Source: a bacterium (GTDB lineage: Bacteria > Verrucomicrobiota > Kiritimatiellia > RFP12 > UBA1067). Taken from it: DNA of 36,222 bases. Below are positions 1 to 36,222 of this stretch, piece after piece. Position numbers and translations under genes: made by a program. How positions within the stretch are numbered: the first letter of the stretch is position 1; each line of letters starts with the position of its first letter. The notes beneath the pieces were generated by a model that saw only the letters and a program-made list of their open reading frames with translations, searched no databases and had not been told where the DNA came from. The stretch is from NCBI GenBank assembly GCA_025360845.1, contig JANYBJ010000030.1, positions 1 through 36,222 of the forward strand, written 5' to 3'.

Positions 1-265
1 CCTTAAATGGCTATACACATGACAGTCACCTTAAACCGGTTTCTTTTGACAGGATTGACAGGATTTTCAGGACTAACTCGTTATTCATCCTGTTTCCTCC
101 TGCCATCCTGTCAATAGAATTTAAGGTACACTGTCTAGTTATTTGCGGGACACTACATGAGGTGTCTTTGTGGTGGAAATTCTAGGTTGCGGGCTCCGCC
201 CGCGTTAGGCTATTAGGTTGGGATGCTGGCCGAGGCGTCCGAGTAACGAGTGAGAGGAGACAATC
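1..265. other. Intergenic region upstream of fucU
   Basis: No convincing gene is seen here. The left part (21-135) is a snap-back repeat listed separately. A short perfect hairpin, GCGGGC-TCC-GCCCGC, lies at 189-203 but has no T-tract after it. The sequence just before fucU contains a good ribosome binding site (AGAGGAG). No promoter with both boxes stands out. The small minus-strand ORF at 205-435 is antisense to fucU and is not supported. Confidence 0.5.
21..135. repeat. Snap-back (MITE/REP-like) palindromic element with ACAGGAT units
   Basis: The outer arms GACAGTCACCTTAAA (21-35) and TTTAAGGTACACTGTC (120-135) are near-complementary. The inner arms repeat GACAGGAT on the left and ATCCTGTC or ATCCTG on the right, so the whole ~115 bp can fold back on itself. 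It has no coding capacity. Sequences built from ACAGGAT/ATCCTGT units are a familiar dispersed non-coding repeat type in several bacterial groups; that this one is dispersed in its own genome is inference. Confidence 0.6.
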
Positions 266-697
266 ATGCTGAAAGGGATATCACCGGTCATCACGCCGGA
301 TTTGCTCAAGGTCATGGCGGAAATGGGCCACGGCGACGAGATCGTGCTGGCCGACGCGCACTTTCCGGGGCACACGTTCGGCAAGCGCGTGTTGCGTGCG
401 GACGGCCTCCGGATTCCGCAGCTTCTCGATGGCATCCTTCCGCTGTTCGAACTCGACAGCTACGCGCCGCCGCTGATCATGATGGCCGCCGTTGAAGGCG
501 ACCAGCTCGATCCTGCGGTCGAGGCGAGCTATCGCGCCGCGATCACGAAACAGGTGCCGTCCGCGCCGGCCGTGACGCGCATCGGACGCTTCGACTTCTA
601 CGTGCGCGCCGAAAAGGCGTACGCGGTGGTCATGACGGGTGAACTCGCCAAATACGGCAACATCATTCTCAAAAAAGGCGTGACGCCCTGCGCGTGA
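266..697 (+). CDS. fucU: L-fucose mutarotase, RbsD/FucU family
   Basis: The 143-residue product matches the usual length and layout of the RbsD/FucU family. These are small cytosolic decameric enzymes that interconvert the alpha and beta anomers of fucose (FucU) or ribose and related sugars (RbsD). The N-terminal [22 protein letters not shown] and the ADAHFPGH segment, which carries the conserved histidine, are typical, and the C-terminal [14 protein letters not shown] is close to FucU rather than RbsD. The ATG is preceded by AGAGGAG at good spacing. The next gene starts 19 bp downstream on the same strand, which suggests co-transcription. Fucose as substrate is inferred from family similarity; no other fucose gene is in the window. 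Confidence 0.88.
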
Positions 698-716
698 TGA
701 ACCCGGCGGTCCGAAA

Positions 717-3470
717 ATGACGAAGACGAACATGCAGGCGGGACAGCGAATCAACCTTTTTGCGTGCGTGTTGTTTGCGGCGTTTACGTGCGGCGGCCCG
801 GTGCGTGCGGCAGAGGCAAAGCCGTTCCAGACGGTCCGCACCCAGGTGATCCGGGGCGGCGACAAGGCGCAGGCCTTGGTCGCCGACGTCACCGGGCTTA
901 CGGATCTCTTCCTGGTGGCCACGATCGGCGGCGACACGTACAACTACGACCAGGCCATCTGGGGCGAGCCGAAACTCATCGACCGGGATGGCCATGCCGT
1001 CGACCTGACCACGCTGAAACCGGCCGACACGTCTGTCGGGTGGGGCGAACTTCGCGTCAACGGGGAGCTCAGTATCGGCGGCGTGAACGTCGCGAAGGGG
1101 TTTTACGCGCATGCGCCGTCGACCCTGCATTTCAAGCTCGACGGCCGCTTTGTCCGGTTCGAGGCGACGGTCGGCATCGCGACCTCCTCGGGCACGAATG
1201 GAAGCGTCGAGTTCGCGGTCGCGAACAAGGACCTGAACAAGCTGTCTCCCGCGGACCGGTCGCCGCACCAGTTCGGCGCTGCCGCGGCGCAGGCGCTGCG
1301 GGCGCAGGGCATCGACAAGCTCCTGTTCGTGCGCCGTCACACACTGACGTGCAGCCACGTGTACACGGAGCATATCGACAGCCAGTGGACGCCCGGCGGG
1401 AATCTGTGCGTGCTGGATCTCAAGACCGGCGTGGCGACGGATCTGGCGCCCGAACTCGACGGCGGCGTGTTCAACCGGTTCGACCTGTCGTTCGACGCGA
1501 AGACCGTCGTCTTCGACTACAAGAAGTCGGCCCAGGAGGGCTACCGAATCTATGAGATCGGCCTCGACGGGAAAGGGCTGCGGCAACTGACGTTTCCGGA
1601 GGCGGACGATGCGGCGCTGGCGAAGCGCTACGGCTACGGCACCAACGACATGCACCCCTGCTACCTGCCGGACGGCGACATCATCTTCACCTCCACCCGC
1701 TGCCGCACGAGCACGCTCTGCAACGGGGGCGACGTCTATACCACGACCGTGCTGCACCGCATGGACGCGGACGGGAAGAACATCCGCCGGCTGAGCAACA
1801 ACAGCGTCAGCGAGTTTTCGCCCGCCGTGCTGCCCGACGGCCGCGTGCTCTACATGAGGTGGGAATACAACCGCAAGGGCGCGGGCGCGGTCAAATGCCT
1901 CTGGGCGATGCGGCCCGACGGCTCGGCCTCCACGGAGGTCTACGGCAATCTGATCGTGGATCCGGAAACCATGCTCTACGGACGGCCCGTGCCGGGCGCG
2001 GACGATAAGATCCTGTTCCTCGGCTGTTCGCACTGGGGCCCCAACAACGGGGTCGGCACCGTGATCCTGCTCGACATGAAGCGTGACACGGCCAGCCGCG
2101 ACGCGATGACCCTGGTCACCCGCGACGTGGATGCGCGGACGCACGGCGGGTACTCCTTCCTTGTCGATGGCAAGTGGATCGACGACAGCACCGGTAAGCC
2201 CGGCCGCCTTTTCAAGGACCCGTATCCGGTTTCCGAGAAACTTTTCATGGCCGCACTCAAACCCAAGGGCCTTCCCTGGAACGACCCGAAGGGCTATGAG
2301 CTTTGCCTGCTCGACGAGCAGGGCAACGCCACGACGCTCTACCGCGACGAAGAGGTCTCGTGCTGGCATCCCTATCCGGTGCGGACGCGCCCTCGCCCGC
2401 CCCAGCCCGCCGTCCCGGCCGATCCGAAACTCGCCGCGCAAAAGATGGCGCAGTGCCTCATCACCGACGTGTACACCGGCCTCACCGGCGTGCGGCGCGG
2501 CGCGGTGAAATACATCCGCATCCTCGAGCAGACGCCGCGCCCGTGGACGGCCCGCAACACCTGGACTGGCGATCTGGAGGGCATGGCCCACACCGCGCTC
2601 GGCCCTTACCTTCTCGGCATGCAGGCCCAGTACGGCATCGTGCCGGTCGAGGACGACGGTTCGGCGAACTTCCTGGTGCCCGCCGACCGCAACATCTATT
2701 TTCAGGTCCTGGACGAGCACTGTCTGGCCATCCAGACCGAGCGCACCTATGTGAACTACCAGCCCGGCGAAACCCGAAGCTGCGCCGGCTGCCACGAGCG
2801 GGCGCGCACCGGCGCCGTCGTCCAGAACCTGGCGGTCTCCAAAGCGCTGCAACGTCCGCCCTCCCTGCCTGCGGCGCAGCCGGGCGAGGCGGCGGGCAAG
2901 AAGGTGTTCGACTACGAGCGCCAGATCCAGCCGGTCTGGAACACGCATTGCGTCCGCTGCCACGACGCCACCGGGAAAGCCGCGTCCGGGCTGAATCTGA
3001 CCGGCGGCCTGACCGAGCTGCACAACGCCTCCTACGAGAACCTGCTCAACTTCGGCGTCGGCAAAGCGAAGCAGGCGCGCCTGCCGCTGGTGGGCTTGCA
3101 GGTGGACGAGAACGACGTGCGCGCCTATGTCGAGTATGCGCCGCCTTACTTTTTCGGGGCCTACACCAGCTTGCTGGCGGCCCTGTTCGGCGGCTTCGAG
3201 CCGCACTTCGCATCCTTGGGCGCAAACGCCCCGGCGCTGGCCGAGCGCCTGAAAGGGCTTCGGGAAAAACACAAAGAGGTCAAGCTCTCTCCCGATGAAC
3301 TCATCCGCATCGTCAACTGGCTCGACGCCAGTTGTCAGTACTACCCCTCCTACTGGGGTCAGAAAAACCTGAAGCACAAAGAGTCGCCTTATTTCAGGCC
3401 CGAGGTTTCCTTTGACGACGCCGTCGGTGCCCGGTGGCCGGCCGCGTTGCGCGCCCTGTACGAAAAATAG
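717..3470 (+). CDS. HzsA-related di-haem c-type protein with NPCBM and TolB-like regions
   Basis: This 917-residue protein is probably exported: INLFACVLFAAFTCGGPVRAAEA near the N-terminus reads as a signal peptide with an AxA-type cleavage site. Residues ~75-185 (GWGELRVNGELSIGGVNVAKG, FYAHAPSTLHFKL) look like an NPCBM/NEW2-type carbohydrate-associated domain. Residues ~200-560 contain PD40/TolB-like propeller blades (FDLSFDAKTVVFDY, SEFSPAVLPDGRVLYMRW). The C-terminal third has two c-type haem motifs, CAGCH at ~689-693 and CVRCH at ~745-749. Proteins of this layout are annotated as HzsA-related, after the alpha subunit of anammox hydrazine synthase, but most occur in non-anammox PVC bacteria and their reaction is unknown. 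Hydrazine synthesis is not implied here. The ATG at 717 was taken; the in-frame ATG at 732 is also possible. It follows fucU by 19 bp. Confidence 0.8.
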   Translation: MTKTNMQAGQRINLFACVLFAAFTCGGPVRAAEAKPFQTVRTQVIRGGDKAQALVADVTGLTDLFLVATIGGDTYNYDQAIWGEPKLIDRDGHAVDLTTLKPADTSVGWGELRVNGELSIGGVNVAKGFYAHAPSTLHFKLDGRFVRFEATVGIATSSGTNGSVEFAVANKDLNKLSPADRSPHQFGAAAAQALRAQGIDKLLFVRRHTLTCSHVYTEHIDSQWTPGGNLCVLDLKTGVATDLAPELDGGVFNRFDLSFDAKTVVFDYKKSAQEGYRIYEIGLDGKGLRQLTFPEADDAALAKRYGYGTNDMHPCYLPDGDIIFTSTRCRTSTLCNGGDVYTTTVLHRMDADGKNIRRLSNNSVSEFSPAVLPDGRVLYMRWEYNRKGAGAVKCLWAMRPDGSASTEVYGNLIVDPETMLYGRPVPGADDKILFLGCSHWGPNNGVGTVILLDMKRDTASRDAMTLVTRDVDARTHGGYSFLVDGKWIDDSTGKPGRLFKDPYPVSEKLFMAALKPKGLPWNDPKGYELCLLDEQGNATTLYRDEEVSCWHPYPVRTRPRPPQPAVPADPKLAAQKMAQCLITDVYTGLTGVRRGAVKYIRILEQTPRPWTARNTWTGDLEGMAHTALGPYLLGMQAQYGIVPVEDDGSANFLVPADRNIYFQVLDEHCLAIQTERTYVNYQPGETRSCAGCHERARTGAVVQNLAVSKALQRPPSLPAAQPGEAAGKKVFDYERQIQPVWNTHCVRCHDATGKAASGLNLTGGLTELHNASYENLLNFGVGKAKQARLPLVGLQVDENDVRAYVEYAPPYFFGAYTSLLAALFGGFEPHFASLGANAPALAERLKGLREKHKEVKLSPDELIRIVNWLDASCQYYPSYWGQKNLKHKESPYFRPEVSFDDAVGARWPAALRALYEK

Positions 3471-3497
3471 CGCGTGCCCGATCTGGCGAGGAGCCCG

Positions 3498-5309
3498 CTA
3501 GTCGAACACGCTCAGATCCCACGTGTTGGCCCAGGTGACGGTGAAGCCCTCGCCCGTGAAGCGGACCGGCAGCCAGACGTAGCGGCCGTCGATGGCGTTG
3601 TCGGGGTTCCAGATGTCGAACAGCGCGATGAAGGCGTCGCGCTTGCCCTGCACCGGAAGGATGCAGGTGCTTTGGCCGCCGAACGTTTTGTCCGGGCCGA
3701 TGCCGTTTGCGGGGTTGACGCCGACGCAGGGGTTGCCGAGTTCTTTCCAGGGTCCCCAGATCGATGAAGCCACCGCAGCCCGCGCCGCGTTGGGTGCCCA
3801 GCCGGTGCAGCCGGAGCCGATGAAGTAATACTTGCCGTCGCGCTTGCAGATCGCGGGGGCTTCCATGAGGCGGTCTTCGAACACGCGGATGAACTTGCCG
3901 CCCGGCGTGAGGTAGTCGTCGGACAACTGCGCGATGTGTAGCGTCTTGTTGTCCTCCGACGCGTAGAGGTGATAGGCCTTGCCGTCGTCGTCCACGAACA
4001 GGGTCTGGTCGCGCGCCATCGAGCTGTCGGGCCGGAAACTGCTGACGAAGGTGAACGGGCCGGTCGGCTGGTCGGCCACAGCCACGCCGCTGCGGGCCGC
4101 GCTGTACCCCTGCCCTTTGAGTTCGAGGTGGAACCACATGACGTACTTGCCGGTCTTGGCGTTGAAGAGCACCTTCGGGCGTTCGAGCACGCACGCTTTC
4201 GTGATGTCGCTCGCGGGATCGTCGGACACGGCCAAGGCGATCCCCTCGTCCTTCCAGTTGGTGAGGTCGCGGGACGAGTAGACATGGACGCCCACCTGCG
4301 CCTCGTTGCCGGCCTTGCCCCCGATCTTGTGTTCGCCGTACCAGTAGTAGACGCCTTCGCGCCAGAGGATGCCGCCGCCGTGGGCGTTGATGTGGACCCC
4401 GCGGTTGTCCGGCCAGAGCCTGCCGTTCTCGAACGACAGCCGGCGCGGGATTTCGTTGGTACACAAGGGCAGCTCGCGGCTCGGCTCGTTGCCGAAGCCG
4501 GTCTCCTGGATGCGGTCGGCACCGAGTCCGATCCGCGCGAAGGAGGTGCTGCCGGGCGCTTCGACCAGGCCTTGTAGCGTGATGTGGTGGACGCCCTTGC
4601 GGTATGCGTAGCCGCCCGCGTGGTCGTGTCCGGCGAGCCATGCGACCACGCAGGGCGCGGCGGCGTCCAGCACGGCCAACACGGGCTCCGGCTTGGACAT
4701 GTGGTTGTTCTCGGCAGCGGCTTTGATTAAGGGGAAGTGGCAGAAGCAGACGACTTTTTCGCCGGTCTGCCGGGCCTGGGCGAGCGTCGTGCGGAGCCAG
4801 TCGAGCTGCCCGTCGCTCATGACCCCGTATTCCGCGTCGTTGCCGTCGAGCACGACGAAGCGCCAGCCTTCGGAAGCGGGCACGGTAAAAGTGTAGTAAA
4901 AGCTCTGCAGGCCGAGCCGCTGGCGCAGGTTCTCCTTGCCGGCCGTCTGGCAGTGGTTGCCCACGACATGATACTTCGGCGCGGTCAGGCGGTTGAAGAC
5001 CGAAAGCACGCTGTCGAGGTCGGCCGCGGAGGCGACGGCGTTGGTGGCATAGCCGTCGATGGTGTCGCCCAACTGGATCACGAAGTCGAGGGGTTGCTTA
5101 TTCAGCACTTCGACGCACTGCTCCAGACGCGACAGGGAGCCGCGGTAATCGCGCGAGACGCTTCCCTGCTTGTCGCCGTATTGGATGTCCGCGATGACGC
5201 CGAAAGCGGGCTCGCGTCCGAGGAGAACCTGCCACGGCCACATGCAGCAGCCTAACAAAAAAAACATCCCTGCCGTGATCAGCGGGGGCCTGAAGAAGCG
5301 TCTGCGCAT
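3498..5309 (-). CDS. Lipoprotein fusing a metallophosphoesterase (ADPRibase-Mn-like) to a GH43 glycosidase
   Basis: A single open frame of 603 residues contains two enzymes. The N-terminus has a hydrophobic stretch ending in a lipobox-like LLGC (Cys ~21), suggesting a membrane-anchored lipoprotein. Residues ~35-265 carry the calcineurin-like metal-binding motifs in order: GVIADIQYGD, QLGDTIDG, VVGNHC, CFCHFPL and AGHDHAGGY. The DIQY and GHDHAGGY forms are typical of the Mn-dependent ADP-ribose/CDP-alcohol diphosphatase branch. Residues ~285-603 resemble GH43 five-bladed propeller glycosidases (HINAHGGGILWREGVYYWYGE, MEAPAICKRDGKYYFIGSG). The gene follows fabH by 36 bp on the same strand and converges on the HzsA-like gene. 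Substrates cannot be read from the sequence. No frameshift is seen, and the fusion lies within one ORF. Confidence 0.82.
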   Translation of the reverse strand: MRRRFFRPPLITAGMFFLLGCCMWPWQVLLGREPAFGVIADIQYGDKQGSVSRDYRGSLSRLEQCVEVLNKQPLDFVIQLGDTIDGYATNAVASAADLDSVLSVFNRLTAPKYHVVGNHCQTAGKENLRQRLGLQSFYYTFTVPASEGWRFVVLDGNDAEYGVMSDGQLDWLRTTLAQARQTGEKVVCFCHFPLIKAAAENNHMSKPEPVLAVLDAAAPCVVAWLAGHDHAGGYAYRKGVHHITLQGLVEAPGSTSFARIGLGADRIQETGFGNEPSRELPLCTNEIPRRLSFENGRLWPDNRGVHINAHGGGILWREGVYYWYGEHKIGGKAGNEAQVGVHVYSSRDLTNWKDEGIALAVSDDPASDITKACVLERPKVLFNAKTGKYVMWFHLELKGQGYSAARSGVAVADQPTGPFTFVSSFRPDSSMARDQTLFVDDDGKAYHLYASEDNKTLHIAQLSDDYLTPGGKFIRVFEDRLMEAPAICKRDGKYYFIGSGCTGWAPNAARAAVASSIWGPWKELGNPCVGVNPANGIGPDKTFGGQSTCILPVQGKRDAFIALFDIWNPDNAIDGRYVWLPVRFTGEGFTVTWANTWDLSVFD

Positions 5310-5345
5310 AATTTCCCCTCGTGGCCCTTCGGGCGGCTGCCGGTT

Positions 5346-6341
5346 TTACACCCAGCGCATCACCAGGGCGCCCCACGTGAGGCCCGCGCCGAAGGCGTCG
5401 ATGACGAGCACGTCGCCTGTGTTGAGGCGTCCCTGCTCGACCGCCTCGCAGAGCGCGATCGGGATGGTGGCGGCCGAGGTGTTGCCGTAGTTTGCGATGT
5501 TCACAAAGACTTTTTCGGAGGGGAGATCCAGCCGCTTGGCGACCGCATCGATGATACGGGTGTTCGCCTGATGCGGGATCAGGAGGTCGACCTCTTTCGA
5601 AGTCAGGCCTGCGCGGTCGAGCACGTAGACGGCACACTCCGCCATGTTGCGCACCGCCTGTTTGAAGACCTCGTTGCCCTGCATCGTGGTGAAGCGGCCG
5701 GTCTGGACGCCATCCGCATCCGTGAAAACCCGGCAGCCGCTGTTCGGCAGACTCAGAAGATCGGTATAGTTGCCGTCGCCGCCGAGCTTCATGGCCAGCA
5801 CGCCGTCGGTGTCCGAGTGGTGGGCGCTGAAGATGGCCGCGCCCGCGCCGTCGCCGAACAGGATGCAGGTGTCGCGGTCCTTCCAGTTGATGATCGAGCT
5901 GTTCACCTCGGCGCCGATCACCAGAACATGCTTCATCAGGCCGGCCTTGATCATGCCCCAAGCCAGGCTCGCGCCGTACACAAAGCCGGAGCAGGCCGCG
6001 CTGATGTCCAACACGCCCGCGTGGCTCGCGCCGAGTTCCTTCTGGACGAGGCAGGCGACCGACGGGTAGACGGTGTCTGGCGTGGAGGTGCCCACGAGAA
6101 TCAAATCGATCTGGTCCGCCGTCAGGCCGGACATTTTCAGGGCCTCCGCCGCGGCCCGCGCCGCGAGGTGCGACGTATACTCGCCCGGCGCGGCGATGCG
6201 GCGCTCTTTGATGCCTACGCGCTGAGAGATCCACGCGTCGCTGGTGTCGACCATCTTTTCCAGGTCCGCGTTGGTCAGACGCTTTTCGGGCAGCGCTTTG
6301 CCGACGCCCGAAATGTTAGCCGTTATCTTTCGCACGCTCAT
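5346..6341 (-). CDS. fabH: 3-oxoacyl-ACP synthase III (KAS III)
   Basis: The 331-residue product is a full-length FabH, the cytosolic condensing enzyme that starts fatty acid synthesis by joining acyl-CoA to malonyl-ACP. The catalytic triad is visible: Cys in DISAACSGF, His in IPHQANTRI and Asn in NYGNTSAAT. The N-terminal WISQRVGIKERR is also typical. The ORF track starts 14 codons earlier, but MSVRKITANISGVGKALPE is the usual N-terminus and is preceded by GGGAGAAACAA, so I chose 6341. A promoter-like sequence lies at 6410-6438. The gene stands alone, apart from other fab genes, which is common for additional FabH copies. Confidence 0.92.
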   Translation of the reverse strand: MSVRKITANISGVGKALPEKRLTNADLEKMVDTSDAWISQRVGIKERRIAAPGEYTSHLAARAAAEALKMSGLTADQIDLILVGTSTPDTVYPSVACLVQKELGASHAGVLDISAACSGFVYGASLAWGMIKAGLMKHVLVIGAEVNSSIINWKDRDTCILFGDGAGAAIFSAHHSDTDGVLAMKLGGDGNYTDLLSLPNSGCRVFTDADGVQTGRFTTMQGNEVFKQAVRNMAECAVYVLDRAGLTSKEVDLLIPHQANTRIIDAVAKRLDLPSEKVFVNIANYGNTSAATIPIALCEAVEQGRLNTGDVLVIDAFGAGLTWGALVMRWV

Positions 6342-6409
6342 TTGTTTCTCCCAAGCCAAGGTTGCGCCGCGGCGGTTCCACACAGCCGCCAGGTGAAATG
6401 AAAGGTTTA

Positions 6410-6438
6410 ATTATATAAGAACGCAGGCGTTTCAACAA
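6410..6438 (-). promoter_or_regulatory. Probable sigma-70-type promoter for fabH
   Basis: On the minus strand, TTGTTG (6438-6433) and TATAAT (6415-6410) are separated by 17 bp, a close match to the consensus in an otherwise GC-rich region. The -10 box lies about 70 bp before the chosen fabH start. It sits just downstream of the stop codon of the truncated ThiF-like gene, so fabH probably keeps its own promoter despite the prophage insertion upstream. Confidence 0.5.
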
Positions 6439-6440
6439 GG

Positions 6441-6582
6441 TCAACGCTTGGTGTTTAAAACAGCGGGGCCGCTGAGGTCGCGCACGACCTCGCCCGCGAG
6501 AATCAGGCCCGCCACCGACGGCACGAACGAGACGCTGCCGGGGATGCGGCGGCGGACGGTGCAGGAGCGCGGGCTGCCTAGT
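6441..6582 (-). pseudogene. 3' fragment of a ThiF/MoeB-like (TcdA-type) gene cut by the prophage
   Basis: The minus-strand frame ending at 6441 reads GSPRSCTVRRRIPGSVSFVP followed by SVAGLILAGEVVRDL. This resembles the C-terminus of ThiF-family adenylating enzymes such as tRNA threonylcarbamoyladenosine dehydratase. Upstream of about 6582 the similarity stops and the sequence becomes the prophage end. The supplied 154-residue ORF (6441-6905) is therefore a chimera of phage-end sequence and the host gene tail. The 5' part of the gene should lie beyond the far prophage end, outside this window. The exact junction is uncertain by several bases. Confidence 0.6.
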
Positions 6583-6595
6583 ATTACGCCCCCCC

Positions 6596-6629
6596 GTTTG
6601 ACACACAGTGACGGAGGTTTGACACAAAG
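6596..6629 (+). repeat. Paired direct repeats at the prophage end, probable transposase-binding sites
   Basis: GTTTGACACACAG (6596-6608) and GTTTGACACAAAG (6617-6629) differ at one base and start 21 bp apart, two turns of the helix. They lie within about 15-20 bp of the presumed prophage end and no gene overlaps them. In Mu, the transposase binds several short repeats near each end. That these are its binding sites is inference. Confidence 0.6.
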
Positions 6630-6691
6630 GGGCACGGGAAGGGGAGAAAGGGATGGGGGTCCGGGGGAAGGGTTGCAAGCGGATTGCAGGA

Positions 6692-7171
6692 TTACGACAC
6701 CGTCATCGACGTGGGGCCGGAAAGCATACCCAAGGTAGGGCTCACCGTAACATTTGAGTAGCTCCCCAGAGCCGTCGCGTTGGCGATGGAGATCGTCCGA
6801 TAGCCGGTGGCGTAGGTCGTGAAGATGTCGCAGTTGATCCGCAACACGCAGCACCATTTGAGAACACCGCTGAAGCAGCCTAGATAGAGGCTGTTGACCT
6901 TCCACGAAACCGATTTGATGCCGTTGGACGTTGTGAGATATCCGGACACCAGTTGAGCATCTCCCAAGGCCGCCGACCCGCCGCCGGTGGTCTTTGACGC
7001 GGTGACCGGACCCAGGTTAAACGCAGGGTATGATCCTGAGGTGATTACTCCGTTGTGGGTGACCTGAACGGAGGCCGGAAACGTGTCCCAATCGACCGCA
7101 ACGTAACCGGATGCGCAGCGGGCAAATTTAGGGTCTACAGATCCGGTATCGCTCAACAACCTTACGTCCAT
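6692..7171 (-). CDS. Hypothetical tail-tip protein, last gene of the late operon
   Basis: A 159-residue product rich in Ser, Thr and Gly without a recognised domain. The sequence looks beta-rich (VAVDWDTFPASVQVTHNGV, ISIANATALGSYSNVTVSP), as in small virion or receptor-binding proteins. An AGGAG site lies before the ATG, and the gene starts 13 bp after the preceding tail gene. It is the terminal gene, 60-100 bp from the prophage end. A tail tip or fibre part is inferred from position only. Confidence 0.5.
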   Translation of the reverse strand: MDVRLLSDTGSVDPKFARCASGYVAVDWDTFPASVQVTHNGVITSGSYPAFNLGPVTASKTTGGGSAALGDAQLVSGYLTTSNGIKSVSWKVNSLYLGCFSGVLKWCCVLRINCDIFTTYATGYRTISIANATALGSYSNVTVSPTLGMLSGPTSMTVS

Positions 7172-7184
7172 GGCGACACAACTC

Positions 7185-9140
7185 CTAGCTCAAGGTCAGG
7201 GTGACGACGGTCTGCCATCCGGGCACTCCAGAACTGTTACAAGCGAGCACCTTGTAAGCCGCAGCTCCAGAGGGCATGCCCACGGCGATCTCTGTTCCGT
7301 ACACCGCACCACAGAGCACCTGGGCAAGCTTGGCTTTGCAGGCCGACCCATCCATATAGGGTATGACCATCTCGCGAAGCTGGAGCGTCTGCGCCGCCGC
7401 GTTGCCCGACGTGGCGAAGGCGATGGCTGCGGGGTTGATGTCCACGAGGTGCGTGCGGGAACCGCTGTCCGCCGCCTCTACGGCAAAGCGCTTCTGAAGA
7501 CATGAGGGCGTGCCGTCCGCAACGCGGTCGTTTGGTGTTCCTGAAGCGCCGTCGATCTGGTTGCCGTCCGAAGCGTCGGCGTTATCGCGTCCAAGACGCA
7601 GGTAGGAGTAGCGGCGGCCCCGCGCAGCGCGGTAAACGGCCATCAGGTTGTCAGCCTCAAGGCGTCCGCAGGTGCCCGTCTTGACGGTCACCTTGCCGCC
7701 GCCGATGTCATAGGTCACATCCTGAACCACCGCCGCCATCGTCGCCCACTCGGCAAGCCCGCCCGTGCAGGAAAGGAGCTGCGCCAGACCAATGCCGAAG
7801 TCGCACTCTTGACCGTTAAACGTGACCTGACCGTCGTAGTGCAGACGGTTCCAACTCGCGAATAGCGCTGCGGCCATGCCTGTCGGAACAGGCTCCGGCT
7901 CTACCCACTCGGTCATCTTGCGATAGGTGCGCGTGACGGCATCGGTGGAGGTGCAGGTGAAGGTGATATCTTTTGAGCCCTCGTCGAGCACATGTGTCGT
8001 GTCGGTCGACTTGATCTTGTAAGACACGCGCACAGTGAACGTGTCGGACTCGGAGTGCTTCATGGTCCATGCAGGAACGGAGCCGTTGATGAGACGTGCC
8101 GGGTAGTTGTGGCTGCCGGTACCGCGTGACATGGACACGACAGACCAATCGCCGGACGTGAGCTGGGATAGCCAAGGGCAGAGTTTGGCGAGCAGCGTTT
8201 TTCCGGCTGACGATGTCCAGTCGGACGGGTAATCCTCGACCTCCACCGCCTGTTGAATAAAGGAGGCGTGGACGCCGTCCAGATCGTAGACCAAAGCCAC
8301 GCGCCTGGCATCGGTTGAAGCCCCGGCCGTCTCGGTGACGCGGCTCTTGACCGTGCGGCCGTCCCAGTCGCCCGTCCAGCGGTAGATGATCATGATTCCC
8401 GGAACCCGGATATCATAGCGCGGCGTGAAGCTCGCGCCCGTGGCAGCGCCGTTGACGAGCGCCCGCGACACGGCCGTCATGGCGGCAGGATCTGTGACGT
8501 TCAGAGCGGGAACGTAAGCGCCCGAAACCTGATGGTCGTAATCCCACCAGAGCACGTAATCAGGCGTGTAGCGGAGCATGGCGACAATGGCGTCCCATAC
8601 CTTGATGTTGTTGCGCTCGTCGAAGGGCACGGTCACGCCCGCCGCGATGGCGCCGATGTCGATGCCGACGCCCCGCGAGACGGCGTAGGCTGCGGCGTGG
8701 TTGATCACGCCGCCGGAGGCTAGGCGCGTGCCGTTGTTATCCTCGCCCAGCACCACGGTGGGCTCGTAGATCGTGGAGGCGACGCCCGCGCCCGTGGTGT
8801 ATGCCCACTCTTGTGAGTAGTCGCAGAGCTGGAGGGCGTAGGAAGGACCGAGGGCCGTGTACGTGATCGCCTGCGGCCCGCCGCCTTCGGCCTGACGCGG
8901 GGTCATTTCCACCGTGCCGACAAACACGCAGCGGTCTGTGGGGATGGCCTCGCTGTCTCTGCGGATCAGGGCGACCTTGGTGGCGAAAGGCCACGTCGGA
9001 GCGGCGACCCAATCGTTCGCCTGGGTGAAGACCAGCGAGTCGACGCCGTTGGCGCGGAGATTGAGAAGACAGGACGTGACGCCGCTGGCGGAGAGCAGGA
9101 CGGGCGCGTCGGTGTTCTTTTTGATGAGGTAGGAGATCAT
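7185..9140 (-). CDS. Phage tail hub/tip protein, divergent
   Basis: The 651-residue product follows the tape-measure gene, where siphophages usually encode distal tail and hub proteins. The N-terminus (ISYLIKKNTDAPVLLSASGV, then SLVFTQANDWVAAPTWPFATKVALIRRD) has the feel of gp44/late-control-type hub domains that set up a beta-barrel with a field for operators and units. No enzyme motif is visible. Four Cys lie in the middle and C-terminal parts (ECDFG, LLSCTGG, TGTCGRL, PSCLQK). I could not assign a named family; the hub role is inferred from gene order and size. Confidence 0.55.
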   Translation of the reverse strand: MISYLIKKNTDAPVLLSASGVTSCLLNLRANGVDSLVFTQANDWVAAPTWPFATKVALIRRDSEAIPTDRCVFVGTVEMTPRQAEGGGPQAITYTALGPSYALQLCDYSQEWAYTTGAGVASTIYEPTVVLGEDNNGTRLASGGVINHAAAYAVSRGVGIDIGAIAAGVTVPFDERNNIKVWDAIVAMLRYTPDYVLWWDYDHQVSGAYVPALNVTDPAAMTAVSRALVNGAATGASFTPRYDIRVPGIMIIYRWTGDWDGRTVKSRVTETAGASTDARRVALVYDLDGVHASFIQQAVEVEDYPSDWTSSAGKTLLAKLCPWLSQLTSGDWSVVSMSRGTGSHNYPARLINGSVPAWTMKHSESDTFTVRVSYKIKSTDTTHVLDEGSKDITFTCTSTDAVTRTYRKMTEWVEPEPVPTGMAAALFASWNRLHYDGQVTFNGQECDFGIGLAQLLSCTGGLAEWATMAAVVQDVTYDIGGGKVTVKTGTCGRLEADNLMAVYRAARGRRYSYLRLGRDNADASDGNQIDGASGTPNDRVADGTPSCLQKRFAVEAADSGSRTHLVDINPAAIAFATSGNAAAQTLQLREMVIPYMDGSACKAKLAQVLCGAVYGTEIAVGMPSGAAAYKVLACNSSGVPGWQTVVTLTLS

Positions 9141-9192
9141 TGCAAGGGCCTTTTAAAGTGGGGAGGAGCTGGACTCGCTACGCTCGCCTACG

Positions 9193-10632
9193 CTAATTGT
9201 TGGGGATGTTCTTAAGCGCCTCGGATGTGCGAGTTGCTTGCGCGGTCAGACTCTCGATCTTAGCCTGTAATTCATGGTTCATTTTTGCGGTCTCTACCGC
9301 GAATTGCGAAAACGCCTTGTTGACATCTTTCTGAGAGGCTAGATGTTCGGCCACATGTTTATCCTTGTCATCCTTGGCCTGAAGATAACTTGTCTCGGTC
9401 TCCTTGCCTTTAATAACAATAGGCGCGTTGCGCGCGTCGCGTAAATCGGCGGCCTCTTTGGCCACCTTTTCAGCTAGATCCGCCTTCCTCTGCGCACGCT
9501 CCCGCATCGTGTCCTGGGCGTCTTCAATTTCCTTTGCTATTCGCTTCTTCTCTTGCTCTGCGTCATATTCGATCTGGCGCAATTCTATCTGGCGTGTCAC
9601 GCCGCCGGTCTTTGACGTGGTTACCTGCGTGTCGCGATTCATGCGGTTGGCCTCTGCCCTTTCCCCGATGGTGAACTGCTGCTGTTCTGCCGACACGGCT
9701 TTTGCCAGCGCCTCTTGAATCCCTTTTTCCATCTCTTCCGTCTTCGCTGTTAATCGCTCTAGGTCTGGCAGCGCCCGTGAGAAGGCCGTTATTCTCTTTG
9801 TTGGTTCAAGCGGATTGAACGCAGCGTTCTTTTCCGCGATTGCCTTCGCATATCTCTCGCTATATTGATCGCTGTAGTTCTTGAACCACCCCTCAAGCTC
9901 TTGTGCTAACGCGATGGAGTCTCTCTTCGTTTTTTCTAATGCGGAACCTTCACCACGCATGTCGGCAAGCTCGCGGTCGGACTTGCGCAATGCTGCGGCA
10001 TCGGTCAGCTCGGCTCGTTTTGTGGATGTCTCCAGATCCAACTTTCTCCGACCGAACGTATCGTCGGGCTGCAACTTGCGGACGGCTTCCGCGTGCGCCA
10101 GATCCAGCTTCGCCAGATCGGATGCGAGCCGGGCGTCATCCTTTGAAGCCTCAGCATCGGATAGGCGCTTGCGGGCCTCCTCTGCCATTGTGATGGCGTT
10201 GGCCAGCTCAAGATAATATCTCGTCGTGGACTTCACGCCTGCGTCCGCATTTCCGCTGGCGATGTCCCGCAGACTCTTAGCAAACGCCGACTGACGTTCT
10301 CTCAGCTCGTCGTACACCTTCTTCCAAGCTGCGAACGCGGCCAGCAGCAGACCCACAGGCCCGACAGCGGCGGCAAGTTTAGGGAACTGACCGGAGAGGT
10401 TCCGGACGGCCTGCCCCACGCCCATGACGCCGCCCTCTGTGACCTGCGTTGCGGCGTTGATCATGCCGAACGCCTTCTCAGCGCTGCCCGCCGCGGCCTT
10501 CGTGTTATCGCCCATCTCTTTGGCGCTCTTGCCGACTGCGGCCACGTTGTCGACGGCCTCCTTCGTGCCCTTGCCGTCGAAGAGCGTGCGGATGCGCATG
10601 ATCAGGGACATCTCGTTTGATGAATCAGCCAT
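9193..10632 (-). CDS. Short tail tape measure protein
   Basis: The 479-residue protein is dominated by long charged helical stretches (EEARKRLSDAEASKDDARLA, EYDAEQEKKRIAKEIEDAQD) with one hydrophobic segment near residues 85-110 (LAAAVGPVGLLLAAFAAWKK). This is the usual plan of a tape measure, which sets tail length and helps DNA entry. The start overlaps the preceding gpG-like gene by 8 bp. At about 1.5 angstrom per residue, 479 residues would fit a tail of roughly 70 nm, short for a siphophage. No peptidase or lysozyme domain is seen. Confidence 0.65.
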   Translation of the reverse strand: MADSSNEMSLIMRIRTLFDGKGTKEAVDNVAAVGKSAKEMGDNTKAAAGSAEKAFGMINAATQVTEGGVMGVGQAVRNLSGQFPKLAAAVGPVGLLLAAFAAWKKVYDELRERQSAFAKSLRDIASGNADAGVKSTTRYYLELANAITMAEEARKRLSDAEASKDDARLASDLAKLDLAHAEAVRKLQPDDTFGRRKLDLETSTKRAELTDAAALRKSDRELADMRGEGSALEKTKRDSIALAQELEGWFKNYSDQYSERYAKAIAEKNAAFNPLEPTKRITAFSRALPDLERLTAKTEEMEKGIQEALAKAVSAEQQQFTIGERAEANRMNRDTQVTTSKTGGVTRQIELRQIEYDAEQEKKRIAKEIEDAQDTMRERAQRKADLAEKVAKEAADLRDARNAPIVIKGKETETSYLQAKDDKDKHVAEHLASQKDVNKAFSQFAVETAKMNHELQAKIESLTAQATRTSEALKNIPNN

Positions 10633-11218
10633 TGGTTTGAGCCTTTCGGGAACGCAGGTTATTGAGACGCATGACGGCGAGACCGAGCACCACGTTGGCG
10701 GGCGGCAGCACGGTAGGGTCCGGGGCGATGGGCTTGGTGCGCTTGACGAGCCAGAACATCACGGTGCCGAGGTACTCACCCTCTTTGGGCTGCGCCACGA
10801 GCGCGGCCCTGTTGTGGGCCTTGAACACTACGATGCGCAGGTCGGGGAACTCGCGCGGCAATCGCCCGTAGGCCGCGCCACAGGCGGGGATAGCCAGCGC
10901 CCCTGCCCTGACAGGGCCGATGCCCTTGGGAGCGCCCGCGTAGCGCAGGCGCACGCCCTGATGCGTCACAGAGACGCTCAGGCCCTCGGCGTCGGTCGAG
11001 AACGTGACCGACTGCGCGGCCTTGCGCCAGAAGTGCGAGCGCCGACCGCCATCCGGATAGGTGTGCGCGTTGGTCTGATCGCGCATGCGCAGATGGCGCT
11101 GCACGAGGCGGGCCAGCTCGCCCGCGACGGCCTTGGATTCGCGGGCGGTGATCGGCCCGGCTGCGGTGAGCACCTTACCGGTCACGTCATCGTGGTCTAT
11201 GGATACGGTTAAGGACAT
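10625..11218 (-). CDS. Phage virion morphogenesis protein, Mu gpG-like
   Basis: The 197-residue product has the features of the Mu gpG/P2 gpS family: an N-terminal helical part followed by RRSHFWRKAAQSVTF, then a beta-rich segment with GVRLRYAGAPKGIGPVRAG. These proteins act at head completion or tail-head joining. It follows the MuF-like gene, as G follows F in Mu, which supports both calls. No clear Shine-Dalgarno sequence precedes the ATG, and translation is probably coupled to the upstream gene, whose stop is 12 bp earlier. Confidence 0.55.
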   Translation of the reverse strand: MSLTVSIDHDDVTGKVLTAAGPITARESKAVAGELARLVQRHLRMRDQTNAHTYPDGGRRSHFWRKAAQSVTFSTDAEGLSVSVTHQGVRLRYAGAPKGIGPVRAGALAIPACGAAYGRLPREFPDLRIVVFKAHNRAALVAQPKEGEYLGTVMFWLVKRTKPIAPDPTVLPPANVVLGLAVMRLNNLRSRKAQTNG

Positions 11219-11229
11219 AGGACGGATGA

Positions 11230-12075
11230 TCAGAGTTGCGTGAGGACGCCGCCTTCAAACGACGCTTCAGGGAACTGCGCGAGGATCGCCGCCATCAGGT
11301 CGGGAGAGCCGTCAGGCAGCGAAGCGACAAGCGGGTTGTTCTCGCCGAGGTCCATGGGGGCGGCGTGTTCGTTGGGGGAGATGATGCCGTAGGCTTCGCA
11401 GGTCTCGCGGTCGACGTCCTCGACCTCGCGCTTGGAGCCCCACGCGAAGGGCGGATACGGATAGCCGAAGATCGAGAGCCGCGCCCAGCCGGGATCGGAG
11501 CGCAGGGCCACGAAGTCGGAGCCGAACGGGCCGGGCAGGCCCGCCGCCTTCCAACGCTCCGACCACCAGCCGTCGCCGCGCGGCTCTTCGGCGTAAGAGG
11601 GCAGCAGACGCTGGCCGGGAAACTCGTCGAGAATCGCGGGGTCGTTCATCTGCTTGGAGTGCCCGAAGTTGCGGGCGAAGCTGACCGGGTAGTCGAGCTG
11701 CACGCGGATGCGGGCCTCGCTGCGAAGATCCTTGATCCCTCCCTCGGTGCCCTCGGCAGGCGTCCAGCCGAGCTGCTCAAGGTTCGCCCGCAGCAGCATG
11801 CGTGCGCGGGCCTCGGTCATGTACTGCCCTGGCTCGCGAGGTGTTCCATCCGGGTTGTGCTCGGGATCAAGCATCATGCCGATGATGTTGTCGAGCACGG
11901 TGAGATGGCGGGCGTCCTCGACACGGGCGCTGAAGACGCCGCGCTTGCGGATGAGCGGGTCGAGCGCCATCAGCTCGTCGGACGACAGCGAGGTGGGGAG
12001 ATGGCCGCGCAGGGAGCGGTCTTGCAAGGCCGTTTCAAAGGTCACCGGGTCGAGCAGTATGGAGGGGATAGACAT
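11230..12075 (-). CDS. Putative MuF-like head morphogenesis/minor head protein
   Basis: A 281-residue protein with an N-terminal RKRGVFSARVEDARHLTVLD and a C-terminal half rich in Trp, Pro and Phe (WARLSIFGYPYPPFAWGSKR, then VEDVDRETCEAYGI). The layout recalls the Mu F/SPP1 gp7 family, where a helical region is followed by a compact aromatic-rich segment ending in a conserved polar motif. The zinc-type CxC of classical MuF is not obvious. Its partner downstream looks like gpG, matching the F-G order of Mu, but the pair is displaced from its usual place between portal and protease. The call rests partly on that order. Confidence 0.42.
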   Translation of the reverse strand: MSIPSILLDPVTFETALQDRSLRGHLPTSLSSDELMALDPLIRKRGVFSARVEDARHLTVLDNIIGMMLDPEHNPDGTPREPGQYMTEARARMLLRANLEQLGWTPAEGTEGGIKDLRSEARIRVQLDYPVSFARNFGHSKQMNDPAILDEFPGQRLLPSYAEEPRGDGWWSERWKAAGLPGPFGSDFVALRSDPGWARLSIFGYPYPPFAWGSKREVEDVDRETCEAYGIISPNEHAAPMDLGENNPLVASLPDGSPDLMAAILAQFPEASFEGGVLTQL

Positions 12076-12091
12076 GGGTTAAAAGAGGCGG

Positions 12092-12112
12092 GGCGCTCAA
12101 CACGCGAGCGCC
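12092..12112 (-). repeat. Intercistronic GC hairpin
   Basis: GGCGCTC and GAGCGCC form a 7-bp stem around AACACGC, between the stop of the glutaredoxin-like gene (12122) and the start of the MuF-like gene (12075). No T-tract follows in either direction, so it is not a standard terminator. Confidence 0.45.
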
Positions 12113-12121
12113 TCGCGCAGA

Positions 12122-13000
12122 TCACTTGGCAGACAGTGTGTATGCATCGGCGGTGATCGCCACGGGCAACGTCGCGTTAGATGCAGAGAATCCTCGCTTG
12201 CGGAGCGCGTTCCACATGGCCGTCCGGTTGGCGGCATCATCGAGATTGATGATCGCCACATCCGGATGCGCTTGCTTGTAAGCCCGACAGCGGGAGCATG
12301 ACGGTCGACCGTAGACGCCCTCACCTGACGCGCCGGGAGTTCCGTTGTAGCCCGTCGTGTCGGCGGGAGCGGCCTCGGTTGACTGATCCGACGTAACGGA
12401 CGGAGCGGACTGATCGGAGGAGTCTTCAGAGGCGTCGGCGGTTGCGGCAGACGTTTGACTCGCTGCGCTCGCCTTTACTGGGACGCCTTGCGACTGGAGG
12501 CCCAGCAGCAGCAGGTTGCCGAGGATCTTGCCCATGTCGGCCTCGCCGGCAGAGCCCGCCTTGTCGATGCCCACGCCGCGCTCGGTGACGACCTGACCCT
12601 TGGTGGTCGTGGTCTCGGTGATATTGAGACCGGCGAGCGTGGATGATGCCTTCTCGCCGAACGCCAGGCCGACGTAGTGGGACTCTCCGGCCTTTCCGCT
12701 AATAACCGCGCAGCCGCTGGAGAGAAGGATGAAGGATAAAAGCAAAAGGATAAGCGGGGCGATCTTGCCGAGCTTGTCGAGGCGCATGCGGCGCACGGCA
12801 ACGTAAGCGGTCAAACCGCCCGTGGCAAGAGCGCCGACGCCCGTGCCGAGCAGAGGCAGGTTGTCGGTGATCCACTTGACGTCGCCGAACGCGGCCAGCA
12901 GGGCCGTTCCCATCGCGATGATGATGCCGATAGCCGCCGATATCCGCTGGCCGTAGCCGAGCGCCTTGGTTTCCACTTGGTCTTTGGGTGTGATGTCCAT
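12122..13000 (-). CDS. Membrane protein with lipobox-like segment and C-terminal glutaredoxin-like domain
   Basis: The 292-residue protein has three hydrophobic segments (about 20-40, 50-68 and 80-97). The last ends in a lipobox-like LSSGC (Cys97). A Ser/Ala/Asp-rich linker (about 175-225) leads to a C-terminal domain of ~63 residues beginning YGRPSCSRCRAYKQ, with a CxxC (Cys235, Cys238). It continues DVAIINLDDAANRTAMWNAL, like the beta-alpha-beta opening of glutaredoxin/thioredoxin folds. The TM pattern could serve as a holin or anchor. It lies in the exported block of the late operon. Function is not known; a thiol-disulfide role at the envelope is an inference from the CxxC. Confidence 0.55.
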   Translation of the reverse strand: MDITPKDQVETKALGYGQRISAAIGIIIAMGTALLAAFGDVKWITDNLPLLGTGVGALATGGLTAYVAVRRMRLDKLGKIAPLILLLLSFILLSSGCAVISGKAGESHYVGLAFGEKASSTLAGLNITETTTTKGQVVTERGVGIDKAGSAGEADMGKILGNLLLLGLQSQGVPVKASAASQTSAATADASEDSSDQSAPSVTSDQSTEAAPADTTGYNGTPGASGEGVYGRPSCSRCRAYKQAHPDVAIINLDDAANRTAMWNALRKRGFSASNATLPVAITADAYTLSAK

Positions 13001-13025
13001 GGTGTTGTTCCTTTGTTTTGATAGG

Positions 13026-13045
13026 GGGCGACCCGCCGGTCGCCC
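13026..13045 (-). repeat. Intercistronic GC hairpin, copy 1 of repeated family
   Basis: GGGCGACCCGCCGGTCGCCC forms a perfect 8-bp stem with a 4-nt loop. The same 20 bases plus the next five (GTACT) recur exactly at 17926. It lies 12 bp downstream of the stop of the gene ending at 13058. Confidence 0.7.
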
Positions 13046-13057
13046 GTACTGAGAGTG

Positions 13058-13753
13058 TCAGACCACGCGCTTGATGCCGTAGGCTGCGAGGGCTGCGGCC
13101 ACGCCAGCCGCGAACGCGGCCAGCTCTTTGGCGTTGTACTTGTTCCCGGCAGGGGGCTGCACGTCGGGAAGGGGAGCCGACACGCGGGCGGTGTGCGCGA
13201 CGCGCAGGGGCGCTACGCTGACGGTGCCGTCGCTCAGCGTGTGCTCGACCTTGTCGCCTCTGATCGTCGCCGAGAGTTCGCGGGGCTGCCGCTTGCCCAT
13301 CTTCATGACCTTTGTCTGTGCCAGCGCGTCTGTCTTGACGATGGCCTCCTCGGCCGGAGCGGGAGAATCCTCAATGACGGGCACGGTGCGGAGCCGGTCG
13401 CGGGGAGAGGTCTTGACCACAAATTCAGAGTTGGTCTGGACGCGTCCGCCTTCGTAGGTCACAACGTAGACGAGTTCCCAGAGCGCGGGAAGGTCGTTTG
13501 TCCCGGATAAGGTGATCCGCTCGGGGTAGGCCGGGGCGGCGGGCTTGACGATCTGCGAGTCGCGCCAGGTGCCGTCGCTCATCTTGTCTTTGTAGAGCAC
13601 GGCCGATTCGGTGTCGCCCATGCGCAGGCGCTCGACCGGGTGCGGCCCGAGTTCGGCATGCAGTAAGAGCGGCAGAAAGATGAGTGCCAGGGCGAACAGC
13701 AGAAAGATGAGCTGGGAGGCGCGAATCACGTAGTGGGTTAAGCGAGGACTCAT
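13058..13753 (-). CDS. Membrane-anchored phage protein of unknown function
   Basis: The 231-residue protein begins MSPRLTHYVIRASQLIFLLF and continues as a long hydrophobic segment (to ~residue 32), a signal anchor or uncleaved signal peptide. The middle is polar and beta-rich (RITLSGTNDLPALWELVYVV). The end, ELAAFAAGVAAALAAYGIKR, is a second hydrophobic segment. The ATG at 13753 overlaps the stop of the previous gene (ATGA), so the two are translationally coupled. The longer ORF in the track starts inside another gene in a different frame and is not used. The topology would suit an envelope-spanning protein such as a spanin, but no spanin signature is seen. Confidence 0.55.
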   Translation of the reverse strand: MSPRLTHYVIRASQLIFLLFALALIFLPLLLHAELGPHPVERLRMGDTESAVLYKDKMSDGTWRDSQIVKPAAPAYPERITLSGTNDLPALWELVYVVTYEGGRVQTNSEFVVKTSPRDRLRTVPVIEDSPAPAEEAIVKTDALAQTKVMKMGKRQPRELSATIRGDKVEHTLSDGTVSVAPLRVAHTARVSAPLPDVQPPAGNKYNAKELAAFAAGVAAALAAYGIKRVV

Positions 13754-14670
13754 AGCTCGTAGACTCCGTTTGTGACGGCGGTGCCGTCGAGGGTTGCGGA
13801 TACCGCGATGCCGCCTTTGTAGACGACCTGAAGGCGGCTGCCGAAATGGGTGTCGGTGCCGCTGAAAGGAAGAACCGTGACGCCGTTGGTGACGACGCTG
13901 ATGCCTCCGGACGGGACGATGAGCGGGGATGCCGACGAGCCGAAGCCGACCTCGTAAGCGGGGATCAGAACGGTGCCGATTGTCTCGGACGGCACCGTGA
14001 AGTCGTAGCGCACGCAGGGAGCGCCGCCGACGCTTTCGGTGGAGGGATAGTAGTTCGTGACGGCGGTGAGACGGAACGGCCCGCCGCCAACGTCCACGTC
14101 GGCGGCGATGCCCGGAGCCACGAGCGGAACCTCGCTGAACCAGACCCACGCGCTGATCACGGAGCCGTCCGCGTTCTGGCGCACGCGCTCGACCGTGGCC
14201 GCGATGTTGTGGTTCGTGACGCCGCCCGCGCCGCTGCGGGGAAGGAACGACGAGACGTAGATCACGCGGCGGGTGTTGTTGGTGACCATGTAGGCGGCCA
14301 GATCGAACTGATCGCTTGCGGCGGCGACGGTGTTGGAGGCCCCGGAGACGATCTGGTCCGCGAGGGACAGGAAGGCGTCGAGCACCGCGGCCTCGGACGC
14401 CTTGGCGACGGCCCCGCTCTCGTCGATGATGACTCCGCCGCTCATGGCCGTGACGTACTGGCAGACGTAAGCGCGTGGGCTGATGCCGCTCTTGGCTCCG
14501 GAGTAGACGGCCGACAGGCCCAGCACGATGCCGACCGCGATGCGGCCGAACACGGAGGGCGCGATCTTGGACAGGCTGCGGGCGACGCAGGGGAGCTGGC
14601 ATAGCGCCTGAAACACGCCCATGACCGACAGCACCCAGAACCAGTCGTATGCCGTGGCGTCAGCGAACAC
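13750..14670 (-). CDS. Phage protein with N-terminal membrane segment, unknown function
   Basis: The 306-residue product has a hydrophobic N-terminus (YDWFWVLSVMGVFQALCQLP and again FGRIAVGIVLGLSAVYSGAK), then a beta-rich body (VVTNGVTVLPFSGTDTHFGS). The start codon is GTG at 14670, backed by GGATAGGAGG immediately upstream, so translation begins inside the end of the preceding gene with an 11-bp overlap. Downstream it overlaps the next start (ATGA). It belongs to the five-gene exported or membrane block. No domain was recognised. Confidence 0.55.
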   Translation of the reverse strand: MFADATAYDWFWVLSVMGVFQALCQLPCVARSLSKIAPSVFGRIAVGIVLGLSAVYSGAKSGISPRAYVCQYVTAMSGGVIIDESGAVAKASEAAVLDAFLSLADQIVSGASNTVAAASDQFDLAAYMVTNNTRRVIYVSSFLPRSGAGGVTNHNIAATVERVRQNADGSVISAWVWFSEVPLVAPGIAADVDVGGGPFRLTAVTNYYPSTESVGGAPCVRYDFTVPSETIGTVLIPAYEVGFGSSASPLIVPSGGISVVTNGVTVLPFSGTDTHFGSRLQVVYKGGIAVSATLDGTAVTNGVYEL

Positions 14671-15385
14671 GGACGCCTCCTATCCACCGCATGGTGTTCG
14701 TGCCCTGCGTGATTGTCGCGGTGAGCGGGGCCACGCCGTTGACGGCGATACCGTTGTTGACCGGAAAGTACATCTGGTTCGTTCCCGAACCGGCAACGTC
14801 GGCGTGGACGCGGAAGAAGGCCGACGTCGTGGAAAGCGGCATGGAGACGGTGTTGCAATAGGCCTCGTACAGCGTGTCGCCGACGAGCACCTCGCCTAAA
14901 GAAACGTTGGCGCTTGAGAGGCGGTCCCATGCGTTTGTGCGGCCCATGCTGTCGGACGTGCGGACATAGGGCCACGCGCCGGGGTCGCTGGTGAAATAGG
15001 TCCAGATGCGGTGCCACGCCAGATTGTTGCTGACCGCCACGTTCTGGTCGAAGCGCACGATGCTGGCCATCAGGTTGGTGTCGGCCTCGATGCCAGGGGC
15101 GAAGGACTCGGCGAAGAGGCGGATGTAGCCGGTGGAGTTGCGGGCGCGTTCGAGCGCGACGATTCCGGCGACGGAGTTGGAGACCATCGCGGCGGCGACA
15201 TCGGCGGCCTGCGCGGCGGCTATCGCGGCCTGAACCCCGGCGGCGTTGTTGGCGAGGGTGTTGATGGAGGCGACGGTGTTGGACGGCCAGATGCTGCCGT
15301 CCGGACGCACGGTCACCAGCCCGGCGAGCTGGGCGCGGGCGGAAAGGCAGAAGGCGAAAGTCAAAAGGATGAAGAGCGTGCGCAT
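14660..15385 (-). CDS. Exported phage protein of unknown function
   Basis: The 241-residue frame starts MRTLFILLTFAFCLSARAQL, a textbook cleavable signal peptide with an ARAQ cleavage site. That is unusual for a gene in a virion operon. The rest is Ala/Asn/Thr-rich (NTLANNAAGVQAAIAAAQAA, a helical stretch), then WHRIWTYFTSDPGAWPYVRT. The ATG at 15385 overlaps the previous gene's stop by one base. The track's 409-residue ORF extends upstream in the wrong frame through another gene. The helical-then-globular layout recalls trimeric fibre shafts, but the signal peptide argues for export on its own. Confidence 0.58.
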   Translation of the reverse strand: MRTLFILLTFAFCLSARAQLAGLVTVRPDGSIWPSNTVASINTLANNAAGVQAAIAAAQAADVAAAMVSNSVAGIVALERARNSTGYIRLFAESFAPGIEADTNLMASIVRFDQNVAVSNNLAWHRIWTYFTSDPGAWPYVRTSDSMGRTNAWDRLSSANVSLGEVLVGDTLYEAYCNTVSMPLSTTSAFFRVHADVAGSGTNQMYFPVNNGIAVNGVAPLTATITQGTNTMRWIGGVRVR

Positions 15386-16455
15386 CAGCGGACCTCCCAG
15401 ACGGTGAATGAGAAGTTGGAGACGGAGACCTGTAGCCAGACGTTTGAACCGGCGTCGTAGAGCAGCCAGCCGGGGACGGCGTTGGTGGGGAGCGCCCGCT
15501 GCGGAAGAACATAGGCGAGACTGTTGGTCAGAACAGATGAGACCCGGTACAGCGTCACGGTTCCGGATGCGCCCGCTCCCGTGTTCAGCGTGTAGTTGGT
15601 CAAACCCTGCGGCAACTGCGTCGCGTAGTAGTTGTTCCACGGGACGGCGATGGAGGCGCTGACGGCGACGGAGCTGTTGGTCAGATAGGAGGCTCCCCAT
15701 CCTCCCGTAACATTGATCGGCCAGCGGCCCGCCTGCGTGAATAACGCCGGGGCGTTCAACACTTCGAACGTGCCGTTGGTAATAGATGTCCCCACGCATT
15801 TCACATACCAGCGGTTCGTGGAGGTGACCGTGTACTCGCTGATTGCTCCGCCTTGGCGAGACATCCACGTCGAGCGGTCGGCAGACCACCAGCGGGTGGA
15901 ATCGTCAGGAGGTATCGATTGAAGGGCGCTTGCAAGCGCGTTGCTGCCGCTGGCCCAGTCGGCGGCGCTGACCCACGGAGCGCCGGACACCGTGATCCCG
16001 GCGAAGTCCAGCGTGCGCACGGGCATGGGCAGGGCGTTGGGCGTGAAGCCGGGGCTAGCCAGCATGCGGATGTTGCCCGTCACGCGCCAGAGCGGCGAGG
16101 TAGAACCGGCCTGCCAGACACCGATCCAGTAGTAGTACATCGGTGCGCCGGTATCCATGGAGGGCGTCCACGTCGATTGCATGAGCCCGGCCTTCGGCGC
16201 TGAGATCGTCACGGAGTTTGTCCACCAGACGTTAGCCGTGGCGTTCGTGTACCAATACCAGCGGGCTTCCGCGCCGGTCAGATCCAGAGGCGCGAGCCCG
16301 TTGCGCAGGAAGATCTGCATGGAGACGGACTCGCCCTGCTTGTAGGTGCGCTGCACGGAGGTGTGCTGGGTGACGTCGACCGACCACGCGTCGGTGAGGG
16401 CGTGGGAGAATGGGACGGAGAGGACGGATAGGACAAATAGGACAAATGGTTTCAT
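15385..16455 (-). CDS. Exported BppU-like/Ig-like phage protein
   Basis: The 356-residue protein starts MKPFVLFVLSVLSVPFSHAL, a predicted signal peptide. Residues ~35-130 (RTYKQGESVSMQIFLRNGLA, LDLTGAEARWYWYT) resemble the N-terminal domain of BppU-type baseplate or tail proteins, an Ig-like fold. The remainder is rich in Asn, Thr and Trp and looks beta-structured. It is followed, with a one-base overlap, by another signal-peptide gene. A receptor-binding or tail-fibre role would fit the domain, while the signal peptide points to the envelope. I cannot decide between them. Confidence 0.52.
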   Translation of the reverse strand: MKPFVLFVLSVLSVPFSHALTDAWSVDVTQHTSVQRTYKQGESVSMQIFLRNGLAPLDLTGAEARWYWYTNATANVWWTNSVTISAPKAGLMQSTWTPSMDTGAPMYYYWIGVWQAGSTSPLWRVTGNIRMLASPGFTPNALPMPVRTLDFAGITVSGAPWVSAADWASGSNALASALQSIPPDDSTRWWSADRSTWMSRQGGAISEYTVTSTNRWYVKCVGTSITNGTFEVLNAPALFTQAGRWPINVTGGWGASYLTNSSVAVSASIAVPWNNYYATQLPQGLTNYTLNTGAGASGTVTLYRVSSVLTNSLAYVLPQRALPTNAVPGWLLYDAGSNVWLQVSVSNFSFTVWEVR

Positions 16456-16462
16456 GGCAATC

Positions 16463-16900
16463 CTAAACGATGTCGGTTATCACGGGGACAGAGGTTTTAA
16501 AGTGGAAGCGCACGTCGACCGAGCAGCCGTTTCGCAGGCAGGTCAGCTTCTGGATCACGGCCGCCGCGTAGGTGGTCAGCTTCGCGGCGACGGTGTCGCG
16601 CTCCTCAAGCGAGACGCCGCCGCGCGGAAGCGTCCCGGCGAGGCCGTGCGCGAAGGTGCGTGCGGCGTCCTGCGTGGCGAAGCGCTGTTCCACCCACAGG
16701 TCAAAGACGTGGACCCCGCAGCCCCTGTCGGCGGGCGTGGCGTTCGCCGCGCCGATGGGTTTGATATCCTCCACCGACCATTCCGTATCCACGTCGTCGC
16801 TCTGGCCGAGCGGCCCGGTGTAGTAGCCGATCTGTCCGGCGTTGCCTAAGCCGTGGCAGATAACGATGTCGCCGGAGGTGTGTTTGTACGTGATGGTCAT
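16463..16900 (-). CDS. Hypothetical phage protein after the tail tube gene
   Basis: The 145-residue product (MTITYKHTSGDIVICHGLGN onward) has no recognised family. The start at 16900 is chosen over the track's 16999 because CTCTCTGGAG lies directly upstream and the extra residues overlap a hairpin and the preceding stop. Between tail tube and tape measure, siphophages normally place tail assembly chaperones. A chaperone role is possible, but no frameshift signal or second ORF was noticed. Confidence 0.5.
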   Translation of the reverse strand: MTITYKHTSGDIVICHGLGNAGQIGYYTGPLGQSDDVDTEWSVEDIKPIGAANATPADRGCGVHVFDLWVEQRFATQDAARTFAHGLAGTLPRGGVSLEERDTVAAKLTTYAAAVIQKLTCLRNGCSVDVRFHFKTSVPVITDIV

Positions 16901-16917
16901 GGTTGTAACTCCAGAGA

Positions 16918-16939
16918 GGGCGGGCACGCAGGCCCGCCC
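16918..16939 (-). repeat. Intercistronic GC hairpin, copy 2
   Basis: GGGCGGGC-ACGCAG-GCCCGCCC is a perfect 8-bp stem just downstream of the tail tube stop. It shares the flanking GTACGTTA with the copy at 20878 (GCACGTTA), while the stem bases differ from the 13026 and 17926 copies. Confidence 0.65.
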
Positions 16940-16944
16940 GTACG

Positions 16945-17904
16945 TTACGCGGTCATGGCGACGGAGCCGAGGGAGCCTGCCACGGGGTAGGCACGCCACG
17001 TCAGCTCGCCCGCGCGGGGCTCTTTCTCGCCGTAGACCATGGGCTTGGAGACGAGACGTGCGGCCTTGAGGATGGCGGTGCAGCCGGGGTTATCCTCGGC
17101 GAGGGTCAGATCCGCCGAGATGCTGGACTGGCCGAGCGCCCGCGACGCGCCGATGATGGTCGCGGCGATGAGGCCCGCGTCGGAGATGTTGACGGGGCGG
17201 CAGGAGGCCTCGACGGAGGCGCTCTCCAGGCGGAAGTCGTAGGTTCCTACATCGGGATTGTAACGCGGGGCGATCTGATGCGCGGCCTTGAGCGTCCAGC
17301 CCTTATCATCCGTCATGATGGTGAGCGGGGCGGCAAGGCCCCACGTCGCGAGACACGGCAGATGAACCCAGTCGGCGGCTGCGGGCACGGCGCTGAAGGT
17401 CACGGCGGATGGCGCGGTGAAAAGCGAACCGGCCGTGGTGCGTGCGAGCCCCTTGCCGATGATGCCCGTGATCTTGACTGCGCCCTCGAAGCGGGTGTTG
17501 CCCGTGCCGAAGCGGAGCGTGGGAAACTGCGTGACGCGGGCGTTGGTGAGCGTCAGGAGCTGGCCGTCGAGCGTGTGGACGTAGAGCGGGGTGTCGGTGC
17601 CGGAGAAGATCGACTGTCCCGGCTTGAGGGCGAACACGCCGCCGAAGAGAAAGGCGAGCATCGCGGAGCTGAAGTTACCGGCGGGGGTGAAGTCGACCTC
17701 GATGTACTCATCCATGCGCGGATCGTCGATATCTCCGAAGCCGGAGACGGGCATGGGCTTGGGCTTGTGGATGAGATGCACGGTGACGTTGCCGTTGCAC
17801 CAGCAGTATTTCCAGTTGGCCTGTAGGGCGGGCTTGTCGATGATGATGTGCGCAGGCCCCTCCAAGAGCAGCGTGCGGTCGATGGTCGGTGTGTATGCGG
17901 GCAT
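16945..17904 (-). CDS. Putative tail tube protein
   Basis: The 319-residue product is beta-rich, with MPAYTPTIDRTLLLEGPAHI at the start and DFTPAGNFSSAMLAFLFGGV around residue 75. The N-terminal segment about making a defined value or field and the C-terminal repeat-like strands are what phage tail tube proteins look like. Position also fits: after adaptor and terminator genes and before the tape measure. The start is supported by AAAGGAAACAAAAACC upstream. No sheath gene precedes it, which argues for a non-contractile tail. The assignment is from layout and size rather than a diagnostic motif. Confidence 0.5.
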   Translation of the reverse strand: MPAYTPTIDRTLLLEGPAHIIIDKPALQANWKYCWCNGNVTVHLIHKPKPMPVSGFGDIDDPRMDEYIEVDFTPAGNFSSAMLAFLFGGVFALKPGQSIFSGTDTPLYVHTLDGQLLTLTNARVTQFPTLRFGTGNTRFEGAVKITGIIGKGLARTTAGSLFTAPSAVTFSAVPAAADWVHLPCLATWGLAAPLTIMTDDKGWTLKAAHQIAPRYNPDVGTYDFRLESASVEASCRPVNISDAGLIAATIIGASRALGQSSISADLTLAEDNPGCTAILKAARLVSKPMVYGEKEPRAGELTWRAYPVAGSLGSVAMTA

Positions 17905-17925
17905 GGTTTTTGTTTCCTTTTGAGA

Positions 17926-17945
17926 GGGCGACCCGCCGGTCGCCC
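17926..17945 (-). repeat. Intercistronic GC hairpin, copy 3 (identical to 13026)
   Basis: Same 20-base palindrome GGGCGACCCGCCGGTCGCCC as at 13026, also followed by GTACT. It lies 3 bp from the stop of the gene ending at 17949 and 21 bp before the start of the tail tube gene. Confidence 0.7.
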
Positions 17946-17948
17946 GTA

Positions 17949-18506
17949 CTAGTCCGCCAGCAGCGAAGCGGGCGGGGCGATGATGTATGCGGTTGAGAAC
18001 GTGACCTCGGCTGTCTGGAGAGCGCCTTGCTCGCCTCCGGCCGTGAATGATTTGACGGCGCAGCAGCCGTTGCCGATCGACGCGCCGGACAGGCAGAGCA
18101 TAACCAGCTCCGCGCAGCGTGTGGCCGTGATGCCGGTGCCCGTCTTTCCGCGATTGGTTAGCGGAGATTCGGCGATGTTGACCACAAACGAGAAAGGGTC
18201 AAAGGAGACGGCATTGAGCATGCTTGCGTTGCGCGTGCCGCTGTCGAGGCCGACCACCATGCTGATGCCGATGGCCTTGAGTGCGGCGATCACGTCAGAG
18301 GCGACGGTGTGCTTGTCGGCGTAGGTGCATGATCCCGGCCGCTTCTGGCTGATGACCGGCGCGAGCGGAAGCCACTCGGTCAGGAAGCGCACGACGTGGA
18401 TCTGGAACGCGATGAGAGAGCCGTGGGTTTCGATGTCCGTGGCTTCGGGTGCCCTTGGAGGCGGAGCGGCGTTGAGCCAGAGTTTGGCTAGATCGAGTGT
18501 GGCCAT
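17949..18506 (-). CDS. Putative tail terminator/head-tail protein
   Basis: The 185-residue protein sits between the DUF1320-like adaptor and the tail tube gene, the usual place for a tail terminator (gpU/gp37-type). It starts two bases after the stop of the previous gene. Visible features are IETHGSLIAFQIHVVRFLTE and TSDVIAALKAIGISMVVG-like text (ASDVIAALKAIGISMVVGLD), compatible with the alpha-beta fold of terminators. No family motif is certain, so the role is from position. Confidence 0.45.
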   Translation of the reverse strand: MATLDLAKLWLNAAPPPRAPEATDIETHGSLIAFQIHVVRFLTEWLPLAPVISQKRPGSCTYADKHTVASDVIAALKAIGISMVVGLDSGTRNASMLNAVSFDPFSFVVNIAESPLTNRGKTGTGITATRCAELVMLCLSGASIGNGCCAVKSFTAGGEQGALQTAEVTFSTAYIIAPPASLLAD

Positions 18507-18508
18507 GG

Positions 18509-18958
18509 TTAGATTCCTGCCTGTTTGTCTCGGCGGAGGGTGAGGGTCTTTTTGAGGAACGAGGGCTTGGGCATGGCGTCGGAAGGCTTGGCAAGCTCCT
18601 CGGCATCGTCGGGATCGGTGTAGGCGAAGCTGCCGTCCGCGATGCGGTTGCTCTTGCGGATCGCGTCGTTGTAAAGCGTCTCGCGGCCCTTCGACACGTC
18701 GGTACCGCCGCGCCCGGCGAGAAAGTAAAAGACGGCGATGTGCATCGCCTCTGGGATCAGGTCATGAGGCAGCGTTCCTGCCGGGCCGATGATGCCCTTG
18801 TAACCTGAGCGCAGCGCCGCGCGGAAGATGCCGACCGCGTTCGTGATTGCCTTGGGCGTCGGGTCTTTGCCCTCCGCGATGGAGGCGTTCTGCCACGCGT
18901 CCAGCTCATCCTCAAGGATCGCGTCTCGGAAGTCGTCGGTTGTCGGGATGCGCCACAT
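18509..18958 (-). CDS. DUF1320-like head-tail adaptor (Mu gp36-type)
   Basis: The 149-residue protein begins MWRIPTTDDFRDAILEDELD. It continues with helices resembling the DUF1320/gp36 family, which opens the head-tail connector (AITNAVGIFRAALRSGYKG, EAMHIAVFYFLAGRGGTDVS, ETLYNDAIRKSNRIADG). It follows the capsid region and precedes the terminator candidate, as in Mu-like phages. The C-terminus is basic (FLKKTLTLRRDKQAGI). Confidence 0.58.
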   Translation of the reverse strand: MWRIPTTDDFRDAILEDELDAWQNASIAEGKDPTPKAITNAVGIFRAALRSGYKGIIGPAGTLPHDLIPEAMHIAVFYFLAGRGGTDVSKGRETLYNDAIRKSNRIADGSFAYTDPDDAEELAKPSDAMPKPSFLKKTLTLRRDKQAGI

Positions 18959-19001
18959 GGGTTGCCTCAGACTGTTAGGCTTTTAGATCCGTTATCAGGA
19001 T

Positions 19002-19038
19002 CGCCCGCGCCGCCTGGAATGCCACGGCGGCGCGGGCG
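19002..19038 (-). repeat. Long intercistronic GC hairpin
   Basis: CGCCCGCGCCGCC pairs perfectly with GGCGGCGCGGGCG (13 bp) around an 11-nt loop, starting 6 bp after the stop of the 19044 gene. It is the strongest stem of the late-operon set. No T-tract follows on the minus strand, so it may be a stability or processing element rather than a terminator. Confidence 0.65.
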
Positions 19039-19043
19039 CTGGG

Positions 19044-19439
19044 TCAAGGCCCTACTTTTCTCACAAAGGCCACGGTGCCCGTGGCGGTGGCTGCCGGAGT
19101 GAACAGCAGCCTGTCTCCGGGCATGATCTGCGTGTTCGTGACGATGGCCGTGTTGGTGCCGCCGGAGGAGATGATGACGGCGATCTGGTTGGTGACCGTG
19201 ATCGCGCCGATCAGCTCCACCTGGGAGACCGTGACGGTGGACACGGCGGGCGAGAAGCGCCACAGGTCCACCTTTTCAAGCGTTCCGTTCTGGAAGAGCG
19301 GTACGGTGAACGTCTGGGTGGAGGCGTTGGTCACGGCCACATAGTCGCGGGTGGGCTGCTGGGCGTCCGCTTGAGGCGGATCAACCAGCCCGACAATAGC
19401 CGCGGCGAGCGCGGCCATAAAGATGAATCTGGATCTCAT
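19044..19439 (-). CDS. Small exported protein encoded next to the major capsid gene
   Basis: The 131-residue product starts MRSRFIFMAALAAAIVGLVD followed by PPQADAQQ, a clear signal peptide with an ADA-Q cleavage site. The mature part is Thr/Val-rich and beta-like (TQTFTVPLFQNGTLEKVDLW, TVTVSQVELIGAITVTNQI). A head-fibre or decoration protein would be expected here, but the signal peptide is strange for a virion protein made in the cytosol. It lies between major capsid and the DUF1320-like gene. Confidence 0.55.
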   Translation of the reverse strand: MRSRFIFMAALAAAIVGLVDPPQADAQQPTRDYVAVTNASTQTFTVPLFQNGTLEKVDLWRFSPAVSTVTVSQVELIGAITVTNQIAVIISSGGTNTAIVTNTQIMPGDRLLFTPAATATGTVAFVRKVGP

Positions 19440-19474
19440 TTGATGTTTCCCTTCGGTTGTTTTAAGTTTAGGAC

Positions 19475-19502
19475 GGGGAGGCTCGCAGACAGCGGCCTCC
19501 CC
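19475..19502 (-). repeat. Intercistronic GC hairpin
   Basis: GGGGAGGC (19475-19482) pairs with GCCTCCCC (19495-19502) around a 12-nt loop. It lies 6 bp beyond the stop of the major capsid gene (19509), between it and the exported-protein gene. Confidence 0.55.
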
Positions 19503-19508
19503 TTCCGG

Positions 19509-20429
19509 TTACGACAGGGTGATGCGGCGGGCGCACGCGGCGGATACCACCTGCACATCCTCTGACCAATCCACAGCGAGGATGTCGCTGCGGGCCGCGT
19601 CCTCGCGGTAGGTGTAGACGTCCTCGACCGAGCTTGCGCCGATGGAGAACGTCTTGGCGAAGCCCGGATCGTACTGCGTCGGGTTTTCCGAACGCAGGAA
19701 CAGGAACACTTCGCCGCCGACGATGTTGACCGCGTTTTTGGAGACGCCGAACTTGGTCGTATCCCGCGAGAGGATGCCGACCTTGATCTGAATGGAGGGG
19801 TTCAGCAGCATGGAGCTGAAGACGCCCATGTCCACCGAGGCGTTGTCCGCGCCGGGGCGGCGCTTGATCACCATCGGGTGGTTCTTGAGGATGCGCCATG
19901 CGCCGAGGCCGATGACCATCGCGTTGGGCATCATGCCCGTATCAATGGAGATGGCTTCGATCTGCGCGTCGATCTCAAGCACGGGGTCGACCGTCGCGTC
20001 GCTCCACTTGCCGGACCCGGCGACGGCGGAGACTCCCGCCTTGACGATGTCGACGACCTTCTTCTCGCGGGCCACGCCGCCGCTGATCACCAGCGTGCGC
20101 GTCTTGGCCTCTTCGAGGTTCTGCTGGGCGTCTCCCGCGTCGTTGCGCTCGGCGTCGTCGATGGCGACCTCCAGAGCCTGCGAGCGGCAGTTGAACGATC
20201 CGTCCGTGGCCTCGAACTTGATGCGCGTGGCATGGCCGCCCAACGCGCGGGCGGTGTCGTAGATCTGGAAGGCGTTTTTATCCGAAAACTTTTTGTAGTA
20301 CCCGGAGCCTACACCGACCTGGACACGCGGCGCCAGAAATTCCGCGATGGCGGAATTCGTATCTTGGGAGACGCCGTAAGCGTACGTCTTGAGCGTCTCT
20401 TTGTATTGTGCTGTTCCTCTGCGACCCAT
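19509..20429 (-). CDS. Major capsid protein
   Basis: The 306-residue product lies directly after the protease/scaffold and decoration genes. Its layout is that of HK97-fold capsids: an N-terminal arm (YKETLKTYAYGVSQDTNSAI, then EFLAPRVQV), an E-loop-like region (KKFSDKNAFQIYDTARALGG), a central helical spine (AERNDAGDAQQNLEEAKTRT) and DTGMMPNAMVIGLGAWRILK, which is typical of Mu T/phage-E-type capsids. The C-terminus (VDWSEDVQVVSAACARRITL) is also characteristic. A Shine-Dalgarno AAGGAA precedes the start. Confidence 0.8.
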   Translation of the reverse strand: MGRRGTAQYKETLKTYAYGVSQDTNSAIAEFLAPRVQVGVGSGYYKKFSDKNAFQIYDTARALGGHATRIKFEATDGSFNCRSQALEVAIDDAERNDAGDAQQNLEEAKTRTLVISGGVAREKKVVDIVKAGVSAVAGSGKWSDATVDPVLEIDAQIEAISIDTGMMPNAMVIGLGAWRILKNHPMVIKRRPGADNASVDMGVFSSMLLNPSIQIKVGILSRDTTKFGVSKNAVNIVGGEVFLFLRSENPTQYDPGFAKTFSIGASSVEDVYTYREDAARSDILAVDWSEDVQVVSAACARRITLS

Positions 20430-20451
20430 GGTATGGGTTCCTTTCTGTGGA

Positions 20452-20473
20452 GGGCGATCACGCGGTACCGCCC
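20452..20473 (-). repeat. Degenerate intercistronic hairpin upstream of the capsid gene
   Basis: GGGCG (20452-20456) pairs with CGCCC (20469-20473). The interior is only partly complementary. It shares CCTTTCTGTGGAGGGCGA with the copy at 20878, so it looks like a decayed member of that family. Confidence 0.45.
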
Positions 20474-20480
20474 ATATGGT

Positions 20481-20855
20481 TTACGTGTAGGTGACGGGGG
20501 TGAGCGGAGCGCCCTCAAAGAGTTCTCCGGTTGCCGCTGCATCAAGCGCCACGCCGACGCACAGCCCGGTGGCCGCGCAGTCGACGGTGCCGTCCGCTTT
20601 GAGCATCAGGCGGGAGCCCGCCGTGACCGCCCCGCCCGCCTTGAAGTGGGCCGTTCCGTCAATCGCCCCGAAAACGGCAACGTCGGACTTTCCACCCGAA
20701 ACGTCGCCCTCGGTGATGACTCCGATGACCTTGTCGGCCGCGCCGGTGGCGACGGTGACGCCCGTCGCTCCGAGCACCACGCAGTAACCTTCGTTGCCGG
20801 TCTGGTCGGCGGCGGCGGTGAGCGCCACAATGCCTCTTGTCTTGATCTGTGCCAT
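20481..20855 (-). CDS. Capsid decoration protein, DUF2190-like
   Basis: The 124-residue protein starts MAQIKTRGIVALTAAADQTG and has the pattern of small DUF2190 cement proteins: GYCVVLGATGVTVATGAADK, VIGVITEGDVSGGKSDVAV and a C-terminal VGVALDAAATGELFEGAPLT. It would bind the outside of the head. The start at 20855 is chosen over the track's 20903 because AAAGGAAAAG lies just upstream and the longer version overlaps a hairpin. It sits between protease/scaffold and major capsid, the usual place. Confidence 0.68.
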   Translation of the reverse strand: MAQIKTRGIVALTAAADQTGNEGYCVVLGATGVTVATGAADKVIGVITEGDVSGGKSDVAVFGAIDGTAHFKAGGAVTAGSRLMLKADGTVDCAATGLCVGVALDAAATGELFEGAPLTPVTYT

Positions 20856-20877
20856 GATGGCTTTTCCTTTCTGTGGA

Positions 20878-20899
20878 GGGCGAGCGCGCATGCCCGCCC
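20878..20899 (-). repeat. Intercistronic GC hairpin, copy 4 (G-U pair on the transcribed strand)
   Basis: GGGCGAGC-GCGCAT-GCCCGCCC forms an 8-bp stem that is perfect except for one position. On the minus-strand transcript that pair is G-U, so the stem is preserved in RNA. It is 5 bp past the stop of the protease gene (20905). Confidence 0.6.
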
Positions 20900-20904
20900 G
20901 CACG

Positions 20905-21381
20905 TTATTCCGCCGACACCTCGTCGGCGAACAGTTCGGGGTTGTTGACGCGGCAAGCGGACCACGCCGCCGCGAAAGTCACTCCGGGGTTAGCGAAGCG
21001 GTATCCGTTCACGTCAGCCTGCCGCTTGGCGGCGATCCGCGCGTCGGGCTTCGCGTCGGTCGCGGAGACTTCCGGCGTCGAGGCATCACGCGCCACGATG
21101 CGCGGCTTGCCGACGAAGGGCTCGGCGCGGAAGTGTCCGAACGCGGCCTCGGTCGCCTCGGGGTTCGCCTCATATGTCGTGCGGAACATCGCCTCGTCGG
21201 CGATCTGGCTCTTGTGCGCGACGATGAACGCGTCGCACTTGGCCTTGCGGCAAGCGGTCTCAGCCGTCTTCTGGGCGGCGGCGGCTTGCGTGCCACCGTC
21301 GATCAGAGCCTGAACCTTGGCGCATGCCTCATCTTCTGTCGCAGTCTCGGGGAGCCCGAGCAGCGCGAGCAGTTTCTTCAT
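20905..21381 (-). CDS. Internal in-frame scaffold protein (Mu Z-like)
   Basis: Inside the protease gene, the codon for Met180 is preceded by AAGGAG with an 8-base spacer to ATG. This is far stronger than chance, since the surrounding codons need not supply it. Translation from there gives 158 residues beginning MKKLLALLGLPETATEDEAC, the helical, charged scaffold part alone. Mu makes its scaffold Z in this way from the 3' part of gene I. Expression is inferred from the site. Confidence 0.65.
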   Translation of the reverse strand: MKKLLALLGLPETATEDEACAKVQALIDGGTQAAAAQKTAETACRKAKCDAFIVAHKSQIADEAMFRTTYEANPEATEAAFGHFRAEPFVGKPRIVARDASTPEVSATDAKPDARIAAKRQADVNGYRFANPGVTFAAAWSACRVNNPELFADEVSAE

Positions 21382-21918
21382 GGTTGCGTCTCCTTGTTGG
21401 GTTTGATCTTCCGCCGCACGCGCGGCGGCGAATGTTGAGAGCGTATCGAACTGAGGCGTGTTGGTCATGGCGATGCTCGTGATGTCGACCGGGCGGAAGC
21501 GGTTGCCGCCGAGCGGCTCCAGATCCATGACGGGGCTGCGGCTGATCAGGATCTTGCCGTCCCACAGCTTTCGGCCCGGCTCGGTAAAGTCCCAGCGCGT
21601 CCAGACGCCTTCGGCATCGGCGCGGATATCCTTCGCCCACGCCATGGCGTCGGACTCTTTGTTGGCCATGAGGCTGAAGTGTTCGCGGTCCACGAGAAAG
21701 CCACGGAAAGCAGGATCTGCGGCCCGCTCTTTGAATGCGGCGATACAGCGGTCGATGGCCGTCTGATCCACGACGATGGTTCCCGTGACTTTCTTGCCTT
21801 TGAAGATGAGCCGCTTGTCGGGATACTCGCCGATGGCGGGCAAGGTGTGGAACCAAGAGGCGTCGCCTTCCTTGGCCACGCTTCCGAGCAGGAAACAATC
21901 TGAGAACGGGCGCTTCAT
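20905..21918 (-). CDS. Mu I-like prohead protease with in-frame scaffold
   Basis: The 337-residue product matches the phage I-like protease family of Mu: GFLVDREHFSLMANKESDAM in the N-terminal half, DGKILISRSPVMDLEPLGG and VDITSIAMTNTPQF at the end of the protease region (~170). A low-complexity Ala/Glu/Lys-rich scaffold follows. It cuts scaffold and capsid during head maturation. The ATG overlaps the portal stop (ATGA). An internal start with a strong ribosome binding site lies at residue 180 and is listed separately, as in Mu I/Z. Confidence 0.78.
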   Translation of the reverse strand: MKRPFSDCFLLGSVAKEGDASWFHTLPAIGEYPDKRLIFKGKKVTGTIVVDQTAIDRCIAAFKERAADPAFRGFLVDREHFSLMANKESDAMAWAKDIRADAEGVWTRWDFTEPGRKLWDGKILISRSPVMDLEPLGGNRFRPVDITSIAMTNTPQFDTLSTFAAARAAEDQTQQGDATMKKLLALLGLPETATEDEACAKVQALIDGGTQAAAAQKTAETACRKAKCDAFIVAHKSQIADEAMFRTTYEANPEATEAAFGHFRAEPFVGKPRIVARDASTPEVSATDAKPDARIAAKRQADVNGYRFANPGVTFAAAWSACRVNNPELFADEVSAE

Positions 21919-23444
21919 TTCGCGGGCTCCTTTAAAGCGCCTTGCAGGAAGGCGCTGGACATGACCTTGTGATAGACCTCGGCCTGCGCGGGATCGGCGA
22001 GCATGGTCGCGGCGATCTGCGGCAGCTCCCCGCGCAGCTTACGGGCCGCCGCCTGCATGCCGGGCAGGTCTTTGGCGGTGAGCACGCGGGCGAGCGCCAG
22101 GGCGAGCGGCCTGTTGGCGACGGCCTGCGCCTGAGCGAGCGCGTCGGCTCCGGATTGCATGAGCGCCTCGGCGGCCGGATCTGATGCGCCACGGCTGCAA
22201 ACGGCGCGGAACAGCGAGGGCGCGGCTCCGGGAACGGAAGGGGCCGCGGGCCGCGCGAACCCCTTGATCGTGTAGCCGGTCTCTTTCTGGACCTGCGCGG
22301 GGTCGATGTCAAAACCCGCGTTGACGAGGGAGGTGACGTTGGCGACCACCTTGCCGATGTCCTTTTCCTGACGCGCCCGCAGGTTGAAAAAGGCCTGCGC
22401 AGGTCTGCCGGGGAAGCGTGCGGCGAGCGCGCGGCGGTCGTACTGCTGATGCAGGGGCTTGGAGACGTTACGCGCCACGCGCCGGATGATCTGATCCCAG
22501 GAAGACATGTGGGCGGAGCCCGCCAGCGTGCCGCTGCCCGCCTCGGTCAGCATCGTCAGCAGACCGCCCGTTCCCGCGAGCACCAACTGCTTCTGGAGCC
22601 ACTCAAGCCGAAGCTGGAACGGCTGCGTGCCGCGCGCCTCCGAAAGCGTCTTGACGTCAGATCCTGCGGGCAGCGCCCCGCTCGCGGCCTCCGACGCGTC
22701 CGCGGCGAGGTCGCGGTACTCGTCCTCTTTTCCGGCGGGAACCTTTTCCGGCATGATGATGAACACGCCGGGGATGCCGTAAATCTCTACGTAGGCGTCC
22801 CAGTCTTTTTCGGCGACCGTAGAGCGCACGTATTTGATCAGGCCGATTCGGTTCACCGGGCGTTTGGACGTGAGCAGAATGTAATCCTCCGGATTCAATC
22901 GATTGGCGAGCGGCATCGAACAGAATGAGGCGGTGGAGGCGTTGGGGTTCCATGCCCATTCTTGCCGCGATCCGTTGCGCACCATGTTCCACTGCGGAAG
23001 GATTTCGAAATGCTCAAGAGACCAATCATCGGAGAGATGCGGCTGCAAGTGAGAGAAGCCACGGAACCGCGCCATGACGAGGTGCTCAATCGCCTCGGGA
23101 AGGTTGTCGCACTGCGCATACGATTCACGCAGGAACGCGGCCTGTTCGTCGGCAAGCACCGAATCAAATCCGAGTGAGTCCTCGGGGATGGTCGCAATCT
23201 CATCCTCGCAGTCGGCAACACCAGAAAGCGTCCTCTCAATGATCACCATCAGGTCTGGGTCGGTGGCCTCAATTCCGGTCTCCGCTCCGTAGAGCCACTG
23301 AAGATCGGACATGATTCCGCGCTGCGCCTGTTCCATCAGCATGACGGCACGCGGCATGTTCAGGTGGCGGAGAGGGTTGCTGTTGTCGCGCCACTTGTTC
23401 ACGGCGGTGAGCGTGCGCATGAGCTGCTGTGCCGATGTCTTCAT
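21915..23444 (-). CDS. Portal protein, DUF935 (Mu gp29-like)
   Basis: The product is 509 residues from MKTSAQQLMRTLTAVNKWRD. It has the DUF935 portal pattern: PRAVMLMEQAQRGIMSDLQW, GIPGVFIIMPEKVPAGKEDE, GSAHMSSWDQIIRRVARNVS and FFNLRARQEKDIGKVVANVT. The dodecameric portal is the channel for DNA packaging. The start at 23444 overlaps the terminase stop (ATGA), and the track's longer version is out of the expected start. It is followed by the protease gene, again with ATGA overlap. Confidence 0.82.
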   Translation of the reverse strand: MKTSAQQLMRTLTAVNKWRDNSNPLRHLNMPRAVMLMEQAQRGIMSDLQWLYGAETGIEATDPDLMVIIERTLSGVADCEDEIATIPEDSLGFDSVLADEQAAFLRESYAQCDNLPEAIEHLVMARFRGFSHLQPHLSDDWSLEHFEILPQWNMVRNGSRQEWAWNPNASTASFCSMPLANRLNPEDYILLTSKRPVNRIGLIKYVRSTVAEKDWDAYVEIYGIPGVFIIMPEKVPAGKEDEYRDLAADASEAASGALPAGSDVKTLSEARGTQPFQLRLEWLQKQLVLAGTGGLLTMLTEAGSGTLAGSAHMSSWDQIIRRVARNVSKPLHQQYDRRALAARFPGRPAQAFFNLRARQEKDIGKVVANVTSLVNAGFDIDPAQVQKETGYTIKGFARPAAPSVPGAAPSLFRAVCSRGASDPAAEALMQSGADALAQAQAVANRPLALALARVLTAKDLPGMQAAARKLRGELPQIAATMLADPAQAEVYHKVMSSAFLQGALKEPAK

Positions 23445-24901
23445 TCGAAGTCTCTCCATTCGTTTTTGCGCAGGCGCATTTCCGCGCGGCGAGCGCGGCG
23501 GGCGACGGCCCTGCGGCCGCGACCGGCGCGGGGAGGCATGTTGCTGACCACACCCTCTTCGGCAGCCGAGCACGCCAGCATGGACGCGACGAACTCATCG
23601 CAGTGAGAGGTTTCGCCCTCGTTATCGAACGCGGGCATATAGACGCGCAGGCCTCCGTTGCTGGCTAGCAGTTTCTCGGGGCCGTTGATGTCGGCGCGAA
23701 GCTGATCTTCCGCGGGGATGTAGATGCGCTTCCCCTCGTAGCGGTCGCGCAGGGAGACGCACAGCTCGGTGCGCCTGCCGCTCTCAAGGTTGACCGCGTC
23801 CACGCGTCCGGGGAAGTCGCGCGTCAGATGCTCGGCCATGTGCATGCCGAGGCCCGTCGCGTCGATGGCCATGCGGCTGATTCGCGGCTGGGCACGGTCA
23901 GTCAGACGTATTCGTATCCAGTTCTCCTGCGTGTCGAACTCGACGTTGTGCCACTTCTCGCGGCGGGCCAGATAGAGCGAGACGCCCAGCTCAAGATATT
24001 CATGCCAGGCGGAGGCATGCAGCTTTCGGGCTACATCGTATCCTCCGAAGCGAGGGGCGGCGGGATTCTTCGCGGCGATCTCCGCGATCACGACGGGGTC
24101 AAGCTCGCACGGAGCGATGAGCTGGAGCGTGATCAGCTTGCCAGCGGCGTCATCCGTGACGCACAGGAACTGCGTGTTGTAAGCGGACTGCGTGCGGCAG
24201 CTCGCACGCACCTTCTTGACGAAGTCCTCGCGTGTCTGGTTGCGTCCGATGGCCTCGTTAATCTTTTCGACGAGGCCCTGCTCGACGGCGTCGGGAAGCG
24301 TGACGCGGTGTAGCCGGATGCCCATTGGGTTATCCTTCTTGGCCGAAACAACCAAGCGGGCGAACGGGCTCGACGATGTTCCGTTGACGCGGTACGCGCT
24401 GACGATCTCAAGCTGCCCGCCCCAAAGGATGCAGGGATAGGCCATGTCGATCAGCTTGCCGGAATCGTCATGCAGATCGGCCTCGTCGAGAAACACGTCG
24501 CCGCCTTTGCCGGCAAACGCCTCGGGTTTGGAACTCAGCGAGACGATGCGAGCTCCGTTGGGGAACTCGACCACATACGCCTTGATGTTGCGCTCGGGGT
24601 CGAGCATCTCGACGTTCTCGCCGTACATGCCCTTGGCGACAACGTTGCCGAGCTCGCACCATTTTCGGATGTAATCGCGGATCAGCTCTTGCGCGGTCAT
24701 CTCGTCGCGCGAACTGACCCACTGCGTGAAGCCCCGGCCGCGATCCATACACTTGCGCCACATGCGGTAGCTGCTGGCGTATGTGAAGCCGACGCGGCGG
24801 GACTTCTCGGCGACCTTGTAGGGGCTGTCGTCGCGAATCCAGTCGAGCTGGTACGGCAGGAAGTAGGATGCCTGCTGCGCTATGGCTTGGGTGGCGCTCA
24901 T
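23441..24901 (-). CDS. terL: Terminase large subunit
   Basis: The 486-residue protein has the Mu gp28-type layout. A Walker A-like KSRRVGFT lies at residues 33-40 (the variant lacking the canonical GKS/T spacing is common in this family) and the Walker B VFLDEAD at 136-142. The nuclease half follows, with GGYDVAR (Asp ~289), MAIDATGLGMHMAEHL and CDEFVASML as metal-binding acidic segments. It pumps and cuts phage DNA. The start overlaps the small-subunit stop (ATGA). The C-terminus is strongly basic. Confidence 0.85.
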   Translation of the reverse strand: MSATQAIAQQASYFLPYQLDWIRDDSPYKVAEKSRRVGFTYASSYRMWRKCMDRGRGFTQWVSSRDEMTAQELIRDYIRKWCELGNVVAKGMYGENVEMLDPERNIKAYVVEFPNGARIVSLSSKPEAFAGKGGDVFLDEADLHDDSGKLIDMAYPCILWGGQLEIVSAYRVNGTSSSPFARLVVSAKKDNPMGIRLHRVTLPDAVEQGLVEKINEAIGRNQTREDFVKKVRASCRTQSAYNTQFLCVTDDAAGKLITLQLIAPCELDPVVIAEIAAKNPAAPRFGGYDVARKLHASAWHEYLELGVSLYLARREKWHNVEFDTQENWIRIRLTDRAQPRISRMAIDATGLGMHMAEHLTRDFPGRVDAVNLESGRRTELCVSLRDRYEGKRIYIPAEDQLRADINGPEKLLASNGGLRVYMPAFDNEGETSHCDEFVASMLACSAAEEGVVSNMPPRAGRGRRAVARRARRAEMRLRKNEWRDFE

Positions 24902-25461
24902 TTTTTGACACCGAGAATGCGGTCAACCTCGTTGGCGACCTGAGACGGATCGGCGACATTGACCTTGCCCGCTTCGGCGAGCTGCTGCCGCAGTGCGGCG
25001 ATATGAGCGGCCTGCTCGGCGTTCGCCTTGCGGGCCTCTTCTAAATCCTTTTCGGCCTTGAGCAGGCGCTGGAGCTTCTCGCTGTCGCGGGAGTCGGCGT
25101 TGTAATCGAGAGACAGGCTGGCGAAGGTCTTGATAGCCTCTTTGTCGTCGCTGGTGATGGCCTGCCAGAAGGCGGCGCGGAGGGCGTTGTTGGCTCGGGC
25201 GTCGAGGGCTCGGGCGTCGAGGTCTTTATCGAACTGCTCGCTGGCCTTGATGGCGCTGCGCAGATTGGCGCGGGCACGGGACTTGGTTTCGCGAGCCCAC
25301 CAGCGGCGCAGGCCGGAAATGGAAACCTTGATGCCGAGGTTCTTGGAAACCCACTCCACACCGACGCGGTAAGCGCCGGGCCGCAGCACCTCAAGCAGTT
25401 CCTCTTCCTGCTCGGGCGTGATGCCTGTCAGCTTCGATAGCGGGCTGGGTTTCTGGTTCAT
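24898..25461 (-). CDS. Terminase small subunit (DUF3486/gp27-like)
   Basis: The 187-residue protein lies immediately before terL and overlaps it by 4 bp. The first ~70 residues (ISGLRRWWARETKSRARANL) look like an HTH DNA-binding part. The rest is a helical stretch (LQRLLKAEKDLEEARKANAE, then HIAALRQQL) suited to a coiled coil. This is the plan of Mu-type small terminase/DUF3486 proteins. The gene starts 17 bp beyond the hairpin at 25479-25503. Confidence 0.65.
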   Translation of the reverse strand: MNQKPSPLSKLTGITPEQEEELLEVLRPGAYRVGVEWVSKNLGIKVSISGLRRWWARETKSRARANLRSAIKASEQFDKDLDARALDARANNALRAAFWQAITSDDKEAIKTFASLSLDYNADSRDSEKLQRLLKAEKDLEEARKANAEQAAHIAALRQQLAEAGKVNVADPSQVANEVDRILGVKK

Positions 25462-25478
25462 GGTTTAGGTCTCGTTTT

Positions 25479-25503
25479 CAAAAACGACACGGTGTCGTTT
25501 TTG
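25479..25503. repeat. 25-nt hairpin, stem version CGACA (right after the Acb2/Tad1-like gene)
   Basis: The arms CAAAAACGACA and TGTCGTTTTTG pair perfectly (11 bp) around CGG. An identical copy lies at 25800-25824, and the two bracket one small gene. The A- and T-tracts would let it act as a terminator in either direction. Confidence 0.75.
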
Positions 25504-25506
25504 GAT

Positions 25507-25785
25507 TTAGAACGGTGAAGGTGCCGGTTCGCCCTCGTGGCTGCGTGTCTCGCGGACAACGGGAGCCTGATTGTTGTAGCAGCTATTACCTCCCTCTAAA
25601 GACTGGATCACCTTGCCCAAGCGCATGCGGGCATCTTCGAGGTGGCGGTATGCGAGCGTCACATTTGCGTGAGCCTCGTGTGCGTCGATGCCGATTCGGG
25701 GAAAAGGAACATGCGGATGCAGGTCTTTAACCTGACGCGCGATGTTGTCGATCTTCTCGCGTAAACTGTTGATCTTGTCTTTCAT
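25507..25785 (-). CDS. Putative Acb2/Tad1-like signalling-nucleotide sponge
   Basis: The 92-residue protein (MKDKINSLREKIDNIARQVK onward) contains HANVTLAYRHLEDARMRLGK then VIQSLEGGNS, a helical-hairpin motif I associate with the Acb2/Tad1 family. These phage proteins bind cyclic dinucleotides or gcADPR and so block CBASS or Thoeris. That recognition is from memory of family sequences, not a search. The start at 25785 has TGGAG upstream; the track's longer ORF is not used. It is enclosed by two identical 25-nt hairpins 3 and 14 bp away and lies in the late operon between a winged-helix gene and terminase. If the match fails, it is a small helical protein of unknown function. Confidence 0.5.
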   Translation of the reverse strand: MKDKINSLREKIDNIARQVKDLHPHVPFPRIGIDAHEAHANVTLAYRHLEDARMRLGKVIQSLEGGNSCYNNQAPVVRETRSHEGEPAPSPF

Positions 25786-25799
25786 GGATTCTCCATTTT

Positions 25800-25824
25800 C
25801 AAAAACGACACGGTGTCGTTTTTG
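25800..25824. repeat. 25-nt hairpin, stem version CGACA (upstream of the Acb2/Tad1-like gene)
   Basis: The same sequence as 25479-25503 (11-bp stem, CGG loop). It begins one base after the stop of the winged-helix gene (25826) and ends 14 bp before the Acb2/Tad1-like start. Confidence 0.75.
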
Positions 25825-25825
25825 G

Positions 25826-26077
25826 TTACAGCAGTTTCCCGGAGTCGGTGATGACCCACTGGAGCTGGGCCGGATTGAAACGGTCGGCGAGGCGCTGCAC
25901 GTAGCCCGCGCGTTCGAGGGCGTCGATGTGGCGCTGCACGTCGGAGACGGCGCAGGGCGTGCGCGTGTAGCCGTTGACGTAGACGGCGAGGGCGCGGGTG
26001 GCGAGGGGCTTGCCCGCGCACTCCTGGAGCACGGTGACGATGGCCTTGGATACGTCGGGGTCGATGTCGATGGGCAT
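25826..26077 (-). CDS. Small winged-helix-like phage protein
   Basis: The 83-residue protein MPIDIDPDVSKAIVTVLQEC has two helices, then AVSDVQRHIDALERAGYVQR as a recognition helix and ITDSGKLL as a wing. It looks like a small DNA-binding winged helix. Homologues of this size occur near the terminase genes of Mu-like phages. It lies 6 bp after the membrane-protein gene. Target and role are unknown. Confidence 0.6.
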   Translation of the reverse strand: MPIDIDPDVSKAIVTVLQECAGKPLATRALAVYVNGYTRTPCAVSDVQRHIDALERAGYVQRLADRFNPAQLQWVITDSGKLL

Positions 26078-26083
26078 CGGGGG

Positions 26084-26476
26084 TCACTTCCTTCCGTTGA
26101 TGGTGCGGACGAGGAGCACCTCAAGTGTGCTCTTGATGCTGGTGAGTTCGCCGGAGATGCGCGAGCAGGTTTCGGCGGCGGCGTTGACGCGGTTGTAGAT
26201 CTTGCCGTTCTCCTCGGTGATCAGCTCGCGGAGCATGGCCTGCCCGGCCTCCAGCTCGTCGAGGCGGCGGTCCTGCTCGTGTTTGCAGGCGCCGATGCAG
26301 TGCTCGATGGTGGCCACGCGGGAGGCGATGCCGTTGGTCGCGGCGGCCTGTTCCTCGGGGCTTGGCTTGCCGCGCAGGGTGAACCACGCCTTGGCCGCGC
26401 CGTTGAAAAGCCACACGCAGAAAGTGAGGCAGCCGAGCCACGCGGCGATGTCGACGGGAGGGGAGAAAGAGGTCAT
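26084..26476 (-). CDS. Membrane coiled-coil protein, DUF2730-like (Mu gp25 position)
   Basis: The 130-residue protein begins with a hydrophobic segment (VDIAAWLGCLTFCVWLFNGA) and continues as a helical coil (EHCIGACKHEQDRRLDELEA, INGRK end). Mu gp25, a DUF2730 protein, has the same plan and position just before the terminase genes. Its role in Mu is not well defined. GGAAAGG lies upstream of the ATG. A holin function cannot be excluded from the single TM segment. Confidence 0.55.
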   Translation of the reverse strand: MTSFSPPVDIAAWLGCLTFCVWLFNGAAKAWFTLRGKPSPEEQAAATNGIASRVATIEHCIGACKHEQDRRLDELEAGQAMLRELITEENGKIYNRVNAAAETCSRISGELTSIKSTLEVLLVRTINGRK

Positions 26477-26538
26477 GCGGGGACCTTTCCGGAGAGAGGG
26501 TTAACACGAAGACACGAAGACGGTAAGCAGAGAGATTT

Positions 26539-26925
26539 CAAAAACGCAGCCGCTGCGTTTTTGGAAATCGGCAAAAGCGCAACGGCTGCGTTTTTGGGAA
26601 AACGGCAAAAACGCAGCGGCTGCGTTTTTGAAAACGGAGCGTGTCCCAATGCACGCGACGACAGGCACGTCGTTGCATTTCGGGAGCGGAGGGTAACAGC
26701 CTCCGGGGCACGTCGCTGACCCTGTTGTGGGTCAATCCCTGCCGCAGTACCGACGTGAGTTTCACGGCGGATATGCGAAGTTGAAAAGAATGGGAAACCA
26801 AAAACGCGGCGGCTGCGTTTTTGGAAATCTCCGAGCGGGAAAGAGCAGCCGACAAGGGAGCAAAGCAAAAACGCGGCGGCTGCGTTTTTGGAAACGGCGG
26901 CAAAAACGCGGCGGCTGCGCTTTTG
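26539..26925. repeat. Cluster of six 25-nt hairpins (CGCAG/CGCGG stems)
   Basis: Copies lie at 26539-26563, 26572-26596, 26606-26630, 26799-26823, 26866-26890 and 26901-26925. Each has arms like CAAAAACGCAG and CTGCGTTTTTG around a CGG or CCG loop. Some arms carry one change (GCGGC in place of GCAGC, or GCGCAA/CTGCG), giving G-U or a single mismatch. Between 26631 and 26798 there is no hairpin of this type. Confidence 0.7.
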
Positions 26926-27093
26926 AAGAAGTCTTGAAATCGGTCTTGCCTGTGATCCGCTTTTCATGGGGCGAATCATAGGCCATAACTCCGTTATGGC
27001 GGGTCTACTGCATGCCGTGCGTGCGCATTGATTTTTTGGGGAAGGCTGTTAGCCGTTTAGGCTGTCAGGCTGTTAGCCGGGGGAAGGGGATTT

Positions 27094-27275
27094 CAAAAAC
27101 GCGGCGGCTGCGTTTTTGGAAACGGGCACAAAAAAGCCGCCTTGCAAACGGGTTGCAGGGAGGCCGCTTTCAAAAACGCAGCGGCTGCGTTTTTGGAAAC
27201 GGGCACAAAAAAAGACCGACTTGCAATCGTGTTGCAGGACGGTCGTTTTTCAAAAGCGCAATGGTTGCGCTTTTG
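27094..27275. repeat. Stack of five hairpins including a ~77-bp unit repeated twice
   Basis: Unit 1 (27094-27170) and unit 2 (27171-27250) each consist of a 25-nt hairpin, then GGAAACGGGCACAAAAAA, then an imperfect hairpin around TTGCAA..TTGCAG. The second hairpins have different stem sequences (GCCGCC against GACCGAC with matching partners), so both stay foldable. A last 25-nt hairpin, version GCGCAA-TGG-TTGCGC, follows at 27251-27275. Confidence 0.65.
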
Positions 27276-27294
27276 GTTTATCTACGTGGAAGAA

Positions 27295-27456
27295 CTATTT
27301 TGATTGGCCTTCGTGGAGGTAGCAATATCCCGAAGCGTTGTTCGTGGTGTTCTTGCAGCGGGCTCCCTTTTGGGTGACGCCCTTACACTGCACGGCGGCG
27401 GCGATGGCAGCCGCCGCGACCAGTGACGCGCACAGCGCGATGATGGCTTTCTTCAT
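27295..27456 (-). CDS. Small secreted Cys-rich protein, DUF5763-like
   Basis: The 53-residue peptide starts MKKAIIALCASLVAAAAIAA, a signal peptide, and ends CKGVTQKGARCKNTTNNASG then YCYLHEG. This C..C..C..H spacing resembles DUF5763 small domains of unknown role. The start at 27456 has ACAGGAGAG upstream. It is bracketed by two identical 25-nt hairpins at 27251 and 27475. Function unknown; secretion inferred. Confidence 0.55.
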   Translation of the reverse strand: MKKAIIALCASLVAAAAIAAAVQCKGVTQKGARCKNTTNNASGYCYLHEGQSK

Positions 27457-27474
27457 ACCGTCTCTCCTGTTTAT

Positions 27475-27499
27475 CAAAAGCGCAATGGTTGCGCTTTTG
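27475..27499. repeat. 25-nt hairpin, stem version GCGCAA
   Basis: CAAAAGCGCAA and TTGCGCTTTTG pair perfectly around TGG, identical to 27251-27275. It starts 2 bp beyond the stop of the membrane gene at 27502, and with its twin encloses the small secreted-peptide gene. Confidence 0.75.
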
Positions 27500-27501
27500 G
27501 A

Positions 27502-27765
27502 TTAGATCTGTGAGCGGGCGTCGATTGTGGCCTGAAGAGGATCGGTCGCTTCGGACGATTTAGGTACATCAGATCGACATGATCCGGCAGGATCGGAAAG
27601 CCTCTGATGAATCCCGACAAGCACGCTGATAATCTTCATAGATTCGCGTTCCCGGTCAATTCCCTGACGCTTCAATTCGTTGTAGATCAAAACGGGAATG
27701 ATGGTCAGCCACACGCATCCGGAGAAGGCGGCTATACCCAAAACGACAGAAACGAACTCGCCCAT
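27502..27765 (-). CDS. Small membrane protein, unknown function
   Basis: From MGEFVSVVLGIAAFSGCVWL (87 residues), the protein has one clear hydrophobic segment (to about residue 28), then a charged tail with two possible helices (KRQGIDRERESMKIISVLVG). The ATG at 27765 is chosen over the track's 27855, which lies inside the neighbouring gene, though no strong Shine-Dalgarno is visible. It follows the 27785 gene closely. It may be a holin candidate, but nothing diagnostic is seen. Confidence 0.45.
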   Translation of the reverse strand: MGEFVSVVLGIAAFSGCVWLTIIPVLIYNELKRQGIDRERESMKIISVLVGIHQRLSDPAGSCRSDVPKSSEATDPLQATIDARSQI

Positions 27766-27784
27766 AAGGAACCACTTTTTTTGG

Positions 27785-27991
27785 TTATCGTGTAATGATA
27801 ACGCTGTAGACCCAAAAGGCGAGTCCAATAATAAAGACGACAGAAGCTGAAACACCGATCAAGTGTATCGGGTCTCTCATGTTAATCTCTCCGTCGTATT
27901 TCGGTTTAACCGGATCTCCACATGAGGGACAAGAGCGGGCGTCCGGTGAAACGCTGTTTCCGCATGCGCGGCAATGGATCAGACTTTTCAT
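27785..27991 (-). CDS. Zinc-ribbon plus transmembrane small protein
   Basis: The 68-residue product starts MKSLIHCRACGNSVSPDARS then CPSCGDPVKP, two CxxC pairs forming a zinc ribbon. It ends in a hydrophobic segment (VSASVVFIIGLAFWVYSVII). It has a good AAAGGAGATC upstream. Such tail-anchored zinc-ribbon proteins are common in bacteria with no known role. It is the first gene to the left of the repressor. Confidence 0.6.
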   Translation of the reverse strand: MKSLIHCRACGNSVSPDARSCPSCGDPVKPKYDGEINMRDPIHLIGVSASVVFIIGLAFWVYSVIITR

Positions 27992-28011
27992 AACGATCTC
28001 CTTTCAGACGT

Positions 28012-28419
28012 CTATGCAGTTTGCTCTTTGCCACCAGAGCGCGCACTCGCTGCACTCCTGGTGGGAAGGCGCAGCGCCACTGATCGCCCCACAGCTAGCG
28101 CTTTAGATAGATTATTAATGGTTTCATTTGCAACCGCAAGTTGCCGTTCTAAATCGGCAATCCTTAAGGCTGATGCGCTTTCTTCTGCGGATACAGGATC
28201 CGGTTTTTGCGGGTGTTTCCCATTCAACAACCATTCAGGCGTTGTATTCAGTTCGGTAGCTAATCTGATTAGCAACTCGTGGGCTGGCGTTCGGTCTCCT
28301 TTTTCAATCTGCGTCAGATAAGGACGTGAAATTCCTAACCGCATGGCAAGATCTTTTCCCTGCAATCCGGCTGCCATGCGGGTTCTCCTGATACGCTCGC
28401 TAAAAGAATTTGCATCCAT
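28012..28419 (-). CDS. XRE-family repressor of the prophage
   Basis: The 135-residue product starts at MDANSFSERIRRTRMAAGLQ; the track's longer version begins upstream in the operator region. Residues ~9-60 are an XRE/lambda-repressor-type HTH (GLQGKDLAMRLGISRPYLTQ, EKGDRTPAHELLIRLATEL). A helical tail follows (EESASALRIADLERQLAVAN, ETINNLSKAL). It lacks the self-cleavage peptidase of lambda CI, so induction would use another route. It is divergent from the early genes and next to the operator. The coding region itself contains a second operator copy. Confidence 0.78.
   Translation of the reverse strand: MDANSFSERIRRTRMAAGLQGKDLAMRLGISRPYLTQIEKGDRTPAHELLIRLATELNTTPEWLLNGKHPQKPDPVSAEESASALRIADLERQLAVANETINNLSKALAVGRSVALRLPTRSAASARSGGKEQTA
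28259..28273. promoter_or_regulatory. Second operator copy inside the repressor gene
   Basis: GCTAATCTGATTAGC has perfect 6-bp arms (GCTAAT/ATTAGC), the same as the operator at 28441, with one different spacer base. It lies 182 bp away, in the coding sequence for LIRLATE. An intragenic operator could allow looping between two sites or block its own transcription. The match could be chance, but a 14 of 15 identity argues otherwise. Confidence 0.5.
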
Positions 28420-28433
28420 GCTAACTTTCGCCC

Positions 28434-28462
28434 TTGATCTGCTAATCCGATTAGCATATGAT
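28434..28462 (+). promoter_or_regulatory. Early rightward promoter with the operator in its spacer
   Basis: TTGATC (28434-28439) and TATGAT (28457-28462) are 17 bp apart. The palindrome GCTAATCCGATTAGC (28441-28455) fills the spacer. Binding of the XRE repressor here would block the promoter for the early genes. A half-site, GCTAAC, lies at 28420, at the repressor start. Confidence 0.62.
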
Positions 28463-28506
28463 ATCTGCAAATCACGGTGATTTAGACAACACGAGGTTAA
28501 CGCCGA

Positions 28507-28710
28507 ATGAATCGAAAAGTCAACAGAGAAAAAAAGGCCGGGCGTCCGGCGGGGCGCAGGACGATGTATCCGGGGATCACGGCGTTCTGCCGGGAGCACG
28601 GGTATTCGCACCAGCATGTGCGGCGGGTGCTTTTGGGAAGGGAAACGTCGGCGCGGGTGCGCCGGATGTGGGCGGCGTGGAAGATGGGCGGGGGGAAGGC
28701 AGTGCGTTAG
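28507..28710 (+). CDS. Small HTH protein (Ner/Cro-like), first early gene
   Basis: The 67-residue basic protein (MNRKVNREKKAGRPAGRRTM onward) has a probable HTH in FCREHGYSHQHVRRVLLGRE. Divergent from the repressor and immediately after the operator-promoter, it occupies the place of Ner or Cro in other transposable phages. Those shut down early or repressor transcription. The ATG lies 44 bp after the -10 box. Confidence 0.55.
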   Translation: MNRKVNREKKAGRPAGRRTMYPGITAFCREHGYSHQHVRRVLLGRETSARVRRMWAAWKMGGGKAVR

Positions 28711-28728
28711 TGCGTCAGTGCGTTAGTG
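28702..28728 (+). repeat. Short tandem repeat, 8-bp unit GTGCGTYA
   Basis: Three units (GTGCGTTA, GTGCGTCA, GTGCGTTA) plus GTG cover the stop of the HTH gene and the first part of the gap to the next gene. It is one of several short-unit repeats found between early genes. Confidence 0.6.
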
Positions 28729-28747
28729 AAAGAGAAAGGGACAGGCG

Positions 28748-28960
28748 ATGATCATCAGAATCGGACGGAGAGAGGAGCGGGCGTGGCGGTGCTTCAGGGA
28801 CATGCTGGGGCTGGCCTCGGACTACATGAACGAACGCAACCAGTTGCTCGGCGAGCGGAAGGCGTTTGCCGCTGAGGCGCTGATTCACCGGAGCCGGGCC
28901 GACAATCTGGCGATGGAGAACGACCGGCTGCGCAGGCAGTTGGCGGCGGCGGCGAAGTAA
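28748..28960 (+). CDS. Small helical early protein
   Basis: The 70-residue product MIIRIGRREERAWRCFRDML is mostly helix with a C-terminal coiled-coil-like part (NDRLRRQLAAAAK). It begins after ACAGGCG, a leader shared with three other early genes. The family is not known. A regulator or DNA-binding accessory would be conceivable from the basic N-terminus. Confidence 0.45.
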   Translation: MIIRIGRREERAWRCFRDMLGLASDYMNERNQLLGERKAFAAEALIHRSRADNLAMENDRLRRQLAAAAK

Positions 28961-28984
28961 CAACGCAGGAAAGGCAAACAGGCA

Positions 28985-29245
28985 ATGAAGGCAACACTCA
29001 CGGCTTACTACAACAGAGATCCGAAACAGTTGATCGTTTCCAAGCCGACCGGTGACTGGATGGAGTTTGATGGGTTCCTGAAATCTCTCGGGTTCCGAAA
29101 TGCGCGGCACAACTGTCATGCCGTACCCGGTCTATTCGTCTTCCTGTCTGGAAGCTCGGATGAGATCGAGAAGGTCATCGGGATCGTCAAGGCGGGAGGC
29201 GAATACCTCACGAACGGAAATTTCGAGTTCACGTTTCAGGTTTGA
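28985..29245 (+). CDS. Hypothetical early protein
   Basis: The 86-residue product (MKATLTAYYNRDPKQLIVSK) has no recognised domain. The order of strands and helices (FVFLSGSSDEIEKVIGIVKA) suggests a small alpha-beta fold. The start is preceded by AAACAGGCA and GGAAAGG, nearly the same leader as at 29275. Confidence 0.45.
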   Translation: MKATLTAYYNRDPKQLIVSKPTGDWMEFDGFLKSLGFRNARHNCHAVPGLFVFLSGSSDEIEKVIGIVKAGGEYLTNGNFEFTFQV

Positions 29246-29274
29246 TTCACAGGTAACAGGAAAGGAAACAGGCA

Positions 29275-29721
29275 ATGAGCAAGAAGCAAGAGGTGCAGAT
29301 CAACAGGATGATTGAGGCGCTGGATATGATCGCCGCGATGCCCGTGTGGCAGGAGGGCGTTTCTCCGGTGTCGCTGAACAGCCAGTACGAGGAGGCGCGT
29401 GAGACGGCGCGGCGGGCAGTTGAGCAGTTTACCCGCAGCGAGCTGGAGACCGGGAAGGCCTTTGAGGTCAAGGGCGCTCTGGAGGCCGCGCTCGGTATGG
29501 CGCGCGAGGGCTGCGGGTGCCTGCTTCCGGGCATGGACCTCCAGCGCATGCTGGCGATCACGGAACAGGAGTTCGCGGCGCTGCTGCGGAACTCGGGTCG
29601 GGGCAGGATGCTGGCGTGCTACATCCTCGGGCGCACGGAGGAGCTGAAGATTGCCACGGACTACCGATCCGCCGTTGAGGCGGTGCGCGAGAAGTGCAAC
29701 GAGGAGGTGGCCCATGGCTAA
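29275..29721 (+). CDS. Hypothetical early protein, helical
   Basis: The 148-residue product (MSKKQEVQINRMIEALDMIA) is largely helical with three Cys in the middle and end (REGCGCLLPG, ACYILG, EKCNEEVAHG). No family is recognised. Its stop overlaps the start of the next gene, and the shared GAGGTGGCCC end recurs before the 32762 gene. Confidence 0.45.
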   Translation: MSKKQEVQINRMIEALDMIAAMPVWQEGVSPVSLNSQYEEARETARRAVEQFTRSELETGKAFEVKGALEAALGMAREGCGCLLPGMDLQRMLAITEQEFAALLRNSGRGRMLACYILGRTEELKIATDYRSAVEAVREKCNEEVAHG

Positions 29722-29926
29722 CCAGCTCTACTGGGTCAAGCGGATCACGGACGGCAAGTATGCCGAGATCCGGCGCATCGCGGACGGCCAGCTCCAGCTC
29801 TACTGGACGGCCAACGCGCGTCAGGCTGCCGCGCTGATCCGCGCCAAGGCGCAGGATCTGGCCGCGATCATGGCCATCGGCGCTGCGCCCTTCGGCGAAA
29901 CCATCATCATCGAGGAGGCGCAGTGA
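29714..29926 (+). CDS. Hypothetical small early protein
   Basis: The 70-residue product (MANQLYWVKRITDGKYAEIR) starts at ATG 29714 with GAGGAGG upstream, inside the end of the previous gene. The track's longer version is out of frame with that signal. It contains an Ala-rich helix (ARQAAALIRAKAQDLAAIMA) and ends TIIIEEAQ. No domain recognised. Confidence 0.45.
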   Translation: MANQLYWVKRITDGKYAEIRRIADGQLQLYWTANARQAAALIRAKAQDLAAIMAIGAAPFGETIIIEEAQ

Positions 29927-30180
29927 GAACACTCAACCTTTGCCAGTGCGGGGCGAAGCCCGCCATCGTCGAGGTTCCGGGTCCGAAGCCCATCCGGCCC
30001 CGGATGGGGCGCATGCGCGACAACGTGCGCGAGCGGGTCGTGTGCGAGTTCTGCGGGAACGCTTCGGGCATCCATCACAACCGCAGGGCGCTGCGCCGCG
30101 AGTGGAACAGCGCGGGCTGGTGCGGACAGTCGGAGTGGCGCGGGCTGAAGCCTCAGGGCAGAGAGGCGGTGGCGGTATGA
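29923..30180 (+). CDS. Small Cys-rich protein, restriction-alleviation (Lar)-like
   Basis: The GTG start is placed at 29923, overlapping the previous stop (GTGA), with GAGGAGG ahead. The 85-residue product has LCQCGAKP and VCEFCGNAS, two Cys pairs forming a zinc ribbon. A His/Trp region follows (GIHHNRRALRREWNSAGWCG). The layout recalls Lar-like small phage proteins that protect DNA from type I restriction, but the match is weak. Confidence 0.5.
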   Translation: MRTLNLCQCGAKPAIVEVPGPKPIRPRMGRMRDNVRERVVCEFCGNASGIHHNRRALRREWNSAGWCGQSEWRGLKPQGREAVAV

Positions 30181-30371
30181 GCCTGTTCGACGCGCTGATG
30201 GCTTGCAGCGACCACCATGAGAACGCCGCGCTGACTCTGGAGCGGAATCTCCAGACCGCACCGGAGGGCACGGCGTGGAAGGCCCGCAGACGCCTGCGCA
30301 AGCATACGGCGTTCGCCTTCGCGTGCGCCAAGGCGGCTGAGGTAGTGGCCAAGAACGGGGGTACCAAGTGA
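30177..30371 (+). CDS. Small early protein, helical
   Basis: The 64-residue product MSLFDALMACSDHHENAALT starts at ATG 30177, overlapping the previous stop (ATGA). The frame is part of the track's 143-residue ORF, whose upstream part is a shadow. It looks like a short helical bundle (KARRRLRKHTAFAFACAKAA). No family known. Confidence 0.4.
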   Translation: MSLFDALMACSDHHENAALTLERNLQTAPEGTAWKARRRLRKHTAFAFACAKAAEVVAKNGGTK

Positions 30372-31231
30372 TTAACCTTCACGACTTCAGCGCCATCTCA
30401 ATCAGCATCAGCGGCGGCAAGGACTCGCAGACGATCCTTGGCGTGGTTATGGGCGAGGTGCTTAGGCAGCAGTACACGGGCAAGGTGATCGCGATCCACG
30501 CCGACACGGGCGCGGAGTGGCCCGAGAGTCTGCCGCATTGCCGCATGCTGTGCCAGCACTACAGGATCAACCTGCACGTCGCCGTGCCTCATAGAGCGCT
30601 GCCCGACCACATTGAGCGGCGCTGCCGCATGATGGCAGTTCAGGAACCGCGCGGAAAACCCGGCTGGCCCAGCCCAGCGCAGCGGTACTGCACGAGCGAC
30701 TGCAAGCGCAACCCCATCGATAAGGTAATCCGAGCCCAGTTCCCGGCAGGCAAACCGGGGTGGCCGTCTCCGAGCTGCCGCTACTGCACGAGCCATTGCA
30801 AGACCGATCCCATCAGCAAGGTCGTGCGCGGCGAGTTCCCGGCTGCGATGGGGGCGAGCGTTCTGGTAGTGACCGGAGAGCGGCGCGAGGAGAGCGCCCA
30901 CCGCCGCAAGCTGCCGGAGAGCGAGGTTGACGCACGTTTGTCGGCTGGCACGCGCAAGGTGACCAAGTACCGCCCGATTCTGGACATGACTCTGGATCAG
31001 GTTTGGAGACACATCAGCGAGTCTGGACTTCCGCGTCACGTAGCCTATGACCGTGGCAATGAGAGGCTGAGCTGCGCACTGTGCGTGATGGCGACCGAGA
31101 ATGATCTGCGCAACGGTGCCGATGCGCGGCCCGATCTCGCCGAGCGCTTCCTGCGCATCGAACGCGAGACAGGGTTCACCTTCCGCCACAAGAAGTCGCT
31201 GGCGGATATCCTGAAAGGCGGTGGTCAATGA
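30368..31231 (+). CDS. PAPS-reductase-family PP-loop protein with internal duplication
   Basis: The 287-residue protein carries the PP-loop SGGKDS at residues 15-20 and a HADTGAEWPE signature of the PAPS/ATP-sulfurtransferase fold. It starts at GTG 30368, overlapping the previous stop. Cys motifs occur as RYCTSDCK (107-113), RYCTSHCK (139-145) and LSCALCVMA near the end, which could hold metal. The first two lie in a 32-residue direct duplication (residues 96-127 and 128-159). Phage members are often linked to DNA or tRNA modification; the substrate here is unknown. No second DND gene is seen. Confidence 0.68.
   Translation: MINLHDFSAISISISGGKDSQTILGVVMGEVLRQQYTGKVIAIHADTGAEWPESLPHCRMLCQHYRINLHVAVPHRALPDHIERRCRMMAVQEPRGKPGWPSPAQRYCTSDCKRNPIDKVIRAQFPAGKPGWPSPSCRYCTSHCKTDPISKVVRGEFPAAMGASVLVVTGERREESAHRRKLPESEVDARLSAGTRKVTKYRPILDMTLDQVWRHISESGLPRHVAYDRGNERLSCALCVMATENDLRNGADARPDLAERFLRIERETGFTFRHKKSLADILKGGGQ
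30653..30844 (+). repeat. Internal 96-bp duplication in the PAPS-reductase-like gene
   Basis: The segments 30653-30748 and 30749-30844 encode GKPGWPSPAQRYCTSDCK- and GKPGWPSPSCRYCTSHCK-starting copies of 32 residues. Both end FPA and are adjacent and in frame. The DNA has diverged widely at third positions, so the duplication is not recent. Confidence 0.75.
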
Positions 31232-31545
31232 ACACACTCACCGATTACCGGAAGCCGCGCCCGCATTACGGGCTGGCCGATGCGGGCTGGCGGGCGAGGA
31301 CGCCGTGGGAGGTCGTAGAGGGACGGTTTCAGCGGCGCTACATCATCCGGCGCAAGTACGCGGCCTCGCGCTGGCGCAAGGCGGAGATCTTCCGCCACGC
31401 GGGCGTGTGGTCGTGGCGGGTGCTGGAGCGGACGGGCGGCGACCCGTGGCGGGAGATCGCGCGGGCCAGCCGGATCGGCGGGCACACGCATTTCACCGCG
31501 CAGTCGGCGATGCCCTACGCCGAGCTGGCGGCGGTGACGAGGTGA
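31228..31545 (+). CDS. Hypothetical early protein, basic
   Basis: The 105-residue product (MNTLTDYRKPRPHYGLADAG) is Arg/Trp-rich (RRKYAASRWRKAEIFRHAGV, WSWRVLERTGG). It starts with ATGA overlap after the PP-loop gene, so they are co-translated. No domain recognised. A role with nucleic acid is possible from its charge. Confidence 0.42.
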   Translation: MNTLTDYRKPRPHYGLADAGWRARTPWEVVEGRFQRRYIIRRKYAASRWRKAEIFRHAGVWSWRVLERTGGDPWREIARASRIGGHTHFTAQSAMPYAELAAVTR

Positions 31546-31546
31546 G

Positions 31547-31714
31547 GGATGAAGGATGAGGGATGAGGGATGAGGGATGAAGGATGAAGGATGAGGGATG
31601 AGGGATGAGGGATGAAGGATGAGGGATGAAGGATGAAGGATGAGGGATGAAGGATGAGGGATGAAGGATGAGGGATGAAGGATGAAGGATGAAGGATGAG
31701 GGATGAAGGATGAA
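31547..31714 (+). repeat. Heptanucleotide tandem array GGATGAR, ~24 units
   Basis: Twenty-four consecutive GGATGAA or GGATGAG units follow the stop of the previous gene by one base and continue to ~31714. Degenerate units then run into the ribosome binding site of the next gene. Every reading frame contains TGA, so it cannot be translated far. Confidence 0.85.
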
Positions 31715-31739
31715 GGCGGAAGGATAAAGGAGACAGGCG

Positions 31740-32126
31740 ATGGACGTGAAACAGATATCAGAGGTCGGAGGTCAGAGGTCGGATGAGGCGCTGAAGCCGT
31801 GCCCGGTATGCGGCGGAGACCCGAGCGAGCGCAAACAGTTCGCGGAGATCATCGGGCGGCTGAAGCAGCGCGGACTGATCACGCAGGAGGACGTTGACAG
31901 GCTGGAGCGCGAGGGAACGCATGACGTCGCAGGCAGGGAGGCCGGAGGGCATGTTCACTTTGACCTTGAGGACGATCTGATCATCCAGTACCTCGACGAG
32001 TTCGCGGTCGATGTGACGGAGACGTCTAAGCCGTACGACGAGATCTTGGACGAGCACGCGTGCATTCTGACGGCGTACATGAACGGCAAGGTTGTCGCGA
32101 AGATGGAGGTATCCCATGGCGGGTGA
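31740..32126 (+). CDS. Zinc-ribbon early protein (Lar-like N-terminus)
   Basis: The 128-residue product has an N-terminus partly made from a 7-bp repeat (ISEVGGQRSDEALKPCPVCG). The ALKPCPVCGG motif is a typical start of Lar-like or phage zinc-ribbon proteins. The C-terminal part (FDLEDDLIIQYLDEFAVDVT) is acidic. It is preceded by GGAGACAGGCG. Without the second Cys pair, Lar identity is unsure. Confidence 0.48.
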   Translation: MDVKQISEVGGQRSDEALKPCPVCGGDPSERKQFAEIIGRLKQRGLITQEDVDRLEREGTHDVAGREAGGHVHFDLEDDLIIQYLDEFAVDVTETSKPYDEILDEHACILTAYMNGKVVAKMEVSHGG

Positions 32127-32499
32127 TTTCAAGATGGAGATTGAACTGAAGGGTGTGCGATACGTGTTGAACCGCGCGGCATCCGAGGAGCTGCTGAAGG
32201 CGGTCGAGTCGTTCGGAGAGGATTGCGGCGATCCGTGCAAGCGGTTGCGCGATGACCTTCGGAAGGCGCTTGCGATGATGGAACCTGACGGGCAGATAGC
32301 CGAGGTGACTGAAGAGCATACGGTGACATTTAATGTGAAGACGCATGGCGATGCGGTGCGTTGCGCGTGGTGCGGTGAGCCCGGTGACGAGTCGATGCAG
32401 GCCGGTGATTCGGAGGCGCTCTACGTGTGCCGCACGCAGGGTTGCCAGCGCCGCGGGATTCCGGCGGCGCGTCAGTTCTTTACGACGGGGTTCAGGTAA
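32116..32499 (+). CDS. Cys-rich early protein
   Basis: The 127-residue product (MAGDFKMEIELKGVRYVLNR) starts 11 bp before the previous stop. It contains RCAWCGEP and YVCRTQGCQRRG, two Cys pairs consistent with a zinc ribbon. No family assignment. It is co-translated with its neighbours. Confidence 0.45.
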   Translation: MAGDFKMEIELKGVRYVLNRAASEELLKAVESFGEDCGDPCKRLRDDLRKALAMMEPDGQIAEVTEEHTVTFNVKTHGDAVRCAWCGEPGDESMQAGDSEALYVCRTQGCQRRGIPAARQFFTTGFR

Positions 32500-32511
32500 C
32501 AGGAGGGAACG

Positions 32512-32778
32512 ATGGACGAGCAACAGGCATACGATGAGGCGGGAGAACAGAAGGCGGATATGCAGATCGTCGGGTACGGCTGCCTGCTGTTCGCGGCCCT
32601 CGCGCTGGGCGTGGTGATATGGGCGGTCTGCGCCTGCATCCAGCTCCGCGAGGATAAGGCGGTAGCCGCGTATTCGGTCTGCGAGATGTGCGGGGAACTG
32701 CTGGACGCGGACAACGTGCATGCGCGGTGCGCCGGGGAGACGGGAGCGGTGGAGGTGGCCCATGCCGACGCTCGTTAA
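32512..32778 (+). CDS. Membrane zinc-ribbon early protein
   Basis: The 88-residue product has one strong hydrophobic segment (CLLFAALALGVVIWAVCACI) followed by VCEMCGELLDADNVHARC, a Cys cluster. An AGGAGGGAACG lies upstream. It overlaps the next start by 17 bp. A membrane anchor with a metal-binding head is inferred. Confidence 0.45.
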   Translation: MDEQQAYDEAGEQKADMQIVGYGCLLFAALALGVVIWAVCACIQLREDKAVAAYSVCEMCGELLDADNVHARCAGETGAVEVAHADAR

Positions 32779-33127
32779 AGACCTGCCCGGACAGCTCACG
32801 CTGTTCCCGCATCTTGAAAGGCCGGTGCCGGCGGTGGCGACCGACGCGAAGGCGGAGGCCTGCCGGATGCTGGAGGACGGCCTGCCCGACAAGAAAACGG
32901 TTTCGGTGCCGGAGGCGGCTGCCCTGATGTACTGCTGCCGCCGCACGGTCGAGAACTGGATCTCGGACGGGACGCTGCTGGTGGCCTACGCCAACCGCAA
33001 CGACGAGGCGCAGCGCAAGCACGCCCGCATCATCGTGAGGTCGGGCCGGGACTACGACGCCCGGCGCACACAATTTCTGACGCTGGCTGAGCTGCGCATC
33101 AAGCGCAGCAACGTCGGCGGCAACTGA
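32762..33127 (+). CDS. HTH (MerR/excisionase-type) early protein
   Basis: The 121-residue product starts at MPTLVKDLPGQLTLFPHLER; the start at 32762 has GGAGGTGG before it. Residues ~45-75 (TVSVPEAAALMYCCRRTVEN, WISDGTLL) form a winged HTH of the excisionase or MerR type. It may control early genes or transposition. Confidence 0.6.
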   Translation: MPTLVKDLPGQLTLFPHLERPVPAVATDAKAEACRMLEDGLPDKKTVSVPEAAALMYCCRRTVENWISDGTLLVAYANRNDEAQRKHARIIVRSGRDYDARRTQFLTLAELRIKRSNVGGN

Positions 33128-33134
33128 CAAACCG

Positions 33135-33150
33135 GCGGCTTGCAAGCCGC
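33135..33150. promoter_or_regulatory. 16-bp perfect palindrome upstream of gam
   Basis: GCGGCTTGCAAGCCGC lies in the 43-bp gap between the HTH gene and gam, next to the Gam ribosome binding site. It could be an operator or a hairpin; function unknown. Confidence 0.4.
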
Positions 33151-33170
33151 TTGAAAGAGGAGAAGGAACC

Positions 33171-33677
33171 ATGGCAAGAGTCAAGACGGAGACGTTCTCC
33201 GACCGGGTCGAATTCGACGCGGCGGTAGACCAGATCGCCCGCAAGGAAGTCCAGCGGCGCAAGCTGGAGGCGGATCGCGACGCGCAGATCCAGAACATTC
33301 AGCAGGAGCATAACCCGGCCATCGACGCGCTCAAGACGGAGATAGACGCACTGGTGACCAAGGCGGAGGGCTACGCCAAAGACAACCGCGCCGAGCTGCT
33401 GCCGACCGGCAAGCAGAGCGCCGAGACGCCCCTCGCCAACTTCGGCTTCAGGTGGGGGAACAAGACGCTGGTGCTGCTGAGCAGCCGGTGGAACTGGGAC
33501 GGTGTGATCGCAAGTTTGCGCAAGGCGGGGCTCGACGGGTTCATCCGGGTCAAGGAGGAGGTGGCGAAAGACGCGGCCAAGGATGAGCTAAGCGAGCCGG
33601 TTCTCGCGCAGCACGGCATGCGCATCAAGCAGTCTGAGACGTTCTGGGTGGAGCCCAAGACGGATGTGATCGGTTAA
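33171..33677 (+). CDS. gam: Host-nuclease inhibitor Gam (Mu Gam-like)
   Basis: The 168-residue product has the Gam layout: a helical N-terminus (VEFDAAVDQIARKEVQRRKL, DAQIQNIQQEHNPAIDALKT) followed by the conserved FGFRWGNKTLVLLSSRWNWD and a C-terminal ETFWVEPK. Mu Gam binds DNA ends and protects them from host exonucleases (a Ku-like function). GAGGAGAAGG precedes the ATG. Confidence 0.8.
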   Translation: MARVKTETFSDRVEFDAAVDQIARKEVQRRKLEADRDAQIQNIQQEHNPAIDALKTEIDALVTKAEGYAKDNRAELLPTGKQSAETPLANFGFRWGNKTLVLLSSRWNWDGVIASLRKAGLDGFIRVKEEVAKDAAKDELSEPVLAQHGMRIKQSETFWVEPKTDVIG

Positions 33678-33703
33678 ACGACAACCAAGAAAGACGAAGC
33701 GAA

Positions 33704-34429
33704 ATGAAGCATACCAAGAATGACGCGGTGGCGACGGTAAAGAATGTGCAGCCGATTGACGTGGCGAGCATGACGGCGATGATCGCGGATGACCTGAACC
33801 GCGCCGAGGTGGGCAAGTTCAGCATGCTGCGGGCGGGCGTGGGGCTGCTGTGCTGCAAGGCGATGAGCGAGCACGGCGAATGGGAGGCGCGGCTGATGGA
33901 GCTGTGCCCCGGAAAGAGCCCGCGCACGTTGCAGACCTACATGAAGGACGCGAGGGATTGCCTGGACGCGCGGGGGATCGCGCCGGAGGCGGCGTGGGGC
34001 GAGCTGGCGAAGATCGACGTGGCGCAGGTCGGCAGCCTGATGATCGCCGCGCCCGCGCAGGCCCAGCTCGGCACCGGGGAACCGGAGCCGCAGGAGCCCG
34101 CCAAGCGCGGCAGGAAGTCCAGGGCGGAAGCCGCGCCAGCCCCGGAGGCGAGCGCCGCCGTGTTCTCGCAGATGCTGATCGACTTCATCCAGCAGCGGAA
34201 GTCGGCCAAGGCGAAGTACACCGAGCCGACCAAGCCGCTGACGAAGCGGGAGAAGATGGATGCGGCGGTGGACGAGGCCGCCCGCGTCGTGAACATCGCT
34301 GCGGATTACGTCGCCAACGCGACGTGGGCGCTGCTGCCCGACGACAATCTTGAGAGCACCTGGGCCGGGTTCAAGGCGACGGCCGACAAGCTGGGCTCCG
34401 AGATGAAGGCCCGCAACAGGAACAAGTAA
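33704..34429 (+). CDS. DUF3102-like early protein
   Basis: The 241-residue protein has an N-terminal helical domain with MLRAGVGLLCCKAMSEHGEW and LCPGKSPRTLQTYMKDARDC, like DUF3102/Mu gp-type early proteins. An Ala/Pro-rich linker with KRGRKSRAEAAPAPEA follows, then a helical C-terminus. It lies between gam and the transposase. Role unknown; some DUF3102 proteins occur with phage DNA metabolism genes. Confidence 0.5.
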   Translation: MKHTKNDAVATVKNVQPIDVASMTAMIADDLNRAEVGKFSMLRAGVGLLCCKAMSEHGEWEARLMELCPGKSPRTLQTYMKDARDCLDARGIAPEAAWGELAKIDVAQVGSLMIAAPAQAQLGTGEPEPQEPAKRGRKSRAEAAPAPEASAAVFSQMLIDFIQQRKSAKAKYTEPTKPLTKREKMDAAVDEAARVVNIAADYVANATWALLPDDNLESTWAGFKATADKLGSEMKARNRNK

Positions 34430-34441
34430 CGGAGGTCAGGA

Positions 34442-36222
34442 ATGTCAACGCCCGCGCTGCTGGTCAAAATGCAATGCCCCGAGTTCGCGACGCTGCCCGC
34501 CGAGGAGCGGGCCAACGTGGTGGTCTGGGAGGATGTGATGATGCAGATCGACACGGCGCGGAACAAGTCCGCCGTGTGCCGCGAGTGGGCCGTGCGCAAC
34601 GGCCACCGCCGCGGCTGGAGCCCGGAGAGGATCTGGGCGAAGTATCACGGCTGGGTGGCCAGCGGTCGGGCGTGGACGTTTCTTGTCAACTGGGCGAAGG
34701 TTCCGCGCACCCCGAGCGGGGACCGCAAGGGATTCGCGGAGGCGTTCAAGCGCTACTGCGAAGAGAACCAGCGGGCCAGCAAGCCCGCGTGGCGGGCCAT
34801 GCTGCGCGACCTGCGCCGGGGGGTTACGATCCCCGGCGTGGGCTCGTGGCGCGACGTGTGGGCCAAGCAGTACCCCGGCGAGCGCCTTCCGGAGCGCTGC
34901 CCGTCCGACTGGACGCCAACCGGGTGGCTTTACAGCAACGCGATCCGCAAGTTCAAGAGTACGAAGTTTGAGCTGGTGACGATGCGCAAGGGCGCGACGG
35001 CGGCGCGGATGATGGCCCCGGCGGTCTACACGACGCGCGTCGGTCTGCTGCCCGGAATGATCTACGAGTTCGACGACGTGTGGCACGACCTTAAGATCGC
35101 GGTGCCGGGCATCAACCGCAAGCTGCTGCGAGCGCTGGAGTTCGCCTGCGTCGATGTGGCGACAACAAACAAGATCAGTTGGGGGATTAAGCCGCAGATC
35201 CTGCGCGAGGACGGCACTCGCGAGGGGCTCGGCAAGGCGCTTTTCAAGGCGACGATAGCGGATGTGCTTTGCAACAAGGGGTGGCATCCGGGCGGATGCC
35301 AGTTCGTGATTGAGCTGGGGACGGCCAGCCTGACTCCGGAGGAACAGGACATGATCACGCGGCTTACGGACGGGGCCGTGACGTTCAGGGAACCGAAGGT
35401 GCTGGGCCAACAGGTGCTCAAGGGCATGTTCCGTCCGCAGGGCAAGGGCAACTTCAAAGCCAAGGCGCTGATCGAAGGCAGCCACCGCCTGATCCATTAC
35501 GAGGGCGCGAACCTCCCGGCGCAGACGGGAGCGCTCAGCCGCGTCGACGAGCCCGAACAGATGTACGGCCTCGACAAGTACGCGGAGCACGTTCTCAAGG
35601 TATGGGAGCGCGTGCCGCAGGATCAGCGCGATCTGCTGTGGTACGGCGGGGCGATGACCTTCACGGCGTACCGCAGGATGGTTGCGGATCTGTACGAGAT
35701 CATCTACGACCGCCGCGAGCACGACATTGAGGGTTGGGAACAGAATGAGTGGATGACTCAGGAGTGGTCGATTGACGGGCGCGGCGACTGGCGGGCGGCG
35801 GGCGACATCCGCACCCTTCCGGAAGCCATGCGGGAGGTCGGCAAGATCGCGCTGATGACGCCCGGCCTCTACCGCCTTCGCCGCATGAGCCCGCTGGAGG
35901 TGTGGCAGCAGCACTCTTCCAACCTTGTGCGGCTGCCGCATTGGGCCATCTGCGACTTCTTGGGGGACGCGTGCTACCGCAAGGTGCGCGTCGGGAACAA
36001 CGGGCTCATCGAGTTTCAGGATCGCGATATGACGGGATCGGCAATGAAGTTGCGCTACGTCGGTCTGGTAGAGCAACCGGACGGCACCGGCTGCCGCCTC
36101 GCTCCGGGATCGGAATACGGCCTCTACGTGCTTCCCCACGACATGACCAAGGCCGTGATCGTCGAGGCCAAGACGCGGGCCGTGCTCGGTATCGCCCCGG
36201 CGTGGTCGGCGGTCGACCCCCG
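34442..36222 (+). CDS. MuA-like DDE transposase (partial, runs off the window)
   Basis: The frame from ATG 34442 stays open for 593 codons to the edge and is absent from the track because it has no stop here. GGAGG precedes the ATG. Residues ~60-200 are a basic DNA-binding region. The catalytic core follows: Asp211/212 in YEFDDVWHD, an acidic residue in FVIELGTAS (Glu291), and Glu345 in KAKALIEGSHRLIH. Spacings of about 80 and 54 residues compare with MuA's 67 and 56. The rest (~480-593) is the C-terminal beta-barrel. The second acidic residue is Glu, where MuA has Asp. The minus-strand 564-residue ORF over it is a shadow. Confidence 0.72.
   Translation, partial: MSTPALLVKMQCPEFATLPAEERANVVVWEDVMMQIDTARNKSAVCREWAVRNGHRRGWSPERIWAKYHGWVASGRAWTFLVNWAKVPRTPSGDRKGFAEAFKRYCEENQRASKPAWRAMLRDLRRGVTIPGVGSWRDVWAKQYPGERLPERCPSDWTPTGWLYSNAIRKFKSTKFELVTMRKGATAARMMAPAVYTTRVGLLPGMIYEFDDVWHDLKIAVPGINRKLLRALEFACVDVATTNKISWGIKPQILREDGTREGLGKALFKATIADVLCNKGWHPGGCQFVIELGTASLTPEEQDMITRLTDGAVTFREPKVLGQQVLKGMFRPQGKGNFKAKALIEGSHRLIHYEGANLPAQTGALSRVDEPEQMYGLDKYAEHVLKVWERVPQDQRDLLWYGGAMTFTAYRRMVADLYEIIYDRREHDIEGWEQNEWMTQEWSIDGRGDWRAAGDIRTLPEAMREVGKIALMTPGLYRLRRMSPLEVWQQHSSNLVRLPHWAICDFLGDACYRKVRVGNNGLIEFQDRDMTGSAMKLRYVGLVEQPDGTGCRLAPGSEYGLYVLPHDMTKAVIVEAKTRAVLGIAPAWSAVDP

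Follow-up and report, generated by a model that had tools for sequence, protein, structure and literature searches.

A candidate exported host-recognition and lysis module in the late virion operon of a Kiritimatiellae-type tailed prophage

The virions of tailed phages (Caudoviricetes) are by textbook account built wholly in the cytosol, and the tail fibres known to us are cytosolic proteins. Why, then, would a run of genes for exported or membrane proteins lie in the middle of a late virion operon? The window examined here, a stretch of DNA of 36,222 nucleotides, poses this question. It contains a Kiritimatiellae-type prophage with FluMu-like head genes and a late virion operon entirely on the minus strand. 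Leading into the locus are genes for the terminase large subunit (23441–24901; phrog_2, 2e-20), the portal (21915–23444; phrog_113, 7e-16, range searched 21915–23573), a head maturation protease/scaffold (20905–21918; phrog_328, 3e-23) and the major capsid protein (19509–20429; phrog_1005, 1.5e-44), followed by two conserved virion genes with cytosolic N-termini, one a tail protein by position (16945–17904; 1 of 21 homologues signal-peptide-like) and the other lying upstream of the module (16463–16900; 0 of 18). Beyond the module come two further conserved virion genes (11230–12075 and 10625–11218; signal-peptide-like in 0 of 23 and 0 of 22 homologues), a gene that is tape-measure-like by position and composition (9193–10632; no match in a PHROG search) and one that is tail hub-like by position (7185–9140). 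A preliminary description had called 16945–17904 a tail tube gene and 10625–12075 a MuF/gpG pair; neither name finds support in Pfam or PHROGs, where 16945–17904 and 11230–12075 returned no match. A sixth exported-type protein, missed there, is encoded directly after the major capsid gene (E0, small, 19044–19439), with signal-peptide-like N-termini in all six homologues.

The module itself comprises five genes, E1 to E5, running from 16455 to 12122 and encoding proteins of 230–360 residues. They are tightly coupled, with the E1 stop and the E2 start both at 15385, an overlap of 11 nucleotides between E2 and E3, and one of 4 nucleotides between E3 and E4. Read directly, E1 (15385–16455) and E2 (14660–15385) begin with textbook signal peptides, MKPFVLFVLSVLSVPFSHA and MRTLFILLTFAFCLSARA, the former spanning about residues 1–19 (16399–16455) with cleavage predicted before LTDAW. 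E3 (13750–14670) starts with transmembrane segments, E4 (13058–13753) with a long, hydrophobic leader or signal peptide, MSPRLTHYVIRASQLIFLLFALALIFLPLLLHA, and E5 (12122–13000) with a two-transmembrane stretch. The preliminary description had interpreted these five reading frames, two with clear signal peptides and three with N-terminal membrane segments, as a single co-translated, envelope-targeted unit, and both the export signals and the coupling bear it out.

How general are these signals? In a rule-based test for n-h-c layout and a signal peptidase I site, 51 of 61 distinct E1 homologues and 29 of 31 E2 homologues were signal-peptide-led, whereas among proteins of neighbouring families in the same operons the figure was 2 of 271 (Fisher 3e-47, homologues counted as independent). 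The E1 signal peptide keeps its position in the alignment though its letters diverge, and the mature domain starts just after it. Judged from sequence, the signal-peptide-like N-termini among E1 and E2 homologues are far beyond chance and export of the module is well supported; E1 and E2 are probably secreted. E1 homologues without a signal peptide do occur (L071 and five of one genus, L094–L098), so that export is dispensable for E1 function. When the mature end was checked for a start that would yield a cytosolic product instead, 10 of 84 reading frames had a start codon with a Shine-Dalgarno-like site nearby, mostly GTG and at no shared position. Some fibre-like proteins (L054, L067 and L052) carry lipoprotein-like leaders, by which the fibre would be tethered to a membrane.

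What kind of protein is E1? Its N-terminal domain (about residues 20–140) is modeled by AlphaFold (AF2) with a pLDDT of about 96, and a variable, fibre-like C-terminal part follows. In a Foldseek search of the PDB, the best 17 matches were docking domains of phage baseplates, necks or connectors, among them those of NF5 (9m8o), 80alpha (6v8i, TMt 0.75), TP901-1 (4v96/3uh8, TMt 0.68), Bas63 (9mt4) and Sf14 (9c39), and the BFVD matches were BppU-domain, baseplate and neck-passage proteins. The predicted structure is thus a BppU-N beta-sandwich. In profile searches, BppU_N (PF10651) was found in 2 of 25 E1 members (best 4.4e-5) and the PTR tail repeat in 1 of 25, the E1 of the window had no BppU_N match, the BppU_N Pfam model as query found nothing among the relatives, and Pfam and PHROGs gave nothing useful for E1–E5 of the window. 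For a pattern scan, the sequences of the full E1 alignment proved too diverse, but a tighter subset worked. In one respect E1 departs from BppU_N proteins, which are cytosolic with the docking domain at the very N-terminus, in that most of its relatives place a signal peptide first.

Because it joins docking-domain matches to a variable fibre-like part, E1 looks like a virion fibre and not a moron, and it probably functions as a fibre. Its relatives contain tail-fibre repeats; every reading frame in which a classic signature of tail fibres was found (L122, L078 and two in L190) is signal-peptide-led, and L197 encodes an exported-type Collar-domain fibre (PF07484, 2e-19; PHROG, 2e-28). A Pfam Collar search was not decisive as a fibre test, since it returned mostly secreted, cellular-looking proteins of about 340 residues; such proteins occur among the matches in these hosts, and some distal domains could therefore be surface-protein-like. 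No E1 relative was found among INPHARED phages. The earlier assumption that these proteins are foreign to the virion does not fit E1, and the surprise would be that host-recognition proteins of the virion are themselves exported.

The remaining genes probably supply partners and lead into lysis. E2 consists of a signal peptide, a 42-residue helix and a beta domain; its model is weak (pLDDT 61), and a fold search with it gave no significant match. E3 joins its membrane segments to a domain related to E2, as the profiles of each match the other's members, although pairwise BLAST alone is not significant. E4, with homologues in L061, L076, L139, L140 and L054, ends in a hydrophobic helix. In E5, the holin-like N-terminal part is fused in frame to a lipoprotein with the lipobox LSSGC and a glutaredoxin-like C-terminal tail containing CxxC. 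The corresponding N-terminal part of the L078 homologue matches Phage_holin_10 (4.3e-10), E5 relatives contain or adjoin holins (PF23987, 4e-10; PF09682, 5e-7), and L054 encodes its holin and its lipoprotein separately. Lysis, one of the roles first suggested for the whole module, thus suits its 3' end, but not the rest, the E1 fold not being one of lysis. No endolysin was identified in the window. Transpeptidases and Mur ligases are present, which led us to abandon the idea that, in a host without peptidoglycan, proteases take the place of endolysins.

We propose, with about even confidence, that the five genes of this tailed phage form an exported module for host recognition and lysis, whose fibres mature in the periplasm and meet the virions at lysis. 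E1, synthesised with a Sec signal peptide, would be of fibre or baseplate type, with a BppU-like domain for docking to the virion and a distal part that varies; its partners, the secreted E2 and the membrane-anchored relative of E2, E3, would combine a helical stem with a beta domain; and E4 and E5 would lead into the lysis cassette of holin and lipoprotein. Upon late expression, E1 and E2 would be secreted and fold in the periplasm until the holin opens the inner membrane, so that particles built in the cytosol encounter the fibres and may take them up immediately before their release or in the course of it. Of this model, the sequence itself shows the predicted signals for export, the docking fold, the conservation of the block, the order of its genes and their shared late operon. 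It is conceivable, though we hold this more tentatively, that Kiritimatiellae tailed phages build their particles from two compartments, with head and tail cytosolic, Sec-exported fibres periplasmic, and the two joined only at lysis; in two phages, a single chain would run from a soluble N-terminal domain through a membrane segment to an exported fibre. Split-off BppU domains may account for the cytosolic proteins or domains that precede exported fibres, but this is conjecture: compared by profile with the E1 alignment, L078 gave weak support and L195 and L054 none.

Could the module instead block the phage's own receptor? T5 Llp and phi80/N15 Cor are exported phage envelope proteins, and by a similar logic an exported fibre with membrane-anchored partners would occupy the receptor in the envelope of the producing cell, either at a late stage of infection or in cell debris, and so prevent superinfection or keep progeny from being lost; E1 might also serve virions. 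Export signals throughout the module, the membrane anchor of E3, distal modules common to different phage types and the lipoprotein-like leader of the L054 fibre, which would anchor a receptor-binding part in cis, all accord with such a role. We nevertheless think this reading, the chief rival to ours, unlikely, since E1 keeps a virion-docking fold of no use for blocking, the genes sit in the late virion operon with no promoter-like site of their own on the minus strand between 6.4 and 20.6 kb, and no other fibre-like gene that could serve the virion was recognised among the reading frames of the window phage.

An ordinary, moron-like envelope operon with a lysis cassette, placed between tail genes by chance and with the E1 fold a chance or decayed likeness, has a precedent in lambda Lom, which is exported and whose gene lies between those for the tail spike and the fibre (PMC12309495). 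We regard this as improbable. A check on related prophages showed that the block E1-E2-E3-E4-(holin/lipoprotein) recurs in the same order over distant phages and unrelated virion types; in the same host genome, a GP7-capsid phage encodes an exported-type fibre-like lipoprotein with C-terminal modules common to E1s, followed by E2-E3-E4-holin-E5. Neither this conservation nor the docking fold and tail-fibre repeats of E1-type proteins favor chance. Least probable, to our mind, are non-exported virion proteins whose hydrophobic N-termini insert into the target membrane during DNA delivery: some tail-tip proteins contain hydrophobic parts, and in L194/L195 a hydrophobic segment lies internally, with a soluble domain on either side, but the leaders here show a full n-h-c layout, basic starts and small −3/−1 residues directly before a conserved domain, on five to six different proteins, and lipoboxes occur.

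If the two-compartment reading is true, fibres could be matured outside the cytosol, by disulfides, glycosylation or proteolysis, and join the particle upon release, and the morphogenesis of tailed phages would follow a different order. The annotation rule that an exported protein is not a virion protein would fail, and the recognition of receptor-binding proteins would change. The module also offers a testable handle on phages of a poorly known, almost uncultured group of gut bacteria. It is apparently undescribed, as first surmised: no description of exported tail fibres turned up in a literature search of partial coverage.

How does the module compare with known systems? BppU and the neck passage structure of TP901-1 (BppU_N, PF10651) share the predicted N-terminal docking fold of E1, and the order BppU-BppL-ORF50-NPS-hol-lys resembles the module in placing fibre and baseplate genes before a holin. 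In TP901-1 ORF48 and NPS, however, the docking domain comes first, without a signal peptide, whereas E1 has a Sec signal peptide ahead of it and exported-type E2–E4 after. The repeats of tail fibres of the Collar or NPHG/KTGAV/ATTAFV kind also occur in the E1-type or module fibres of L122, L078, L190 and L197, which, unlike the cytosolic fibres known so far, are signal-peptide-led. Lom, Llp and Cor are likewise phage-coded and exported, some near tail genes, but are small barrels or lipoproteins that lack virion-docking domains and form no multi-gene fibre block. With holin/spanin cassettes, finally, the E5 relatives share Phage_holin_10, Holin_LLH and a lipoprotein, while the module differs from them in the fold of E1 and in the fusion of a holin-like part to a lipoprotein in E5.

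A prophage-like late operon occupies the minus strand of the window (36,222 nt; G000:C118). In transcription order it begins with terminase (24901-23441), portal, protease/scaffold (21918-20905) and major capsid (20429-19509; phrog_1005, 1.5e-44), followed by E0, a small exported protein (19439-19044), further virion genes (18958-16463) and the five coupled genes E1 (16455-15385), E2 (15385-14660), E3 (14670-13750), E4 (13753-13058) and E5 (13000-12122). After two more genes (12075-11230 and 11218-10625) come one that is tape-measure-like (10632-9193), one that is hub-like (9140-7185) and, last, a small gene (7171-6692); beyond lie host-type genes, for example a FabH-like synthase. Within 6.4-20.6 kb no minus-strand promoter-like site was found, and terminator-like sites stayed at chance level. 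Pfam and PHROGs searches lent no support to the labels "tail tube" (16945-17904) and "MuF/gpG" (10625-12075) of the preliminary description, and no other fibre gene was recognised in our reading of this phage's ORF list. Two intergenic gaps of the operon (13016-13059, between E4 and E5, and 17918-17950) hold a REP-like palindrome, GTACGGGCGACCGGCGGGTCGCCC, which is dispersed in the host genome: it occurs at about 20 other places, on many other contigs, often just 5' of genes.

E1 homologues came from 37 of 144 relative genomes, 13 IMG/VR viral contigs and named Kiritimatiellae MAGs (rumen, gut, termites). At 57 non-redundant loci, the homologues of every operon gene were screened for signal peptides with a set of rules (a basic start, a hydrophobic core of 10 residues, and small residues at -3/-1). 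Of the E1 homologues 41 of 48 passed, as did all six of E0, against 2 of 271 in fifteen other operon gene families pooled as a control. In a larger E1 set, 51 of 61 proteins have a signal-peptide-like extension, by median 24 residues ahead of the domain (Fisher 3e-47 against the control, a value that ignores relatedness), and 29 of 31 E2 homologues are likewise signal-peptide-led. In the E1 alignment the leader letters vary freely, and the conserved domain starts directly past the small-residue cut site. By these rules the export signals are real and conserved, and the predicted export is supported. E0, encoded directly after the major capsid gene and with homologues in L044, L061, L133, L135, L062 and L196, is a putative head decoration protein predicted to be secreted; another small signal-peptide-led protein directly follows the E1-E5 module in L139 (14340-14816).

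E1 is built like a virion docking protein. Residues 20-140 are modeled by AlphaFold with a pLDDT of about 96, and the best 17 PDB matches of this part are all domains from phage baseplates, necks or connectors, among them TP901-1 ORF48 (BppU), the 80alpha and NF5 baseplates, and the Bas63 and Sf14 neck proteins; BFVD matches are BppU-domain, baseplate and neck-passage proteins. Pfam recognised BppU_N in 2 and the phage tail repeat PTR in 1 of 25 E1 relatives. The modeled docking fold is supported by these matches, and the part C-terminal of it is long and variable among relatives. Among the loci examined, all four ORFs with classic tail-fibre signatures (VNNKTGAVTL and STKVATTAFV in L122) are signal-peptide-led. 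The E2 model reached a pLDDT of 61, and its fold search gave no PDB match below 1e-3.

The ten E1 proteins lacking the extension are those of L071, of five phages that share a host genus and a polar E1 N-terminus (L094-L098), of L053, where the upstream tail gene and the domain share a reading frame, and of L074, L127 and L129, whose frames are broken. The existence of such lineages shows that E1 can serve without export. In the same host genus, L187 and L188 also carry E1 with a polar extension in place of a signal peptide, beside an E2 that retains one, a natural contrast for testing the purpose of export.

The E1-E5 block appears to be mobile and linked to lysis. E1-E2-E3-E4 recurs in L061, L076, L139 and L140, and E1-E2-E3 in L133. 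The block's position in the operon varies: in the window it lies between tail genes, in L115 it follows the hub-like gene, and in L050 it closes the tail genes at their 3' end. Contig C25 of the window's host genome carries another type of virion (GP7 capsid, 2.7e-78). There a fibre-like, lipoprotein-led protein, with C-terminal modules that match the E1s of L076, L061 and L135, precedes E2, E3 and E4, then a gene resembling a holin, then E5. Such lipoprotein-led versions are the best argument for the chief rival explanation, that the exported fibre blocks receptors, but the docking domain of E1 is the best argument against it. A third phage (C137) has a signal-peptide-led fibre with a DNPHGTTAAQIG repeat and leucine-rich repeats; the E5 behind it clearly has a holin N-part (PF23987, 4.3e-10). 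Where E1 is lacking (L179, L180, L182, L190), another signal-peptide-led fibre-like gene lies directly 5' of E2, and L197, a more distant relative within the class, encodes an exported Collar-domain fibre. Secreted proteins of mostly ~340 aa with a partial phage Collar domain at the end are widespread in Kiritimatiellae genomes (L201, L202, L206, L208, L214, L215, L218-L220, L225, L227); given these cellular-looking proteins, a distal Collar domain alone is no proof of a virion fibre.

E5 joins a holin-like two-transmembrane part and a lipoprotein in one frame in the window (12122-13000), L139 (13742-14302) and L078 (9556-10461); in L054 each part has its own gene. In both the window and L054 the lipoprotein finishes with a glutaredoxin-like CxxC tail, RPSC[SG]RCRAY. 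Subtilase, papain-like and GDSL-hydrolase genes occur downstream of the module, near lysis genes (L181 5102-5875, L193 3269-3994, L184 3022-3653, L180 12430-12987, L044 3614-4201). L047 (6584-10575) and L049 (645-2028) combine a FluMu-like capsid gene, a connector-like gene and lysis genes directly before host-type genes and have no tail genes, with exported proteins between the phage genes in L047; they would be remnants or tail-less elements.

We consider a two-compartment scheme, with cytosolic particles and periplasmic fibres mixing at lysis, most likely. Late in infection, the operon would supply the cytosol with head and tail proteins, while from the same message E1 and E2 would be secreted and E3, perhaps also E4, inserted in the membrane. 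The fibre complex would fold in the periplasm, and lysis, triggered from the module's 3' end, which contains the holin, would let particles and fibres mix. Actual secretion, loading onto virions and what E2-E4 do are our inference. Possible transmembrane tail fibres are encoded by L194 (598-1779) and L195 (2688-3608), single ORFs that run from a soluble N-terminal domain through a hydrophobic internal segment to a fibre part; the segment is signal-peptide-like with a plausible cut site, and the fibre parts start alike (PLDDIPGDTPIMTNVV and PLNDLPGTTPIMTNVV).

The module is undescribed in the sense that no description of it was found in the literature searched, which was covered in part. Its gene order follows the same logic as BppU-BppL-ORF50-NPS-holin-lysin in TP901-1. 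Unlike E1, which is mostly signal-peptide-led, the known owners of its fold, TP901-1 ORF48 and NPS, start without any signal peptide.
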